A DNA stretch of 64,000 nt from Acidiferrobacterales bacterium (GCA_028820695.1 JAPPIB010000004.1:1-64000), one strand, 5' to 3'. Shown: positions 1-64,000, counted from the first letter of the stretch. Translations and numbers: made by a program. The notes: a model not told the origin generated them from the sequence alone.

Positions 1-11
1 TTAACCGATGA

Positions 12-173
12 AGGCCGGATGGGGATACTGCCGCGCAGCGGCTTCGTTCAATAGATATTCAGCATCGGGAAATTGATGACAAGGCTTTCATACTGGTAGA
101 AATACCTCGTAGCGAATCTGTTCATGAAAGAGCGGGGAGGGCTCACATCAGAGTTGGACAGGCCAAAAAGCAG
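12..173 (+). pseudogene. Remnant of AlbA_2 domain upstream of 174
   Basis: Bases 12-173 are open in the frame of the ATPase gene. They encode a stretch ending in FILVEIPRSES and AHIRVGQ, which matches the C-terminal strands of AlbA_2 domains. No ATG, GTG or TTG start is available in this stretch, and a TGA precedes it at 9-11. Bases 1-51, in a second frame, encode LTDEGRMGIL and then stop. A typical AlbA domain has roughly 75-80 residues between those two motifs, whereas here there are about 43. A frameshift plus deletion is the simplest reading. A sequencing or assembly error is the alternative. Confidence 0.45.
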
Positions 174-1511
174 ATGTCTGGTGATGAGCGTTTACGTTTA
201 GCTCAACGACGCGCTCAAAGTCGCTATCGTTGGTTCGACGAGCAAATCGTATCAGACACTGGATTCGAAACTCTAAAAGAACGGTTGTGGGAGTCTTTAG
301 TCAGTGCGTCGGGATCGCAGAACCCTCGACTGGCACTGATTAACCTCAGTCTGCTTGCAGATGATGAATCAGGGACAACTCGGGCGACCGTTGCGGGCAT
401 TTTGCTGTGTACACAACACCCGGAGAAATGGCTGCCCCAAGCTGTTATCACCGCGACCAGTTACCGCGGAACCAACCGTGACTCCGATCAATTGGATTCT
501 CAGGAAATTGTCGGTCCTCTTTTCGAACAGATTCAAGAAGCAGTAAAATTCGTGATTCGAAACATGCGTGTTGGTGCACGGAAGACTCCATATAGAATAA
601 ATTTGCCCCAGTACAGTAATTCTGCGGTTTTCGAAGCTTTAGTCAATGCCGTCGCTCACCGCGATTATTCTATTTCTTCGCAGCGAATCAGATTGTCGAT
701 GTTTCGAGACCGGCTTGAAATCGAGTCGCCCGGTCAACTTCCAAATCGTATTTCAATTGAAAGTATGGAATCCAGGCAGTCCACGCGAAATGAGGTGATC
801 GCTTCGGTCTTTGGACGATTTCCTGTCGGTGATATTCCAGGGTCTGATGATCGCCTTTACCTGATGGAGCGTCGCGGAGACGGAGTTGCAAGGATTCTTC
901 ACAAAACACATGAAACCGCTGGAATTTTCCCAAAATATGAGGTTATTGACGAGTCGTGTTTGGTTCTGAAAATTCCTGCGGCAAAAATTGATCTTGTTCC
1001 TTCCGACGCTGTAGTTACAGTTCACACTGGCGGAGTCCCAATTAGCGGAGTTAACGTTCTCGCAATTTTTCCAAACAAAACCCGGCTAGAATCACAGACT
1101 GACGAAAATGGAGAGGCGAAATTTGATTTTTATACAACCAATTTACCGATGACTGTCTATGCCGCGCAGGCTGGCTGCGCAGCAGGTTACAATGACGGTT
1201 GGGTGCCAAGTCAAGGAGGTCTATTGGTTGAACTCGAAACCCAAAAAACTGGTGGCTCTGCAATTTTCCCAAGTGGTTCCGGTTATTTGCCTGGATTGAG
1301 CGGACGGCTCAATCCGTTTCTAGATACGTCAGACCGGACTTATCTATATGCAGACAACATTGCTATTGAGAATGGCCGGCAACAGCCCGTAACGTTTCGG
1401 ACCGGAAAACCGATGTTGCTGACTGATGCCCATGGTTCGCAGTTATTGGTGACCGTTGTGAGCATAATCGGAACATCATCTCTGATTGAGTATCGTCAAG
1501 ACGAAATGTGA
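174..1511 (+). CDS. AlbA/Schlafen-type ATP-binding protein, N-terminus damaged
   Basis: This protein resembles transcription-regulator-like proteins made of an AlbA_2 (Schlafen) DNA-binding domain followed by a RecG-like HATPase_c_4 domain. The ATPase part is clear: EALVNAVAHRD at about residues 154-164 carries the Asn/His-Arg-Asp motif, and ERRGDGV lies near 232-238. Residues about 280-330 look like an Ig/carboxypeptidase-regulatory fold (DENGEAKF), which is unusual for the family. The same frame stays open upstream to base 12 and encodes the end of an AlbA domain (AHIRVGQ just before this start). A TGA at 9-11 closes that frame, and the preceding AlbA-like codons (LTDEGRMGIL) lie in another frame. 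The start at 174 is therefore only the first ATG left, and the gene may be a pseudogene. The function is unknown. Confidence 0.6.
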   Translation: MSGDERLRLAQRRAQSRYRWFDEQIVSDTGFETLKERLWESLVSASGSQNPRLALINLSLLADDESGTTRATVAGILLCTQHPEKWLPQAVITATSYRGTNRDSDQLDSQEIVGPLFEQIQEAVKFVIRNMRVGARKTPYRINLPQYSNSAVFEALVNAVAHRDYSISSQRIRLSMFRDRLEIESPGQLPNRISIESMESRQSTRNEVIASVFGRFPVGDIPGSDDRLYLMERRGDGVARILHKTHETAGIFPKYEVIDESCLVLKIPAAKIDLVPSDAVVTVHTGGVPISGVNVLAIFPNKTRLESQTDENGEAKFDFYTTNLPMTVYAAQAGCAAGYNDGWVPSQGGLLVELETQKTGGSAIFPSGSGYLPGLSGRLNPFLDTSDRTYLYADNIAIENGRQQPVTFRTGKPMLLTDAHGSQLLVTVVSIIGTSSLIEYRQDEM

Positions 1512-1686
1512 CTTATATTCGCGCGATAGCCTCTACAATTTTCTGCAACACTTTGAGACTGAATCAGATGCGTTGAGGCAATCGTATCGTTGTACCAAGA
1601 AGGTGGGAGAACCGGTCCGAGCCGCACATCGAAAACCACTCAAGCCGGTTACAAGACAATGCGTTCAGTCAACTCCACATAATTCG

Positions 1687-2727
1687 CTATGCGAATTTAT
1701 CGAATCGAATTTTTCTTGCAGAAAATTTCCTTTCCCGAACCAGCAACTGCAAAGACGCCTCGACCGCCGGTGGCGGTCCTGCGAGAAAGGCAACACTGAC
1801 TTCGGTCAACTCCTCCAGCCAATCAGCACCGGCTTGGTGAAGAAATCCGCGTGCGAAATCCAGTTCCGGAAACCTGGACCGAAGCGAATCCACACCGCCG
1901 CAGTCAACCAAAGTCACCAAAACACGCAATGTCGGATGCGTTGCACAATACGAATTGAGAATTTCGAGGTAAAAGACGTCCTCTATTCGATTCAGTCCGA
2001 AAACGACCTGTGCCTTGTACCGGTCAAAGTGTCCATGAAGCGATGCGTTTGCCAATATTGACATGATTCCGGCGATACCGGTACCGCCGGCCATCACTAT
2101 GAAATCGCCATCAATCTCAGACGAAAACACCGCCCTTCCGAGCGGTCCGAATCCCGCCAAGGGTTCACCGTTTCGGCTCTTGTCAAACAGCCAGTCAGTA
2201 AAATCACCGCCTGGAATGTCTTTCACCACGAAACTGAGACAATCAGTGGGGCTGTCTGTGAAATTGGTCATCGAGTAAGCCCGAAAGCCCGGCACGGACT
2301 TTGTTGAGACCGCAACAAACTGACCGGCATTGAAAGCAATCGGACGCGAGAGGCGATAATCAAATGAGACGACCAACTCATTCAATGGCTTCTGATTCGC
2401 AATTTCTCCTTCCAGCACATTTGCAACAGGTAACGGTACAGGAGGCTTGACAGCCGGGCGTACCTTGAGGTGCACATCGGATTCCATGACCGACTGACAC
2501 ATCAGGATTTCGTTCCGTTCCGATCTGACTCTCCCATACCCCGGAGCTTCGGTCCACAGCGACCGGACCTTGCCGGAAAGCAACACCGCGGAACAAGTCC
2601 CACACTTTCCGATACCACACTCATAAGGCAGCTTGATACCATGACGCAATCCGCAGTACAGGATCCTTTCGCCGTCCTGCGCGTCCAGCTCGCCAACCCC
2701 CTCTCGTCCGTGTATATGCAGCTTCAT
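1687..2727 (-). CDS. [2Fe-2S] ferredoxin/FAD/NAD(P)H reductase component
   Basis: This is a 346-residue flavin reductase that passes electrons from NAD(P)H through FAD to a plant-type [2Fe-2S] cluster, in the domain order of BenC or methane monooxygenase reductase. The cluster cysteines are Cys37, Cys42, Cys45 and Cys77. The FAD-binding RxYS motif is at about 149-152 (RAYS), and the nucleotide-binding AGGTGIAG is at about 213-220. The ATG overlaps the stop of the upstream aminotransferase gene by one base (TGATG), so the two are probably translationally coupled. Reductases of this type normally serve an oxygenase, but no Rieske or diiron oxygenase is in the cluster or elsewhere in the window. 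The natural partner is unknown. Confidence 0.85.
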   Translation of the reverse strand: MKLHIHGREGVGELDAQDGERILYCGLRHGIKLPYECGIGKCGTCSAVLLSGKVRSLWTEAPGYGRVRSERNEILMCQSVMESDVHLKVRPAVKPPVPLPVANVLEGEIANQKPLNELVVSFDYRLSRPIAFNAGQFVAVSTKSVPGFRAYSMTNFTDSPTDCLSFVVKDIPGGDFTDWLFDKSRNGEPLAGFGPLGRAVFSSEIDGDFIVMAGGTGIAGIMSILANASLHGHFDRYKAQVVFGLNRIEDVFYLEILNSYCATHPTLRVLVTLVDCGGVDSLRSRFPELDFARGFLHQAGADWLEELTEVSVAFLAGPPPAVEASLQLLVRERKFSARKIRFDKFA

Positions 2728-3665
2728 CAGAGATACTCAATCGGTGTTATCCATTGTCCGTATTCGTGGCGCGCCCAGTACAGACTCCTGAGCTCCTCGG
2801 TGATTGGTCCGACTTCGCCATTTGAGACTGGGCAATTGTCCACACGGGTTACCGGCATGATGCCGCCTGCAGTCGATGTGATGAAAATCTCATCGGCTTG
2901 CGTCAATTCACTGCGGCAAACTTCGCGACATTGCACCTCATGGCTCAACGTTTCGCAAAGATCAAATACGGTCTGCCGCGTAATCCCATGCAGCACACCT
3001 GTATGCGGTGTCGACAATACGCCACCTTTAACAACGAAAACGTTGAACCCCGGACCTTCTGTTATGTTGCCATGCATGTCCGATAACAATACGGTATCGC
3101 CTGACTTCTCATAACCTTGCATCAGTCCAATCACGAGATCCAGCCAATGATAATTCTTGATCGATGAGTTCACCGATTCGGACGGAATGCGCACGATATC
3201 ACTGATGACAATATGCAAACCTTCTTCCATCTGCTTATCGTTTGCGATGAATCCCAGCGGTATCGCGAACGCCAAAAACCGGTTGACAGCATCTCTTGGA
3301 TCCCGACTGAAGCTCGGCGAGCACCCTCTGGTGCAGATCATTTCCACATAGGCACGTTTAAGTCCAGACAAGGCGACACAATTCATCAGGATTTCAGTGA
3401 GTTCGTCTCGCGTGTAGCCAATGGAAAGGCTCAGTTTCTCCATACTTGAAAAAAAGCGGTCGAGATGGAGGTCCAGTCGGAAAAAGGCTCCGTTCCAGAC
3501 GCTGACGGTGTCATAGGTCGCGTCGGAATGCAAGAAACCATAGTCAACGACGGATATCTTGGCTTCAGCAACAGGAATATATTGGCCATCCTGAAAAGCC
3601 ACGCCCTCCGGATACTGATGCGGGTCCCGGTAGCGAGTCTGGATTTCCGGGCGGGATTTGATCAC
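2727..3665 (-). CDS. Class IV PLP aminotransferase, (R)-amine transaminase-like
   Basis: This is a fold-type IV pyridoxal-phosphate enzyme of 312 residues, the family of D-amino acid, branched-chain and (R)-selective amine transaminases. The Schiff-base lysine is Lys170 (SSIKNYHW), and the cofactor-phosphate region TEGPGFNVF is at 202-210. The N-terminal block HSDATYDTVSVW at 46-57, followed by FFRLD, resembles the (R)-amine transaminase group more than typical IlvE or Dat proteins. The donor and acceptor cannot be fixed from sequence. The start is a GTG without a strong ribosome site. The gene is the third of four minus-strand genes (dioxygenase, AhpD-like, this, reductase), so its product probably works in the same route. 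Confidence 0.85.
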   Translation of the reverse strand: MIKSRPEIQTRYRDPHQYPEGVAFQDGQYIPVAEAKISVVDYGFLHSDATYDTVSVWNGAFFRLDLHLDRFFSSMEKLSLSIGYTRDELTEILMNCVALSGLKRAYVEMICTRGCSPSFSRDPRDAVNRFLAFAIPLGFIANDKQMEEGLHIVISDIVRIPSESVNSSIKNYHWLDLVIGLMQGYEKSGDTVLLSDMHGNITEGPGFNVFVVKGGVLSTPHTGVLHGITRQTVFDLCETLSHEVQCREVCRSELTQADEIFITSTAGGIMPVTRVDNCPVSNGEVGPITEELRSLYWARHEYGQWITPIEYL

Positions 3666-3736
3666 GTGCGCAACCGGTAATTCAATACCATTCGACTTCT
3701 CAACTCCAGCAGCAACGAACGAGGAACAGCGCCATA

Positions 3737-4306
3737 TCAGTAATAACCGATTACGTCGCCCTCAGTAGTCACCCCCAAACCATTGAGCAGCCTGTTGACG
3801 TAGCTGAAGTAGCCGACAACTTGATTCAACTCCAATATCTCGGCATCTTCGCAACCGGACTGTTTCAAGGCATCGAAATCAGTTCGGGACATCTCCCCCA
3901 CATTCAGCGTCAATTTCTCGACATATCTGAGCATCGCCAGTTCCCGGCCCTCAAAAGCGTCTTCCGGCCGGCGGGACTCCAGTGCGCCCAGGACCCGTTC
4001 CGATTTCTGTTCGTCAGCCAAAAGTCTTCTCAGATTCAGGCTGTGGTGGGTGACGCTATAGGTACAGTTGTTCAGAATGCTGGTATAAGTGCCCGCCGTC
4101 TCAAGAAACCACAGCGGGATGGAATTGTCCTTGTGATGCAGGATGCTTCGATATAGTGTGATGTGCCCATGCATCGTATGTGGACGCAAGCCATGAACCC
4201 GCAGGACATTATCGACTGTTCCATGTGGGGTTCTGGCACCATCGAGGGCTTCCTTGACCTTTCCGGTCGCTTCGGCATCGGAAACCATTCGGATCCAGGC
4301 ACTCAT
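3737..4306 (-). CDS. AhpD-like / carboxymuconolactone decarboxylase-family protein
   Basis: This 189-residue all-helical protein belongs to the AhpD/CMD superfamily, in the group annotated as uncharacterised peroxidase-related enzymes. These proteins usually carry a CxxC pair plus a histidine (CxxCxxxH) used in thiol peroxidase chemistry. Here the site reads CTYSVTHH, with Cys81 and His88 kept but Ser84 in place of the second cysteine, so disulfide-relay activity is doubtful. The gene starts with ATG 29 bases after the dioxygenase gene and lies 71 bases before the aminotransferase gene, on the same strand. This suggests one transcript. Its role in the operon is unknown; protection from peroxide by-products is a guess. 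Confidence 0.75.
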   Translation of the reverse strand: MSAWIRMVSDAEATGKVKEALDGARTPHGTVDNVLRVHGLRPHTMHGHITLYRSILHHKDNSIPLWFLETAGTYTSILNNCTYSVTHHSLNLRRLLADEQKSERVLGALESRRPEDAFEGRELAMLRYVEKLTLNVGEMSRTDFDALKQSGCEDAEILELNQVVGYFSYVNRLLNGLGVTTEGDVIGYY

Positions 4307-4335
4307 ATCCTACCGTTCCTTGATCTCGCAGGTTC

Positions 4336-5289
4336 TCAGTTGCGATAGGCAAAAGATCGATCAAATCGTCCGCTGATGTAGATGTCGCTTTCTATTGGTT
4401 CGTACAGCGTACTCTCGCCATCGCCAACAACAGGGTCGATCAGCGTGCGTGAGTCCGGGTCGACGAATACAACTACCGAGTAGCGGGCATCACTGTTCTC
4501 GTTTACAACACAATGTGGGACTGATACGAACCGATCGTTGGTCCAGCGCGCCAGCAGATCTCCGATATTCACAACAAAGGTATCACTGATCGGATCTGCA
4601 CGATGCCACTCCCCTTGCGGAGTCTGTACGCGCAATCCCGAACTGCGCTGACAAAGCAAGGACAGACATCCGAAGTCGGTGTGAGGTGATACACCATATT
4701 CTCCATTAGCCCCTGTGTTCGGTGGATAGTAGATCAACGATCCGCGCGAGGTCGGGCGGCGAAAATGCTTGGAAAAATGGTCTTGCTCCTCCCCGAGATA
4801 GATCGCGACCGCCTCGAGAATGTCACGTGCACACTCGTGAGTCGCCGCGAAGTAATTGTTCAGTACCTTTCTCATGCCCGGCAAGGACTCCGGCCAGCGG
4901 TTTGCAGCCAGCAAGTTTCGTTCGTCAGCGGCCTCCGCCGAATCTGCGTCAATATCCAGGCCCCAGATGTAGCTTTCCTTGAGGTCCGCTTGACGGTAAC
5001 CTTCCATCGTCGACGCACCGATACCGAGAAAACCGCGATGAGACTCCGAAACCGCAACCTCGATTTTCGATTCATCAGGTAACGTAAAGAAATCTCGCGC
5101 AGTCTCAAAGACAGAATCGATGACGGACCCGTCAATTCCGTGATTCTTGACATAGAAGAACCCATACTGCTGCGCCGCATCACAGATCTGTTCGCCGACC
5201 GACAGTAAATCATGCCTTGCACGCCGCCTGAGCGATGACAGTTCGATTACAGGGAAATAACTCACTTCGTATTCCGGTTTATCTTCCAT
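4336..5289 (-). CDS. 2-oxoglutarate/Fe(II) dioxygenase, isopenicillin N synthase family
   Basis: This 317-residue oxygenase has the DIOX_N domain (about 10-120) followed by the double-stranded beta-helix 2OG-FeII_Oxy domain. The iron ligands are His203 and Asp205 (HTDF) and His259 (PHCV). The 2-oxoglutarate-binding RxS is at 269-271 (RYS). Enzymes of this family hydroxylate or desaturate small molecules, and the substrate here is not predictable. It is the first gene of a four-gene minus-strand unit, so the promoter should lie in the 760-base gap shared with the divergent formylglutamate amidohydrolase gene. Confidence 0.88.
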   Translation of the reverse strand: MEDKPEYEVSYFPVIELSSLRRRARHDLLSVGEQICDAAQQYGFFYVKNHGIDGSVIDSVFETARDFFTLPDESKIEVAVSESHRGFLGIGASTMEGYRQADLKESYIWGLDIDADSAEAADERNLLAANRWPESLPGMRKVLNNYFAATHECARDILEAVAIYLGEEQDHFSKHFRRPTSRGSLIYYPPNTGANGEYGVSPHTDFGCLSLLCQRSSGLRVQTPQGEWHRADPISDTFVVNIGDLLARWTNDRFVSVPHCVVNENSDARYSVVVFVDPDSRTLIDPVVGDGESTLYEPIESDIYISGRFDRSFAYRN

Positions 5290-6051
5290 TACAGGATATT
5301 TTTGCTGGGCACGTTCTTGTACACATAACTGCCATCGGTCCTGACGAAATTGACCCGATCAGCCGATGACAGATAGTGCAGTATATAACACCATCGCACT
5401 CTCGCCCGGCTCGCGTTGTCGCAGGCAACTCGGAGGGGCGTCCTTGCACCATACAGTTGGGACTATTCAGGCAGCGGGTTCATTGTTTCAGAATATCCAC
5501 TGATTCACAATACGAACTCCCGCTGGGTGGCGATTTTCACGCCGAAACGCTCGGACAAACCAGCAAGTGCCAAAACTGCCAGCGATAGGTCAGCAACGCG
5601 GCGCATCTAAGCGATAAATTCTGAATCTCGGGCTTAATTTGCATCTCGATTCCACACTAGGGAATTCCGACCGATCAAGGTCCAAGACGCTAAAATATAT
5701 TCGGAATAATCGATTCTGACATTCCAATCGTAATGTTGGTTTCAAAACATCCAAAAAGACGACAGGCCTGACGGCCGCAGCTCAAGTGGCTCATTTTGAT
5801 CGAAATTACCCGTCGATAACGGATGGCAGCCTTGAGTCGCAAAGAATCGTCCTGACCTGATCGACCTGCAACCTGGCAAAGGAACGAATTGACCATGAAA
5901 ATCACCCAGCTATCTGTAGCTGTCAGGGCGGCAATGCACAGGATTGCACACGACTGAGCGGTGATTTATAACTGGAGCGGCATGGCCGACGGTGCCGCGG
6001 CAACTCACCTCACTGCGCCTTTCGATATCGAATTTTTTTAAGTTGAAGGAA
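5290..6051. other. Divergent intergenic region without a supported gene
   Basis: This is a 760-base gap between the minus-strand dioxygenase operon and the plus-strand amidohydrolase gene, so both promoters should be here. I see several AT-rich stretches (for example around 5690-5710) but no convincing -35/-10 pair, repeat or RNA gene. Short open frames on both strands, including a 33-codon minus-strand frame ending near 5505, lack a ribosome site or family features and are not called. Confidence 0.5.
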
Positions 6052-6840
6052 ATGACTGGAGCGACACTTTTATCTGACACGGACCCTTTTCCGGTCCGAT
6101 TGCAAGAACCGGATTCTCCCTCAAACATTCTTGTCGTCTGTGATCATGCGGGGAATCTCATTCCAATTGCGCTGCATGACCGCAACGTCTCATCTGCTGA
6201 CCTGTCGACTCACATCGCCATTGACATCAGTGCCTATGCGGTCGCAGTCAGACTCGCCGAAAACCTGAACTCGACTCTGGTCAGTCAGCGATACTCGCGT
6301 CTAGTGGTGGACATGAACCGCCCGACGAGTTCGAATCAGCTTATGCCGGCACAAAGCGACGAAGTGCGAATTCCCTTCAATCAGGATCTTGATGACACCG
6401 AACGACAAGCCCGATTGGATGAGATTTACATGCCATACCATAATGAGATTGGCAGACAACTCGACAAGATCGGAGAGTCGGCAGTCTTGGTCGCGATGCA
6501 TAGTTTCACACCGAAACTCAGAAATGCACCCGAGAGAATCTGGCACGTTGACCTGATGACCAGAACTCACAGCGCACTGGCCGGCAACCTGCAACAACAG
6601 TTGGAGATCGAATTTCCGGATCTTCAGATCGGTCAGGGGAAAGTCTTCCAAATTTCGGACAAGACGGACTTCACAGTACCGTTTCACGGAGAGTCTCGAA
6701 AAATCCCGAATATTTCCATTGAAGTGAGAAACGACTTGCTGCAGTCCGAGAGTGATATTGACCGATGGGCTTCGGTACTCACACGCTGCATACCTGAATC
6801 ACTGGCATCCAGCTGGCGCGCGGAAAGTCAGACTGCATGA
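6052..6840 (+). CDS. N-formylglutamate amidohydrolase family protein
   Basis: This 262-residue zinc hydrolase is of the N-formylglutamate amidohydrolase (deformylase) family, which releases formate from N-formylglutamate or related N-formyl/N-acyl amino acids. Supporting features are the early VVCDHAGN block (about 28-35), the DMNRP block and the later AMHSFTP block, all typical of the family. The open frame extends 20 codons upstream, but the ATG at 6052 is chosen because AAGGA lies a few bases before it. It is followed by succinate dehydrogenase-like anchors rather than other hut genes, so a role in histidine breakdown is not supported by context. Formate made here could feed the formate dehydrogenase at 60-64 kb. 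Confidence 0.8.
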   Translation: MTGATLLSDTDPFPVRLQEPDSPSNILVVCDHAGNLIPIALHDRNVSSADLSTHIAIDISAYAVAVRLAENLNSTLVSQRYSRLVVDMNRPTSSNQLMPAQSDEVRIPFNQDLDDTERQARLDEIYMPYHNEIGRQLDKIGESAVLVAMHSFTPKLRNAPERIWHVDLMTRTHSALAGNLQQQLEIEFPDLQIGQGKVFQISDKTDFTVPFHGESRKIPNISIEVRNDLLQSESDIDRWASVLTRCIPESLASSWRAESQTA

Positions 6841-6874
6841 TCACGCCCATTTCGGATCGAGAGAGGTGAATGAC

Positions 6875-7072
6875 GTGCTGGCGGCATACCGGGACGTCGC
6901 GCAAGCCGAGGCAACGGGAAAACCGAGCCATGAGCGCGGTTCGGTGGTCTTGGCTTATGTACGACTGATGGCCGCCGAGGTTCAAGATGACCACAGTCGG
7001 GAAAGGCTCCAGAATCAAATCAGGACCAAATGGATTCATCTGCGCCCGTGCGCGGCCGGGAACTTCAATTGA
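6875..7072 (+). CDS. Possible small protein before the anchor genes
   Basis: This is a 65-codon frame starting with GTG about eight bases after GAGAGG and ending at 7072, which is 43 bases inside the start of the next gene if that begins at 7030. The product is charged and helical-looking (AYRDVAQAEAT, RLQNQIRTKW). I recognise no family. The alternative start of the next gene at 7075 would leave a two-base gap, which would fit coupling. Without homologues this stays a weak call. Confidence 0.3.
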   Translation: MLAAYRDVAQAEATGKPSHERGSVVLAYVRLMAAEVQDDHSRERLQNQIRTKWIHLRPCAAGNFN

Positions 7073-7419
7073 AGATGGCGGAACGATCGGTCAACATCGA
7101 CTTGCTTGTCTTTGTCACCCAGCGGGTTACAGGGGCCTTGCTTGCACTGTTCGTACTGGTACATCTGATCACGATCATATACGCGGTTCAGGGAGATCTT
7201 TCGGTTGCCGAAATCGTCTCGAGAGTCCGCGGAAATGTCGCCTGGATAATATTCTACGGAGTATTCATCGTTACAGTGGTCGTGCACGCGATGATCGGAC
7301 TGCGCAATATTCTCATCGAAATGTCCAGCCTGAACAGACGGACGATCGATCTGACAGTGATCACCTACGCAGCGGTTACCCTGTTGCTGGGGACTGAGAC
7401 CATCAAGGCGATCTGGTAA
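7030..7419 (+). CDS. Succinate dehydrogenase/fumarate reductase-like membrane anchor 1
   Basis: This 129-residue protein has three predicted membrane helices (about 28-50, 72-92 and 105-125). It resembles the cytochrome b/anchor subunits of succinate:quinone oxidoreductases, with QRVTG at the first helix, a histidine in LVHL, and HAMIGLRNI before the third helix. The ATG at 7030 has AGGA six bases upstream. An ATG at 7075 is the alternative and would better match usual anchor lengths. It is followed after six bases by a second anchor gene and then by an SdhA-like gene, so the three likely form one membrane complex. The iron-sulfur subunit that normally bridges such anchors to the flavoprotein is not encoded here. 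Confidence 0.7.
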   Translation: MDSSAPVRGRELQLKMAERSVNIDLLVFVTQRVTGALLALFVLVHLITIIYAVQGDLSVAEIVSRVRGNVAWIIFYGVFIVTVVVHAMIGLRNILIEMSSLNRRTIDLTVITYAAVTLLLGTETIKAIW

Positions 7420-7425
7420 TCTGGC

Positions 7426-7764
7426 ATGCGAATCAGAGGCAATCCGAATCAGCTGGCGTTCGTCGTCCACCGGATTTCCGGTCTGTGTCTGGCTGCGTTC
7501 ATCCCGATTCACCTGTATGTCATGTCCCTTCTCATCACGAACCCGCAGCAGCTGGACGCCTTTCTGACCTGGACATCTACCCCGGCGGTCAAGCTGTCAG
7601 AGTCCTTGCTGATCATGCTTGCCGGCATCCATCTGGCCGGCGGCATCCGAATACTGGTGGTTGAATGGTTTTCGGTCAGTGGCGTAAAGAGTCGGTGGAT
7701 TTCAGTCGCCGCCGGGTTCTCTGTCATCTGCGGAATACTTTTTCTGACAGCATCAGCCCAATAA
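7426..7764 (+). CDS. Succinate dehydrogenase/fumarate reductase-like membrane anchor 2
   Basis: This 112-residue protein has three membrane helices and SdhC-type signatures. HRISG at the N-terminal helix matches the quinone/heme region of SdhC, IHLY holds a possible heme-ligand histidine, and GIHLAGGIRIL precedes the last helix. It probably pairs with the preceding anchor to hold the flavoprotein encoded 23 bases downstream at the membrane and pass electrons to quinone. This is inferred from order and motifs. Confidence 0.7.
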   Translation: MRIRGNPNQLAFVVHRISGLCLAAFIPIHLYVMSLLITNPQQLDAFLTWTSTPAVKLSESLLIMLAGIHLAGGIRILVVEWFSVSGVKSRWISVAAGFSVICGILFLTASAQ

Positions 7765-7787
7765 GTTCCATCTATCTGCGCTCGTCT

Positions 7788-9494
7788 ATGAAGAAGATCC
7801 AGACCGATGTCCTGATTCTCGGAAGCGGTGGTGCGGGACTGCTGGCCGCAATTCATGCCCATGATGCAAACCCGTCGCTCAAGGTTACTGTTGCCACCAA
7901 GGGACTTGCCGGCAAGTCCGGCTGTACACGAATGGTACAAGGTGGATACAACGTCGCTTTGGGTGCCGGTGACTCAATCGAGAGGCATTTCCAGGACACC
8001 ATCGAGGGCGGCAAATGGATCAACGATCAGGAACTGGCGTGGGCTCTGGTTTCATTGGCGCCCGAGCGCGTTCTCGAACTGGAAAACCGACATGGCTGCT
8101 TCTTCGATCGCAACCGCGACGGTACCCTTCATCAGAAGGCATTTGCCGGTCAGACTTTCGACCGTACCGTTCACAAGGGTGATCTTACAGGCATCGAGAT
8201 CATGAACCGACTCGCGGAACAGGTGCGACGTCGCCCGGTTTCGATCCTTGAGGAACACCGGGCAATCGAACTGATACCCGATCAGGGGCGAAGTCAGATC
8301 GCTGCCGTGCTGTTGATTGACATCCGCAGCGGAAAATTCGTGCTGATCCAGGCTCGAGCGGTCATCATCGCCACGGGTGCCGGTCCGACCATGTATAAGT
8401 TTCATACACCGTCCGCCGACAAGTCCTGTGATGGATTGGCTCTCGCACTTCGCAGCGGCCTGGTTCTCAGAGACATGGAAATGGTTCAGTTTCATCCGAC
8501 AGGACTTCTGGCCGGTGCGCAGACCAGAATCACAGGCACGATCATTGAGGAAGGACTGCGCGGAGCCGGCGGGCATCTTTTGGACGGCGCAAACTACAGA
8601 TTCATGCAGGACTACGATGAGCGGGGCGAGCGCGCAACACGCGACGTTGTGAGCCGCGCGATGTTTGAACGGATGCGCTCAGACGCCACCGGACCCAATG
8701 GCGGTGTGTTCATCTGCATGAGCCATCTGGATGAAAACATGGTGCGCACACAATTCAAGGGAATGGTAAAACGCTGCCGGGACATCGGGCTGGATCTGGT
8801 TTCGCAACCGGTTGAGGTGACACCGACAGCGCATTATGTCATGGGCGGTATCGAAATCGATGTTGACTGCTCTGCCTCAATGGCGGGTGTATTCGCCGCA
8901 GGTGAGGACTCGGGTGGTGTTCACGGCGCCAATCGACTCGGCGGCAATGGTGTCGGGAATTCGACTGTTTTCGGCGGAATCGCCGGAGACTCTGTCGCCA
9001 CCTGGCTGAATTCACAGATAGAGTTTGCGCAACCCGATGCCGACATATTGGAGACTGCCGTGACCCGATCGTTATTGCCATTTGAAAAGCCGGTTCAGGG
9101 GCTGAATCAAGTCCGCGAGTCGCTCTACGATGTCATGTGGGAACATGCAGGCATCATGCGCTCGCACCAGAGTCTCGAGATCGCATCCACCGAACTGAAC
9201 GATATTGAACAGGCACTCGAACAGTGCGGTGTCGATTCGTCAACCCGCTCGTTCAATCTGGGCTGGCACGACTACCTGAACCTGAAAAATCAGATCCTGG
9301 TGAGTCACGCAATTGTCGCTGCCGCGAAACAACGGACCGACTCGCGCGGCGCACACTATCGATCCGACTGTCCACACATGGGCCGGCTGCGAGATTCCGA
9401 ATTCACACGACTCGTCATGCAAGATAATAAAATAGGCACATATTGCGAAAAAGTCAGATTTACCCGTCTTCAACCACCGGATGATGGCGCGTAA
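7788..9494 (+). CDS. SdhA/FrdA-like flavoprotein lacking the covalent-FAD histidine
   Basis: This 568-residue FAD protein is of the succinate dehydrogenase/fumarate reductase/aspartate oxidase family. The start at 7788 gives the expected N-terminal GxGxxG (LGSGGAG, 11-17). Catalytic positions of E. coli SdhA are kept: His236 (QFHPTG), Arg285 (ATRDVV), His349 (TAHYVMGG) and Arg383 (ANRLGGN). Two things differ. The histidine that covalently holds FAD is Cys46 here (SGCT for SHT), as in enzymes with non-covalent FAD. The threonine of the TEG dicarboxylate-binding motif is Glu254 (IEEGLRG). No SdhB follows; fumarase-like genes do. It may oxidise succinate or a related dicarboxylate, or reduce fumarate. 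The substrate is uncertain. Confidence 0.8.
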   Translation: MKKIQTDVLILGSGGAGLLAAIHAHDANPSLKVTVATKGLAGKSGCTRMVQGGYNVALGAGDSIERHFQDTIEGGKWINDQELAWALVSLAPERVLELENRHGCFFDRNRDGTLHQKAFAGQTFDRTVHKGDLTGIEIMNRLAEQVRRRPVSILEEHRAIELIPDQGRSQIAAVLLIDIRSGKFVLIQARAVIIATGAGPTMYKFHTPSADKSCDGLALALRSGLVLRDMEMVQFHPTGLLAGAQTRITGTIIEEGLRGAGGHLLDGANYRFMQDYDERGERATRDVVSRAMFERMRSDATGPNGGVFICMSHLDENMVRTQFKGMVKRCRDIGLDLVSQPVEVTPTAHYVMGGIEIDVDCSASMAGVFAAGEDSGGVHGANRLGGNGVGNSTVFGGIAGDSVATWLNSQIEFAQPDADILETAVTRSLLPFEKPVQGLNQVRESLYDVMWEHAGIMRSHQSLEIASTELNDIEQALEQCGVDSSTRSFNLGWHDYLNLKNQILVSHAIVAAAKQRTDSRGAHYRSDCPHMGRLRDSEFTRLVMQDNKIGTYCEKVRFTRLQPPDDGA

Positions 9495-10437
9495 TCAACA
9501 CCTTGACATGATTTCCGAAACTTCAATCCAGGACGCCGCATTTGAGATCACCCGGCAGGCGGCAATCCGCATACCGGAGGACTATCGAAGCGGTATACGG
9601 GATATCCGCCAATCCGAGCAGAATTCCCTGAGCTGTTTTGTCCTGGATACCATGATCGACAACTGGGATACTGCAGTTGCAGATCAGCGACCGATGTGTG
9701 CGGACACCGGACTGCCTCGATACTATGTGAAGTTCGGCAATGAGGTTTCCATCGAAGGAGGATTCGTCGCATTGGAACGAGCGCTGCGCAGGGCGACCGC
9801 CGAAGCGACCCGGGCAGTTCCACTTCGTCCGAACAGGGTCCATCCGCTCACCCGACAGGATTTCAATAACAATGTCGGAGCGCGGGCTCCTGAAATCGAG
9901 TATTCGGTGGAACCGGATGCCGACTGGTTGGATATTACGACCGTTCACAAGGGTGGACTGTTCGGAACCGACTACCGGATGCTGTTTCCGGGTGACGGAT
10001 GGGAAGGAGTGAAGAAAATGTTCCTGGATACCATGATCCAGTTTGGCCGGCGGGGGCTCGCCTGCCAACCTGCGATCGTCGGCGTCGGCATGGGAGGCAG
10101 CAAGGATACGTGCATGGTGTTGGGCAAGCAGGCAGCCTGTCTGCGGGTTGTCGGAGACCGACATCCTGACCCGAAGATCGCGGAACTTGAAGACGAGCTG
10201 AAAGAACTGGGAAATCAGATCGGGATGGGACCGATGGGATTTGTCGGCAACTCTATGGTGGTCGACTGTCATATTGAAGTTGCCCATACCCACACAGGAG
10301 GAATGCCGGTCAGTATCCATAGTTTCTGTCTGTCCTCGCGACGCGCAGTGGTTCGAATCAGTTCCGACGGGGACACACAGTTCCGCACCGACCCTCAGTG
10401 GTTCACGCCATACCACAGACGGGAGGAACTTGAATGA
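9481..10437 (+). CDS. Class I fumarate hydratase-type lyase, alpha subunit
   Basis: This is the alpha subunit of a two-subunit [4Fe-4S] hydro-lyase of the class I fumarase / L(+)-tartrate dehydratase / mesaconase family. Motifs include CADTG with the first cluster cysteine, the NNVGARAP block, VGMGGSKD and a later cysteine near PVSIHSFC. It overlaps the flavoprotein gene by 14 bases if the ATG at 9481 is used; an in-frame ATG at 9508 is an alternative without a better ribosome site. The beta subunit follows with a 4-base overlap. Next to an SdhA-like gene the simplest reaction is fumarate to malate. Mesaconate or tartrate as substrate cannot be excluded. Confidence 0.85.
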   Translation: MMARNQHLDMISETSIQDAAFEITRQAAIRIPEDYRSGIRDIRQSEQNSLSCFVLDTMIDNWDTAVADQRPMCADTGLPRYYVKFGNEVSIEGGFVALERALRRATAEATRAVPLRPNRVHPLTRQDFNNNVGARAPEIEYSVEPDADWLDITTVHKGGLFGTDYRMLFPGDGWEGVKKMFLDTMIQFGRRGLACQPAIVGVGMGGSKDTCMVLGKQAACLRVVGDRHPDPKIAELEDELKELGNQIGMGPMGFVGNSMVVDCHIEVAHTHTGGMPVSIHSFCLSSRRAVVRISSDGDTQFRTDPQWFTPYHRREELE

Positions 10438-11108
10438 GCAATGCCGGACCCAATACCATCAAGTTGCGCGCGCCGGTCTCGACTTCCGACCTCAGAAAAC
10501 TTCAAATCGGTGATGTGGTTTATATCGACGGCGTGCTATACACCGGACGTGAAGGGGCCTATCGGAAAATCATCGATGAGAACCTGACGCCGCCACTGGA
10601 CTTGTTGGGCACATCGAATGTGAACTTTCACTGCTCGCCGGCAGCCGCCGTCCAGCCCGACGGCTCCCACACCGTCGGTGCCGTAACCGCTACTGCGAGT
10701 TTCAGATTCTCCAAATGGATGCGCAGATGGTTCGATGTGTCTGGCTGCAAGGTTGTTATCGGCAAGGGGGGAATGCCTGCACAAGACTACTCACAGTATT
10801 TTGTGCCGGCCGGTGCCGTCTATCTGACGACTGTCGGTTACGGAACCGGCGCTCTTCTTGGTCGCGGCATCAGACAGGTATCGAATGTTTTCTGGCTTGA
10901 GGAACTGGGTATCGCACAGGCAATCTGGGTTTTCGATGTAGCCGAGTTCGGTCCATTTCTGGTTGAGAGCGACCTTGACGGAAACAGTCTTTTTGAACAA
11001 TCCAACAAGGCCATCGATGAGAATATCGAAACACTCTACAAAGGACTGAAAGAGCCTGCACTGCGTCGATTCGGAGAGACGACACAGCGAACCGACGAGG
11101 TCATCTGA
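10434..11108 (+). CDS. Class I fumarate hydratase-type lyase, beta subunit
   Basis: This 224-residue beta subunit completes the heterodimeric hydro-lyase. Family features are GDVVYIDGVLYTGRE near residues 27-41, the swivelling-domain glycine-rich PAAAVQPDG and GKGGM at about 110-114. The ATG overlaps the alpha-subunit stop (ATGA), which indicates translational coupling. It is the last gene of the plus-strand unit that starts at 6052. The next gene, at 11130, is convergent. Confidence 0.85.
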   Translation: MSNAGPNTIKLRAPVSTSDLRKLQIGDVVYIDGVLYTGREGAYRKIIDENLTPPLDLLGTSNVNFHCSPAAAVQPDGSHTVGAVTATASFRFSKWMRRWFDVSGCKVVIGKGGMPAQDYSQYFVPAGAVYLTTVGYGTGALLGRGIRQVSNVFWLEELGIAQAIWVFDVAEFGPFLVESDLDGNSLFEQSNKAIDENIETLYKGLKEPALRRFGETTQRTDEVI

Positions 11109-11129
11109 GCCGGGGCGCCACCCGCCGAA

Positions 11130-11972
11130 TCAGGGTTTTTCCCCTCGAGCCAGACGCTCATTCACATCATCGATCACATCCAGCAGCTCTGGAAACTCGT
11201 TGATCACGTAATGTGAACCTCCCTTGAGCAACAGCTCCCGTGTCTTTGACAGACGATGTGCGACATCCTCTCCTGAAACAGATTGCGCCTGTTCCAGACT
11301 GTTGATATTCATATAGTTGCTGTAGCGGGCGATTCCCACCGTCCAGCAACCGGCTTCGAGCCCCTCAGCGACTCCGCTTACCGTATCGTCGACCTTGATC
11401 ACTGACTGAATGGGATGAATGTCCAACAAGTCCAGATTGCGATAAATCATGAATGGCCTGGGCCTTGCACCATGCATGACCTCATCGCCGGCGACTGTTG
11501 TATCAGGATGATAGCCCTGCCGTCTCGCATCCGCTTCCAGAATATCCACCATGCTCCGTACGAACCCCGTCGTCATCCCGATCTTGATACCGTCGGACTG
11601 GATTTCTTTCGTGGTCTCGGCCACGCCCGGAAGAAGCGTCGTATACTGTGGCAGACAGTCAAGTTGCATCGGCACGAAGTCGGCATACATATTGTCAATG
11701 TCGTCCTGCGTCGGATCAGCATCCCGGACCTTGCGCCAGCGTTCCCTGATTTCCGGATCTCGCGTCAATGCTGCGATATGCAGGTCTTTACGAAGCCCCA
11801 TCGGTCCGCGTGCCTCCTCCATGGTGATTTCCACACCCTGTCTGGCAAATACGTCCACGAAAACCACCGCTGGAGCAATCACATAGGCATCTGCCACCGT
11901 TCCGCTCCAGTCAAGAATCAAACCTTTCACTTTTCCGCAGTAGGTTCGCGTATATACATAATCAGATTTCAT
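11130..11972 (-). CDS. phnX: Phosphonoacetaldehyde hydrolase-like HAD enzyme
   Basis: PhnX cleaves phosphonoacetaldehyde to acetaldehyde and phosphate through a Schiff base. This 280-residue protein shows the PhnX signature: Asp21 in LILDWSGT, the EARGPMGLRK block with Lys62, and VDDTVSGVAEG. Asp21 and Lys62 are 41 residues apart, as Asp12 and Lys53 are in the Bacillus cereus enzyme. The second residue after the nucleophile is Ser where PhnX usually has Ala. The start at 11972 is chosen because YTRTYCGKV aligns with usual PhnX N-termini; the open frame runs 34 codons further upstream. It is the last gene of a six-gene minus-strand set with a FAD amine oxidase-like gene next to it. A related aldehyde substrate is possible. 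Confidence 0.75.
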   Translation of the reverse strand: MKSDYVYTRTYCGKVKGLILDWSGTVADAYVIAPAVVFVDVFARQGVEITMEEARGPMGLRKDLHIAALTRDPEIRERWRKVRDADPTQDDIDNMYADFVPMQLDCLPQYTTLLPGVAETTKEIQSDGIKIGMTTGFVRSMVDILEADARRQGYHPDTTVAGDEVMHGARPRPFMIYRNLDLLDIHPIQSVIKVDDTVSGVAEGLEAGCWTVGIARYSNYMNINSLEQAQSVSGEDVAHRLSKTRELLLKGGSHYVINEFPELLDVIDDVNERLARGEKP

Positions 11973-12093
11973 CGGCATTGTCTGGATCAAGTTCCCTGTT
12001 TTCTCAGGTTGAGTATATCGCGCTTTGAGATCAACCGCCGTCGGGCTGATCGGCGGCCGCATCAGCCACACCAAATTGCCGATTCGACTGGAT

Positions 12094-13434
12094 TCACTTT
12101 TCCCTGCCGGCTTTCAGCTCACCCCAGCGCAGGGACAGGTTCCCGCCGATCGAGGCAAACGGTTCAGGCGGCATTCTTTTGGGCTGCGCTTGGCCAAGAT
12201 AGTATTCCAACGATGCTGAGCGCACGCCGCAGATCAATTCAGCAATCAATTTTCCAGCAAGCGTTCCCCTGGTCGTACCCAATCCATTCTGGCAACATGC
12301 CGAATACAGATTTTCTTCCAGTTTTCCAAATGCGGGAACGGAGTTGCGGCTCAGACAGAGCAGCCCACCCCATTGATACTCCATCGTCACGTCACCAATC
12401 TGTGGGAAACGAGCCTGAAACGTACTTTGATGATGCCTTATGACACTGTTCATCCGCTTTTCGGAAATGGTTCGGCCCGGTGCCCAGGAGATTCCGTTAC
12501 GAATAACAATCCGGTCACCCGAAGTTCCTGAAATCCTCCTGACCGTCGAGCCGAATGGATCTGACGGTGTCAGTCCCCATCGAGCTTCACCGCCAAGTAA
12601 GTGTATTTCATCGGGTGTCAGCCGACGCGTCATCGAGGCATACAGGAAAATATGGACAAGGCGACGGTTGAAATAGCCGAAACTCTCCACATGGCCATTG
12701 ACCGCGAGAACAACTGTCTGCGCGTCAATCGAGGCGATCGGCGTCTTCAATCGCCAGCCGTCACCGGTTCTGGCAAGGTCGATAATCGGTGTATTCTCGA
12801 AAATCTCGACGCCGCAAGAATGAAGTCCGCGGGCGAGTCCTGTGATATATGCTGCCGGCTGAATCACCGCTGTTTGCGGGGTCGCGATGCCCGACCGATA
12901 ATAGTCAGAGCCAGTAATCTCCTTCATTTTCCCCGCATCAAGCATCTCATAGTTCTCACCGAGCTGTTCAAGACGCCTGGCAAAACTCATGTTGTGTCTG
13001 TGGCCCGATTCGGTTGCCGCCGCGTTGATTTTTCCAGGCTTGCCGAATACGTCGCTCGGCATGGAAAACTCATTGCACACTTCATCTGCAAATTCGATCG
13101 CCTCCCGATTCATTGAAATCTGCTGACGGTCGTCATCCAGCGTTCCCAGGTAATTGCTGGATCCGAGATTGTGCGGCACATCGATCATGAAACCGGAATT
13201 GCGACCCGCAGGCCCTTCGGCGATGCTCCTGGCCTCAACAACAGTAATTCGTGCTTTCGGATTCAGTTCGGAAAGACGCTTTGCCGCTGACAATCCGGCA
13301 AAACCGGCTCCGACTACCGCCACATCCGTAGACTGCGTCCCAGTCAATTTCGGATATCCCGCATCAGCGGGGATGATTCTTGCCCAGCCGGAATCACCGG
13401 GATCGAACGGTAGTTTTTGTACTTTCATGAACAA
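12094..13434 (-). CDS. DadA/PuuB-like FAD-dependent amine oxidoreductase
   Basis: This 446-residue FAD enzyme is of the DAO superfamily, with the dinucleotide fold starting at VVGAGFAGLSAAKRL (about 40-54) and AGRNSGFM near 78-85, as in gamma-glutamylputrescine oxidase-like proteins. These enzymes oxidise C-N bonds of primary or N-methylated amines. Relatives called PbfC/PbfD are known from phosphonate clusters, where they make phosphonoacetaldehyde from 2-aminoethylphosphonate or its N-methyl form. Because a PhnX-like gene follows on the same strand, production of a phosphonated or similar aldehyde is a reasonable inference, not a demonstrated role. No membrane segment is seen. Confidence 0.75.
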   Translation of the reverse strand: MFMKVQKLPFDPGDSGWARIIPADAGYPKLTGTQSTDVAVVGAGFAGLSAAKRLSELNPKARITVVEARSIAEGPAGRNSGFMIDVPHNLGSSNYLGTLDDDRQQISMNREAIEFADEVCNEFSMPSDVFGKPGKINAAATESGHRHNMSFARRLEQLGENYEMLDAGKMKEITGSDYYRSGIATPQTAVIQPAAYITGLARGLHSCGVEIFENTPIIDLARTGDGWRLKTPIASIDAQTVVLAVNGHVESFGYFNRRLVHIFLYASMTRRLTPDEIHLLGGEARWGLTPSDPFGSTVRRISGTSGDRIVIRNGISWAPGRTISEKRMNSVIRHHQSTFQARFPQIGDVTMEYQWGGLLCLSRNSVPAFGKLEENLYSACCQNGLGTTRGTLAGKLIAELICGVRSASLEYYLGQAQPKRMPPEPFASIGGNLSLRWGELKAGREK

Positions 13435-13559
13435 TGCTGCCGGCTGAGATCGGATGCGCTGCCGATGCCCGCGACCCTGTTCAGTCGATCAGCAACCGGT
13501 TTCAGGTCCAATTGGAAAAATCCTTAAGTTCAGTCCCTGCCTGACCGGGCCCGCAAGAA

Positions 13560-14456
13560 TCAGTTCAGCCGATCGATAGTCGAGTTCATTTCCCGAATGA
13601 CATCGGACAGATGGCTCTTCTCGTCCTCATCGAGTGGCTGCATGGGTTTTCGCGGTGGTCCGCAGTCCAGTCCGCGCAAGGTCATGCCGTATTTGATGCA
13701 CTGAATGAACTTCCCGCCCTGTTCCAGCACCCGCATCAATGGCATCATTGCTGACATGATCTGCCGGCCCTTGTCGAAGTTTCCTTCCAGTACGCACGTC
13801 CGAAACAGGGCGATGTGCGCTTCGGGTGCGAAATTGCCACCGGCACAGACCCACGATGTCGCACCCCAGGCAAAAAATTCAAGGGCCTGATCATCCATAC
13901 CGCAACTGACTTGGATGTGCGGGTAGTCAACCGCCAGCAGATGCAGTCGGTCGGGACTTCCCGAACTCTCCTTGATGGCACAGAAGTTGGAATTGTTCCG
14001 GAGCATGTCGAGTGTCGTCTCATCCATGCTGACTGACATGCGGCCGGGATAGTTGTAGAGAATGACCGGAAGATTCGCTGCCTCGTCGACAGCCAGTGCA
14101 TGCATCGCGATTTCACGTCCTGTCGGGCAGGCGTAAGGCGGTGTCGCGACGAGCAATCCGTCCGCGCCGGCACTCTTCGCCTGTTGTGCAAAGTAAACAC
14201 TGTCTTCTGTGCGGATCGCACCGGTACCGACGATGAGCGGAACACGTCCGTTGATGAAGTCTTTTGCCAGTTTCATCAATTCAACGCGTTCTTCGGCACT
14301 TTGAGCATAGTACTCGCCTGTCGTTCCCCCAACGATGATTCCATGGACCCCCGAATCGATCAGAAAATCGACAGTCTGCGCAAAACGGTCGATATTGATT
14401 GTGTAGTCAGCGTTGAACGGGGTGACGACAGGAGGGTAGATTCCTTCAAACTTCAT
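13560..14456 (-). CDS. DapA/NAL-family lyase or synthase
   Basis: This 298-residue class I aldolase belongs to the dihydrodipicolinate synthase/N-acetylneuraminate lyase family. It forms a Schiff base with pyruvate-type substrates through Lys162 (FCAIKESSG). Tyr134 lies in the YNYPGR motif, and the GGTTGEY loop is at 43-49. The start at 14456 is the first ATG that gives the family N-terminus (MKFEGIYPPVVTPF). Its place inside a catabolic set with two FAD amine enzymes and a PhnX-like enzyme argues against lysine biosynthesis. A retro-aldol or decarboxylating step on an amine-derived oxo acid is more likely, but the substrate cannot be named. Confidence 0.8.
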   Translation of the reverse strand: MKFEGIYPPVVTPFNADYTINIDRFAQTVDFLIDSGVHGIIVGGTTGEYYAQSAEERVELMKLAKDFINGRVPLIVGTGAIRTEDSVYFAQQAKSAGADGLLVATPPYACPTGREIAMHALAVDEAANLPVILYNYPGRMSVSMDETTLDMLRNNSNFCAIKESSGSPDRLHLLAVDYPHIQVSCGMDDQALEFFAWGATSWVCAGGNFAPEAHIALFRTCVLEGNFDKGRQIMSAMMPLMRVLEQGGKFIQCIKYGMTLRGLDCGPPRKPMQPLDEDEKSHLSDVIREMNSTIDRLN

Positions 14457-14577
14457 GATGGCGGTCCCAAAACTTCGAAATGACTGTAAATGTGAACTGG
14501 TATCCCGGTACTGTGTTCCCAATCCGTGTGTCGGACCGATCGCCTCGAACCGGAATTGAATCCGTCATGTTGTGATC

Positions 14578-16998
14578 TTATGCCCTCAGACGAACGTTTT
14601 GCGGGTCGTACGGCGGCAGGTCCAAAACGGTCGCGGTTCGCCTCACTCCCAAAATCGGCACTTCAAAGGTGGCGCCGGATCGCGCAAACTGAGGTTCGAC
14701 ATAGACGAAAGCCAGACTGACACCTGTCCGATGTCCGAACGCTCCGCTGCAGACAATCCCCATAGGCCGGTCACCGTCCAGTGCGGGTTCATTGCCGAGG
14801 CAGTCCGCATCATCGACATTGACGGAAACCAGTACCAACTTGGTCTTGATGCCCTCGGACTTTCTCGCCAGAACACTTTGCTTTCCGACAAATGAACTTT
14901 CGTAATCCACGAATCTCTCGATGTCAGCTTCAACCGGTGTGATTTCAGTCGTCAATTCACTTCCCCAGCCCTTGTAGCCTTTCTCCAACCGCATACAGTT
15001 GACCGCATAGGACCCAAACCAGCCTAGACCGTATTCCTCGCCGGCCTGCTCCAATTGCGAGCAAAGCGATTCCATCGAATTCATTGAATGATACAGCTCC
15101 CAACCAAGTTCTCCGACATACGAAACCCGCAGCGCGATGACATCAATTCCACCGACCTTGATCTCCCGGCCTGTCAACCAACGGAAGTTATCGTTATCCA
15201 ATGCGGTATCGGTCAGTTTCGAAAGCAGATCACGCGATTTCGGACCTGCGACAGCAAGCATGCCCAACTTGTCAGTCACATCTTCTATGCTGACATCCTC
15301 GCCGTTTTCGACATGTTGCACCATCCAGTCAAGATCATGCTGCTGGGCAACGATCGCCGAGGTCAGAAAGAACCGATCATCAGCCAGCCGGGTCAACGCG
15401 ACCTCACATTCGATGCCGCCCAAGGTGGTCAGCATGTGGGTGAGTGAAACCCCGCCGGCTCGCTTGGCGACACGGTTGGCTCCGATACGATTGAGAAACT
15501 GCTCCGCGTCCGAGCCGGTCACCATGTACTTCGAAAACGCTGTCAGATCCGCTAAACCGACGCGTTCTTGAACACATCTGCATTCTGCAGCAACAGGATC
15601 AAACGCGTTGGTCCTGCGAAATCCGTATTGCTCCTCGCTTCCATCAAGCGAAAACCACTTCGGCCGCTCCCATCCGTAATACTCACCGTAAACGGCACCT
15701 TTCGCTTTCAGTCTGTCATAGATGGGTGTGGTCTTGACAGGACGCCCCGCTTCGCGAAATTCTCCCGGAAAGTGTACCTGATACATTTCCTGATATTCAT
15801 CGATTGACTTGTCAACGACATAACGACCGGGAAGGTTCGCATATTCTCCGTATCGTCTGGGGTCCACTTCCCGGACATTGATTTCGGTCTGTCCGTGCAC
15901 CATCCACTGCGCGAGATATTTTCCGACACCGGGTCCCTGGGTGATGCCGATCGATGCACCGCAACACAGCCAATAATTCTCAAGTCCGGCTGCCGGGCCC
16001 ATCAGATATCCTCCGTCCGGGGTATGCGTGATCGGTCCGTTCACGACCCGTTTGATCCCGGCCTGGCCGAAAAGAGGCACGCGTTCGGCAGCCTTGATCA
16101 GGCTATGGTCAAGCCGGTCAAGTTCTTCCGGCAGAAGTTCCATGTCGAAACTCCAGTCGATACCGTCCAATCCCCAGGCAGCCGCTTGCGTCGTCTCATA
16201 CGGTCCGACCAGTATTCCCTTCTGTTCCTGGCGGATGTAACACGATGCGACGGGGTCACGGACAACCGGCGGCTCGGTATCCAGCGCCTCGACTTCGGGA
16301 AGATTCTCGGTGACGAGATATTGGTGCTGCATATTGACAATCGGCAGTCGGAATCCTGACATCTGTGTCACCTGATCGGCAAAGCTTCCCGCTGCATTGA
16401 CAACATGCTCACAGACAATCGAACCCTGTTCCGTGATCACCTTCCATTCACCGCCGGTCGTACGCTCAACGGCGGTGACACGATTCCTGCGTATGATCTC
16501 CACCCCGCGGTTGCGCGCTCCGACAGCCATCGAATTGGTACTGCTCGCCGGGTCAGTATGCCCGTCGTTCGGAGTATAGAAACCGAGTTTCACATCATCG
16601 GTGACCAGCAAGGGGTGAATCTCCTTCATTTCAGAATGACCGACGAGATGCGACTCGGCACCGATGTAGTCAAGAATTCCCTTGACGTAGTGAAACCAGT
16701 CGACCTCGGCATCCGAAATTGCGAGGCGCAGCGCACCGCAGCCATGCCATCCCGTCGACTGGCCGGTCTCAGCCTCGAGTCTGGCATAGAGCCTGACAGC
16801 ATAATCATGGACTTTGGCCATATTCAGGCTGCCGATGAAATTCGGAATCAAGCCCGCCGCGTGCCAGGTCGATCCAGATGTCAACTCACCCTTGTCAATC
16901 AGTACGACGTCATCCCAGCCTTCAAGCGGCAGATGGTAGGCGAGGCCGACGCCCATCGCACCTCCACCGATGATTACAACTCTTGCATGTCCTTTCAA
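14578..16998 (-). CDS. Dimethylglycine/sarcosine dehydrogenase-like, DAO plus GcvT domains
   Basis: This 806-residue two-part enzyme has an N-terminal DAO-type FAD domain (about 1-380), followed by the FAO linker and a GcvT folate-binding domain in the C-terminal half. Such proteins oxidatively remove N-methyl groups and pass the one-carbon unit to tetrahydrofolate. His46 in SGSTWHAAGL matches the histidine that holds FAD covalently in dimethylglycine dehydrogenase. The start codon is TTG, seven bases after the stop of the dioxygenase gene, so the two are likely coupled. The substrate may be dimethylglycine or another N-methyl amine made by the upstream enzymes. Methylene-tetrahydrofolate from this step would explain nearby formate handling. 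Confidence 0.88.
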   Translation of the reverse strand: MKGHARVVIIGGGAMGVGLAYHLPLEGWDDVVLIDKGELTSGSTWHAAGLIPNFIGSLNMAKVHDYAVRLYARLEAETGQSTGWHGCGALRLAISDAEVDWFHYVKGILDYIGAESHLVGHSEMKEIHPLLVTDDVKLGFYTPNDGHTDPASSTNSMAVGARNRGVEIIRRNRVTAVERTTGGEWKVITEQGSIVCEHVVNAAGSFADQVTQMSGFRLPIVNMQHQYLVTENLPEVEALDTEPPVVRDPVASCYIRQEQKGILVGPYETTQAAAWGLDGIDWSFDMELLPEELDRLDHSLIKAAERVPLFGQAGIKRVVNGPITHTPDGGYLMGPAAGLENYWLCCGASIGITQGPGVGKYLAQWMVHGQTEINVREVDPRRYGEYANLPGRYVVDKSIDEYQEMYQVHFPGEFREAGRPVKTTPIYDRLKAKGAVYGEYYGWERPKWFSLDGSEEQYGFRRTNAFDPVAAECRCVQERVGLADLTAFSKYMVTGSDAEQFLNRIGANRVAKRAGGVSLTHMLTTLGGIECEVALTRLADDRFFLTSAIVAQQHDLDWMVQHVENGEDVSIEDVTDKLGMLAVAGPKSRDLLSKLTDTALDNDNFRWLTGREIKVGGIDVIALRVSYVGELGWELYHSMNSMESLCSQLEQAGEEYGLGWFGSYAVNCMRLEKGYKGWGSELTTEITPVEADIERFVDYESSFVGKQSVLARKSEGIKTKLVLVSVNVDDADCLGNEPALDGDRPMGIVCSGAFGHRTGVSLAFVYVEPQFARSGATFEVPILGVRRTATVLDLPPYDPQNVRLRA

Positions 16999-17005
16999 TG
17001 TTCCA

Positions 17006-17884
17006 CTACCTGATGTTGTTGAAGTTCACGATGGAGTCAGTCCGGTCCTCAGCCCTCGCCAGACCGGATGGCATGGCAATCGACCTGCGAAAGTTCTCAA
17101 TCGCCTGGCGGGAGAAATCGGCTTCGGGACCTGACTCAAGCTCGAAGTTGCCGAACATATCGGTTCCCCGAACCAGCATGGCTGAATCGTGTCCCCCATT
17201 CCTGAGTTGAATGACATCGGCGGCAATGTAGGCAATCGACAGCCCGACCCGGGAACGGTCCGAACTATTCGCACCGGAACCATGCAACACCATGCTGTGG
17301 TGCATCGAAAACTGCCCCGGACGAAGCTCAACCATCAGCCGGTTGTGTTCGTCCTGCGGTGTCAGCTGCGCATTCTGACCGCTCAGCAGCATGTTGTTCT
17401 TGTCATCGCTGTTGTCATGAGAGCGAAATCCGTTCTCGTGACTCGCGCGTATCACCTGCATCGCGCCATTGTCCTCAGATGCGTCGGTCAGGGCCAGCCA
17501 GACGCTCAAGACGCCATTCGGCGGCTGCAAACCCCAATATCGCAAGTCCTGATGCCATCCGACATGTGCGGTGTCACCAGGCTCCTTGGCGAAAAATGAT
17601 GCGCCCCACATCAGGATGTTCGGTCCGAGTATCGATTCGACCGCGTCCAGAATTCTCGGGTTGCGGACAACCTCATTCACCCAGGTTGAGACCAAATGCG
17701 TCTTGACCAGCTGCTTGGACTCAATCCATCCCGCCATACGTTCACGCAGCGCAAGGAAATTCGGAATCATTGACAGGGCCTCGTGCTCATCATAAGCGGT
17801 CAACGGAGCGACAATACCCTGTTGCCAGTACGTATTGACCTGGCCGTCAGTCAACATGCCATTCGTATTGGCTGACTTTACCAT
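17006..17884 (-). CDS. Phytanoyl-CoA dioxygenase (PhyH)-family 2OG/Fe(II) enzyme
   Basis: This 292-residue non-haem iron dioxygenase has iron ligands His111 and Asp113 (WHQD) and His201 (VLHGSG), with Arg212 as the likely 2-oxoglutarate ligand. PhyH-family members include ectoine hydroxylase and the 2-aminoethylphosphonate dioxygenase PhnY, so a small charged amine substrate is plausible. There is no neighbouring PhnZ-type HD oxygenase, so a PhnY-PhnZ pathway is not supported. The gene starts with ATG 30 bases after the aldolase-like gene and precedes the dimethylglycine dehydrogenase-like gene by seven bases. It may hydroxylate an N-methyl or carbon position before demethylation (inference). 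Confidence 0.8.
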   Translation of the reverse strand: MVKSANTNGMLTDGQVNTYWQQGIVAPLTAYDEHEALSMIPNFLALRERMAGWIESKQLVKTHLVSTWVNEVVRNPRILDAVESILGPNILMWGASFFAKEPGDTAHVGWHQDLRYWGLQPPNGVLSVWLALTDASEDNGAMQVIRASHENGFRSHDNSDDKNNMLLSGQNAQLTPQDEHNRLMVELRPGQFSMHHSMVLHGSGANSSDRSRVGLSIAYIAADVIQLRNGGHDSAMLVRGTDMFGNFELESGPEADFSRQAIENFRRSIAMPSGLARAEDRTDSIVNFNNIR

Positions 17885-17913
17885 GATCGGTCCATAGTCG
17901 ATTGGTGATGAAA

Positions 17914-18717
17914 TCAGTCGCGGTAGGAGCGATCAATGCTGTCGAGCTGGCGTAACAGGGCGGGCCATTCGTAAGTGCCGCAAGGAGCGGCGGTCTGATA
18001 CTGTTTGGCGGCGTGTTCGCAGACATCCCCCGGCGGCAGGTGTATCTCCCTTCCCATTGCGAGCACGTCCATCTGAACCCGACACGACAATTCCAAATAG
18101 TACATCCGCATATAAGCTTGCGCGACCGTATCTCCCGTCGTCAGCAATCCATGATTGCGCATGATCATCACCGGATTGTCACTGAGGCTGGCGGCCAGAC
18201 GCTCGCGTTCATCCAGATCAAGTGACAAGCCTTCATAATCGTGATACGACACCCGGTTATAGAACTGAAATGCATCCTGAACCAGGGGCATGAAGCCTTC
18301 TTTCAGTGCCGACACCGCCAGTGCGGCGCGGCTGTGAGAATGCATGATGCAGTTCACATCCTCGCGCTCGTTGTAGATCGCACTGTGGATCACAAAGCCG
18401 GTAAAGTTGCTGTCACTGGTGTCGATAATCTCACCATTGGCATCGGTGGGCGGCACCGCAACCTGCCCGTTCTCATCCAGTGTGACCAGATTGGACGCAG
18501 TCACCTCGTCAAACCGCAATCCGAAAAGATTGATCAGGAAACGATTCGGCTGGCCGGGCACGCGTGCACTGATGTGGTTCCACACAATATCACTGAATCC
18601 ATTCAGTTCCGCCAGTCGATGACAGGCGGCAAGATCAACCCGCGTCTGCCATTCCTCGGTGGAGACTGTCGACCACTTGCCGGTAACAACATTGTCTGAA
18701 ATCTTCTGACTTTTCAT
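17914..18717 (-). CDS. Class II aldolase/adducin-family protein
   Basis: This 267-residue protein has the class II aldolase/adducin fold. Zinc-ligand histidines are in IMHSHSRAAL and RNHGLLTTG, the usual two blocks of L-fuculose-phosphate aldolase-like enzymes and of related decarboxylases. The start at 18717 is preferred because GGAG lies three bases before the ATG; the frame also runs 15 codons further upstream to a TTG. It is the first gene of the six-gene minus-strand set, so the promoter is expected between 18720 and 19100. The substrate is unknown. An aldol cleavage upstream or downstream of the amine-oxidising steps is possible. Confidence 0.8.
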   Translation of the reverse strand: MKSQKISDNVVTGKWSTVSTEEWQTRVDLAACHRLAELNGFSDIVWNHISARVPGQPNRFLINLFGLRFDEVTASNLVTLDENGQVAVPPTDANGEIIDTSDSNFTGFVIHSAIYNEREDVNCIMHSHSRAALAVSALKEGFMPLVQDAFQFYNRVSYHDYEGLSLDLDERERLAASLSDNPVMIMRNHGLLTTGDTVAQAYMRMYYLELSCRVQMDVLAMGREIHLPPGDVCEHAAKQYQTAAPCGTYEWPALLRQLDSIDRSYRD

Positions 18718-19207
18718 AACTCCAAATACCTCGATTCCAACGATTCGGCATGCGCGTTTCAATCCGTTCCGGGCAAAGCCGGAAGAATCTGAACGTCCAA
18801 CAAGAATCAGTCTGCGATAACTTACTCAACCGCTTTTATGAACAATAGCACTGAAGATCCTGCATCGATCGAATCGACTGACAATTTATCCATCCAAACC
18901 ATGCGGCAATACAGGATATTCTCTACCGCGGCAAATCCCAATTGTACCCTTTCATTGAAATAATCTTCACCGCAATGTCCTCGTTGCCAAAGCCAGCGGG
19001 CAGGTCAGTTCAGTCTGGATTCAGGTCTCTCTGAGTCAGGCTCACTGACGCTGATTTCAACACCAGGCGTATCGTCCGGAATTGTACAGGCGCTCGTTTG
19101 CAAACATGGGAATGGTGAATTCTGATAAAATCGTCAAACCAAAAAAATGAACCAACAAAAAATATTCGGTTCACAGTCAATTTGCTGCATGAGGAGAGAA
19201 CTGCGCA
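18718..19207. other. Divergent intergenic region
   Basis: This 490-base gap lies between the minus-strand amine set and the plus-strand AorA-like gene and should hold both promoters. A strong ribosome site (GAGGAGAG) is at 19191-19198 for the ferredoxin gene. A TAAAAT at about 19126 could be a -10 box, but no -35 fits at normal spacing. A 41-codon plus-strand frame at 18838-18963 has no ribosome site and is not called. I see no riboswitch fold I can support. Confidence 0.5.
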
Positions 19208-19669
19208 ATGTACAAATCGCTATTGATTGACCCGGTCAAATGTACCAGTTGCCTGCAGTGTGAGCTGGCATGCTCATTCGAAAACGAGGGCGTGTTCAAT
19301 CCGGCAAGATCCCGGATCAAGATTTTCGAGTTTGAGCATGGACTCAAAGCCATTCCCTATACCTGCACGCAGTGCGAGGAAGCCTGGTGTCTGCATGCAT
19401 GCCCGGTTGAGGCCATTACGATCAACGCTCAGACTGGCGCAAAGGAAGTCAATGACTCGATCTGTGTCGGCTGCAAGGTCTGCACAATCGCATGTCCGTT
19501 CGGTACGGTCAACTACAATTCCGATTCCGGCAAGGTCATCAAGTGCGACCTATGCGGCGGCGACCCTCAGTGTGCGCAAGCCTGCCCGACCGGCGCGATC
19601 ACATATGTCGATTCGGATTGGACCGGTTATTCCCGAATGCGCGACTCAGCTGTGGAATCCCACGGCTGA
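19208..19669 (+). CDS. AorA-like ferredoxin with four [4Fe-4S] motifs
   Basis: This 153-residue polyferredoxin carries sixteen cysteines in four groups: CTSCLQCELAC, CTQCEEAWCLHAC, CVGCKVCTIAC and CDLCGGDPQCAQAC. This layout matches the electron-transfer subunit AorA of tungsten aldehyde oxidoreductase complexes (as in Aromatoleum) and related small subunits of molybdenum or tungsten enzymes. A strong GAGGAGA ribosome site precedes the ATG. The next gene, 39 bases downstream, encodes an AorC-like FAD protein. The catalytic AorB subunit, which would normally be adjacent, is missing from the whole window. Confidence 0.82.
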   Translation: MYKSLLIDPVKCTSCLQCELACSFENEGVFNPARSRIKIFEFEHGLKAIPYTCTQCEEAWCLHACPVEAITINAQTGAKEVNDSICVGCKVCTIACPFGTVNYNSDSGKVIKCDLCGGDPQCAQACPTGAITYVDSDWTGYSRMRDSAVESHG

Positions 19670-19708
19670 GACAACGCATCTCCGTATTGCATACCGAGGA
19701 GGCGACAC

Positions 19709-20956
19709 GTGCAACACGTTATAGTCGGTGCCGGTCCAGCCGGCGTCATCGCGGCAGAAACCCTTCGCAAGAGGTCACGCGATGATTCCATCATCATCGT
19801 TGGAAACGAATCCTATCCGGCGTATTCCCGCATGGCGATTCCCTACCTGCTTGCAGGCGATGTTGAGGAGAACGGAACCTACCTCCGTCATAACGACAAT
19901 CATTTCGACAGACTCGGGATCGAGATTCGTCAAAATTCTGTAACGAGCATCAACCCCGGCGAGAAAACCGTCGGACTCGCACAAGGACCTGATCTGTCCT
20001 ATGACCGACTGTTGCTGGCAACCGGGTCCAGCGCAATCCGTCCGCCCATCAGTGGAATGGACTCGGCGCGCGTGCACAACTGCTGGACACTGGATGATGC
20101 TCACAGAATGCTGGGCGATGTTCAGGCGGGAGACCGGGTGGTACTGCTCGGAGCTGGATTTATCGGCTGCATCGTTTTGCAGGCATTGGTTTCGATGAAA
20201 CTCGATCTGACTGTAGTGGAACTGGCGGATCATATGCTTGCCAGAATGATGGATCACGAGGGCGGCCAAATGATCCAGCAATGGTGCGAGGGCAAGGGCG
20301 TTGCCGTCAGAACCGGGTCGAAGGCCGTTGCTGTGACCGAGCAGAGCAATCAACTTGAGATTGAACTGGCTGACGGTTCCACCATCGCAGCCGATCATAT
20401 CGTGTGTGCCGCAGGCGTTCGTCCCAATATTCAGATGCTGGAAGGCAGCGGTATCAAGGTTGATGCCGGCATCTTGGTTGACGATCAGTTACAGACCAAC
20501 GTAGCCGATATCTTTGCGGCCGGTGATGTCGCCCAAGGGCCTGACCGAAGTACCGGCGACCTGCAGGTGCACGCAATTCAGCCGACAGCAAGTGAACACG
20601 GCAGAGCGGCTGCATTTCAGATGTCCGGCGATCATTCCCCCTACGGCGGCAGCCTGTCAATGAATGTACTGAACACGCTTGGGCTGATTACAAGTTCTTT
20701 TGGACTGTGGGATGGTGTCGACGGCGGTGACAGGACTTCGGTGTGCGACGCAGCCACAAATCGCTATCTTCGGCTGGAATTTCAGGACGATCTGCTCGTC
20801 GGTGCGCTGGCGATCGGACTGACGCAGCATGTCGGTGTCCTGCGAGGCTTGATTCAGACCAAAGTCAGACTTGGACATTGGAAAGAATTGCTGATGAGTG
20901 ATCCTTCACTGATCATGAGCGCATATCTTGACCGCATGCAGGGGACGCGTACCTGA
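19709..20956 (+). CDS. AorC-like FAD/NAD(P)H oxidoreductase
   Basis: This 415-residue pyridine nucleotide-disulfide family flavoprotein has an FAD motif at the N-terminus (VGAGPAG, about 5-11), a second dinucleotide motif near LLGAGFIG (about 149-156) and the FAD-closing block IFAAGDVA (about 270-277). It resembles the AorC subunit and NAD(P)H-nitrite/rubredoxin reductases. The GTG start has GAGGAGG eight bases upstream. With the preceding polyferredoxin it forms an electron-transfer module that could link NAD(H) to a partner oxidoreductase. AorC identity is inferred from the pairing, because stand-alone reductases of this family are common. Confidence 0.75.
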   Translation: MQHVIVGAGPAGVIAAETLRKRSRDDSIIIVGNESYPAYSRMAIPYLLAGDVEENGTYLRHNDNHFDRLGIEIRQNSVTSINPGEKTVGLAQGPDLSYDRLLLATGSSAIRPPISGMDSARVHNCWTLDDAHRMLGDVQAGDRVVLLGAGFIGCIVLQALVSMKLDLTVVELADHMLARMMDHEGGQMIQQWCEGKGVAVRTGSKAVAVTEQSNQLEIELADGSTIAADHIVCAAGVRPNIQMLEGSGIKVDAGILVDDQLQTNVADIFAAGDVAQGPDRSTGDLQVHAIQPTASEHGRAAAFQMSGDHSPYGGSLSMNVLNTLGLITSSFGLWDGVDGGDRTSVCDAATNRYLRLEFQDDLLVGALAIGLTQHVGVLRGLIQTKVRLGHWKELLMSDPSLIMSAYLDRMQGTRT

Positions 20957-21077
20957 CCCGCCGGATAGTCCCGGAATCCGGGAGTTGAGTCACCGAGTCC
21001 TCTCGGTCACAGATGCAACCTGACAGATTGTGCGTGGCGGCAAATCCCGCGTCTCGCTGCACGCACCTTGCTGAGGA

Positions 21078-22181
21078 ATGACAGTGATATCCATGATACG
21101 TTGTGCGAATACAGTTTTGGCCATTGTCGGTGCCGTAGCCATAGCATTGGTTGCTGGCGGATGCGCACCCACAACTACAGTCGCCCGAGGCAGCACGAGT
21201 TCCGTTGAAGCGGAACTGATCAAACAGCAATCGCTCGCATTGAATCTCATGTTGTCCAGATATGCACGTCTGGACTCGCTTGGCTGGCCGATCCTGTCTG
21301 CAAATGTGCAATTGTGCAAATCACAGCGACTTGGTTTCGGCATCCGGGCAGCGTCGCGCCGTGATCTTGGTCGCGATCTCGAAAAGGGCTGGGAGAATCA
21401 ACTCAACACAACCAACGACGCGACCATCATCAGTATTTCGGCAGGCTCGCCTGCCGAGCGCGGCGGGCTGCAGGTCGGGGATCAGCTGGTCTCAATCGGC
21501 GGCAAGACAGTTTCCAGCGGTCGGGGTGCGCACAAGAAAGTGCGCAAGTTGATCAGAAAGCAGGCTTCTGCCGGAAACAGCCTGGAGTTTGCAGTCTACA
21601 GGCCAGGCAGTGACGAGACTGTCGTCTCCAACCTTGTCCCCCAGGAAATCTGTGACGTCGAGGTCCTCATCGTCGACGATGATCGGATCAATGCATTCAC
21701 CGACGGGATTCGATTGGTTTTCAATCTCGGTATGATTCGATTTGCTGAAAGTGACTGGGAGTTGCAACTGGTATTTGCACATGAACTTGCACACGTTGTT
21801 GAGGGACACATCGATAAGAAGTTGGGCAATGCCCTGATAGGCGCAGTGATCGATGGTGTCATCACCGGCGCTTCCGGTTACTACTCAAACACGTTCTCAA
21901 ATCTCGGGCTTAGCGCCTTCAGTCAGGAATTCGAAAGAGAAGCGGATTATGTCGGCCTGTATATCATGGCAAGGTCCGGATTGGATACCGCCCAAGCCGC
22001 CAATTTCTGGCGCCGCATTGCAGCCGAGTCACCTCTCCAGAATTCGAAAACCGCACCATTCGCCCGTACTCATCCCGCAGCCGCTGAGCGGTTTGCGAAT
22101 ATTGAGGCAACGCATGAGGAAATTCAGCACAAAATTCAAGCCGGTCTGCCGTTGATTCCGGAACGCCGCAAGGATCTGTAA
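21078..22181 (+). CDS. M48-family metalloprotease lipoprotein with PDZ domain
   Basis: This 367-residue cell-envelope protease has an N-terminal signal with a lipobox at about residues 25-29 (VAGGC, Cys29). A PDZ domain lies at about 115-175 (SAGSPAERGGLQVGD), and the zinc-binding HELAH is at 235-239. A third ligand glutamate sits in FEREADYVG near 287. M48 PDZ proteins act in quality control of envelope proteins. The ATG at 21078 is only one base after GAGGA, so the in-frame GTG at 21084 is a good alternative start. Convergent hairpin DNA lies at its end. The gene has no functional link to its neighbours. Confidence 0.85.
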   Translation: MTVISMIRCANTVLAIVGAVAIALVAGGCAPTTTVARGSTSSVEAELIKQQSLALNLMLSRYARLDSLGWPILSANVQLCKSQRLGFGIRAASRRDLGRDLEKGWENQLNTTNDATIISISAGSPAERGGLQVGDQLVSIGGKTVSSGRGAHKKVRKLIRKQASAGNSLEFAVYRPGSDETVVSNLVPQEICDVEVLIVDDDRINAFTDGIRLVFNLGMIRFAESDWELQLVFAHELAHVVEGHIDKKLGNALIGAVIDGVITGASGYYSNTFSNLGLSAFSQEFEREADYVGLYIMARSGLDTAQAANFWRRIAAESPLQNSKTAPFARTHPAAAERFANIEATHEEIQHKIQAGLPLIPERRKDL

Positions 22182-22195
22182 GCCGGTTCGGCTTA
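22179..22195. terminator. Hairpin between convergent genes
   Basis: A perfect 7-bp stem (TAAGCCG / CGGCTTA) with a 3-base loop overlaps the stop of the M48 gene and ends five bases before the end of the convergent phosphoesterase gene. No T-run follows on either strand, so termination would be weak or need other factors. Confidence 0.4.
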
Positions 22196-22200
22196 GTCTG

Positions 22201-22734
22201 TCAAATCGGCTCGAAGCGAAATTCCCGGATATGCCAATCGTCGTTTGATATTTCAATCAGCAGGCACGAAGGTCCATCCCGTGTGCGGACGCGTCCTGCG
22301 GCGCCGGGGTTGATGACCCACGGCCGATGCGCCTGGTCGATCACTCTGCGGTGCGTGTGGCCGTAGACAACGACGCGGCTGTCGGGATAGCGGCCCCTCA
22401 ACTCCTCGTGGTAACGGTCCGTGAGATCCGCCTCGTAGCAATTGATGTCCCTGACCGTGTGCCCGTGCTCTACAGTAATCGTTCCGCTGGTCAGGAGAAT
22501 GTGCTGAACCGAGGGGATGAATTCCAGCAGATGTGCATCATCCGCATGCCAGTTGGCTGTGATATCGTTGTTACCCCTCACAGCCATCACCCGACCGATT
22601 TTGGGCGAGAGTTCATTCAACACCGCCGCCGAACCGATATCACCGGCGTGAACCGCCAGCGTACTTTCAGAAACAATTTCACCAATCCGCGGATCGACCA
22701 ACCCGTGTGTATCCGAGAGCACCGCGACTTTCAT
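22201..22734 (-). CDS. YfcE/MJ0936-type metallophosphoesterase
   Basis: This 177-residue calcineurin-like phosphoesterase has the metal motifs in order: SDTHG at the N-terminus, HAGDIG, RGNND and YGHTH. The likely substrates are phosphodiesters, but the physiological one is unknown. The start at 22734 gives the usual family N-terminus (MKVAVLSDTHG). The frame remains open for 62 codons upstream, and no candidate start has a clear ribosome site, so a longer protein is possible. It faces the M48 gene and is divergent from the livG operon. Confidence 0.8.
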   Translation of the reverse strand: MKVAVLSDTHGLVDPRIGEIVSESTLAVHAGDIGSAAVLNELSPKIGRVMAVRGNNDITANWHADDAHLLEFIPSVQHILLTSGTITVEHGHTVRDINCYEADLTDRYHEELRGRYPDSRVVVYGHTHRRVIDQAHRPWVINPGAAGRVRTRDGPSCLLIEISNDDWHIREFRFEPI

Positions 22735-22997
22735 CCGCTTTGCTGCCAGATGCCTGAGGTCTGTTACATTCGGTTTCATATCGACATCAGCGATTGATCG
22801 TACTGTTTCTTGCATGTATTTCACGGTGTCATACTTAATATGGGGTCGTGTCGAAGAGGTGTCAATCGCGATCCGCCTTGTGAAGATCTTGAGCACCCGA
22901 AAGATCGTCATTATAGGCAAGCGACCCGCCCTGTTCGGATGAAGTGGTGTGGTGATAAACTATTTTGCAGTTCGTCCAACTTTGGGAAGTCGGAATC

Positions 22998-23783
22998 TTG
23001 TCAGCAATTGTGCAAATTGAAGGTGTCACGAAGCGATTCGGCCCTGTCACTGCGGTCAGCAACTGCAGCTTTCAGCTTGAGGCAGGCAAAATAACCGGTT
23101 TGATCGGTCCGAACGGTGCGGGGAAATCCACCTTGTTCAACATTGTTGCCGGTGTGCACCGACCCGACTCAGGCAAGGTAAGTCTTGGCGGTGAGGACAT
23201 CACCGCAATGCCATCTCATGACCTGTTTGCCCGCGGTCTTTTGCGTACCTTCCAGATTCCACATGAATTCTCCAGCATGACTGCTATTGAGAACCTGCTG
23301 ATGGTGCCGGCGGGTCAGATTGGTGAGAACCTGAAAAACGCGTTGTTCTTTCGCAAGCATTTTGTCGCTCAAGAGCGCGAAGTGCTGGACAAGGCGGCCA
23401 GCGTCATTGACTTTCTCGGACTTGGTCATGTGAAAAATGAGCTCGCCGGAAACCTTTCCGGCGGTCAGAAAAAACTTCTTGAGCTAGGCCGCACCCTGAT
23501 GGTCGATACAAAAGTCGTCCTATTGGATGAAATTGGCGCCGGAGTCAATCGTACCCTGCTCAACACGCTGTCAGATCATATCGAAAAGCTGAATCGGGAT
23601 TTTGGCAAGACATTTTTCATCATCGAGCACAACATGGAGTTCATTTCGCGGTTGTGCCATCGGGTCACTGTGATGATTGAGGGCGAAATCGTAACCGAAG
23701 GTTTGCCGGACGAGGTCCTGTCTGATCCCTTGGTTGTAGAGGCATACTTCGGCGGCGGCAAGCGCGCTCGAACCCCCGACTGA
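22998..23783 (+). CDS. livG: Branched-chain amino acid-type ABC transporter ATPase LivG
   Basis: This is an ABC ATPase of about 260 residues in the LivG family. Walker A is GPNGAGKS, the signature is LSGGQ and Walker B ends VVLLDE. The frame opens at a TTG at 22965, but the TTG at 22998 gives the usual N-terminus (SAIVQIEGVTKRFG) and has GGGAA upstream. Four transporter genes follow in the order livG, livF, livH, livM with gaps of 8 and 6 bases and a 4-base overlap, so they form one operon. The substrate may be branched-chain amino acids, urea, amides or other small amine compounds. Confidence 0.85.
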   Translation: MSAIVQIEGVTKRFGPVTAVSNCSFQLEAGKITGLIGPNGAGKSTLFNIVAGVHRPDSGKVSLGGEDITAMPSHDLFARGLLRTFQIPHEFSSMTAIENLLMVPAGQIGENLKNALFFRKHFVAQEREVLDKAASVIDFLGLGHVKNELAGNLSGGQKKLLELGRTLMVDTKVVLLDEIGAGVNRTLLNTLSDHIEKLNRDFGKTFFIIEHNMEFISRLCHRVTVMIEGEIVTEGLPDEVLSDPLVVEAYFGGGKRARTPD

Positions 23784-23791
23784 CAGGATTG

Positions 23792-24493
23792 ATGCTGATC
23801 AACGCAGTAAACCTGGTTGCCGGGTATGGCGGAGAACCCATTCTCAACGGTGTTGACATTGCGCTTGGGACAGGACAGATCGGTGTCATCGTCGGGCCGA
23901 ACGGTGCTGGCAAGTCAACCGCCCTGAAAAGTATTTTCGGACTGATCGGCCTGCAACAGGGCAAGGTTGAGTTTGAGGGCACCGACATCTCAGATGTTCC
24001 GCCTGACCGGCGTGTGGGTCTGGGTATCGCGTACGTCCCACAGGAATTGAACATTTTCCAATCGCTGACTGTTCAGGAAAACCTGGAGATGGGTGCCTAC
24101 ATCCGACGGGATGACTGCACCCGGGCGATCGAGAGAATGTTCGAGCTGTTCCCGCCGCTCAAACAGAAACGAAATGCCGTCGCCGGAAATCTCTCGGGCG
24201 GACAACGGCAGATGGTGGCGATCGGTCGCGCGCTGATGGTCGAGCCCCGACTGCTGCTGCTCGATGAGCCGACCGTGGGGCTGTCACCCGCATTTGTGCA
24301 CGATATCATCGACCGTATCATCGCAGTGGCCCGTTCCAATGTCGGCGTTCTGGTAGTCGAGCAGAATGCGAGACGCGCACTGGAAATCGCCGATACCGGC
24401 TTTGTACTCGCTGGCGGTCGAAACCTGTATACAGATACCGGTGAGAACCTCCTGAACAATCCTGAGGTCGCACGAAGCTTTCTGGGACGATGA
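23792..24493 (+). CDS. livF: Branched-chain amino acid-type ABC transporter ATPase LivF
   Basis: This second ATPase of the importer has 233 residues. Walker A is GPNGAGKS, the signature LSGGQRQ and Walker B LLLLDEPT. The ATG at 23792 is preferred over the TTG one codon earlier because AGGA precedes it by five bases. It lies eight bases after livG and six before livH. LivF pairs with LivG at the cytoplasmic face of the LivHM channel. Confidence 0.87.
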   Translation: MLINAVNLVAGYGGEPILNGVDIALGTGQIGVIVGPNGAGKSTALKSIFGLIGLQQGKVEFEGTDISDVPPDRRVGLGIAYVPQELNIFQSLTVQENLEMGAYIRRDDCTRAIERMFELFPPLKQKRNAVAGNLSGGQRQMVAIGRALMVEPRLLLLDEPTVGLSPAFVHDIIDRIIAVARSNVGVLVVEQNARRALEIADTGFVLAGGRNLYTDTGENLLNNPEVARSFLGR

Positions 24494-24499
24494 TTTGCT

Positions 24500-25504
24500 G
24501 TGAATGAACTGATATTCTTCATCAACAAGGTCGTCCTCTCCGGCGCGATCATCGGTTGCATCTATGCATTGGGCGCAATCGGCGTCACCCTGATTTTCGG
24601 GATCCTGCGTTTCGCTCATTTTGCCCATGCTGACCTGATGACGACTGGTGCATTTTTTGCGCTGATCTTCACGTCCCTGCTATCCGGCGTCGGCCCGATC
24701 GGCGGGCTGCCGACAGGATTCGTCGTTCTGCCGCTGGCTGCGGCGGCCACAGCCCTATTGGCGATTGGACTCGATCGAATGTTCTATCGCCCGCTCAGGG
24801 CCCGGAACATCAAGCCCATTTTGTTGCTGGTGGCATCCCTCGGCGTGACACTGATGCTGCAGGGAATAACCCGGTTGTTCGCCGGAACCTCAATCCGAAC
24901 TTTCTTTACATCCGAAACCAAGGATGTTTTTCGAATCGATGTCCCTTTCGAACTCGCGACGCGCAAGATTGTGATTACTGAACCGCAGCTGCTGCTGTTC
25001 GTCACTACCGTTGTAAGCATCATCTGCCTGCATCAGTTCCTGACCCGGGCGAGATTGGGCAAGGCCATGCGTGCGATGGCGGACAATGCCGACCTGGCTC
25101 TGATATCGGGCATCAACACCGACACGGTTGTAACCGTCACCTGGATCATCGCAGGTGTCTTGGCGGCGGCAGGTGGCGTGCTGCTCGCACTGGATGTGGC
25201 GCTGAAGCCGGACCTGAGCTTCAACATTCTGCTGCCGATTTTCGCTGCTGCAATCGTCGGCGGTGTGGGTCGTCCCTACGGTGCGATCGCAGGGGGACTG
25301 CTGGTTGGCTATTCAGAAGCATTGGCGGTCTTCAACTGGTCAATTCTTCTACGCCAGGCAAATGATTGGCTGCCGACGTGGATCGAAATTCCGGCACGGC
25401 TGACCATCGTCCCGACAGAGTACAAACTGGTCGTTCCATTCGTGATCCTGATCGCAGTTCTGTTGTGGCGTCCGACCGGAATATTCCGCGGCCAGATTAC
25501 GTGA
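24500..25504 (+). CDS. livH: Branched-chain amino acid-type ABC permease LivH
   Basis: This 334-residue inner-membrane permease has about eight hydrophobic segments and the LivH-type N-terminal block (IYALGAIGVTLIFGILRF) with the conserved GRPYGA region near residues 254-259. The start is GTG six bases after the livF stop. The next gene begins with GTG overlapping the TGA stop. It is one half of the substrate channel with LivM. Confidence 0.87.
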   Translation: MNELIFFINKVVLSGAIIGCIYALGAIGVTLIFGILRFAHFAHADLMTTGAFFALIFTSLLSGVGPIGGLPTGFVVLPLAAAATALLAIGLDRMFYRPLRARNIKPILLLVASLGVTLMLQGITRLFAGTSIRTFFTSETKDVFRIDVPFELATRKIVITEPQLLLFVTTVVSIICLHQFLTRARLGKAMRAMADNADLALISGINTDTVVTVTWIIAGVLAAAGGVLLALDVALKPDLSFNILLPIFAAAIVGGVGRPYGAIAGGLLVGYSEALAVFNWSILLRQANDWLPTWIEIPARLTIVPTEYKLVVPFVILIAVLLWRPTGIFRGQIT

Positions 25505-26784
25505 GGCGGAATGTTGCCGTGACCGGATATCGCAGAGAGATAATCCTGTTCACCATCACTGGAGTCACAGTGATGGCCATCCTCGGTATTTTCGGGCAAG
25601 CCTATACACTCAGGATGCTGGTCGAGGCAGGCTGCTTCGCCATCATTGCCCTGGGCCTGACAATCCAATGGGGCTACGCTGGTCTTTTCAACGCCGGAAT
25701 CATGGGGTTTGTAGCTGTCGGGGGATTTATGACAATGTTCCTGAGCTTCCCGGTAAACGACAGTTTCTGGCAGTCGGACGCGCCGCGCTCGCTTGCGTTG
25801 TTCGCATTGCTGGTGGCGATGATCGTGCTGGTGCTGATCGGTCTGGGACAGATGCATCGGATCGGCGTCAGTCAGAGACTCAAGACTGCTGTCATCCTGA
25901 TCGCCCTGGTCATTGCGTTTTTCATTTTCAACAGCCAGCTGGACCCGATTGCGCGAATGATCGAAACCGAAGCCGGTTTCATCGGCGGATTGGGACTGCC
26001 TGTCCTCGCCGGCTGGATCATGGGTGGCATCGCAGCCGCGTTTGTCGCCTACTGGATTGGGAAAGCGTGCCTGGGACTGCGAAGCGACTATCTCGCGATC
26101 GCCACATTGGGGTTTGCGGAAATCATCAAGCACATACTGAAAAATGCCGATTGGCTGACCCGCGGTACACTGACTGTCTCCCCCCTGCCCTGGCCGGTAC
26201 CCACTCCGAATGATCTCGGATTTGTTGCGGCACGCGCAGCCTACCTGAGTCTGACCGCAGTTTTGGTTGGCGTGATCTTTATCTTGCTTCAACGCGCTTA
26301 CAGGGCACCGTGGGGAAGAATGATGCGAGCAATCCGGGATAACGATATCGCAGCCGCGGCGATGGGCAAGGATGTCAATTTCCGACGTTTGGAGATTTTT
26401 GTGCTGGGATCAGGCCTGATCGGGTTTGGTGGCGCGGCACTGGTCACATTCAACCGCATTTTTGATCCTTCAGGATTCACCCCCCTCAAGCATACATTCC
26501 TGATTTGGGTGATGGTATTGCTCGGCGGGGCTGGCAATAACGCGGGTGCCGTATTCGGCGCGATTGCCGTTTACATCATCTGGGTCATGTCCGAACCGCT
26601 CACGCTGCTTGTGTTCGATTACGCGGCACAATACGGTTCGCTCCTGTTCGGTTGGGAGCCACCCGCCGACCTGACAGCCCGCGCGCTTCAGTCGAGGGTA
26701 TTTGTGATCGGTCTGACAATTACGCTGACGCTCAGATTTGCGCCGCAGGGGTTGTTGCCGGAACGCCGGGTCAGGATCTCTTGA
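25501..26784 (+). CDS. livM: Branched-chain amino acid-type ABC permease LivM
   Basis: This 427-residue permease has about ten hydrophobic segments. WGYAGLFNAG near the N-terminus and the EAA-like region MRAIRDNDIAAAAMG are typical LivM features. GTG at 25501 overlaps the livH stop by four bases, and a second GTG at 25519 is possible. The gap to the convergent livK gene holds a strong terminator hairpin. Length is normal for LivM proteins. Confidence 0.85.
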   Translation: MRRNVAVTGYRREIILFTITGVTVMAILGIFGQAYTLRMLVEAGCFAIIALGLTIQWGYAGLFNAGIMGFVAVGGFMTMFLSFPVNDSFWQSDAPRSLALFALLVAMIVLVLIGLGQMHRIGVSQRLKTAVILIALVIAFFIFNSQLDPIARMIETEAGFIGGLGLPVLAGWIMGGIAAAFVAYWIGKACLGLRSDYLAIATLGFAEIIKHILKNADWLTRGTLTVSPLPWPVPTPNDLGFVAARAAYLSLTAVLVGVIFILLQRAYRAPWGRMMRAIRDNDIAAAAMGKDVNFRRLEIFVLGSGLIGFGGAALVTFNRIFDPSGFTPLKHTFLIWVMVLLGGAGNNAGAVFGAIAVYIIWVMSEPLTLLVFDYAAQYGSLLFGWEPPADLTARALQSRVFVIGLTITLTLRFAPQGLLPERRVRIS

Positions 26785-26790
26785 GGTTCA

Positions 26791-26826
26791 AGAAAAATGG
26801 GGGCGGAACTGCACGTTCCGCCCCCA
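26791..26826 (-). terminator. Strong rho-independent terminator for livK
   Basis: A perfect 12-bp stem lies at 26798-26809 paired with 26815-26826, with a 5-base loop. It is rich in G-C (GGGGGCGGAAC). On the minus strand it is followed by a T-run (ATTTTTCTT) at about 26797-26789. It sits 30 bases beyond the livK stop. On the plus strand it could also slow transcription leaving livM. Confidence 0.88.
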
Positions 26827-26855
26827 ATTCCATCGCGTCCGGATCAAGCGGCAAA

Positions 26856-28076
26856 TTACATGATCTCGCCCACTTCGACGAGCTGCCCGTCCTGAACCGA
26901 TATCTCAACAATCAGTCCGGAAACGTCTCCATCGTCGTTGAAATCAACGCTGCCACCGGCACCTTCGTAGTTGATTTCCTTACCTGCAGCCAGCGCCTCC
27001 ACAGCTTGTGCCCAGTCCCCAGGATGGATTACCATTCCGGGAGGGCTGGATATGGCGTGAAGAGCCGCTGACATGCCATCAGCACTGGCAGAACCCTTTT
27101 GCTGCATCGCAAGTGCCAGCATGAACATCGCGTCGAATGCCTGGCTGTCGTAGACGACTTCAGTCATCCCGGCCGCCTCGCGCAGCGCGGCGAACCGATC
27201 AGTGCCCTCGCCGGCCGGCGAACCGGCCCGGGTGATGATCATGCCTTCAAGTGCATCCGCGCCGACTCCCTGGATCAGCGAATCGCTCGCCATTCCATCA
27301 CCGCCGATGAAGTTGCTGAAATCTCCGCTTTCGAGTGCCTGCCGGATAATGGTCTGACCGGCGCCATCCGCATAGCCCAGCACCACAAGATGTTCCGCAC
27401 CGGTGGCTGCCAAGGCACCGATTTCAGGTCGGTAGTCGGCCTTGCCGTCCTCGTGGGCTTCGCTCGCTGCGATCGCGCCACCCATTCCGGTATAAGCGTT
27501 TGACAGCGCATCAGCAAATCCCTTGCCGTAATCATTGTTGATATAGGTCACTGCGACGGTATTGATTCCTTTGGCGAGTAACAACTTGGCCAGAGACTCA
27601 CCCTGAAATGAATCCGAAGGGACCGTTCGGAAGACCATGTCATTGTCTTCCATCGCACTGATTGCGGGACTCGTTGAAGCCGGTGACACCATGACCACGC
27701 CCGCAGGAATGGCAACGTTGTTCGCAGCAGCAATTGTCGACCCGGAGCAAAGGGCGCCGACAATGGCAACAACGCCATCGGAATTCACCAGCCGGTCGGC
27801 AGAATCAGTAGCCTGATTGGCATCAACACAGGCGGTGTCGCCTGAAACGACCTCGATCATAGTGCCTCCGAGCAAACCACCTTGTTCGGCAATCGTACTG
27901 GCTGCGAGTTTCGCCCCGCCTTCAATTCCCGGCGTGAGCGTTTCGATGGGTCCGGTAAATCCACCTAGAAATCCCACTTTTACAGAATCTGCACTGGCCG
28001 CAGTCTGCGTGAGGAACGACACGCAAATAATCATTACCACCGCTACCAGTCCGTTTGAGTTTCTCGTCATAGTCAT
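26856..28076 (-). CDS. livK: LivK-type periplasmic substrate-binding protein
   Basis: This 406-residue periplasmic binding protein of the Leu/Ile/Val family starts with a Sec signal peptide (about 1-29, ending TAASADS), followed by VKVGFLGGFTGP, the usual start of the mature domain. It should deliver ligand to the LivHMGF importer encoded convergently next to it. This arrangement is unusual, because livK normally precedes or follows its permease genes on the same strand. GGAG lies before the ATG. A TATAAT -10 box is at 28116-28121 on this strand. Separate promoters would let the binding protein be made in excess. Confidence 0.88.
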   Translation of the reverse strand: MTMTRNSNGLVAVVMIICVSFLTQTAASADSVKVGFLGGFTGPIETLTPGIEGGAKLAASTIAEQGGLLGGTMIEVVSGDTACVDANQATDSADRLVNSDGVVAIVGALCSGSTIAAANNVAIPAGVVMVSPASTSPAISAMEDNDMVFRTVPSDSFQGESLAKLLLAKGINTVAVTYINNDYGKGFADALSNAYTGMGGAIAASEAHEDGKADYRPEIGALAATGAEHLVVLGYADGAGQTIIRQALESGDFSNFIGGDGMASDSLIQGVGADALEGMIITRAGSPAGEGTDRFAALREAAGMTEVVYDSQAFDAMFMLALAMQQKGSASADGMSAALHAISSPPGMVIHPGDWAQAVEALAAGKEINYEGAGGSVDFNDDGDVSGLIVEISVQDGQLVEVGEIM

Positions 28077-28115
28077 GTTGACATTCTCCGTTTACGTGCA
28101 ATTCAGATAAGGTTG

Positions 28116-28121
28116 ATTATA
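28116..28121 (-). promoter_or_regulatory. Probable -10 box for livK
   Basis: A consensus TATAAT on the minus strand lies 39 bases before the livK start codon. No good -35 hexamer is seen 16-18 bases upstream, so activation by a regulator is possible. Confidence 0.5.
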
Positions 28122-28485
28122 TACCTGAAAATCACCATTCCCTGACCCGAAAAAGCCGTATCAAGGCACGTGGTCCTGACAATCGAGGTGTGAGGAACCG
28201 ACCTTGCGCGGCCCTCTGGCGCCGCACTTGAAGCCGAGTGGATTTCTTTCCTCGCACACTCGACTTCAGACATTTTGGATCGTAAATGATCGATATCAGG
28301 AAAACGGGTGTTTTATGGGAAGCACTGCAATCTGAGCGTCGCCGCAGAGGGACGGCGAAGGGACGGCGAAGGGACGGCGACTGCTGAGGTCGACTTCAGG
28401 TCAAGAGATTTTCAAAGGCCTCAAACGAAATGGACGACGTGCGTTTGCTGGCCGGCAAGCGTCAGACCTGTCGTCGGCGGGTCAG
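28122..28485. other. Intergenic region with hairpin and 11-bp tandem repeats
   Basis: No gene is supported in this gap between livK and argE, both on the minus strand. It holds an 11-bp stem at 28230-28240/28257-28267 (loop 16 bases, one wobble pair) followed on the minus strand by a GC-rich stretch. It also holds three perfect 11-bp direct repeats at 28348-28380. Either could mark the end of the argE transcript. Confidence 0.55.
28348..28380. repeat. Three perfect 11-bp tandem repeats
   Basis: The unit AGGGACGGCGA occurs three times without gaps at 28348-28358, 28359-28369 and 28370-28380. It lies about 105 bases past the argE stop in non-coding DNA. It could be a slippage product or a protein-binding array. 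Confidence 0.85.
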
Positions 28486-29640
28486 CTAACTCAGCCGCGC
28501 GAGCAGATTGTCAACAAACTGCTCACACTTTTGAACCTGGCTGACCTCGATGTACTCGTTGGGCTTGTGCGCCTGATCGATATACCCCGGGCCGCAGACA
28601 ACCGACGGGATCCCGATATTCTCAAACAGCCCGCCTTCAGTTCCGAAACTCACACAGCCGGTGCCGGTCGTATGTGACAGTTCCTGTGTCATCCGAATCA
28701 AACTATCGTCGCTGGTAGACAAGGCAGGGATAACTGACAGTTCCTCCCATTCGATGCTGGCATCAGGATAAACCGCATTCATCTCGGGCAGGATGTCGTT
28801 TTCGATAAACTTTTGCAGCTGATCCCAGACTCGATCAGGATCATCGTTGGGCAGGTGGCGGATTTCCGCTTCAAACGCGCATAATTTCGGGACGATATTC
28901 AGTGCTGTTCCGCCTTTGACAGTTCCGGTGTGAACTGTGGTGTACGGAGGATCAAATTCGTGATCAAAAGGCCCCTCATCCCGAAACTCTCGCGCACGCC
29001 TTTTCAGAAACGCAATGATCTCAGCGGCCGCCTCAACCGCATTGACGCCGATATGCGCCAAACCCGAGTGTGCTTCAAGTCCATGAATCGTACATCGGCG
29101 AGAGATCTTGCCTTTATGCGCTCGCACCACCCGCATCCCTGTGGGTTCACCGATGACGCATAAGCGTGGTTTGTTGGGGCGCTGTTCAAGCTCGCGCAAG
29201 AGGGTTCGAACCCCGACACAACCAATTTCCTCATCATAGGAAAACGCGAAATGAATCGGTGTAGCAAGATTTCTCTCGATCATCTGTGGCACCTTCGCAA
29301 GACACACGGCAATGAAGCTTTTCATGTCGCTGGTGCCCCGACCAAACAGTCGGTCGTCCTTGCGATCAATCCTGTACGGATCGGTTTCCCATTTCTGTCC
29401 GTCAACAGGAACAACATCGGTGTGGCCGGAAAGAGCGACTCCACCAAGATCAGCGGCACCGATCGTGGCAAATAGATTGGCTTTGCGGCGATCGCGGTCA
29501 AACACCAATTCTGACGAGATGCCAAACTGCTCCAGATAGCCTTTGACGAACTCGATCAATTCCAGATTTGAATTCCTGCTGGTGGTATCGAAACCGACCA
29601 GGTCTGTGATCAGATCAATTGAACTTTTGCTGGTTGCCAT
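28486..29640 (-). CDS. argE: Acetylornithine deacetylase-like M20 peptidase
   Basis: This 384-residue zinc hydrolase of the M20 family is most like ArgE, which deacetylates N-acetylornithine in arginine biosynthesis. The metal-binding HTDVVPVDG block is present near residue 75, with the EEIGCVG block about 55 residues later. The start at 29640 fits ArgE length; the frame extends 46 codons upstream without family sequence. Some M20 enzymes in this group act on other N-acyl amino acids. Together with the ArgC gene at 54.1 kb it suggests linear arginine synthesis. Confidence 0.8.
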   Translation of the reverse strand: MATSKSSIDLITDLVGFDTTSRNSNLELIEFVKGYLEQFGISSELVFDRDRRKANLFATIGAADLGGVALSGHTDVVPVDGQKWETDPYRIDRKDDRLFGRGTSDMKSFIAVCLAKVPQMIERNLATPIHFAFSYDEEIGCVGVRTLLRELEQRPNKPRLCVIGEPTGMRVVRAHKGKISRRCTIHGLEAHSGLAHIGVNAVEAAAEIIAFLKRRAREFRDEGPFDHEFDPPYTTVHTGTVKGGTALNIVPKLCAFEAEIRHLPNDDPDRVWDQLQKFIENDILPEMNAVYPDASIEWEELSVIPALSTSDDSLIRMTQELSHTTGTGCVSFGTEGGLFENIGIPSVVCGPGYIDQAHKPNEYIEVSQVQKCEQFVDNLLARLS

Positions 29641-30140
29641 TGGTTTGAAAATCTCGTGTCGCTGCCCGGTTGCGTTCAATGGCGATTGTACAGCATATTC
29701 AATCGTTCCGAATGTGTCCGCTCGTGACCCAAGGCCAATTTGTTTCACTGAGAACATTTTGCCTTGGCATGTCCGCACGGCATAAATATTACAGGGGTCT
29801 TAAGGAATCGAGACTCCGTACCCTGCGATCGAAACCCATAGGGGTCGGTAGTACGAGAACGATGCAACCGACTTCGGCACTGGCATCTGAACCAATTCTT
29901 CCCGGCTGCCTGTTTCGAAACTTCATGACTCCCTGAGCGTCCGAACACGGAAGGTGCGATATGCGTCTGTGTGCTACAATCCACATCAACCCTGACCTGC
30001 TGTGGCAGCATTTCATCCGATGAGGAAACCTTGGATCGGTCAAGTTCCAATGTAACGGCAAAGCATCTGTCTTTTTCAGCTTCCCTGTCTCGGAATCAGG
30101 GACAATTGCAGAACTTTGGCGATGGGAGACATCGAATAAA
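29641..30140. other. Divergent intergenic region
   Basis: This 500-base gap lies between argE (minus) and the AI-2E-family permease gene (plus). It contains an inverted repeat CCAAGGC/GCCTTGG at 29729-29735 and 29761-29767 and possible TACAAT -10 boxes on each strand (minus at 29685-29690; plus near 29973), none with a good -35. A 192-codon minus-strand frame overlapping the permease gene is treated as antisense noise. Confidence 0.45.
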
Positions 30141-31202
30141 TTGAACACTTCAGGTTCGAGCACCGCACGCAGTGCCATGCTGATTCTGGCGGCGTTCGTC
30201 ATTATTGTCGCAGGCATGAAGGTTGCAAGTCCGCTGATTGTGCCGATTCTTCTGTCACTGTTTATCGCGACGATCAGCGCTCCCCCGCTGCTTTGGCTCA
30301 AGGAAAAAGGAATCCCCACATTCCTTGCCATGTTGCTGGTAGTCGGCTTCATCCTCGGTGCCGGCATTCTTGTCGTGACACTGGTCGGAGCCTCCCTGAC
30401 TGACTTTCGGGGCCAGCTTCCGGTCTACGAGCAGCGTCTTGACGGGTTATTCCAAAATGTCACCGCACTGGCCGCGAAATATGAGGTGTCTTTGAATTTC
30501 TCAGATATTGCCAGTGTCATCAATCCGGCTTCCGTAGCGACAGGCGTTGGCAGGCTGGTCAACGAAATCGGCGGTCTGATCGCAAACGCTTTCCTGATCT
30601 TCATCGTGGTTGTCTTCATGCTGTTTGAAGTGTCGTCATTGCCCGGCAAGCTGAAAGCAATGACGTCGCGACCGGCAGATTCGATTGAACGTCTGGCCAA
30701 CTTCAAAAGCAGTCTTCAACGCTATCTCGTCATCAAGACAGCGACCAGTCTCGCGACCGCACTGATGGTATGGATCCTATTGAAAGCACTCGGGGTTGAC
30801 TTCGCGGTTTTGTGGGCGCTGCTTGCGTTCTTTCTGAACTTCGTACCGAACATCGGGTCTGTGATTGCAGCGATTCCGGCAGTCATGATCGCGCTGTTGC
30901 AGACTGACGTGCTGACAGCGGTCTGGGTTGCGGTCGGCTATCTGGTCATCAACAGCCTGGTCGGGACCGTGATCGAGCCGCGGATCGCTGGCCGTCATCT
31001 CGGACTTTCCCCGTTGATCGTATTTCTGTCATTGGTGTTCTGGGGATACATTCTCGGTCCGGTCGGCATGTTTCTTTCGGTGCCCCTGACCATGGTTGTC
31101 AGATTGGTTGCCGAAAGCAGTGACGATACCCGCTGGATATCCATCCTGCTAAGCGAACGCGTGCATGAATCCGATTCCGGCATGAATGACGGACAACAGT
31201 GA
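30141..31202 (+). CDS. AI-2E-family (PerM-like) membrane protein
   Basis: This 353-residue integral membrane protein is of the AI-2E/YdiK/PerM family. It has hydrophobic pairs near the N-terminus (about 12-50), a helix at 60-85, a soluble middle part, and helices in the second half including NFVPNIGSVIAAIP, a family hallmark. Members export autoinducer-2 or act as ion antiporters, so the transported species is not predictable. The TTG start at 30141 has GGGAGA upstream at a long distance; the ATG at 30177 is an alternative. It overlaps the peptidase gene by four bases. Confidence 0.82.
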   Translation: MNTSGSSTARSAMLILAAFVIIVAGMKVASPLIVPILLSLFIATISAPPLLWLKEKGIPTFLAMLLVVGFILGAGILVVTLVGASLTDFRGQLPVYEQRLDGLFQNVTALAAKYEVSLNFSDIASVINPASVATGVGRLVNEIGGLIANAFLIFIVVVFMLFEVSSLPGKLKAMTSRPADSIERLANFKSSLQRYLVIKTATSLATALMVWILLKALGVDFAVLWALLAFFLNFVPNIGSVIAAIPAVMIALLQTDVLTAVWVAVGYLVINSLVGTVIEPRIAGRHLGLSPLIVFLSLVFWGYILGPVGMFLSVPLTMVVRLVAESSDDTRWISILLSERVHESDSGMNDGQQ

Positions 31203-33247
31203 AAAACACCATGTCGCCGCCGGTGGCGGCGCAGTCCATTCAAAACCTCGACAATCACGGCGACCGTCGCGAAGACCCCTATTTCTGGTTGTGTGACCGA
31301 AACGCGCCTGAAGTCCTGGACCACCTGCGGCAGGAAAATCAATATACCGAACATCTCCTGGCACAGTCCGAGGAACTGACCGAGCAGCTGTACCAGGAAA
31401 TGAAAGACCGGATAATCGAATCAGATATGTCGGCGCCGGTGCGGGACGGCCCGTTTGAATATTTCCGGCGGGAATCCCGTGACAACAACTACGTGACCCA
31501 CTGCAGAAGATACCCGGGTCAGCCCGACACCGAGCAACTGATTGTGGACGAAAACGAGCTGGCCGCGGGGCATCGCTTTTTCCGCCTCCGCGGATTGACG
31601 ATCAGTCCCGATCATCAGATTGCGGGATACGCAACCGACACCAGCGGAAATGAGCGGTACACCATCAGGTTTCTGAACCTGATGGACCGTCAGCTGCTGC
31701 CGGACGTCATTGCAGACGTCTCAGGAAGTCTCGAGTGGGACAGTAGCGCAGAACATGTCTACTACACAACTCTCAACAACGCCAATCGCCCTTTCAGGCT
31801 TTACCGACATCGTATCGGCGATCATCCGGACAACGACCAGTTGATATTGGAGGAACCCGACGAGGCATTCTATATGGGCCTGTCCAAGTCCTGCAGCCGG
31901 AAGTACCTGCATGTGATCCTGCAAAGCGCAGTCACCACAGAAGTCCACGTGCTGGATGCCAGTGACGCGACCGGGACCGCGCGTGTGGTCTTTCCCCGCA
32001 AGCAGGGTATCGAATATTCGGTCGAAGACAGGGGCGACTCACTGTATGTGCTGACCAATGAGGATGCAGTCAATTTCCGTCTGATGAAAACCTCTGTCAG
32101 ATTGCCGAACAAAACCGGTTGGGAAACGGTCGTTGGACATGCGGATGATGCGACGCTGATCGATTTCGAGGTTTTCGACGACTTCATCGTCGTCGCTGAA
32201 CGACGCGATGGACTGCCGGGCGTTTTCTGCATCGCCGGCGATTCAGGTGACATCCAGAGCATCGCAAAGCCACCGCAGACTCAGGAACTTCACATCGGCG
32301 AAAACCGGGAGTTCAATTCTTCCACATGTCGTCTGAACGGAACCTCACTTGACATGCCATTTACACAATATGACTATGACATGAGTTCCGGCGCATGCGA
32401 CCTGGTAAAGACAAAACCAGTCGGCGGTGGGTATGACCCCGACAATTACACGACTGAAGACTATCGGGTACAGTCGCACGACGGCTCAGAGGTTCCGCTT
32501 TATCTTGTCTACCGCAAGGACGCAGTTCAGTCCCGCCCTGCGCCGCTTGTGCTGTATAGCTACGGTGCCTACGGAGTCAGCTATCCGCTTTACTTCTCAT
32601 CGGCTCGGTTGAGTCTGCTTGACCGCGGAATCATCTTTGCGGTGGCGCATGTTCGCGGCGGTGGTGAACTCGGTGAGACGTGGTATCAGGCAGGTAAGTT
32701 GTCACACAAGAAAAATACCTTTTGTGATTTTCGCGCCTGCGCGGATTTCCTGATGTCCAATGGCACGACAAGTGCGAAACAACTGGCCATATCCGGCGGC
32801 AGCGCTGGCGGGCTGGTGGTCGGCAACTACATCAATGAATGTCCAAGCCATTGCCGGGTGGCGGTGGCACATGTACCTTTTGTTGACATCCTGACGACGA
32901 TACTCGACGACACATTGCCGGCTTCGGTCACAGAACGGGAGGAATGGGGTGATCCGACCGAACCGGAGCTTTATGACTATATGAAGTCCTATTCCCCATA
33001 CGACAATGTACAACCGGCAGATTTCCCTGCAATGTTTGTCACTGCAGGCTTGAATGACATGCGAGTCGGATACTGGGAACCTGCGAAGTGGGTGGCAAAA
33101 ATCCGCTTGTGCAACTCGGGAACCAGACCGATCGTGCTGAAAACAGAAATGCACTCCGGACATGGCGGTAAATCCGCACGACACGAATCCCTCAGGGAGA
33201 CCGCTGAGGAATTCGCGTTTGTCATAACGCAGCTGTCTGAAGATTAG
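31199..33247 (+). CDS. ptrB: Oligopeptidase B-type S9 serine peptidase
   Basis: This 682-residue prolyl-oligopeptidase-family enzyme most resembles oligopeptidase B, which cuts short peptides after basic residues. It has an N-terminal beta-propeller (about 70-420) and a C-terminal alpha/beta-hydrolase domain. The triad is Ser535 (SGGSAGG), Asp620 (GLNDMRV) and His655 (HSGHGG). The block HVRGGGELG near 480-490 is typical. There is no signal peptide, so it should be cytoplasmic. The GTG start overlaps the preceding permease stop; an ATG at 31211 is an alternative. Confidence 0.9.
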   Translation: MKNTMSPPVAAQSIQNLDNHGDRREDPYFWLCDRNAPEVLDHLRQENQYTEHLLAQSEELTEQLYQEMKDRIIESDMSAPVRDGPFEYFRRESRDNNYVTHCRRYPGQPDTEQLIVDENELAAGHRFFRLRGLTISPDHQIAGYATDTSGNERYTIRFLNLMDRQLLPDVIADVSGSLEWDSSAEHVYYTTLNNANRPFRLYRHRIGDHPDNDQLILEEPDEAFYMGLSKSCSRKYLHVILQSAVTTEVHVLDASDATGTARVVFPRKQGIEYSVEDRGDSLYVLTNEDAVNFRLMKTSVRLPNKTGWETVVGHADDATLIDFEVFDDFIVVAERRDGLPGVFCIAGDSGDIQSIAKPPQTQELHIGENREFNSSTCRLNGTSLDMPFTQYDYDMSSGACDLVKTKPVGGGYDPDNYTTEDYRVQSHDGSEVPLYLVYRKDAVQSRPAPLVLYSYGAYGVSYPLYFSSARLSLLDRGIIFAVAHVRGGGELGETWYQAGKLSHKKNTFCDFRACADFLMSNGTTSAKQLAISGGSAGGLVVGNYINECPSHCRVAVAHVPFVDILTTILDDTLPASVTEREEWGDPTEPELYDYMKSYSPYDNVQPADFPAMFVTAGLNDMRVGYWEPAKWVAKIRLCNSGTRPIVLKTEMHSGHGGKSARHESLRETAEEFAFVITQLSED

Positions 33248-33296
33248 GTATCGCTGAAAGTCGGTGGACGGCGACAGAAATCTCCGGCACTGGCGG

Positions 33297-34838
33297 CTAC
33301 TTGCGTGCGCCCTGAACCAGGCGATCAAGGATCATGGCGCAGAACAGGATCGAGAATCCAGCCAGAATTCCCTGCCCCACGTTTGCATACTGCAGCGCTT
33401 CCAGCACATCTTCTCCCAGGCCTTTGGCCCCGATAAGCGATGCGACAACAACCATGGCCAGCGATAACATGATCGTCTGATTGATTCCAGCCCGTATCGA
33501 CGGGCTCGCCAATGGCAGGTCCACTCTGGTGAAAAGGTACCATTTGCTGGCGCCGAACGAAATCGCGGCTTCGCGCACGCTCTCAGGGACACCGCGAAGA
33601 CCCAGCACAGTGAGGCGCACCACCGGTGTTCCCCCGAAAATCATGGTGGTAACCACCGCCGCAGGTTTTCCGGTTCCAAAAAATGCGATCACCGGGATCA
33701 TGAAGACAAACGCCGGCATGGTCTGCATGAAATCCATGATCGGCTGAATGAATTTATAGAACCGGGGCCTGCGGGCGCAATACATCCCCAGCGGAATGCC
33801 GATCGCGATCGAAAGACAGGCTGCAGTTCCCAAAAGAGCCAGTGTCGTCATCGCCTTGACCCAGAATCCCAGCAATCCCATGTAAGCCAGGAATGCGCCG
33901 GACCAAATGGCGGTCCTGATGCCAGCGGTGAGCCACGTCAGCAAAACTATAAAACTCGCAATCACAATCCACGGCGTATTGACGAACAACAGTTCCAGCG
34001 CGTCCAGAATCAACCGGATGCCAAAAGTGATGAAATCAAATATCGCCTCTCCGTTAGTGACGCAGAAGGTAAAGAACCCTTCCACCCACGCAATGCTGGT
34101 CAGACGGATGTCAGGATCCGTCGGAAATTGGGTCAGGGTCTCAAACTGGCCGGGAAAACAGTAGTGGTACACGGCCGCAGCAACGATCAGAACCATGAAG
34201 ACACTACTGAAAAAAAGCTGTCTGGTCGGCATTCCGGAACGAATGCTGCGATCGGAAACCCATTCTGAGATCCGGGACTCCAAAGCTGTATTGGCAATGG
34301 CCGACTGGGCGGCTTTGACAACTATCAGGATGATCGCTCCGGCCAGTGCGATCCATATGCCCTGATCGGCGATTTCCTGGGCCTCCAGCCTGATTCCGCC
34401 GATTGAATCCTCCAGGGATTTGACCGTACGTCTATACACGTCAACCTTGTCCGACTGCGCCTCTATTGCAGCGCTCAGTTGCTGGCGACGCAATTCCAGC
34501 GTTCCCTCAATCGAGGCGATACGCTCGCGGGCTTCCGCCGCAAGATCACCGAACAATCCACGCGCCAGCTGCACATAGCCCAAAGTCTCAACAATCAGCA
34601 AGGGAATCGCCCACATCCACAAGCCGCGGGCACCGAACCAGACCGGTCCGAGAATCCCGGCGGTGGGATTGAAAGTGGGTGTGAATCGGGAACTTTCGCC
34701 GATCCTGTCAAACTGGGTAATATAGTAGTCTGGATTCGTATGTACGAATGATCGTATGTTTTCTCGACGTTCTGCGGCGTATTCTTCGGCCGCTTCTATA
34801 TCAATAGCGTCAAGTTGGTTTTCCACTTTTTCTGTCAT
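33297..34838 (-). CDS. proW: Glycine betaine/proline-type ABC permease with long N-terminus
   Basis: This 513-residue permease has its C-terminal half (about 320-510) as a normal OpuAB/ProW domain, with the EAA-like loop SVREAAISFGASKWYLFTR. The first 250 residues are unusual. They hold a membrane segment near 75-95, a charged helical region (about 100-155) likely to form a coiled coil, and two more hydrophobic segments. E. coli ProW has about 354 residues. The ATG overlaps the proV stop by four bases. With ProX and ProV it should import betaines, choline or proline in an ATP-driven way. Confidence 0.88.
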   Translation of the reverse strand: MTEKVENQLDAIDIEAAEEYAAERRENIRSFVHTNPDYYITQFDRIGESSRFTPTFNPTAGILGPVWFGARGLWMWAIPLLIVETLGYVQLARGLFGDLAAEARERIASIEGTLELRRQQLSAAIEAQSDKVDVYRRTVKSLEDSIGGIRLEAQEIADQGIWIALAGAIILIVVKAAQSAIANTALESRISEWVSDRSIRSGMPTRQLFFSSVFMVLIVAAAVYHYCFPGQFETLTQFPTDPDIRLTSIAWVEGFFTFCVTNGEAIFDFITFGIRLILDALELLFVNTPWIVIASFIVLLTWLTAGIRTAIWSGAFLAYMGLLGFWVKAMTTLALLGTAACLSIAIGIPLGMYCARRPRFYKFIQPIMDFMQTMPAFVFMIPVIAFFGTGKPAAVVTTMIFGGTPVVRLTVLGLRGVPESVREAAISFGASKWYLFTRVDLPLASPSIRAGINQTIMLSLAMVVVASLIGAKGLGEDVLEALQYANVGQGILAGFSILFCAMILDRLVQGARK

Positions 34839-35911
34839 GACACATCGGCTCCTTCTATGACAGTGCGTAAGATATCTTTCTTGGTGATGACACCGACATC
34901 AATGTCCTGGTCCTCGACCACAATCGGTGCGTCGTTGTCGATGGACAACTCAATCAACTTGCTAAGGGTCTCGCTTTCGTTGATTCTCGGTGCGTCTGCA
35001 GGCAGGGGTTCATTGGCAGCCAGATACTGATCCAGCGGCTTCATCACAACATGGGCACGGACCACCTTGAGGCGGGAAATACCGGCCACAAAATCGGCTA
35101 CGTAATCGTCAGCGGGGCTCATCACAATATCCTCGGCCGTACCGATCTGCACGATCATGCCGTCACGCATGATCGCGATACGATTACCGATTCGGACCGC
35201 CTCATCCAGATCGTGTGTGATGAAAACCGTAGTCTTTTTCATCATCTCCGAAAGGCGGAGAAACTCATCTTGCAGCTGGCGCCGGATCAGCGGGTCCAGT
35301 GCACTGAACGGTTCATCCATCAACAGGACATCGGGGTTGGCGGCGAGGGCGCGGGCGAGACCGACACGCTGCTGCATGCCGCCGGACAGCTCGTGGGCGA
35401 ACTTGCTGCCCCATGCACCCAGTTCGACAATGTCCAGGATTGCGGCAGCATGCCGCATTCGCTCATTCTTGCTGACCCGTCGGATTTCCAACGGCATCGC
35501 AACATTATCGAGAACTGACCGATGCGGCAACAGCGCGAAATTCTGAAATACCATTCCGATATTACGATTGCGAAACTGTTGCAACTGCGTGTATTCCAAG
35601 GCCAGAACATCAGTGCCGTCAATGGTGATTTTTCCGGATGTGGGCTCCAGCAGGCGGTTGAAATGCCTGACCAGTGTCGACTTTCCACTGCCGGAAAGAC
35701 CCATGACACAGAAAATTTCGCCTCGATTGACGCGGAGACTGGCGTCCGCGACACCGACTACCGCATTGAATTCCGCAAGCACCTGCGCCTTGGTAAGACC
35801 GTCCTCCTGGACGGCCTTCATTGCCTCAGTGGCATTTGTCCCGAAAATTTTCCAGACATTCGAGACTTCAATGACCATATCGTCATTCATATCCAGGGAA
35901 GTGATCGTCAT
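34835..35911 (-). CDS. proV: Glycine betaine/proline-type ABC ATPase with CBS domain
   Basis: This 358-residue ATPase is of the ProV/OpuAA group. Walker A is LSGSGKST near residues 73-80, the signature is LSGGMQQR and Walker B ends VLLMDEP. A C-terminal CBS region (about 285-355, including IVVEDQDIDVGVITKKDI) probably senses ionic strength or nucleotides. The N-terminal extension before Walker A (residues 25-55, including EAMKAVQEDGLTK) is typical of this subgroup. The gene follows proX after a 90-base gap with a large hairpin and overlaps proW. Confidence 0.9.
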   Translation of the reverse strand: MTITSLDMNDDMVIEVSNVWKIFGTNATEAMKAVQEDGLTKAQVLAEFNAVVGVADASLRVNRGEIFCVMGLSGSGKSTLVRHFNRLLEPTSGKITIDGTDVLALEYTQLQQFRNRNIGMVFQNFALLPHRSVLDNVAMPLEIRRVSKNERMRHAAAILDIVELGAWGSKFAHELSGGMQQRVGLARALAANPDVLLMDEPFSALDPLIRRQLQDEFLRLSEMMKKTTVFITHDLDEAVRIGNRIAIMRDGMIVQIGTAEDIVMSPADDYVADFVAGISRLKVVRAHVVMKPLDQYLAANEPLPADAPRINESETLSKLIELSIDNDAPIVVEDQDIDVGVITKKDILRTVIEGADVS

Positions 35912-35940
35912 GACGCTGCGGGCTCTCGGTCAGTCTGTTG

Positions 35941-35999
35941 CCTGAAATGATGGCACCGGAGACTTTGCTCCGGCGCCATCATCATGCGTGAATTTCAGG
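35941..35999 (-). terminator. Intercistronic stem-loop between proX and proV
   Basis: The inner stem pairs 35949-35961 with 35968-35980 (13 bp, with one G-T wobble on the minus strand) around a 6-base loop. An outer perfect 8-bp stem pairs 35941-35948 (CCTGAAAT) with 35992-35999. It begins three bases after the proX stop. The T-run is weak, so partial termination or mRNA 3'-end protection is likely. That would make binding protein exceed the membrane parts. Confidence 0.65.
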
Positions 36000-36001
36000 A
36001 A

Positions 36002-36967
36002 TTAAAGTCCGAGCCAGGCGTCAATGCGATCAGGGTTGTTGGTAACCCATTCTCGTGCGACTTCACCGGCCTCCCGACCCTTTCCGGAAATTTCGAATGC
36101 GAAATTGCTGACGTCATCGGCTGTCAACGCGAATCGCTCAAAAAATTCGACGATCGCAGGCGATCGGTCCGCCAGGGAATTTGACCATGCGATCTGAACA
36201 TTTTTCAACGCGTCTTTCGTTGCGACCATTGAATTTTCATACCAATCCGCAGAATCGGATGGCTGAACCATGACGTATTTTTCCGGGTCGTAGGTCGGCT
36301 CGGACAGCATCTCCACGTCAAACATGTACCAGATTGCATGAGGCTTGTAGCAATAAAATGCATATCCTTCACCTTTGGCGATCGAGTCCTTGACACGTGC
36401 GGTCTTGACACTTTCTTCGGCGCGAATCGGCTCGATGAAATCCAGCAGACCGTAGTCACGGACCTTGACTTCGTTGACATTGGCTGACGCCCATCCTGGT
36501 GCGCCGATCCACATCTCACCGCGACCATTGCCATCACTGTCCATCGCTCCCGCAACATCCGGTCGACTGAGGTCTGCAATGTCCGTGATGCTGAACTTGG
36601 CACCGAAGTCCTTGGATACGCAAAAACCCTGGTTTCCCTCATACGGATTGCTTGACAATGTCACAGTGCCCGCACCGTCAACATATTTCTTGGTAAAACT
36701 TTCCTGGTTTGGAAGCCATACGTCAGGGTGTACGTCAATGTCGCCCTTACCCTGATCCATGGCCTGAAAGATTGTAGCGTTATTGCCCGGGACCAACTCA
36801 GCCTCGCCGCCGATTCGCATTTCAACGACAGATGCCAGAAGGTGTGCAATCGCTTGCGCACCAGTCCAGGATGGAACACCAATCTTGACCGATTCACTGG
36901 CCAGTACTGGTGTTGCAACCATGGTCATCACCGTTGCCAACACTATTGCTCGTAGTTTCCTAATCAT
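36002..36967 (-). CDS. proX: Glycine betaine/choline/proline-type substrate-binding protein
   Basis: This 321-residue OpuAC/ProX-family periplasmic protein has a Sec signal peptide at about 1-23 (ending VLASES). The mature part begins VKIGVPSWTGAQ, and a block of aromatic residues around HAIWYMFD may contribute to a quaternary-ammonium pocket. A strong AGGAGG ribosome site precedes the ATG. It is the first gene of proX-proV-proW. The presence of choline dehydrogenase-like and dimethylglycine dehydrogenase-like genes in the window fits a betaine-type ligand, but this is an inference. Confidence 0.88.
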   Translation of the reverse strand: MIRKLRAIVLATVMTMVATPVLASESVKIGVPSWTGAQAIAHLLASVVEMRIGGEAELVPGNNATIFQAMDQGKGDIDVHPDVWLPNQESFTKKYVDGAGTVTLSSNPYEGNQGFCVSKDFGAKFSITDIADLSRPDVAGAMDSDGNGRGEMWIGAPGWASANVNEVKVRDYGLLDFIEPIRAEESVKTARVKDSIAKGEGYAFYCYKPHAIWYMFDVEMLSEPTYDPEKYVMVQPSDSADWYENSMVATKDALKNVQIAWSNSLADRSPAIVEFFERFALTADDVSNFAFEISGKGREAGEVAREWVTNNPDRIDAWLGL

Positions 36968-37024
36968 AGTTTCCTCCTATGGATCTTATTTCCGGATATC
37001 TCCGGTATTAAAAAACTGACACAC

Positions 37025-37049
37025 ATGACTGACTGTCTCAGCCAGTCAT
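37025..37049. repeat. Inverted repeat upstream of proX
   Basis: An 11-bp arm pair (ATGACTGACTG and CAGCCAGTCAT, one mismatch) with a 3-base loop lies about 60 bases before the proX start. On the minus strand a short T-run follows about eight bases later. It could terminate the upstream coiled-coil gene or act as an operator for proX. A second small repeat, CCGGA-TATC-TCCGG, is at about 36992-37005. Confidence 0.5.
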
Positions 37050-37261
37050 TTCACCGTATTTTTGTGTAGTGTCCTGGATTGAGTCAAGACAGGACGTTTC
37101 TTTATTTTTACATCGATTATCGCAACTGCCTGCCGATTTTAACAAACTGCTATCGCAGGGGATGCGATTCTATTGAGGCCTGCAGCTCGCCTCACCGAGA
37201 TGTACACTGCCCCCAACACCGCATTGCATTTCTTTTTGGAAAAGCCGGCTGCCAATGTCTG

Positions 37262-38062
37262 TCAGTGAACCGTCGCTTGCGGACCGCTGCCGCCCGTCAG
37301 TTCCCTGAGATAGTGCGGATATGGCGCAGGCACAAACCTTCCATGGCCGTTCATGCCGTGAGTGTGTATAGGTTTGAATCCCTCAGGCGGCTGACACAGA
37401 CGAAAAGTGTCGGCACCGAACCTCAACAACTGCACGCCGGCTTGCCACACCTTTTCCTCATCGTCGCTATTGATTATGCCCACCGCTATGAAAGGATAAA
37501 TCGGGGTGAGGGCCAGCTCCGGAAACATCACCCGAACGTTGCCAATCTGACGAAACACCTGACTGAGCGCTTCGTCACTGAACTTGTGCTTGATCTCAAA
37601 CACAAAGGCCGCCTTATCTTGGTCGGATTTCGCCCACGCATCAATTTGCACCCGCACTCCGTTATAAGAGCCTGTTAAACCGCCCAAAAAGTCCGCCTTC
37701 AGCTGTTCTTTAACAATACGCTCAATTGACGGCATCGCCAGATGCTCGACAAACTCACCGCGTGTGTTGCCGAAGTTACCAAGCTGGATGCCGATCTCTC
37801 TCAACTTCGCGTCGGTCTTTTCAAGCTGTGCTTCAGTCTTCCGAATCTGTGCGTCAGTCTTCCGACTCTGTGCGTTGGTTTCCCGAATCTGTGCTTCGGT
37901 CTTTCGAATCTGCGCGTCAGTCTTTCGAAACTCTGCTTCAGTCTCTTTCCGACTCTCCGCAACCTCCCTGAGTATCTTGTAGATATCAGCAAAGCGATAC
38001 TCATTTATTTCCTGGGCCCTTTCGGCATCGTCGAACGACCTGATTTTATCAACTGGGGGCAT
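37262..38062 (-). CDS. Coiled-coil protein with DUF3782/PD-(D/E)XK-like C-terminus
   Basis: This is a 266-residue protein. Residues about 40-90 contain seven heptads of the type RKTDAQI/RKTEAQI, encoded by seven tandem 21-bp units at 37809-37955, which should form a coiled coil. The C-terminal part (about 100-240) resembles DUF3782 proteins of the PD-(D/E)XK nuclease superfamily: DAWAKSD, then VFEIKHKFS, with an E-x-K pair after an aspartate. Nuclease activity is unproven. AGGAG precedes the ATG. Such proteins often vary in heptad number between strains. The function is unknown. Confidence 0.75.
   Translation of the reverse strand: MPPVDKIRSFDDAERAQEINEYRFADIYKILREVAESRKETEAEFRKTDAQIRKTEAQIRETNAQSRKTDAQIRKTEAQLEKTDAKLREIGIQLGNFGNTRGEFVEHLAMPSIERIVKEQLKADFLGGLTGSYNGVRVQIDAWAKSDQDKAAFVFEIKHKFSDEALSQVFRQIGNVRVMFPELALTPIYPFIAVGIINSDDEEKVWQAGVQLLRFGADTFRLCQPPEGFKPIHTHGMNGHGRFVPAPYPHYLRELTGGSGPQATVH
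37809..37955. repeat. Seven tandem 21-bp units inside the coiled-coil gene
   Basis: Units begin at 37809 and recur every 21 bases. They alternate between GCGTCAGTC-type and GCTTCAGTC-type variants, so the underlying period may be 42 bases. Each unit encodes one heptad on the minus strand. Confidence 0.85.
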
Positions 38063-38339
38063 AATAAATTTGCTCCTGGATACTTGCTGTATCCGTATTC
38101 ATTTTCGTCATCCCGTTTGAGACTTTGATTGTATTACAGTGTGACTCGAGAGGCTGAGTCATTCGCATAACGTTTCGGGCGGTATAAGCACCTTTTTGAT
38201 CCGGCACACTTTATCTTGCGTATTGTCGGAGGATTTCTGCGGTGTTATCTTTTAAAACCGGATTGAATCGCGCCCAACGGTTCGGAACGCGAACAACAAG
38301 TCATGTCCTTTCATTTCTCCTGTGTTCCATGATTGGCTG
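38063..38339. other. Intergenic region, nothing recognised
   Basis: This 277-base gap lies between two minus-strand genes. AGGAG for the coiled-coil gene is at its edge. I see no terminator with a T-run, no repeat and no RNA gene. Confidence 0.4.
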
Positions 38340-39986
38340 CTACCGCTGACAGTTCATATAGTCCGGATTGTGCCAGACTTCGGTTTCGATAACCGGCAGC
38401 GGCTCAATCCCCACAATCGCGTCGCCGAGTTTTTCCGCAATCATGATAGTGGGACCGTTGGTGTTGCCGTTTGTCACCCGCGGCATGATCGACGCATCGA
38501 CTACCCGTAAACCTTGCAGACCATGCACTCGGCCCTGGCCGTCCACAACCGCGCCCCCGTCCGTGCCCATCCGGGCAGTGCCCGACAGATGCCACTGGGT
38601 GTTGCAATGCGAACTGATCACAGCGTCAAGCTCGCTCTGGCTTTCCGCTCTCGAACCCGGGAAAATCTCCTCCCCGCATAGCTCGTTGAAAGCAGGCTGC
38701 CGAATCAGTTCGCGCACCAGACGAATACCCTTGCGCAGCACTTCGCGATCGCGAGAATCATTCATATAGTTGGCCGCAATGCGCGGAGAATCAGCAGGGT
38801 CGGCACTGCGCAATTCGATTCTGCCGCGGCTGAACGCCCGCATCAGACCAACATGGATCTGGAACGCATGGCTCGGGAGGACGTTCCATGTCTGGTTATC
38901 CACTGCGACCGGTGTGATGGTAAGCTGGAGATCAGGATAGTCCACCCCGCAATCGGAGCGGATACACGCGACCGCCTCAAACTGGTTGGACGCACAGGTA
39001 CCACGCCGCGTGACAAGCCAGCGAATTCCAGCGGCGATTCGCCCGACAGGTCTGGTCTTCGGCCACAGGGTGACCGGCTTCAGACACTCGTATTGCATCA
39101 CAAAATCAGGATGATCGTTCAGGTTCTGACCAACGCCCGGAAGGTGGTGCAAAACCTCGATACCAAGTTCCTGCAAGTGATCGGCCGGCCCGACTCCCGA
39201 AACCATCAGAATCTGCGGCGTGCCGACCGCACCGGCGCAGAGTATCACCTCCCTTCGCGCGCGCACAGTGGCAGATCGACCGCCTTGGTGATACGTCACC
39301 CCGTCTGCACGGCCGTCATCAATAACAATCTTCTGTACGTGTGCATTGGTCTGAATCTCCAGATTGGTCCGAGGCCTTGCCCGATCGAGATAGGCGCGCA
39401 CCACGCTCCAGCGTTCGCCGCGATAAATCGAGGAGTCCAGCAAACCAAATCCCTCCTGAACGTAGCCATTGATGTCATCCGTCCCGGGATAACCCGCTTG
39501 CTCACCTGACTTCAGAAACGCGTGAACCAGTGGGTTGTCGGGAGCCGAACGCTGGACGTGTAACGGTCCACTGCCTCCTCTGAAATCATCCTCGCCGTGT
39601 GAGTAGTTCTCCATCCGCTTGAAGTACGGCAGCACGTGTGCATACCCCCAGCCCTCGCAGCCGCTTTTCTGCCAGCCATCATAATCCCTTGCGTGGCCGC
39701 GAATGAATATCATGCCGTTGATTGACGACGATCCGCCCAGTGTCTTGCCCCGGTCATGCTGTAGCCGCCGGCCGTTCAACTCGGGCTCCGGCTCGCCCTG
39801 AAAGGCCCAGTTGTGCTTTGTACTGTTGAGATGGGCAAGCACCGCCGCCGGCATTCTCAGCGACAGCGTCTCGTTGTCGCCACCTGCCTCCAGCAACAAT
39901 ACGCTGGATTGACCATCGCGGCTCAGCCGTTCTGCCAATACACTCCCGGCTGATCCTGCACCGACGATAATATAGTCAAACTTCAC
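38340..39986 (-). CDS. GMC-family FAD oxidoreductase, choline dehydrogenase-like
   Basis: This 548-residue flavoprotein is of the glucose-methanol-choline family. The FAD motif [14 protein letters not shown] is at 8-21, the GMC signature with GGSSSINGM is near 85-93, and the catalytic histidine is in [10 protein letters not shown] near 485. A conserved Asn follows in [10 protein letters not shown]. BetA-type choline dehydrogenases and several alcohol dehydrogenases belong here, so the alcohol substrate is not certain. No betB or betI is adjacent. The start is GTG without a clear ribosome site. The nearby proXVW transporter makes a choline-like substrate plausible. Confidence 0.85.
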
Positions 39987-40149
39987 TTCGGACAGGTCAT
40001 GCCAGCGGGTGATCTCACCGGCAATAACTCCCTTAAGGCATTGATTTCAGGCATATTCATATGACATCTGACGTTTCGCTGCTCACCGCATCGGCGCAAG
40101 GCCCGCCCCCGGCTGGTCTGTCAGATTCCGACCAATACCGCAGCCGACG

Positions 40150-40788
40150 TCAATACTGCGGATTTTCGATCCACGGTTGGTAAACCATCTGCACGCTGGG
40201 TCGCTGCACAACGAGGTCCGCAATTCGCTTGACGTTGGCGAACTCATCAACAGTCGGATGATCCAACGCCGCTCTTAACCACGTAGTCAGCATGAACAGA
40301 TAAATGTCAGCCGCACTGAATCGGTCACCCAGCACCCATTGGTTGTCGCCGATCTGATCGTCGATCACCTGCCAGGTTTCCCTCAAGCGCCGGACACCGC
40401 GCCTTTGCGCACTTGGCTCATCGGCTGGCGTGTCGACAAAACGGTCTGGGTAATATGTCAGTTGAAACGCATTCTGAACAGAATTGGAAAAATACACCAG
40501 CGTCTGCAAGAATAGCCCGCGAGTCGGATCATCAACAGTCGGCGCAAGCTGTGCTTCGGGATGGCTATCGCATAAATGGACAGTAATCGCAGCGCATTCG
40601 TACATTGCACCACCCTCCCATAACAGTACCGGCACCCAGCCGTTGGGATTGACGGCCAATTGCTCAGGAGGACGGGGTTGGTCCATGTCAACCACCGCCT
40701 CGATCAATTCATAGGTCACACCGATTTCCTCCAGCATGACTCTCACACCCATGGATGCCGTTTTATTTGCGTAATACAGTCTGTACAT
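40150..40788 (-). CDS. Glutathione S-transferase family protein
   Basis: This 212-residue GST has an N-terminal thioredoxin-like domain (about 1-78) and an all-helical C-terminal domain. The glutathione-binding region includes NPNGWVPVLLWEGG (cis-Pro) and the ECAAITVHL segment with a conserved acid. The substrate is unknown. On the same strand it lies 60 bases downstream of a truncated CitE-like lyase remnant, and the two may once have been one operon. Confidence 0.85.
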   Translation of the reverse strand: MYRLYYANKTASMGVRVMLEEIGVTYELIEAVVDMDQPRPPEQLAVNPNGWVPVLLWEGGAMYECAAITVHLCDSHPEAQLAPTVDDPTRGLFLQTLVYFSNSVQNAFQLTYYPDRFVDTPADEPSAQRRGVRRLRETWQVIDDQIGDNQWVLGDRFSAADIYLFMLTTWLRAALDHPTVDEFANVKRIADLVVQRPSVQMVYQPWIENPQY

Positions 40789-40847
40789 CTTGGTAATTTC
40801 CTATAGGTAAACGGGATGCAGTGCAAGCGATCCGAACCGAGCCGTCC

Positions 40848-41081
40848 TCATTGTGCAACACACAATCCCTCGCCCGCAATTCGATCGACAATTGAAACAA
40901 TACGGTACTTCTCGCATCCAACCGGCTTTTCGATCAGTTTGCCGTCAATTGCAGCAAGGTCGGTATCTGCCGACTCGAACTCAGCAATCACCTGATATGC
41001 CCGGGTAATCTGATCCTCAGATGGTCTGAAAATCCTGCTCAATGGCACAATCTGCCCCGGATGAATCGAGCCCTTTCCCCA
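40848..41081 (-). pseudogene. C-terminal remnant of a CitE/malyl-CoA lyase-like gene
   Basis: The frame ending at 40848 encodes WGKGSIHPGQIVPLSRIF at its upstream end, followed by a helical tail. This matches the C-terminus of HpcH/HpaI-fold citrate lyase beta or malyl-CoA lyase-like proteins (the GK-x-x-IHP-x-Q block, then the PS-x-xxI helix and a DGK-x-I block). Upstream, the frame meets an 8-base T-run and then stops within about 50 bases without any of the family's N-terminal 200 residues. The gene has lost about three quarters of its length. Translation of the rest from the GTG at 41048 would give 66 residues, probably without function. Confidence 0.75.
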
Positions 41082-41523
41082 AAAAAAACTTGTTATTCGA
41101 ATAGGTCTTGTTACGTTGGTCAGTCAATTTTACCCATTAGGATTTTTGCGTTGAGGTTAATTTCCCGTTGCGACCAGGCACGCATCATCTTGCATCGGTC
41201 GCCATGGATATCGAAATGGAACGAGACAGTCTGAGTCGGGACAGGCTCATTCAGATCGGACCTGATCAACCAACCGTCTCATCCTACACGGACTGAACTG
41301 CAAAGCAGAAATTTCCCGACTTCCATTTGATAGGGCAATGCACTCAATCAACTATTGATTGCGATGCGCGTGAAGCCGAAGTCCATTCGTAAATCAGAGC
41401 AGCAGAATTTTTCACAAAACAGAACAATTTTTCTGAAATCCCAGCTGTCATTTCTAATACATTATCCCCAACCAGATCATACCGTCTTTGACGGGTCCTC
41501 TTTAACCCACTTTTTTGCAGCTT
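41082..41523. other. Intergenic region, possibly decayed coding DNA
   Basis: There is no intact gene in 440 bases. A plus-strand frame at about 41141-41296 encodes a protein-like tail (SLSRDRLIQIGPDQP) without a start, which may be another gene remnant. The last 120 bases before the dehydrogenase are AT-rich and probably carry its promoter. Confidence 0.35.
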
Positions 41524-42639
41524 ATGGGTTCATCAACGAAAGAACTGTCTTCCAAACTTGACTACGACGGAAAAAGGGTCAGCGTGCCGGCCGGCCATGC
41601 AATCACCCTGATCACAGAAATATTTCACAATATCGGCTGTGATGTGAACGCCGCATCCACTGTTGCACAGCATCTTGTCGATACCAGTCTGTGTGGTATG
41701 GAAAGTCACGGTGTGATGCGCACACTGCAATACGCGGAGCAGATGCAGACCGGCTATCTGAACCCGCATGCACAACCGTGGCTGGATACTTCCGACCCCG
41801 CCAACGAATTCGTTGACGGTGATGGTGGAATCGGGATTCCGGCAATGCAATTGGCCTACGAACGCGTGATCATTCGCGCAAGGGAATTGGGAATCTCATC
41901 GATTTCAGTACTGAATACCGGTCATTCCGGCCGGCTCGGCGCGTTTGCGGAGCAGGCGGCGGAAAAGGGGTTTTTCACCATATGCATTGGTGGCGGAAAC
42001 CGCAAGAGCTGGAGGCAGGTCGCACCACATGGCGGGGCGCGGGCCATGTTGCCGACAAATCCCTGGTGTATCGGACTGCCCGGCGGGGAGCTCGGACCTG
42101 TGGTTGTTGACTTCGCCACTTCCAAGATCGCAGGCGGCTGGGTCTATGCCGCACGTTCAGCTGGCGCGCGTCTGCCCGAAGACTGTCTGATTGATCGCGA
42201 CGGGAACCCGACCCAGGACCCGGAGGACTACTTCAACGGCGGTGCAATACTGCCGGCAGGCGGGCATAAGGGGTACAGCCTGGCGTTGATCGGTGAATTG
42301 ATTGCCGAGGCCCTGCTCGGACCCATCAAGACAGAGAGTAACTGGCTGGTGATTGCGTTCGACACAACGAAACTGCGAGCAGGCACGCAGTTTGAGTCAG
42401 CCGCGGAAGAAGTGCTGGAGGAGTTGCGCAACTGTCCACCCGCGCCCGGCTTTGAGAGAGTGGAAATTCCAGGTGAGCGGGAGCGTAATCACAGTCAGGC
42501 GAGCAATGGGCGGGTCGCAGTTCCCGAGCGCACATGGCGACAGATCTGTGATCTGCATGACAGACTCGCTCAGGCGCACAGTTCGCCGGTATGGGTTTCG
42601 CCATCATGCGCAGGCGGGTATTACCCTGAAATAATGTAA
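41524..42639 (+). CDS. Malate/L-lactate dehydrogenase (Ldh_2)-family oxidoreductase
   Basis: This 371-residue NAD(P)-dependent enzyme is of the Ldh_2/YlbC family, which includes malate, ureidoglycolate, sulfolactate and delta-1-pyrroline/piperideine-2-carboxylate reductases. Family blocks are ESHGVMR at about 60, NTGHSGRLG near 132, VVDFATSKIAGG near 198 and GGHKGYSL near 245, the last part of the cofactor and substrate site. The substrate cannot be assigned. The ATG at 41524 is chosen over a TTG three codons upstream. The C-terminus (HSSPVWVSP onwards) looks longer and less conserved than usual. Confidence 0.8.
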   Translation: MGSSTKELSSKLDYDGKRVSVPAGHAITLITEIFHNIGCDVNAASTVAQHLVDTSLCGMESHGVMRTLQYAEQMQTGYLNPHAQPWLDTSDPANEFVDGDGGIGIPAMQLAYERVIIRARELGISSISVLNTGHSGRLGAFAEQAAEKGFFTICIGGGNRKSWRQVAPHGGARAMLPTNPWCIGLPGGELGPVVVDFATSKIAGGWVYAARSAGARLPEDCLIDRDGNPTQDPEDYFNGGAILPAGGHKGYSLALIGELIAEALLGPIKTESNWLVIAFDTTKLRAGTQFESAAEEVLEELRNCPPAPGFERVEIPGERERNHSQASNGRVAVPERTWRQICDLHDRLAQAHSSPVWVSPSCAGGYYPEIM

Positions 42640-43045
42640 GTCCACTATTCTTCCCATAGATATAATACCCACCTTATTCGGCACATGGACAATCTGGCCG
42701 GTAAGGGTCAAGGTTTCCTATTGCATTCCGTTGGCAACCAAGTCTTGGAGACACGCGTGGTCGATCCTGATGTGTTGGAGCTGTTCGGGACCGAGTTCAA
42801 TCAACCGCAAACCGACGTGCAAGTCATGCAGTGAAACGAGTTGTCTGGCGATCGTGTCCAGGGCATAGATACGTCATTCGCGTTTAGGTCTTGAACGCAA
42901 CCTTCGCGTTTCCTTGGGACAGGTTCCTGTTCTCTCGAAGTTTCCGGTCAGCGGTTTGAAGCAGCATCGTTACCAACTTTTGATAAATGTGATTGTGAAT
43001 GTTATATAAAGCAGTGCAAGTCAAAGCCCATAAGGGAGACAGTTG
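42640..43045. other. Intergenic region before the cox cluster
   Basis: This 405-base gap has TATAAT at 42661-42666 without a fitting -35. A plus-strand 49-codon frame is at 42686-42835. On the minus strand a stop-free stretch covers the same bases and encodes a plausible helical sequence ending QDLVANGMQ. Both are unrecognised. GGGAG at 43033-43037 is the ribosome site of coxB. Confidence 0.4.
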
Positions 43046-44173
43046 ATGTCAAGAGTATTTTTCAGACTACGAAACCTCGTTCGGCTCGCAGCGGGCGCAC
43101 TCGCGTTCCTGCCATATCGTGCTTTTGCGGAATGGGGGCTCAATCTCCCGCCGCCGTCCACACCGATCGCCGACCGTATCCTGGATCTGCACAACGCCAT
43201 CATGTTGGTCTGCCTGGTCATCTTCATCGTTGTATTCGGCGTCATGTTCTATTCGCTGTATGCACATCGAAAAAGCCGCGGGCACGCAGCGCATCAGTTC
43301 AGTCACAACTCCAAACTGGAAGTGGTCTGGACAGTCATCCCGTTTCTCATTCTTGTCGGCATGGCCATTCCGTCAACTGCGACGCTGCTCTTCATGGAAG
43401 ATACGACCGAATCCGATCTGACAGTCAAGATTACCGGCTACCAATGGAAATGGGAATACGAGTACATTGACCACGACATCAACTTCTTCAGCAACCTGTC
43501 CACACCGCGCGCACAGATTGAGAACCGCGAACCCAAAGGGGAGCACTACCTGCTTGAGGTCGACAATCCTGTCGTGCTGCCGGCCAACCGGAAAATTCGT
43601 TTTCTACTCACATCCAACGATGTCATCCATGCGTGGTGGATTCCGAAATTTGGCGTCAAGAAGGACGCCATCCCGGGTTATATCAACGAATTCTGGGCGA
43701 CTGTCGACGAACCCGGTGACTATCGCGGACAGTGTGCGGAACTGTGCGGCAAGGATCATGGCTTCATGCCGATCGTCGCCAACGTGATGGCCGCTGAGGA
43801 TTTCGACAGCTGGATCGCTGACCAGCAGACCATGAAGGTCGCTTCGATGGCAGAAGCTGACCGGGTCTGGAGCATGGAAGAGCTGATGGCGCATGGTGAG
43901 GAAGTCTATTTTCAGTGTATCGCCTGTCACGGAGATCAGGGACAGGGAGTGCCGCCGACGTTTCCCCCGCTTACCGGCAATGCTGTCACCATCGGCCCCA
44001 TTGCGGAACATATCAACGTTGTAATGAACGGACGGCCGAATACCACGATGGTCGCATTCAGGGACCAGCTCAGCGACGAGGATATCGCCGCAGTCATCAC
44101 CTACGAACGAAATGCGTTGGGCAACAGTGTCGGCGACCTGGTCCAGCCATCCGAAATCAAGGCCTTGCGCTAG
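43046..44173 (+). CDS. coxB: Cytochrome c oxidase subunit II with fused cytochrome c domain
   Basis: This 375-residue subunit II has an N-terminal signal/transmembrane part (about 10-30), two membrane helices, a cupredoxin domain with the CuA motif CAELCGKDHGFM near 230-241, and a C-terminal haem c domain with CIACH near 292-296. It takes electrons from cytochrome c and passes them through CuA to subunit I. The fused haem domain marks the caa3-like architecture seen in some proteobacteria. The ATG at 43046 has GGGAG upstream; a TTG one codon before is less likely. It is the first gene of the oxidase cluster. Confidence 0.92.
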   Translation: MSRVFFRLRNLVRLAAGALAFLPYRAFAEWGLNLPPPSTPIADRILDLHNAIMLVCLVIFIVVFGVMFYSLYAHRKSRGHAAHQFSHNSKLEVVWTVIPFLILVGMAIPSTATLLFMEDTTESDLTVKITGYQWKWEYEYIDHDINFFSNLSTPRAQIENREPKGEHYLLEVDNPVVLPANRKIRFLLTSNDVIHAWWIPKFGVKKDAIPGYINEFWATVDEPGDYRGQCAELCGKDHGFMPIVANVMAAEDFDSWIADQQTMKVASMAEADRVWSMEELMAHGEEVYFQCIACHGDQGQGVPPTFPPLTGNAVTIGPIAEHINVVMNGRPNTTMVAFRDQLSDEDIAAVITYERNALGNSVGDLVQPSEIKALR

Positions 44174-44228
44174 ATCAACGAATCAATGAACAGACTATTG
44201 TCTTTAGGAATTTTCAGGTAATCAAACC

Positions 44229-45812
44229 ATGTCAGCAGCACATACCGATACACACGACGACCACCACGATCATCGGCCTTCCGGCATCATGCGTTGGCTG
44301 ACCACCACCAACCACAAGGATATCGGAACCATGTATCTGATATTTTCGCTGATGATGTTTTTTGTCGGTGGGGTGATGGCGCTTGCCATACGTGCTGAAC
44401 TTTTCCAGCCCGGCTTGCAGCTCGTCAATCCGGAACTCTTCAATTCATTGACCACCATGCATGCGCTGATCATGATATTCGGTGCCATCATGCCGGGGTT
44501 TGTCGGCTTTGCCAACTGGCTGATTCCGATGATGATCGGAGCGCCGGACATGGCGCTTCCGCGCATGAATAACTGGAGTTTCTGGATTCTGCCTTTTGCC
44601 TTCGCGATGCTCTTGGGCAGTCTGTTCACTGCAGGCGGCGGACCCGCATCAGGGTGGACGCTTTACGCACCCTTGTCAGTTCAGGGTGGCGCCGGTGTGG
44701 ATATGACCATTCTGTCCATTCATATGATGGGAATCTCATCAGTGCTCGGCGCGATCAACATCATCGTGACAATCATGAATATGCGCGCGCCAGGCATGCA
44801 CATGATGAAGTTGCCGCTTTTTGTATGGACATGGCTGATCACCGCGTTCTTGCTGATCGCGGCGATGCCGGTGCTCGCCGGAGCGGTGACCATGCTGCTG
44901 ACCGACCGCCATTTCGGAACTGCATTTTTTGATCCTGCAGGAGGCGGCGACCCGGTCCTGTTTCAGCACATTTTCTGGTTTTTCGGTCACCCCGAAGTCT
45001 ACATCCTGATTCTTCCCGCCTTCGGTATCGTCTCACAGATCGTGCCGACATTTTCCCGCAAGCCACTTTTCGGCTACGACTCAATGGTTTTCGCAACCGC
45101 CGGCATCGCTTTCCTGTCGTTTATCGTGTGGGCACATCACATGTTCACGGTAGGCATGCCACTGGCCGGTGAGTTGTTTTTCATGTATGCGACGATGCTG
45201 ATCGCGGTGCCGACCGGGGTCAAGGTATTCAATTGGGTGGCCACGATGTGGCGCGGCTCGCTCACCTTTGAGACACCGATGCTGTTCGCGATCGCAGTCG
45301 TGTTCCTGTTCACCATCGGCGGCCTGTCGGGACTGATGCTCGCAATCGTGCCGGCGGACTTCCAGTATCACGACACCTATTTTGTCGTCGCACATTTCCA
45401 CTACGTGCTATTCGCCGGTTCCATCATGGCAATGATGGGCGCAACCTACTACTGGTTGCCGAAGTGGACCGGACGCATGTATTCCGAACCGCTGGGCAAG
45501 GCGCATTTCTGGCTGACGACGATATTCTTCAACGTTACCTTTTTTCCACAGCACTTTCTCGGCCTTGCGGGTATGCCCAGAAGGATACCGGACTATGCGG
45601 TACAGTTCTCAGAATTCAATCTGATTTCGTCACTGGGGGCGTTCGGGCTGGGTCTGTCGCAACTCATCATGGTATACGTCATCATCCAGTGCGTCAGAGG
45701 CAGGGCTCAGAAAGCGACCGATCAGGTCTGGGAAGGCGCCGAGGGACTTGAGTGGACCGTATCGTCACCGCCTCCGTACCACACGTTCTCAACACCGCCA
45801 ACGGTGAAGTAG
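44229..45812 (+). CDS. coxA: Cytochrome c oxidase subunit I
   Basis: This 527-residue haem-copper oxidase catalytic subunit has twelve expected membrane helices. Conserved histidine blocks include TTMHALIMI for haem a, FGHPEVYI for CuB with the cross-linked His-Tyr pair, WAHHMFTVG for the other CuB ligands, and VVAHFHYVL for the haem a/a3 ligands. It reduces oxygen to water and pumps protons. It follows coxB by 55 bases and is followed after four bases by a small assembly-like protein gene. Confidence 0.95.
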   Translation: MSAAHTDTHDDHHDHRPSGIMRWLTTTNHKDIGTMYLIFSLMMFFVGGVMALAIRAELFQPGLQLVNPELFNSLTTMHALIMIFGAIMPGFVGFANWLIPMMIGAPDMALPRMNNWSFWILPFAFAMLLGSLFTAGGGPASGWTLYAPLSVQGGAGVDMTILSIHMMGISSVLGAINIIVTIMNMRAPGMHMMKLPLFVWTWLITAFLLIAAMPVLAGAVTMLLTDRHFGTAFFDPAGGGDPVLFQHIFWFFGHPEVYILILPAFGIVSQIVPTFSRKPLFGYDSMVFATAGIAFLSFIVWAHHMFTVGMPLAGELFFMYATMLIAVPTGVKVFNWVATMWRGSLTFETPMLFAIAVVFLFTIGGLSGLMLAIVPADFQYHDTYFVVAHFHYVLFAGSIMAMMGATYYWLPKWTGRMYSEPLGKAHFWLTTIFFNVTFFPQHFLGLAGMPRRIPDYAVQFSEFNLISSLGAFGLGLSQLIMVYVIIQCVRGRAQKATDQVWEGAEGLEWTVSSPPPYHTFSTPPTVK

Positions 45813-45816
45813 AACC

Positions 45817-45933
45817 ATGTCATCGGATCAACTGGCAGCGAACATGTCGAAAAATGCGAAACTGGCTGCACTTCTGGGTGCCATTGCGATTGCGTTTTTC
45901 GTGGCAATCATGGTGATTCAATCCTCGCATTAG
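45817..45933 (+). CDS. Small membrane protein of the cox cluster
   Basis: This is a 38-codon gene with ATG four bases after coxA and stop four bases before ctaG. The product has a short polar start (MSSDQLAANMSKNAKLAA) and one hydrophobic helix (LLGAIAIAFFVAIMVIQ). Position, size and layout match the small cytochrome oxidase assembly proteins annotated between coxA and ctaG in gammaproteobacteria. The exact role in assembly is unknown. Confidence 0.75.
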   Translation: MSSDQLAANMSKNAKLAALLGAIAIAFFVAIMVIQSSH

Positions 45934-45937
45934 TGAG

Positions 45938-46489
45938 ATGAGCGAACCCACCCGGAAAACCCGCCTGTCCAATCGTCGAATTGCGATCGCACTGACCGCA
46001 ACCGTTTTTGTCATGTTCGGTTTTGGCTATGCGCTGGTACCGCTGTATGATCTTTTCTGTGAGATTACAGGTATCGGCGGAAAACCAACCGTTGCTGTCC
46101 AGCAAAGTGACGACCCCGGAATCAATATTGACTTGGACCGGCAAGTCTGGGTGGAGTTTACGGGGAATTCCACCAATGGGCTTCCGTGGACAATCAAGCC
46201 GCAGGTCAGCAAGACAAAAGTCAGTCCAGGTGAAGTTCATGAGGTGAACTATCTGGTCCGGAACACTTCCGGACGGGATATAGTCGGACAGGCGATACCG
46301 AGCGTGACACCGATGCAGTCGGCCCGCCATGTAGTCAAGATCGAGTGCTTCTGCTTCAACAACCAGAGTCTGGCCGCAGGCGAGGAAAAACTGATGCCGG
46401 TACGGTTCTACGTTGATCCGGAATTGGAACAAGATACCCGCACTGTCACCCTGTCATACAGTTTTTTTGAGGTCAGGAATTCCAGCTGA
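45938..46489 (+). CDS. ctaG: Cytochrome c oxidase assembly protein CtaG/Cox11
   Basis: This 183-residue copper chaperone delivers copper to the CuB site of subunit I. It has one N-terminal membrane anchor (about 14-36) and a periplasmic immunoglobulin-like domain. The copper-binding CFCF motif lies near 131-134, followed by EEKLMPVRFYVDP, the Cox11 signature. The gene is tightly placed between the small assembly-like gene and coxC. Confidence 0.92.
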   Translation: MSEPTRKTRLSNRRIAIALTATVFVMFGFGYALVPLYDLFCEITGIGGKPTVAVQQSDDPGINIDLDRQVWVEFTGNSTNGLPWTIKPQVSKTKVSPGEVHEVNYLVRNTSGRDIVGQAIPSVTPMQSARHVVKIECFCFNNQSLAAGEEKLMPVRFYVDPELEQDTRTVTLSYSFFEVRNSS

Positions 46490-46538
46490 CCGAATTACCG
46501 TCTATTCAAAATATACCGATTCACAAAGAGGACAACCA

Positions 46539-47411
46539 ATGAGCGCTAACGGTGATTATTATCTACCAGACCCCAGTCCATGGCCTCTGGTCGCTTCAGT
46601 CGGGCTGTTCACACTGGCCGGCGGATTTGTAATGCTGGTAAACGATGTCAACGTCGCACCGTGGGTGATGCTTGTCGGTGGACTGATCATCGCATTCATG
46701 ATGTTCGGCTGGTTCGGAATTGTAGTCAAGGAAAGTGAGGCCGGACAGTACAACGCACATGTTGACGTGTCATTTCGAATGGGGATGCTGTGGTTTATCT
46801 TTTCCGAAGTCATGTTCTTCGCCGGATTCTTCGGCGCACTGTTCTATCTGCGAAATCTCGCTGTTCCGTGGCTTGCGGAGACCGATATCCTGTGGATGGG
46901 TTTCGACGGCGGATGGCCGACAGCCGGACCGATGGGCCCGGAACTTCTTCCAGCTGACACGGCAGCAGGCGCAGGTCAGTTCTCAACCATTGGCGCATGG
47001 GGAATTCCCGTGTGGAATACGATCATTCTGCTGTCGTCAAGCGTTACCGTTACGTTTGCGCATTGGGCACTGAAGAAGAACCAGCGCACAGCGTTGGTTG
47101 TCTGGATGGCGATTACAGTAGTTTTGGGATTCCTGTTCCTGTATCTTCAGGGCTTCGAATACTTCCATGCCTATTCAGATCTTGGTCTGACACTGGGAAC
47201 CGGAGTCTACGGCGCGACATTCTTCATGCTGACCGGGTTTCACGGTTTTCACGTCACCATCGGCGCCATCATTTTGGCCATCATCACGATACGCTGCGTG
47301 CGGGGACATTTCAAACCTGACCACCATTTCGCATTCGAGGCGGCGGCCTGGTACTGGCATTTCGTCGATACGGTCTGGGTGGGTCTGTTTATATTTGTGT
47401 ATGTTGTATAG
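46539..47411 (+). CDS. coxC: Cytochrome c oxidase subunit III
   Basis: This 290-residue integral membrane subunit has seven predicted helices and the subunit III blocks RMGMLWFIFSEVMFF and HGFHVTIGA. The frame opens 42 codons earlier inside ctaG, but the ATG at 46539 has AGAGGA nearby and gives the normal N-terminus. Subunit III stabilises turnover and oxygen access to subunit I. A hairpin follows its stop. Confidence 0.93.
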   Translation: MSANGDYYLPDPSPWPLVASVGLFTLAGGFVMLVNDVNVAPWVMLVGGLIIAFMMFGWFGIVVKESEAGQYNAHVDVSFRMGMLWFIFSEVMFFAGFFGALFYLRNLAVPWLAETDILWMGFDGGWPTAGPMGPELLPADTAAGAGQFSTIGAWGIPVWNTIILLSSSVTVTFAHWALKKNQRTALVVWMAITVVLGFLFLYLQGFEYFHAYSDLGLTLGTGVYGATFFMLTGFHGFHVTIGAIILAIITIRCVRGHFKPDHHFAFEAAAWYWHFVDTVWVGLFIFVYVV

Positions 47412-47418
47412 GTGCGGG

Positions 47419-47441
47419 TTCAGTCAGAATCACTGACTGAA
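47419..47441. terminator. Hairpin after coxC
   Basis: A perfect 9-bp stem (TTCAGTCAG / CTGACTGAA) with a 5-base loop lies eight bases past the coxC stop and seven before the end of the convergent DUF2909 gene. Neither side has a strong T-run. Confidence 0.45.
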
Positions 47442-47447
47442 GCCACC

Positions 47448-47669
47448 TCACTGCGGCAGGGGGATCGTATTACTGGGTGTGATCCAACCGAAATGGATTC
47501 CCGCGATTATCGTCAACAGGAGAATGACCCAGATCGCGATTCGTGCAGTCAAAGCCCTGACCGTCCGCGTCCCTTTTCCGCGATCCTTGAGCATATACCA
47601 AAATGCTGATCCAAGGCTCCACAGCATCAGAACAAGCAGTACGGCAATGATGATTTTTTCAAACGGCAT
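47448..47669 (-). CDS. DUF2909-type twin-transmembrane protein
   Basis: This 73-residue protein has two hydrophobic helices (about 5-27 and 43-63) around a basic loop (KDRGKGTRTVRALTAR). It matches the small DUF2909 family often found beside SURF1 in oxidase clusters. It is encoded opposite to the cox genes, between coxC and surf1. A role in oxidase assembly is suggested by location only. Confidence 0.75.
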   Translation of the reverse strand: MPFEKIIIAVLLVLMLWSLGSAFWYMLKDRGKGTRTVRALTARIAIWVILLLTIIAGIHFGWITPSNTIPLPQ

Positions 47670-47742
47670 GTAACGCCTTGATGCTTGATGAATTCGGTTG
47701 CTATTTTATCAGTCACACCCATCTGGAATTCGACGCATAAAC

Positions 47743-48465
47743 ATGAAAGTCAGGTTTCGTCCACGACCGGTACCAACTTTGTGTACGATTGTTCTGGTAC
47801 CGATACTGGTGGGATTGGGGCTGTGGCAAACGGATCGGGCGGAGCAAAGAACGGCCACACTTGAGCTGTATACGACACGGATTGATTCACCCCCGATCAC
47901 CATCGGTGCGGCTTTGGAATCACCCGAAGAAATCGAGTATCGTCAGGTGCGTACCGGCGGTACCTGGGATCAGAGTCGGGAATTTTTCCTGGACAATCAG
48001 GTCTCCAGCAGACGGGCCGGCTACCATGTCATCACACCATTGTTACTGCAAGGCGGCACGACCGCGGTTTTGGTGAACCGAGGCTGGATTCCTGCCGCTG
48101 CAGACCGCAGCATTGTGCCGCATACGCAGCCCTTGACCGGCACAGCTGATGTTGTCGGCGTAGCGGTTATCCCCGCACAGGATGCATTCACCCTTGAGGA
48201 TGACGGCCCTCTTGACGAACATTCATCGCCGGTGTGGCAGGTGCTGGATTTCCAGCGATTCGAAGACGCCGCACCCTACTCCTTGCAGGGATTCGTCATT
48301 CAGCTCGACCCTGCGATGACAGGAGGATTCGAGCGCGATTGGAAGCCTCCCAGCGATGAGTGGGTTTTCCGGCATAAGGCGTATGCATTCCAGTGGTTTA
48401 CACTGTGTGCAGCCTTGCTTGTGATATACTTTCTTTTTGCTTTTCGTCCGCACAAAGAGTCCTGA
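47743..48465 (+). CDS. SURF1 family oxidase assembly protein
   Basis: This 240-residue protein has membrane helices at both ends (about 8-28 and 213-233) and a soluble domain between, as in Surf1/Shy1, which helps insert haem a into subunit I. Family blocks are GLGLWQTDRAEQR at the first helix and VNRGWIP near 113-119. The start at 47743 gives the expected N-terminus; the frame opens 15 codons earlier. No ctaA (haem A synthase) gene is between it and ctaB. Confidence 0.88.
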   Translation: MKVRFRPRPVPTLCTIVLVPILVGLGLWQTDRAEQRTATLELYTTRIDSPPITIGAALESPEEIEYRQVRTGGTWDQSREFFLDNQVSSRRAGYHVITPLLLQGGTTAVLVNRGWIPAAADRSIVPHTQPLTGTADVVGVAVIPAQDAFTLEDDGPLDEHSSPVWQVLDFQRFEDAAPYSLQGFVIQLDPAMTGGFERDWKPPSDEWVFRHKAYAFQWFTLCAALLVIYFLFAFRPHKES

Positions 48466-48592
48466 AACAGTTCCATCTACCGCATCATTTGGCCGTTTTA
48501 TTGTCAGGGCCGGTTACCAGGCGGACATTTGGAATTTCCGGCCTTTCACGACATAGATTGAACGCTTAGACCCGACAAGCTGTTACTGAACG

Positions 48593-49507
48593 ATGACGTC
48601 TGAAGTTTCCACCCATACCCGTTCACTTTCGACACGGGAACTGGCCCGGGAATATTATCAAATTACCAAGCCGCGTGTAGTCGGGCTGATCATGTTCACG
48701 GCAATAGCGGGCATGTTTCTGGCATCACCGACACTGCCGGGTATTTCCGTACTCCTATTGGCTACGATCGGAATCGGACTTGCAGCAGCATCTGGTGCGG
48801 CAGTCAATCACGTCCTTGATGAAGACAAGGATTTCCTGATGAAGCGGACGCGGAACCGTCCGTTGCCGTCAGGAACGATCGACACCCGTTCAGCAATGAT
48901 TTTCGCCTGTATGCTTGCAGCCATCTCGATGCTGGTTCTGGTTCTGGGTGTCAACACACTGACCGCGTTTCTGACTTTCGCCTCCCTGATCGGGTATGCG
49001 GTGATTTACACGATTTTTCTCAAGTATGCCACGCCGCAGAACATTGTTATCGGCGGCGCAGCCGGTGCGATGCCACCGGTACTGGGCTGGACCGCAGTGA
49101 CCGGTACGCTGAGTTCGGATGCGGTCCTGCTGTTCTTGATCATATTCTGCTGGACACCCCCGCATTTCTGGGCATTGGCGCTTTATCGTGCGCAGGATTA
49201 CCAGACCGCTGAGATTCCGATGCTGCCAGTCACCCATGGCGAAAAGCTGACAAGGCTGCATGTCATGCTATACACAGTTCTGCTTACCGCGGTGACGATC
49301 ATGCCATTCGCGACAGGAATGTTCGGGTACATCTATCTTTCCGCTGCGCTGGTATTGAACACAGTCTTCATATTGCTGACAGTACGACTCTACGTTCGAT
49401 ATACCGATCAGCTTTCGCGACGGGTTTTCAAGTTCTCGATACAGTACCTCGCCGCCTTGTTCACAATGATGCTGATCGACCACTATCTGATGGCAGCGAT
49501 CGCATAA
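48593..49507 (+). CDS. ctaB: Protohaem IX farnesyltransferase (haem O synthase)
   Basis: This 304-residue UbiA-family prenyltransferase adds a farnesyl group to haem B to make haem O. It has about nine helices, the first aspartate-rich region in NHVLDEDKDFLMKRTRNRPLP-like sequence near 75-95, and the block CWTPPHFWALAL near 187-198. It ends the oxidase cluster. Haem O must still become haem A for an aa3 oxidase, but ctaA is not in the window. Confidence 0.92.
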   Translation: MTSEVSTHTRSLSTRELAREYYQITKPRVVGLIMFTAIAGMFLASPTLPGISVLLLATIGIGLAAASGAAVNHVLDEDKDFLMKRTRNRPLPSGTIDTRSAMIFACMLAAISMLVLVLGVNTLTAFLTFASLIGYAVIYTIFLKYATPQNIVIGGAAGAMPPVLGWTAVTGTLSSDAVLLFLIIFCWTPPHFWALALYRAQDYQTAEIPMLPVTHGEKLTRLHVMLYTVLLTAVTIMPFATGMFGYIYLSAALVLNTVFILLTVRLYVRYTDQLSRRVFKFSIQYLAALFTMMLIDHYLMAAIA

Positions 49508-49538
49508 GTCGTTCGGAACACAGTCTCGGATCAAAAAG

Positions 49539-50927
49539 TTGACCGACACAGATTACAGCCCCGCCATCTGCGCACTGTCTCCACTGGATGGTCGCTACCA
49601 CCATAAAGTTGAGCCGCTTCGTGAGATTTTCAGCGAACTCGGTTTGATCCGTTACCGATTGCATGTGGAGGTTGAGTGGCTGATTGCACTTGGCAGTCTG
49701 GAGCCTGTGGCCGAGCTCAACGAATTCACGCCGCAGACCATCAGCCATCTGCGATCGCTGGTGAATGATTTTTCGGTTGATGAAGGACATGAAGTCAAGG
49801 CAATCGAACGAAAGACCAATCACGACGTCAAGGCGCTCGAATACTACATGAAAGACAGCCTGAGTGACATGCCCGCACTGGCAGGCTCACTGGAGTTCAT
49901 TCACTTTGGCTGCACCTCGTACGATATCAATGACAACTGCTTCGGACTGATGCTGACCGATGCGCGCAATCAGGTTCTGGTTCCGGCGGTTGAGAATCTG
50001 ATCTCACTCATTTCAGATATGGCGACAAGCCTCGCGGACGTTCCGATGCTGTCCCGTACGCACGGACAACCGGCCTCACCAACTACGGTCGGAAAGGAAC
50101 TGCGTGTTTTCGCGCACCGGCTTGAGGGCCAGAATAGATCCTTTGCCGAAATTCCAATCAATGGCAAGCTGAGCGGAGCAGTCGGAAACTTCAATTCGTT
50201 ACATGCAGCCTATCCGGAAATCGACTGGCCTTCGGTCGCCAGGGAGTTCGTCGAGTCCCTGGGCCTGACCTATAACCCGATCACCACACAGACCGAGGCA
50301 CACGACTACATCGCTGAGTACAGTCACTGTCTGCATCGTATCAATTCGATTCTGCTTGACCTATGCCGCGATATCTGGGGCTATATCTCAATCGGATACT
50401 TCTCACAGAAAACCATCGCCTCGGAAGTTGGTTCATCAGCAATGCCGCACAAGGTCAACCCGATCGACTTCGAGAATGCCGAAGGAAATCTTGGAATCGC
50501 AAACGCAATATTCGATCATCTGGCAGATAAACTTCCGGTGAGTCGCTGGCAAAGAGATCTCAGTGACTCAACGGTGTTGAGAAATCTTGGTGTGCCGATC
50601 GGTCATAGCCTCATCGCCTATCAGTCCATCGCGGCCGGACTTGGTAAACTCACTGTGAACCAGTCAAGAATTTCGGAAGATCTCGATCGCAGCTGGGAAG
50701 TGTTGAGCGAGGCGGTACAGACGGTACTTCGAAAACACGGCGGCGAACTCCCCTACGAAAAACTAAAGGAGCTGACGCGGGGGGTTGCCATCTCGGCCGC
50801 TCAAATAGAATCTTTTATCAGCGAACTTGACCTGCCGGACGAGGAAAAACGCAGGCTCTCGGAACTGACCCCTGCCGACTACAGGGGCATCGCCGAACAA
50901 CTGGCCAAAACTACCCCGTCAGGCTAA
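49539..50927 (+). CDS. purB: Adenylosuccinate lyase
   Basis: This 462-residue enzyme of the fumarase/aspartase superfamily catalyses two beta-eliminations in purine synthesis, both releasing fumarate. It is of the E. coli PurB type, with the N-terminal block LSPLDGRYHHKVEPLREIFSE. Superfamily signatures are TSYDINDN near 125-132, SRTHGQPASPTT near 173 and GSSAMPHKVNP near 301-311. The likely start is TTG at 49539. It stands alone between the cox cluster and the secreted-protein pair. Confidence 0.93.
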   Translation: MTDTDYSPAICALSPLDGRYHHKVEPLREIFSELGLIRYRLHVEVEWLIALGSLEPVAELNEFTPQTISHLRSLVNDFSVDEGHEVKAIERKTNHDVKALEYYMKDSLSDMPALAGSLEFIHFGCTSYDINDNCFGLMLTDARNQVLVPAVENLISLISDMATSLADVPMLSRTHGQPASPTTVGKELRVFAHRLEGQNRSFAEIPINGKLSGAVGNFNSLHAAYPEIDWPSVAREFVESLGLTYNPITTQTEAHDYIAEYSHCLHRINSILLDLCRDIWGYISIGYFSQKTIASEVGSSAMPHKVNPIDFENAEGNLGIANAIFDHLADKLPVSRWQRDLSDSTVLRNLGVPIGHSLIAYQSIAAGLGKLTVNQSRISEDLDRSWEVLSEAVQTVLRKHGGELPYEKLKELTRGVAISAAQIESFISELDLPDEEKRRLSELTPADYRGIAEQLAKTTPSG

Positions 50928-50944
50928 CCCCGAACCGCACACCG

Positions 50945-51487
50945 TCAGTTGCACGAAGGAGCGATCTGTTTCAGCAGATAGCGGTCCGAGGCGGTGAGTG
51001 TGAATGTTCCTGATGTAACACCATCATCGATCGAAAATCCAACCTCGGTTGTTTCCGGTAACATCATTGAGCCGACAAATCTGACAATCGATTCATACTC
51101 GGTATCACCCGATCCCCGATAGAAAAACAATCCCGCTGACTGAAATTCGGACGGTGCAAGCCATTGCTGTGTGAATCGTCCCTCAGGTGCGTCCAAAGTG
51201 ACCCTGCTGACGGAAGTTCTGCCAGCGATTTGATTATGCGTGATGATCAGGAACAACCCTGGATTGCAGTTGATCGTCAGTGTCGGCGTGCCGACACTCG
51301 ACGGCTTGGAATACCTGCCCCTGCAAACAATCGAACGTTCCGGTGTGATAACCAGACAGTTTTCCGACTGGATTGGATCTGGTCCGATATGATCACTGCT
51401 ATCAGCTCGCGTGCTCTCAAGACCAAGTAACAGGCCAAGCGCAAGAATCGGGAGGATATGTATTCTGACATCTGTCACCACAAACAC
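50945..51487 (-). CDS. Secreted protein of unknown function, paralogue A
   Basis: This 180-residue protein has a probable signal peptide (about 1-28, ending TRADSSD). I do not recognise the family. Its last third (FSIDDGVTSGTFTLTASDRY, then a cysteine near the end) aligns loosely with the end of the next upstream gene product, and both have a threonine/serine-rich beta-like middle. The two genes are seven bases apart on the same strand and are probably old tandem duplicates. The start is GTG. The mature part has cysteines in pairs, suggesting periplasmic disulfides. Confidence 0.65.
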   Translation of the reverse strand: MFVVTDVRIHILPILALGLLLGLESTRADSSDHIGPDPIQSENCLVITPERSIVCRGRYSKPSSVGTPTLTINCNPGLFLIITHNQIAGRTSVSRVTLDAPEGRFTQQWLAPSEFQSAGLFFYRGSGDTEYESIVRFVGSMMLPETTEVGFSIDDGVTSGTFTLTASDRYLLKQIAPSCN

Positions 51488-51494
51488 GAAACCC

Positions 51495-52019
51495 CTAATT
51501 CTCCAGCTCGGCGCAGTTTGCCACGTATTTGCAGATCACTCGATACTCCTCCCCTGTCAATGCAATCGACCCCTCGACGTTCGCCGACTCAATGGTGAAC
51601 GAGAACTGCTTGGTGTTGGGGTCGGCAAGCCCTGCTACAAGGCCGACATAAACGGGACTGAGCTGACCGATTGGGCTGGGAATGAATGAAGCCCGTTCGT
51701 CCAATACCATCCAAGTGCTGGTGTCTTTCCGTGCGTTCATATCCCAGCTGATTGTTCTCACTTCTGTCTCCGTCGCTGCCTCGAGATGACGAAGCATCAC
51801 TATCTGGCCGCGTTCGAAACACCTAAACAGCGCAAATTCGTCAGCGAGTTCGTGGAAGGCCGGGGCGGAATTGCTGCAGTATAGAATATAGCGGCCCTCA
51901 AGCCAGCAATTCCCATTTCCGAATATTCCGTATAGACTGGGTACCGACTGTGCGTTTGCGCTGCCACCAAACAGGAAAACAACGCAGATAGCAACGAATT
52001 TCAGTTTGCTCAATTTCAC
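51495..52019 (-). CDS. Secreted protein of unknown function, paralogue B
   Basis: This 174-residue protein has a clear Sec signal peptide (about 1-23, ending SANAQS). The mature sequence has cysteines in NCWLEGRYILYC and FRCFERG and near the C-terminus (VICKYVANC). The layout resembles the following gene product: a Cys-rich start, a TRISWDM-like/VTLD-like strand and a final FTIESANVEGSIALTGEEY versus FSIDDGVTSGTFTLTASDRY. The start is GTG. No domain is recognised. It is transcribed away from the pseudouridine synthase gene, with the shared promoter gap at 52020-52282. Confidence 0.65.
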   Translation of the reverse strand: MKLSKLKFVAICVVFLFGGSANAQSVPSLYGIFGNGNCWLEGRYILYCSNSAPAFHELADEFALFRCFERGQIVMLRHLEAATETEVRTISWDMNARKDTSTWMVLDERASFIPSPIGQLSPVYVGLVAGLADPNTKQFSFTIESANVEGSIALTGEEYRVICKYVANCAELEN

Positions 52020-52282
52020 TGGATGTCCGACAAGTCGAGGTCAATGATGCATTCAGTCCGTACATTACACGTACTGAACTGGAGAAAGCGACAATAACGA
52101 TAATTCGAACGGGTCTGAAACTCAAATTTAGATAATTCTGTATACTTTCCAGGCACAGATGAGTTTTTCCTATCTCCCGGAGAACCAATTCAGTCTTTCC
52201 CCGTTGTGGTTGTGCCGGAATCAGGATGAGCAATACCGGTTACACAATTCAGTGAATCCTCAAACTGTATTCGCAATCTGAT

Positions 52283-53008
52283 ATGAGACTTTCAAAATAT
52301 CTGTCACAAAATGGAATCTGCTCGAGACGGGAAGCCGAGAGTTTCATTCGCAGAGGATGGATCAAGGTCGATGGCGAGGTTGTTCGACGGTTGGGCACAA
52401 CAATCTCCAACGGCAGTCAGGTCGCTCTTCATCCTGAGCTTCAGAAATTTCAGGCCAGTCTCACTACAATCCTGATGAACAAGCCTGTCGGCTATGTGTC
52501 CGGCCAACCCGAGAAGGGTTATAAGCCAGTGCTGTCCCTGCTGACGAAACCTAGACAGCACATCAACCCCGGGCAATCGGACGGCCCAAGCGTCAGGTGG
52601 CCGATCAGGAATCTTGCGCCGGCGGGTCGGCTGGATATTGATTCCAGTGGTTTGTTGGTGTTCACACAGGACGGCAGAATCGCACAGCGGTTGATCGCAC
52701 CGGACTCTGCCGTGGAAAAGGAGTACCTGGTCAGAGTGGACAGGAAAGTGACAGATCAGCAGATTCGGAATCTGGCCCACGGCCTTACGCTGGATGACGT
52801 CAAACTCAAACAGGCAAAAGTCGAGCTTTTGGATGCAGACTATATGCGGATCGTTCTGACCGAGGGTCGAAAAAGGCAAATCAGGAGGATGTGTAATCTG
52901 GTCGGACTGGAAGTAAAAGGACTGAAACGTGTCCGGATCGGGCAGGTTCGTCTCGGTTCCCTTAAATCGGGTATGTGGCGAGTGCTCACACAACAAGAAA
53001 AATTCTGA
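52283..53008 (+). CDS. RsuA/RluB/RluF-family rRNA pseudouridine synthase
   Basis: This 241-residue enzyme has an N-terminal S4 RNA-binding domain (about 1-60, RLSKYLSQNGICSRREAESFIRR) and a catalytic domain with the active-site aspartate in AGRLDIDSSGLLV near 112-124. The RKRQIRRMC block near 194-202 is the family's second signature. The S4 domain followed directly by this motif fits RluF or RsuA; I cannot choose the target uridine. The next gene starts immediately after its stop. Confidence 0.88.
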   Translation: MRLSKYLSQNGICSRREAESFIRRGWIKVDGEVVRRLGTTISNGSQVALHPELQKFQASLTTILMNKPVGYVSGQPEKGYKPVLSLLTKPRQHINPGQSDGPSVRWPIRNLAPAGRLDIDSSGLLVFTQDGRIAQRLIAPDSAVEKEYLVRVDRKVTDQQIRNLAHGLTLDDVKLKQAKVELLDADYMRIVLTEGRKRQIRRMCNLVGLEVKGLKRVRIGQVRLGSLKSGMWRVLTQQEKF

Positions 53009-54124
53009 ATGATCGGTTACAACTGTATCAGACCATTTTTGATGCGCCTTGATGCGGAAACCGCTCATGACCATACGCTGAGGCTGTTGAATGTCATTTC
53101 CCGCTGCCGGGTGCTCAGGGCGCTGGAACGTGGAGTTGTGGGCAGTCGGGTACCGGATCTCCCGGTCAGTGTATTCGGCAAGAGTTTTCGCAATCCTGTC
53201 GGGCTCGCGGCAGGGTTCGACAAGGATGCGGTCGCGTTCAAGGCACTGTCCGGCATAGGATTTGGTTTTGTCGAACTCGGAACCGTCACACCTGAGCCGC
53301 AGCCGGGCAATCCGCGCAACCGGTTGTTTCGGGTACCGGGCGATCTGGCGATCATCAATCGACTCGGCTTCAACAGTGCCGGCCTGGAAGTGTTCAGGCG
53401 CAATCTCAAGCGGATTCGAGCGGATTCGAATGCCGCACTGGTCGGAATCAATATAGGCAAGAACACCGCCACCTCGAACGAACTTGCGGTTCAGGACTAC
53501 GTCCGGTGCCTGGAAGACATTTACGAGTATGCCGACTATGTCGCCATCAATGTATCCTCACCAAATTCTCCCGGTCTGCGGGATCTGCAGGACACAGCCA
53601 ATCTAGACCGTCTGCTTGACGCAATCATGCAAAAAAGAGACGATCTTGCGACGATAGCCGGGCAAGTGGTGCCGATCGCATTGAAAATCTCACCCGACTT
53701 GGACAAAGGCAGTATTGAATCCATTGCCGACATCGTCCAAGAGAAAAACATCAGTGCTGTAATTGCAACCAACACGACAGTCACCCGACCCGGTTCCCAT
53801 GCCCATCCTGTCTACAGCGAATCCGGAGGACTCAGCGGAAAACCCCTGGCTGACCTGTCAACACAGGTCATCCGCACTTTTGCCGAGGCTTGCGATCATC
53901 AAATCCCGATCATCGGAGCGGGCGGTGTTTTCAGTGCTGAAGACGCATGGAACAAGCTGATGGCAGGTGCCTGCCTGATTCAGATTTACTCTTCGTTGAT
54001 TTACAGGGGGCCTTCAGTGGTAAGGAAAATTGTGAAGGGAATCAAACAGCGTGCGAATCAGTTTGATGACAATGATTTCAATGCCGCGTTGAAACTGGCT
54101 CGGGAAAGTCACCGCATGACCTGA
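53009..54124 (+). CDS. pyrD: Dihydroorotate dehydrogenase (quinone), class 2
   Basis: This 371-residue FMN enzyme oxidises dihydroorotate to orotate and passes electrons to quinone. The N-terminal membrane-associating helices (about 1-40, LMRLDAETAHDHTLRLL) mark class 2. FMN and active-site blocks include NPVGLAAGFDKD near 60-71, GTVTPEPQPGNPRNRLFR near 93 and NVSSPNSPGLRDLQ near 179-192, whose second serine is the catalytic base. The C-terminal tail of about 25 residues is slightly longer than usual. ATG directly follows the preceding stop, so it is co-transcribed. Confidence 0.93.
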   Translation: MIGYNCIRPFLMRLDAETAHDHTLRLLNVISRCRVLRALERGVVGSRVPDLPVSVFGKSFRNPVGLAAGFDKDAVAFKALSGIGFGFVELGTVTPEPQPGNPRNRLFRVPGDLAIINRLGFNSAGLEVFRRNLKRIRADSNAALVGINIGKNTATSNELAVQDYVRCLEDIYEYADYVAINVSSPNSPGLRDLQDTANLDRLLDAIMQKRDDLATIAGQVVPIALKISPDLDKGSIESIADIVQEKNISAVIATNTTVTRPGSHAHPVYSESGGLSGKPLADLSTQVIRTFAEACDHQIPIIGAGGVFSAEDAWNKLMAGACLIQIYSSLIYRGPSVVRKIVKGIKQRANQFDDNDFNAALKLARESHRMT

Positions 54125-54130
54125 CCAATA

Positions 54131-55099
54131 TCAGGTTGCCAGCCCCGTATCCTCCTCGAAGCCAAACATCAGATTCATCGCTTGCACTGCGGCACCGCTT
54201 GCACCTTTGCCCAAATTGTCGAGAATCCCGGTCAGCAAGACGTGACCGGACGGATGGGCACTGACCGATAGATCAATCCGATTGGTATCGTTGCAGGCAC
54301 GGGGGTCGAACTCAAATTCATCAACCGGATCAGTGTATAACGGCTTCAGATTGACAAACCGCTCGTTTCGGTATGCCTTCTCCAGCGTTTCCCAGACTTT
54401 CTCGGCACTTGAATCGGCACCGTCCAGCCAGGATCTGTGTAACGGAATCTCAACCCGCATGCCTTGCGCGAACGGCCCGACCCGCGGCAGAAATTGCGGC
54501 TCGACCCGTAGCCCCGAATACCTGATCATTTCAGGAATATGCTTGTGCACCCGCTCCAGCGCATAGGGTGCGGCGTATCGCATCGAATGCAAGGCGAACT
54601 GCTCAGATTCCCAGCGTTCGATCATTTTTCGCCCGCCACCGGTATACCCGGATAGGGCGTTGACGACGATCGGACAATCCGCAGACACGATCTCGCGATC
54701 AATCAAGGGCCGCATCAGCAATATCACTGATGTCGGATAGCAGCCAGGATTGGCAACCCGATCTGATTTTCTGATTCGCTGTCTGAACTCGTCCGATATT
54801 TCCGGCAACCCATAGACCCAGCCCTCGGTGACCCGATGTGCGGTACTTGCATCAATAATCTGTGTATTGCTGGCGGCCGCCCATTGCGCCGCCTGTCTCG
54901 CCGCATCGTCAGGCAGGCAAAGAATGCTCAGATCCGACTGATCGATCGCATTTTTTCGCGAGGCGGGGTTTTTTCTGTCGGCGTCTGGAAGCGAAATGAC
55001 TTCGATATCGTCTCGGTCAGCCAAGATTTCATGGATCTTGAGCGCAGTGGTACCAGCCTGACCGTCAATGTAGACCGCGGGTGTCTTTGTTGAAGTCAT
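54131..55099 (-). CDS. argC: N-acetyl-gamma-glutamyl-phosphate reductase, type 2
   Basis: This 322-residue NADP-dependent reductase is of the arginine pathway. The short N-terminus (AVYIDGQAGTTALKIHE) and length mark type 2 ArgC. The catalytic cysteine is in NPGCYPTS near 117-124. It overlaps the potA gene by four bases (ATGA), so it is read from the polyamine transporter transcript, an unusual pairing that may link arginine and polyamine metabolism. Confidence 0.92.
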   Translation of the reverse strand: MTSTKTPAVYIDGQAGTTALKIHEILADRDDIEVISLPDADRKNPASRKNAIDQSDLSILCLPDDAARQAAQWAAASNTQIIDASTAHRVTEGWVYGLPEISDEFRQRIRKSDRVANPGCYPTSVILLMRPLIDREIVSADCPIVVNALSGYTGGGRKMIERWESEQFALHSMRYAAPYALERVHKHIPEMIRYSGLRVEPQFLPRVGPFAQGMRVEIPLHRSWLDGADSSAEKVWETLEKAYRNERFVNLKPLYTDPVDEFEFDPRACNDTNRIDLSVSAHPSGHVLLTGILDNLGKGASGAAVQAMNLMFGFEEDTGLAT

Positions 55100-56196
55100 T
55101 CGTAATCCGCGAGCATCACACAGCTATCGTCTGACCATGTCAGGAACACTTCGCGATCCGTGTCCCGAACATGCTCCAACGACCCCGATAGATTCTGAAG
55201 CGCTACCGAAACCGGGTCTTCGCGACCCTTGAGATAAATATAGAAATGGCTTCGATCGCCCAGATAGGCCGACGGACCCAATGTGCCCATCACGGAATTG
55301 ACCGACTGCTTCACCGAATCAAATGAAAGCGCAAATTTTTCCGGTCGGATCGCCAGTGTAAAATCCTGATTGATCGCACAAACCGGCTCATTGCACTGAA
55401 TTCGCACCGGACCCAGCTCTTCGGACTGACCGATTGCAACACCATCGGAGAAGTCATTCAGCGTACATCGAAAGAAATTCATCGTGCCGATAAAATCCGC
55501 CACGAACCGAGATTGCGGATTTTCGTACAGTTGTCCGGGCGAGGATATTTCCATCACATCACCCTGACTCATGACAGCAATCCTGTCCGACAACGTCAGT
55601 GCCTCTTCCTGATCGTGCGTGACAAACACAAACGTAATCCCAACATGCTGTTGCAGCTGACGCAACTCGATCTGCATCTGCTCTCTGAGCTTCTTGTCCA
55701 GCGCGCCGAGCGGTTCATCAAGCAAAAGAACCTTGGGTTGCTTGATCAGGGCTCTCGCCAGCGCAACACGCTGCCTTTGTCCACCGGACAGCTCATCGGC
55801 TTTGCGTTCGCCATACCCTGGCAGTTTGATGAGCTCAAGCATCCGCTCGATTTCCATTTCAAGGTCACGTTTCGACAATCCCGCCTTGCGCATGCCAAAA
55901 GCAATGTTTGACGATACGTTCAGGTGCGGAAAAATCGCATAGTTCTGAAACACCATGTTCACTGGGCGATGGTTGGGCGCAACCAAGGTCACGTCCTGTC
56001 CGTCAATCTCAATGGTCCCGGTGGTCGGCACCTCAAATCCTGCCAGAATCCGCAACAGTGTCGTCTTGCCGCAACCCGACGGTCCCAGCAGCGAAAAGAA
56101 TTCGCCTTTGACGACGTCGAAGTTGGCGTTGTTCACCGCGCGGACACTGCCGAAGTCCTTGACAACATTCTTGATTGAAATAATTTTTTCTGTCAT
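55096..56196 (-). CDS. potA: Polyamine-type ABC transporter ATPase
   Basis: This 366-residue ATPase is of the PotA/PotG group. Walker A is GPSGCGKT near 39-46, the signature is LSGGQRQR and Walker B ends VLLLDEP. A TOBE-type C-terminal region begins near 280. The frame opens 13 codons earlier, but the ATG at 56196 (MTEKIISIKN) starts just after the potC stop and is the natural start. It is the fourth gene of potD-potB-potC-potA-argC. Confidence 0.9.
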   Translation of the reverse strand: MTEKIISIKNVVKDFGSVRAVNNANFDVVKGEFFSLLGPSGCGKTTLLRILAGFEVPTTGTIEIDGQDVTLVAPNHRPVNMVFQNYAIFPHLNVSSNIAFGMRKAGLSKRDLEMEIERMLELIKLPGYGERKADELSGGQRQRVALARALIKQPKVLLLDEPLGALDKKLREQMQIELRQLQQHVGITFVFVTHDQEEALTLSDRIAVMSQGDVMEISSPGQLYENPQSRFVADFIGTMNFFRCTLNDFSDGVAIGQSEELGPVRIQCNEPVCAINQDFTLAIRPEKFALSFDSVKQSVNSVMGTLGPSAYLGDRSHFYIYLKGREDPVSVALQNLSGSLEHVRDTDREVFLTWSDDSCVMLADYE

Positions 56197-56200
56197 CGAT

Positions 56201-57004
56201 CTACACTTTTGACTGCTTGTCGAGTTGTACGCCACCGCGTCGAATCACTTCCGCGAAAAGAATCACGATCGTGGATACGACAACAATAATGGCTCCGAGC
56301 GCCAGTACTGAAGGCAGTTTCTCCGGGAATCTGAGCTGGCTCCAGATATGCACCGGTAATGTTGCGTCTGTTCCGGACAAGAAGAATGCAAGGACAAACT
56401 CATCAAACGAGATAGTAAAGGTAAGCAGCAGGCTCGCTACCACACCCGGAAGAATCACGGGAAACGTGACTCTCCAGAATGTCCACCATGCGTTCTCACC
56501 CAAGTCCAGCGAAGCTTCCTCAAGGCTTTTATCAAGCCCCTCCATTCTGGATATCAGTACCAGCATGGAAAATGGAATACATAGCATGAGGTGGCCGATC
56601 GCTACAGTGACCAGGGACAGCTTGATCCCACCAATGCTGAAGGTCATCAACAATGCGATGCCCAGAATGATTTCAGGGATGACCAGCGGCACCATGATGA
56701 ATCCAATCATCAGGCCACTTCGCCGCATCCGATAGCGAGTCACCGACTTCGCCGCGAATATTCCGAGTACGGTGCTGATGATCGATACCGAAAGCCCGAC
56801 CCTGATACTATTGAAAAGTGCGGTCTGAAGTCCATGGCTGTCAGCCAGCTGACCGTACCATTTCAGCGTGAATCCGACCAGTGGAAACGTCACGTATTGC
56901 GAATCGTTGAACGAAAACAGTGGCAATACCGCTACCGGAAGATACAGAAACGTCAGATATATCATCGCATACACTGCGAGAGAGTTGATGCGTCTGGCTC
57001 GCAC
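56201..57004 (-). CDS. potC: Polyamine-type ABC permease PotC
   Basis: This 267-residue permease has six predicted helices and the binding-protein-dependent transport EAA-like loop EEASLDLGENAWWTFWR. The start is GTG, three bases after the potB stop. It forms the inner-membrane channel with PotB. Confidence 0.88.
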   Translation of the reverse strand: MRARRINSLAVYAMIYLTFLYLPVAVLPLFSFNDSQYVTFPLVGFTLKWYGQLADSHGLQTALFNSIRVGLSVSIISTVLGIFAAKSVTRYRMRRSGLMIGFIMVPLVIPEIILGIALLMTFSIGGIKLSLVTVAIGHLMLCIPFSMLVLISRMEGLDKSLEEASLDLGENAWWTFWRVTFPVILPGVVASLLLTFTISFDEFVLAFFLSGTDATLPVHIWSQLRFPEKLPSVLALGAIIVVVSTIVILFAEVIRRGGVQLDKQSKV

Positions 57005-57007
57005 GGG

Positions 57008-57910
57008 CTAACCCACCTTCTTCTTGAATAATTGCGTCGCGCCGAGCAGCATGCAGACGACTGCGGTGACGGTAATCATGGAGATAATTGACAACGCAGC
57101 GCCCAACGGCCAGTTCAATGCCTTGCCGAACATGGATTGGATAATGTTCCCAATCATGATGCCTCTGGTTCCGCCAACCAAGGCGGGCGTCACGTAATCG
57201 CCTACCGTCGGGATGAATACCAGCAAGCTGGCAGCGATTACGCCAGGAAGTGAAAGCGGGAGTGTCACCCGGACAAAGGTTGCCAGAGCAGACTCTCCAA
57301 GATCCCGAGATGCCTCGATCAGCGATCGGTCGATCTTCTCCAACGAGACGTAGATCGGCAGTATTGCGACCGCGGCCCATGCATGCGCGAGTGTGATGAC
57401 AACGGCAAAAGGGTTGTACAAAAGGAACTCAAGCGGTTCGGAGATGATGCCCAATGACATCAGACTGGAATTGATCACTCCGTTGTAGCCGAGAATCACT
57501 TTCCACGAGAATACTCTCAGAAGATAGCTGGTCCAAAAGGGTATCGTGACCAGAATTATCCATATCATCTTGTTCTTTTGGACATGAAACGCAATGAAAT
57601 AGGCCAAAGGATAAGCCAATAAGACCGTCGCGAACATAACGAACGCTGAGATTCGGATTGAGCGATATAGGATCAGATAGTAGATTTTCTTCTCAAAAAA
57701 GTCCCCGTAGTTCTTCAGGGTAAAGGTCTGAATCAGGTCCACATATTCCTGTTTCCAGAAACTTAGTGTAAAAAGAATGATCAGGGGAAACAGAAGCCCC
57801 AGCAGGATCATCAGCAGAGTCGGGGAAAGAAGCGTGTAACCTCTGATCGACTCGCTTGTGCGAAATCCAAACCGTACCCGATCGACAAGTTTACGATCTG
57901 CCGAAATCAT
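57008..57910 (-). CDS. potB: Polyamine-type ABC permease PotB
   Basis: This permease of about 300 residues has six predicted helices. The EAA-like loop is EASRDLGESALATFVR, the partner site for PotA. ATG at 57910 is preferred over a TTG two codons before. It follows potD after 181 bases that contain a long hairpin. Confidence 0.88.
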   Translation of the reverse strand: MISADRKLVDRVRFGFRTSESIRGYTLLSPTLLMILLGLLFPLIILFTLSFWKQEYVDLIQTFTLKNYGDFFEKKIYYLILYRSIRISAFVMFATVLLAYPLAYFIAFHVQKNKMIWIILVTIPFWTSYLLRVFSWKVILGYNGVINSSLMSLGIISEPLEFLLYNPFAVVITLAHAWAAVAILPIYVSLEKIDRSLIEASRDLGESALATFVRVTLPLSLPGVIAASLLVFIPTVGDYVTPALVGGTRGIMIGNIIQSMFGKALNWPLGAALSIISMITVTAVVCMLLGATQLFKKKVG

Positions 57911-58013
57911 TGCCAAGGTAGTGGGTTGGTCAACTATGTAGCGGATGAAGCCAACGCTAGACTGTACAGCGCACAGTTTTTATCGTCTGAAAATCGGATA
58001 CACTGAAATACTG

Positions 58014-58051
58014 AAATTCCGGAATCCACACGAAAGTGAATTCCGGAATTT
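58014..58051 (-). terminator. Stem-loop between potD and potB
   Basis: A 16-bp stem pairs 58014-58029 with 58036-58051 (one wobble on the minus strand) around a 6-base loop. It lies 40 bases past the potD stop and about 100 before potB. No long T-run follows, so partial termination or protection of the potD message is likely. Confidence 0.65.
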
Positions 58052-58091
58052 GTACACCTATGTCAACTGAGTTTCAGAATTCGATCGGTCA

Positions 58092-59225
58092 TTACAGACC
58101 TGCCTTGACCTCCTCAAACATGGCTTGCAGTACCGCTTCATTCTTGATCGGCACCTGGAAAATACCCGAGTTCAGCACTGCGTCGGCATCCCTGGAAAGT
58201 CCGCGTTGAGCCAAGTCGTCGTCGGTTACGAGATCAAACGCCTTTTGATTGGCATGTCCATAGCCCTCTTCCAGGATCTCGAACTGTCCGGAATCAGGTG
58301 ACAGGAATGCATCAATCACGTCATAGGACTTTTCAAGTTTTTCCGGGTCGGCCGCGCTCATCAGGCAGAAGCCACAGACCCAGGTCATCGCGCCTTCCTT
58401 CGGTTGCATGTATTTGACATCGTAGCCTTGATTCTTCAGTGATGTGAATGCATCATTCCAAGCACTGGTGGCGACGAGTTCTCCCGCTGCCATTGAATTT
58501 TCGATGTCGGTCGGACTTGTCCAGTAATAACGCAGCAAAGGCAGCTGCTCACGCAGTAATTCCCGAGTTTTTTCGACCTCAGCGTCGGTCATGTCGAACG
58601 GGTTGGCTGCACCGCCATAAATCGCCGCGACCATGACACCATCAATCAAACTATCGGACATCGATAGGCGACCGGAATATCGCTCGTCCCACAAGATGCC
58701 CCAAGTTTCGTTCTCCAGATAGCTCGGATCAACCAGATCGGGACGATACATCACCGATGTCTGACCCCAATCCGCAGGTACGAAATAACGCTGGCCTTCG
58801 TGAACCATGCCTGGAATTTCTTTCAATGACGGAATCACATCGTCCCAGTGGCTGAGTCGGCTGGTGTCGATCGGTTGAAGAATTCCGGCATCGCGCCAGA
58901 TCTCAACCTTGTAGGAGCACGGATGCGTTACATCGTACTGTGCACCCGCCTTGATCTTTGCAAACGCTTCCTCTTCATCCCCGAAAATCGCGAAATTCGG
59001 CAATTCACCATATTTGTCAAGATACTGCTGATGATGTTCCACCACATCCCAGCCTTCCCAGGTAAATACGTTCGGGTGATCATCTGCCGCGGCATGCGCA
59101 GCTCCAGGCATCAGTGGAATTGTTACTGCAACAGCACCCAGTGACGCCATATAGGCGTTGAACTGCCGTCGGGACATCTGTCCCGTCGCTCGCATTTCGA
59201 TAATGTCGTCTTTCTTGTAATCCAT
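58092..59225 (-). CDS. potD: Polyamine-type substrate-binding protein with Tat signal
   Basis: This 377-residue extracellular solute-binding protein of the PotD/PotF group has an N-terminal twin-arginine signal: SRRQFNAYMASLG near residues 18-30, then a hydrophobic stretch and a cut after AAHA. The mature part starts near NVFTWEGW, as in polyamine-binding proteins. The start at 59225 is an ATG; the frame opens 17 codons earlier. Export in a folded state is predicted. Ligands may be putrescine, spermidine or another cation. Confidence 0.87.
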   Translation of the reverse strand: MDYKKDDIIEMRATGQMSRRQFNAYMASLGAVAVTIPLMPGAAHAAADDHPNVFTWEGWDVVEHHQQYLDKYGELPNFAIFGDEEEAFAKIKAGAQYDVTHPCSYKVEIWRDAGILQPIDTSRLSHWDDVIPSLKEIPGMVHEGQRYFVPADWGQTSVMYRPDLVDPSYLENETWGILWDERYSGRLSMSDSLIDGVMVAAIYGGAANPFDMTDAEVEKTRELLREQLPLLRYYWTSPTDIENSMAAGELVATSAWNDAFTSLKNQGYDVKYMQPKEGAMTWVCGFCLMSAADPEKLEKSYDVIDAFLSPDSGQFEILEEGYGHANQKAFDLVTDDDLAQRGLSRDADAVLNSGIFQVPIKNEAVLQAMFEEVKAGL

Positions 59226-59475
59226 GGTAGATTCTACTCCCAACTCAAAGTTTCCAATTCTATCAGTCAAAAACACTCAACTATTGTTTTCGTCGACGAT
59301 GTATTAAGTTTATCGAAGTGATTTTATAAGAATTGCCAGATTGATTGGAATCTTTTGAACCGACTTCAATATTCCTCCGACTAATGCTTGCTTGACTGCA
59401 AGGCGCGCAGATCAATCGTTCCGGCCGGTCATGTCACTTGCGAACCAAAAATAGGGAGATCAATTCCCAAATCTC
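59226..59475. other. Short AT-rich intergenic region
   Basis: This is the promoter gap between the divergent potD and the small unknown gene. It is AT-rich (59270-59350) and holds no recognised repeat or RNA. GGGAGA at about 59454-59459 precedes the unknown gene. Confidence 0.4.
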
Positions 59476-59820
59476 ATGCAACAGGATAAACGCATAAAGT
59501 TTCTGAAATCGGAAACCGAAGATGATGAAATTCCGGTTAACTCACAATCAAAAGACGATTTTTTTAAGTTCGTAACAACAAATCGACGAATACGCATCGG
59601 TGATGTTGCAGTTACCGATGAAGGGAATCCAAGGGCGGTCTGGCGAGATGACAAGCAATCATTCTTAGGCTTGCAGTCCATGGGAGACAAGAATATTCAG
59701 TTTGCAATATTTAAGCGGAGAAGTAATTCACCCGTTTCCAGAGTCACGGGGCGCGGCACTTTCGAAGGAGTCTCGGAACAGGTAAAGGCGTTTCAATTGG
59801 ATTCGTTGATTTACAAGTGA
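59476..59820 (+). CDS. Conserved small protein of unknown function
   Basis: This 114-residue protein has a helical acidic start (RIKFLKSETEDDEIP) and a beta-rich second half with NPRAVWRDDKQSFLGLQ and IFKRRSNS. I recall similar small proteins in proteobacterial genomes, often near toxin-antitoxin or mobile genes, but I cannot name the family with certainty. GGGAGA lies about 16 bases before the ATG. The base composition is AT-richer than the neighbours, which hints at transfer. No partner gene is seen downstream. Confidence 0.6.
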   Translation: MQQDKRIKFLKSETEDDEIPVNSQSKDDFFKFVTTNRRIRIGDVAVTDEGNPRAVWRDDKQSFLGLQSMGDKNIQFAIFKRRSNSPVSRVTGRGTFEGVSEQVKAFQLDSLIYK

Positions 59821-60075
59821 GTGTGAAATAAATTCCATTTGAACATAACCACTTTCGTGATGCCAGTTCCCGAATAATTCGACAACACAGCATTCCCGCC
59901 GGACTGCCAGATTGAATGCCCAATTATCGTGATTTCGATAGGGTGGATTTCATGAGTCGAAAACTGACTGAACCTTTATGAATTCACCTCATTGGGCACA
60001 GCGGACTGAGGATGAACAGTTCAGCGACTATGTATCAGTACGGCAGCACAAGCCCGTTGCCGCCCGCACCACAAC

Positions 60076-62838
60076 TTACGTCATCGGCAACCTTTCGACT
60101 CTCGCCGCGCAGTACTTGTACTCCGGAATCTTGCCCATGGGATCAAGGGCTGGATTCGTCAGCATGTTTGCGGCTGCCTCAGCATAGCAGAAGGGAACAA
60201 AAACCATCCCGTCCGGTATGGCAAAATCCTGTCGGGTCCTCAGCGAGATCTTACCCCGTCGGGTCACGATACTGACCATTTCGCCAGGCTGGATACCAAG
60301 TTTCTGGAGTTGACTCGGTGAAAAACTCGCGACCGCCTCAGGCTCAATCTGATCAAGTACCTTGGCCCTTCGAGTCATGGCGCCGGTGTGCCAGTGCTCT
60401 AGTTGCCGACCGGTAGTCAGTATCATCGGGTAATCCTGATCCGGCTCCTCATCCGGTGGCACAATGCCTGCCGGTACAAGCTTTGCCCGTCCGCTGGCGG
60501 TCGGAAAACCTTCTCCAAACACAATCTCATTGCCGGGCTGATCAGGTGCATCGCAAGGATAGGTCACTGAACTCTCCGCATCAACTCTCTGCCATGTAAT
60601 ATTGTCAAGTGATGGCATGACACTGGCCATTTCTGCAAAGACCTCGGCCGGTCCTGAATAATTCCAGTCAAGACCCAGTCGAATCGCGAGTTCCTGAATG
60701 ATCCACCAGTCCTGTCTGGTATCACCTGGCAGCTTCAGTGCCGCACGACCCATCTGAACCTGGCGATTGGTGTTGGTTACCGTCCCGTGCTTTTCCGGCC
60801 ATGCAGATGCCGGCAGAATCACATCGGCGTGAAACGCGGTCTCGGTCAAGAACAAATCCTGCACAACCAGATGGTCAAGTCTTGCCAACGCTTGTCTGGC
60901 ATGGTGAACGTCGGGGTCCGACATGGCCGGATTTTCTCCCATCACATACATCCCGCGAATCTGACCGGCGTGAACCGCATCCATGATTTCCACTACGGTC
61001 AGACCTTTTTCAGGGTCCAGTGAAGTGCCCCATTCATCTTCGAAACGCGAACGGATGTTTTCAGAATCCACCGCCTGGTAGTCCGGGAATACCATGGGAA
61101 TCAATCCGGCATCGGACGCTCCCTGCACATTGTTCTGCCCTCGCAGCGGATGCAATCCGGTGCCAGGGCGACCCACCTGCCCGGTAATCGCCGCCAGTGC
61201 GATCAGACACCTGGCATTGTCAGTGCCATGGGTATGCTGCGATATCCCCATTCCCCAAAAAATGATGGAGCGGTCCGCAGTTGCGTATTTTCGGGCAACC
61301 AGACGCAATGTGTCCGCGTCAATGCCGCATATCCTGGACATTTCCTCCGGAGAGAAATGCTCGACATGACGTCGGATGTTTTCAAACCCTTCTGTAAATT
61401 GCTTGACGTATTCGTGATCATAGATATCTTCCTGGATGATCACATGAAGCATGGCATTCAGCAATGCAACATCAGTTCCAGGATTGAACTGCAACATGTG
61501 CGTGGCGTGACGGCCAAGGGCTGTGCCTCGCGGGTCCATCACGATCAGCTCCTTGCCGTTGTTTTTTGCCTGCTTGAAAAATGTTGCGGCAACCGGGTGG
61601 TTTTCCGTTGGATTGGCACCGATGACAACAATGACATCCGAGTCCTTGCATGCGGTAAATGGCGCGGTCACCGCACCAGAACCGATACCTTCCAGCAGGG
61701 CCGCCACGCTGGAGGCATGACACAGTCTCGTACAGTGGTCAACGTTATTGGTGCCGAATCCAGCCCGAACCAGTTTCTGAACCAGGTAAGCCTCCTCGTT
61801 CGAGCCCTTGGCGGAACCAAATCCCGCCAGACCTTCCGAACCGGATTGTTCAAGAATTTCCCTGAATCCCGCAGCCGCGTAATCGAGCGCCTCTTCCCAC
61901 TCCACTTCCCGGAAGTGGGACGCGGGATCAGTCGGATCAATTTGAAGGTCCGCATCCTTGCCGACATCATCGCGACGTATCAACGGCTTGGTCAATCGGT
62001 GTGGATGACTGACATAGTCAAATCCAAACCGCCCTTTCACACAGAGCCGATTGTTGTTGGCAGGTCCATCGCGGCCGTTGACCGCGACAATCCTGTCGTC
62101 ACTGATCTGATACTTGATCTGACACCCGACACCACAATAGGGGCACACACTGTCAACCTCATCGACTTGCAGATTCAGGTTTACACCCTTGGCGTCAACC
62201 AAGGACTCCTCCATCAGGGCTCCGGTCGGGCACGCCTGCACACACTCACCGCAGGCAACACAGGTACTGTCGCCCATCGGATCGTCAAAATCGAATACGA
62301 TCTTCGACTGACTGCCGCGATGGGCCATGCCGATCACGTCGTTGACCTGGACTTCCCTGCAGGCACGGACACATAAATTGCAATGAATACATGCGTCCAG
62401 ATAGACCCGCATCGCGGGGTGACTCGGATCTGGTGCCGGTGATTTCCTTGACGGCATTCGATCAGTCTGCGGCTTCACCTGATCGGTCCATTGCCAGAAC
62501 CTGGAGTGGGCATCATGCGCCTTGTCCCGAGCCGGCTGATCGGCCTCGAGCATTTCAAATACCATTTTTCGGGCAAATACAGCCCGATCGCTGCCGGTAT
62601 GAACCTTCATTCCCTCAGCCGGCTTGCGTATGCAGGATGCTGCCAAAACCCGCTCACCCTCGATCTCGACCATGCAGGCGCGGCAGTTGCCATCCGCCCG
62701 ATAACCCGACTCAGTGGAAAAGCAAAGATGTGGCAAAGCGTTGTGCTCGCGGTTGGCGATCTGCCAGATTGTCTCGTCAGGACCGGCGCTGACCTGCTTT
62801 CCGTCAAGCTCAAAACTGATGTTCAATTCGCTGTGCAT
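60076..62838 (-). CDS. fdsA: NAD-dependent formate dehydrogenase, catalytic alpha subunit
   Basis: This 920-residue molybdenum/tungsten enzyme oxidises formate to carbon dioxide. The N-terminal [2Fe-2S] domain has cysteines in the first 70 residues. It is followed by histidine/cysteine-rich NuoG-type clusters (ACIHCNLCVRAC near 149-160, CVACGECVQAC near 193-203) and the CPYCGVGC cluster before the bis-MGD domain. The metal ligand is Cys373 (TRLCHASS), not selenocysteine. GAGG precedes the ATG at 62838, which overlaps the upstream gene by 16 bases. No fdsC or fdsD chaperone gene follows. Confidence 0.92.
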   Translation of the reverse strand: MHSELNISFELDGKQVSAGPDETIWQIANREHNALPHLCFSTESGYRADGNCRACMVEIEGERVLAASCIRKPAEGMKVHTGSDRAVFARKMVFEMLEADQPARDKAHDAHSRFWQWTDQVKPQTDRMPSRKSPAPDPSHPAMRVYLDACIHCNLCVRACREVQVNDVIGMAHRGSQSKIVFDFDDPMGDSTCVACGECVQACPTGALMEESLVDAKGVNLNLQVDEVDSVCPYCGVGCQIKYQISDDRIVAVNGRDGPANNNRLCVKGRFGFDYVSHPHRLTKPLIRRDDVGKDADLQIDPTDPASHFREVEWEEALDYAAAGFREILEQSGSEGLAGFGSAKGSNEEAYLVQKLVRAGFGTNNVDHCTRLCHASSVAALLEGIGSGAVTAPFTACKDSDVIVVIGANPTENHPVAATFFKQAKNNGKELIVMDPRGTALGRHATHMLQFNPGTDVALLNAMLHVIIQEDIYDHEYVKQFTEGFENIRRHVEHFSPEEMSRICGIDADTLRLVARKYATADRSIIFWGMGISQHTHGTDNARCLIALAAITGQVGRPGTGLHPLRGQNNVQGASDAGLIPMVFPDYQAVDSENIRSRFEDEWGTSLDPEKGLTVVEIMDAVHAGQIRGMYVMGENPAMSDPDVHHARQALARLDHLVVQDLFLTETAFHADVILPASAWPEKHGTVTNTNRQVQMGRAALKLPGDTRQDWWIIQELAIRLGLDWNYSGPAEVFAEMASVMPSLDNITWQRVDAESSVTYPCDAPDQPGNEIVFGEGFPTASGRAKLVPAGIVPPDEEPDQDYPMILTTGRQLEHWHTGAMTRRAKVLDQIEPEAVASFSPSQLQKLGIQPGEMVSIVTRRGKISLRTRQDFAIPDGMVFVPFCYAEAAANMLTNPALDPMGKIPEYKYCAARVERLPMT

Positions 62839-64000
62839 GCCTCGTCTTCCTGAAAGAATCTCATCACCGAAAACAGCGGATTCGCCGCAGCCTGGCCGAG
62901 ACCGCATATCGAGGCGTCCATCATTGCATTTCCGATGTCCGTAAGCAAAGCCTCATCCCACTGACCCTTTTCCATCAGCTTGACTGCCTTTTCGGTGCCA
63001 ACACGACAAGGGGTGCACTGACCACAACTCTCATCTTCGAAAAACCGCATAAGATTCAACGCCGCGTCCTTCGTGCTATCCTGGTCGCTGAGTATCACGA
63101 CTGCGTGAGACCCCACAAAGCAACCGTATTGCTCCAATTGTCCAAAGTCAAGTGGAAGGTCAGCCATGCTTGCCGGCAGAATGCCGCCTGAAGCGCCGCC
63201 GGGCAGATAGGCCCTGAATTCGTGCCCCGGTGCCATGCCGCCGCTGAACTCCTCGATCAACTCCCGTGCCGTAACTCCCGCCGGGGCAACCTTGACCCCG
63301 GGTTCATTGACGCGACCGGAAACCGAATAACTCCGAAGACCCTTGCCGCCATTGCGACCGTGTGAGGCAAACCAGTCTGATCCCTTCTCTACAATATCGC
63401 GAATCCAGTACAGAGTCTCAACATTCTGTACCAATGTCGGCCGGTCAAAGATTCCTTTCTCCGCGACATACGGCGGGCGGTGGCGCGGCAATCCTCGCTT
63501 GCCTTCGATTGATTCAATCATTGAGGATTCCTCGCCGCAGATATAGGCACCGGCCCCTCGACGAAGCTCAACGTCTGTATTCCCATACAATCCCGCTTCC
63601 TGAACCCGTGCGAGTTCCTTCAACAGAATCTCCCGGGCAGCCGGGTATTCGTCGCGTAAGTAGATATAGACAGTTTCCGCCTCCACCACCCACGCCGCGA
63701 TCAGCATGCCCTCAACAAATCGATGCGGTTCATTTTCGAGATAATAACGATCCTTGAATGTACCGGGCTCACCTTCATCCGCGTTCACTGCCATGAGCCG
63801 CGGTCCCTCGTAGCCGCGAACTATCTTCCACTTCAGACCTGTCGGAAATCCGGCCCCACCCATGCCACGCAAGGGAGATTCCTGAAGCAGTGCGACCATT
63901 TCTTCCCGTGTTCTCTTTCCGGAGTGACAACTTTCCAACAGCCTGTAGCCACCCTCAAATTGATAGGCATCCAGATCCTGATAGGATGGGATTGCTGGAC
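62823..64000 (-). CDS. fdsB: Formate dehydrogenase, NuoF-like flavin subunit (partial)
   Basis: This is the NAD-binding flavin subunit of the soluble formate dehydrogenase, related to NuoF and HoxF. It binds FMN and one [4Fe-4S] cluster and passes electrons to NAD. Blocks seen are GGAGFPTGLKW, NADEGEPGTFKDR, GAYICGEESS and the cluster cysteines in ESCGQCTPCRVG. The frame runs on to base 64000 with YQFEGGYR, typical just before the FMN region, so the start and the usual thioredoxin-like N-terminal domain lie outside the window. A start at 63938 would be false. It overlaps fdsA. Confidence 0.9.
   Translation of the reverse strand, partial: PAIPSYQDLDAYQFEGGYRLLESCHSGKRTREEMVALLQESPLRGMGGAGFPTGLKWKIVRGYEGPRLMAVNADEGEPGTFKDRYYLENEPHRFVEGMLIAAWVVEAETVYIYLRDEYPAAREILLKELARVQEAGLYGNTDVELRRGAGAYICGEESSMIESIEGKRGLPRHRPPYVAEKGIFDRPTLVQNVETLYWIRDIVEKGSDWFASHGRNGGKGLRSYSVSGRVNEPGVKVAPAGVTARELIEEFSGGMAPGHEFRAYLPGGASGGILPASMADLPLDFGQLEQYGCFVGSHAVVILSDQDSTKDAALNLMRFFEDESCGQCTPCRVGTEKAVKLMEKGQWDEALLTDIGNAMMDASICGLGQAAANPLFSVMRFFQEDEACTAN

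Follow-up and report, generated by a model that had tools for sequence, protein, structure and literature searches.

Six uninterrupted open reading frames, all intact and all on the minus strand, lie at 11130-18717 of the window, by which the whole 64,000-nucleotide stretch of DNA analyzed here is meant. From the upstream end, and with coordinates that reflect likely gene starts, they encode a class II aldolase/adducin-family protein (17914..18717; PF00596, 154.9 bits; 306.6 bits with the PRK07044 subfamily model, whose cut-off is 207), a PhyH-family Fe(II)/2-oxoglutarate dioxygenase (17006..17884; PF05721, 101.6 bits), a DMGDH-like protein with DAO, FAO_M, GCV_T and GCV_T_C Pfam domains (14578..16998), a DapA-family lyase (13560..14456; PF00701, 213 bits), a DAO-type FAD amine oxidoreductase (12094..13428; PF01266, 159 bits), hereafter the FAD enzyme, and PhnX, a phosphonoacetaldehyde hydrolase (11130..11972). 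The families, their order and their place agree with the initial annotation in both open reading frames and profile matches, and the small gaps that it described in the upstream part measure 29 and 7 bp within the aldolase-PhyH-DMGDH trio, after which the gaps are about 121, 131 and 121 bp, the last being the spacer between the FAD enzyme and PhnX (11973..12093). When the window genome is compared with its closest relative, the sister genome G004 of the same genus, all six genes have pN/pS of 0.10-0.28, and they are therefore real genes constrained by purifying selection. Because all six are co-directional and no terminator-like site was found in the 121-bp FAD-PhnX spacer, co-transcription is possible. 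The initial annotation had proposed a neighborhood search for the six families together; among the 61 genomes covered by a search with the FAD enzyme, this full order was found only in the window genome and in G004.

The distribution of the first three genes was followed through the six genomes of the genus (the window genome and G001-G005). The trio is found in all of them, with the aldolase orthologue adjoining PhyH and DMGDH in each of the six and with orthologues 79-90% identical for DMGDH and 60-74% for PhyH. It is followed by DapA and the FAD enzyme only in the window genome and G004, and it stands without them in G001, G002, G003 and G005. The same ferredoxin and NADH-oxidase-like genes adjoin the trio in the window genome, G003, G004 and G005, and lie ~9 kb away in G002. 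Judged from these gene orders, the trio is an independent unit, separate from the DapA-FAD pair. The DMGDH-like protein matches mitochondrial dimethylglycine dehydrogenase over its full length (5l46; 795 residues, E 1.7e-194) and shares its DAO-GcvT architecture, which makes demethylation of dimethylglycine onto folate a candidate activity, although the actual substrate may differ. The nearest solved chain to PhyH is 6zyk (E 4.9e-38). In G002 the trio is preceded by an ABC transporter whose binding protein exceeds the cut-off of the choline-ABC model, and this choline-type transporter, together with the end-to-end match of DMGDH, makes a quaternary or tertiary amine the likely substrate of the trio. 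The partnership of DMGDH with PhyH and a class II aldolase is a feature of the genus; several relatives at ~50% identity have an MttB partner instead, and the PhyH-aldolase pair was not found in the loci examined outside the genus, which were short.

A different context emerges for DapA and the FAD enzyme. Searching with the FAD enzyme in relatives, in plasmids and in a set of one genome per species gave 61 neighborhoods around relatives at least 37% identical. An aldehyde dehydrogenase (ALDH) and a DapA are each encoded near the FAD gene in 45 of these, a GntR regulator is found in 36, an MttB-family methyltransferase in 31 and ProV in 25; epimerases are represented by an HpbD-like member of the enolase superfamily (11) and a 4-hydroxyproline epimerase (7). 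All of these counts are minima because some contigs are short. The window FAD enzyme is 44-58% identical to the FAD enzymes of these modules, and the window DapA, which retains the DHDPS-type GTTGE and YNxPGR motifs, is 84% identical to that of G004 and 55-75% identical to the module DapAs. Among the epimerases, the HpbD-like protein of Leisingera matches 4e8g at E 2e-159 and 4h2h at E 4e-144; the closest chains, 4e8g and 4h2h/2pmq, are taken to be the Paracoccus and Pelagibaca epimerases that act on proline betaine and hydroxyproline-betaine. The epimerase of the Rhizobium module passes the 4-hydroxyproline epimerase model. These neighborhoods thus probably represent a betaine module of the hydroxyproline-betaine type, with hydroxyproline-betaine itself only an inferred substrate. 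Compared with the GntR-DapA-ALDH-(MttB)-FAD modules of Rhodobacterales and Rhizobiales, which carry HpbD-like or 4-hydroxyproline epimerases, the window locus shares the FAD enzyme and DapA, in the order DapA then FAD, and differs in having no GntR, ALDH, MttB, transporter or epimerase at the locus and in being joined to the trio and PhnX. The window genome has no ALDH orthologue (best match 38%), and a betaine ABC transporter lies ~15 kb away, inside the same window.

The use of hydroxyproline and hydroxyproline-betaine follows a known logic of an oxidase of the DAAO family, a deaminase of the DHDPS family and an aldehyde dehydrogenase (PMC4113996). The trans-4-hydroxy-L-proline cluster of S. 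meliloti (epimerase, DAAO-family oxidase, DHDPS-family deaminase and ALDH) has the same enzyme families as the module in the same logical order, and its epimerase is common to the Rhizobium module (57%). However, the remaining proteins are distant, with 25% identity for DapA (also the value for the window DapA), 26% for ALDH and no convincing alignment for the FAD enzyme, and the module therefore stands parallel to that cluster instead of belonging to it. Assignment of the module to the classical hydroxyproline cluster (HypO/HypD/HypH) was accordingly dropped, as orthology of FAD, DapA and ALDH was not found against S. meliloti. As the same logic is carried out with different proteins, a betaine substrate, most probably resembling hydroxyproline-betaine, is proposed without claiming the classical pathway.

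The FAD enzyme was also compared with the oxidoreductases of phosphonate metabolism. It falls below the cut-offs of both TIGR03329 (putative aminophosphonate oxidoreductase; 131 bits against 633) and TIGR03364 (20 bits against 285). No match to TIGR03329 was found in 194 relatives, but none was found in the controls either, which leaves this negative with little weight for the order as a whole. The FAD profile found no match among solved structures at E 1e-10. PbfD-type enzymes from the phnX loci of A. baumannii and Rhizobium reach only 20-30 bits with the module FAD profile and are placed at the tips of very long branches in the FAD tree. The references in this comparison were of the PbfD type; records of Azospirillum, Vibrio, Pseudomonas and Comamonas, searched around PhnX for PbfB or PbfC, yielded PbfD-type FAD enzymes only. 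In the maximum-likelihood tree the window FAD enzyme pairs with that of G004 and then with the module FAD enzymes of G002, G003 and G005 (support 100/99), whose genes adjoin MttB and, in G002, also DapA, ALDH and a ProX-type protein. By profile, tree and neighborhood, the window enzyme is an ordinary member of the betaine module, orthologous to the module FAD enzymes and far from PbfD. At 69 FAD positions conserved in 51 other module FAD enzymes, none (0/69) is changed jointly in the window genome and G004, and at 89 conserved DapA positions a single joint change (1/89) is conservative. This is not the pattern expected after recruitment to a new substrate class, although the kept positions do not prove that the specificity of the window FAD enzyme is unchanged.

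PhnX passes the TIGR01422 equivalog cut-off (282.5 bits against 220), and its catalytic residues D21, K62, H65 and D196, which align with the Asp nucleophile, the Schiff-base Lys, the His and the acid Asp, are invariant across PhnX proteins encoded next to PhnW or PbfA, and the solved chain 2iof has them too. By these sequence criteria the window protein is a genuine phosphonoacetaldehyde hydrolase, as the initial annotation had supposed. The same annotation had named a phylogenetic placement of the FAD enzyme and PhnX with non-phosphonate families as evidence against its pathway; the FAD enzyme does fall with such a family, that of the betaine module, but PhnX does not, being a real phosphonatase. 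Copies encoded next to PhnW, PhnA, PbfA or phnS2 share 66-80% identity with the window PhnX, and among the more distant relatives (66-70%) PhnW and PhnA often adjoin it. An AEP transporter gene set, with phnS2 over its cut-off, is found no more than ~3 kb from PhnX in G002, G003 and G005, and between PhnX and the transporter lies PbfA, over its cut-off in G003 and present as its 91% orthologue in G005. PhnX is shared with the hydrolytic AEP/R-HAEP clusters, which comprise phnSTV, PhnW or PbfA, PhnX and PbfB/C/D FAD enzymes (PMC10590968), and the genus has phnS2-T-V and PbfA beside it. The window genome differs from those clusters: its FAD enzyme is not PbfD-type, PhnW, phnS2 and Ppd over cut-off are all missing genome-wide (~98% complete), and no close PbfA was found in it. 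This also bears out the absence of PhnW and a phosphonate transporter reported initially, at least for PhnW and the AEP binding protein phnS2. PhnX therefore looks orphaned, and a search of the window genome turned up no known route to phosphonoacetaldehyde. It is nevertheless constrained, with pN/pS of 0.14 between the window genome and G004, and its unique changes (13 on the window branch vs 6) do not differ significantly (chi2 2.6). PhnX is either recently orphaned or fed by an unrecognized enzyme, for which the FAD enzyme is one candidate.

Comparison of the orthologous loci offers a view of how PhnX came to adjoin the FAD gene. The fumAB genes lie near PhnX in the window genome as well as in G001 and G004, and the G001 locus has no FAD gene, which suggests that the association of PhnX with fumarase predates its association with the FAD gene. 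The trio of G002 and the phn genes of that genome are directly convergent. In G004, the ~1.1 kb between the FAD gene and PhnX holds a broken phnS2 in the opposite direction (G004:C1:2726545-2727158, minus), and in the corresponding spacer of the window genome, of which only 121 bp is retained, no trace of phnS2 was found. The simplest history would be that the trio stood beside phn genes, that DapA and the FAD gene were inserted between them, that the transporter decayed, and that a deletion between the FAD gene and PhnX then produced the apparent operon order.

Taken together, these gene families, orthologies, neighborhoods, the decayed transporter gene and the conservation of the proteins make it likely that the six genes are three modules set side by side, rather than the single phosphonate pathway of the initial annotation; among the 61 FAD loci, PhnX is near the FAD enzyme in one (G004) and PhnW in none. 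The first two modules probably serve the breakdown of methylated amines (betaines), and to that extent the methylated-amine chemistry proposed earlier is judged to be right. From the same observations we infer the substrates, the order of reactions and the non-use of PhnX by these two modules. The first (aldolase, PhyH and DMGDH) would most likely carry out the hydroxylation and demethylation of a quaternary or tertiary amine that an ABC transporter of the choline/betaine type brings into the cell; DMGDH would hand the methyl carbon to folate. The second (DapA and the FAD enzyme) appears to be a remnant of the widespread GntR-DapA-ALDH-(MttB)-FAD betaine-catabolic module, whose members are accompanied by betaine transporters and by proline- or hydroxyproline-betaine epimerases. 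In it, the FAD enzyme would oxidize a cyclic or secondary amine after its demethylation, and the product would be opened or cleaved by the enzyme with the DapA fold. ALDH and MttB are missing here; demethylation may be performed by the DMGDH of the trio, and the last oxidation by an ALDH encoded elsewhere. The third, PhnX, would be the phosphonatase of an aminoethylphosphonate locus whose transporter has decayed.

A reading that may well apply, with chances somewhat short of even, is that the first two modules have combined in this lineage into a single new betaine pathway, running from PhyH hydroxylation through DMGDH demethylation and FAD oxidation to ring opening or cleavage by DapA, with PhnX a mere neighbor. 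Such a pathway is compatible with the three-module explanation, of which it is the more integrated form. Both the window genome and G004 preserve the aldolase-PhyH-DMGDH-DapA-FAD order, each of these five genes is under constraint, the window also contains a betaine ABC transporter, and with MttB and the module ALDH missing from the locus and no close ALDH in the genome, DMGDH could partly replace MttB. However, this order is known from two genomes of one lineage, the trio and the DapA/FAD module are apart in G002, G003 and G005, the spacers are 121-131 bp long, and the missing ALDH orthologue also counts against it. It is unlikely, in turn, that DapA-FAD and PhnX are relics in the course of being lost, kept by chance beside an active trio. 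The loss of ALDH and MttB from the DapA-FAD locus, and of the transporter and PbfA from around PhnX in the window genome, would fit such decay, but the frames are intact, pN/pS is 0.14-0.28, catalytic and conserved positions are kept, and the window branch does not carry significantly more changes.

The pathway proposed initially, in which PhyH and/or DMGDH demethylate an N-methylated 2-aminoethylphosphonate, the FAD enzyme yields phosphonoacetaldehyde as PbfC/PbfD do, and PhnX cleaves the C-P bond, now appears very unlikely. It gives DapA and the aldolase no role, and its FAD enzyme sits in a betaine-module clade that is otherwise not found beside PhnX, with its conserved positions unchanged and with PbfD-type enzymes barely matching its profile. 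Furthermore, an inverted phnS2 pseudogene parts the FAD gene from PhnX in G004, and phnS2 is gone from the window genome. On the other side, PhnX is genuine and intact, all genes are constrained, and a genome lacking PhnW, PbfA and Ppd over cut-off would need another source of the PhnX substrate. A small probability, rather than none, is kept for this pathway because FAD enzymes are known to occur sometimes beside phnX alone (PMC10590968). Equally improbable is the variant in which a betaine-module FAD enzyme was recruited to feed PhnX from an N-methylated aminophosphonate after the loss of PhnW/PbfA and the AEP transporter, perhaps with DMGDH demethylating; if true, this recruitment would constitute a new phosphonate pathway. 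A retro-aldol role for DapA, in which a 4-hydroxy-2-oxo phosphonate is split into phosphonoacetaldehyde and pyruvate, was considered by analogy to rhizocticin biosynthesis; it was dropped because dozens of loci have the same DapA next to ALDH and MttB with no phosphonate gene detected.

With the six genes read as three modules, the locus is best described as a two-module betaine or methylated-amine catabolic neighborhood beside a true, apparently orphaned phosphonatase. When decay of a transporter and a deletion join unrelated modules, an appealing pathway may be predicted from operon structure, and comparison of orthologous loci exposes such false operon pathways. Ultimately, the analysis indicates two uncharacterized betaine-catabolic units, namely the genus-wide aldolase-PhyH-DMGDH trio and the widespread DapA-ALDH-MttB-FAD module, the latter accompanying hydroxyproline-betaine-type epimerases, yet not close to the classical hydroxyproline enzymes.

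A pair of genes for a 4Fe-4S ferredoxin and an NADH-oxidase-like protein (window positions 19208-20956) stays close to the aldolase-PhyH-DMGDH trio in four genomes of the genus (G002, G003, the sister genome G004 and G005). DMGDH-like proteins, about 50% identical to that of the window, are directly adjoined by an MttB-family methyltransferase at four loci (L168:2785-6814, L169:3303-7471, L171:6560-10820 and L173:8341-12366), and these neighbors are probably glycine-betaine demethylation pairs.

Genes for a small membrane protein, an SdhA/FrdA-like flavoprotein and a two-subunit class I fumarase (window 7030-11108) are conserved near PhnX in G001 and G004. A phnS2-PbfA-PhnX locus lacking PhnW (L101:5985-9836 and L102:8881-12739) apparently serves R-HAEP specifically, not 2-aminoethylphosphonate.

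In the window, a choline dehydrogenase gene (39986-38340, minus strand) is followed downstream by ProX/ProV/ProW-like genes for ABC transport of betaine or choline (36967-33297, minus strand); some 15 kb separate this block (33297-39986) from the six genes. Spermidine/putrescine-type ABC transporter genes (PotA, PotC, PotB and PotD-like) lie at 55096-59276.

The widespread GntR-DapA-ALDH-(MttB)-FAD module (representative loci L036:5241-10653, L175-L216 and L055-L060) occurs together with betaine transporters and with epimerases of the HpbD-like or 4-hydroxyproline type. In Cereibacter sphaeroides plasmid pB it is adjoined by taurine/sulfoacetaldehyde genes, namely Xsc, Pta and one for a putative sulfate exporter (L056:12973-19329). 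The module's DapA and ALDH, however, share only about 25% identity with the proteins of the classical Sinorhizobium meliloti hydroxyproline cluster, and the module is possibly an uncharacterized route parallel to that cluster.
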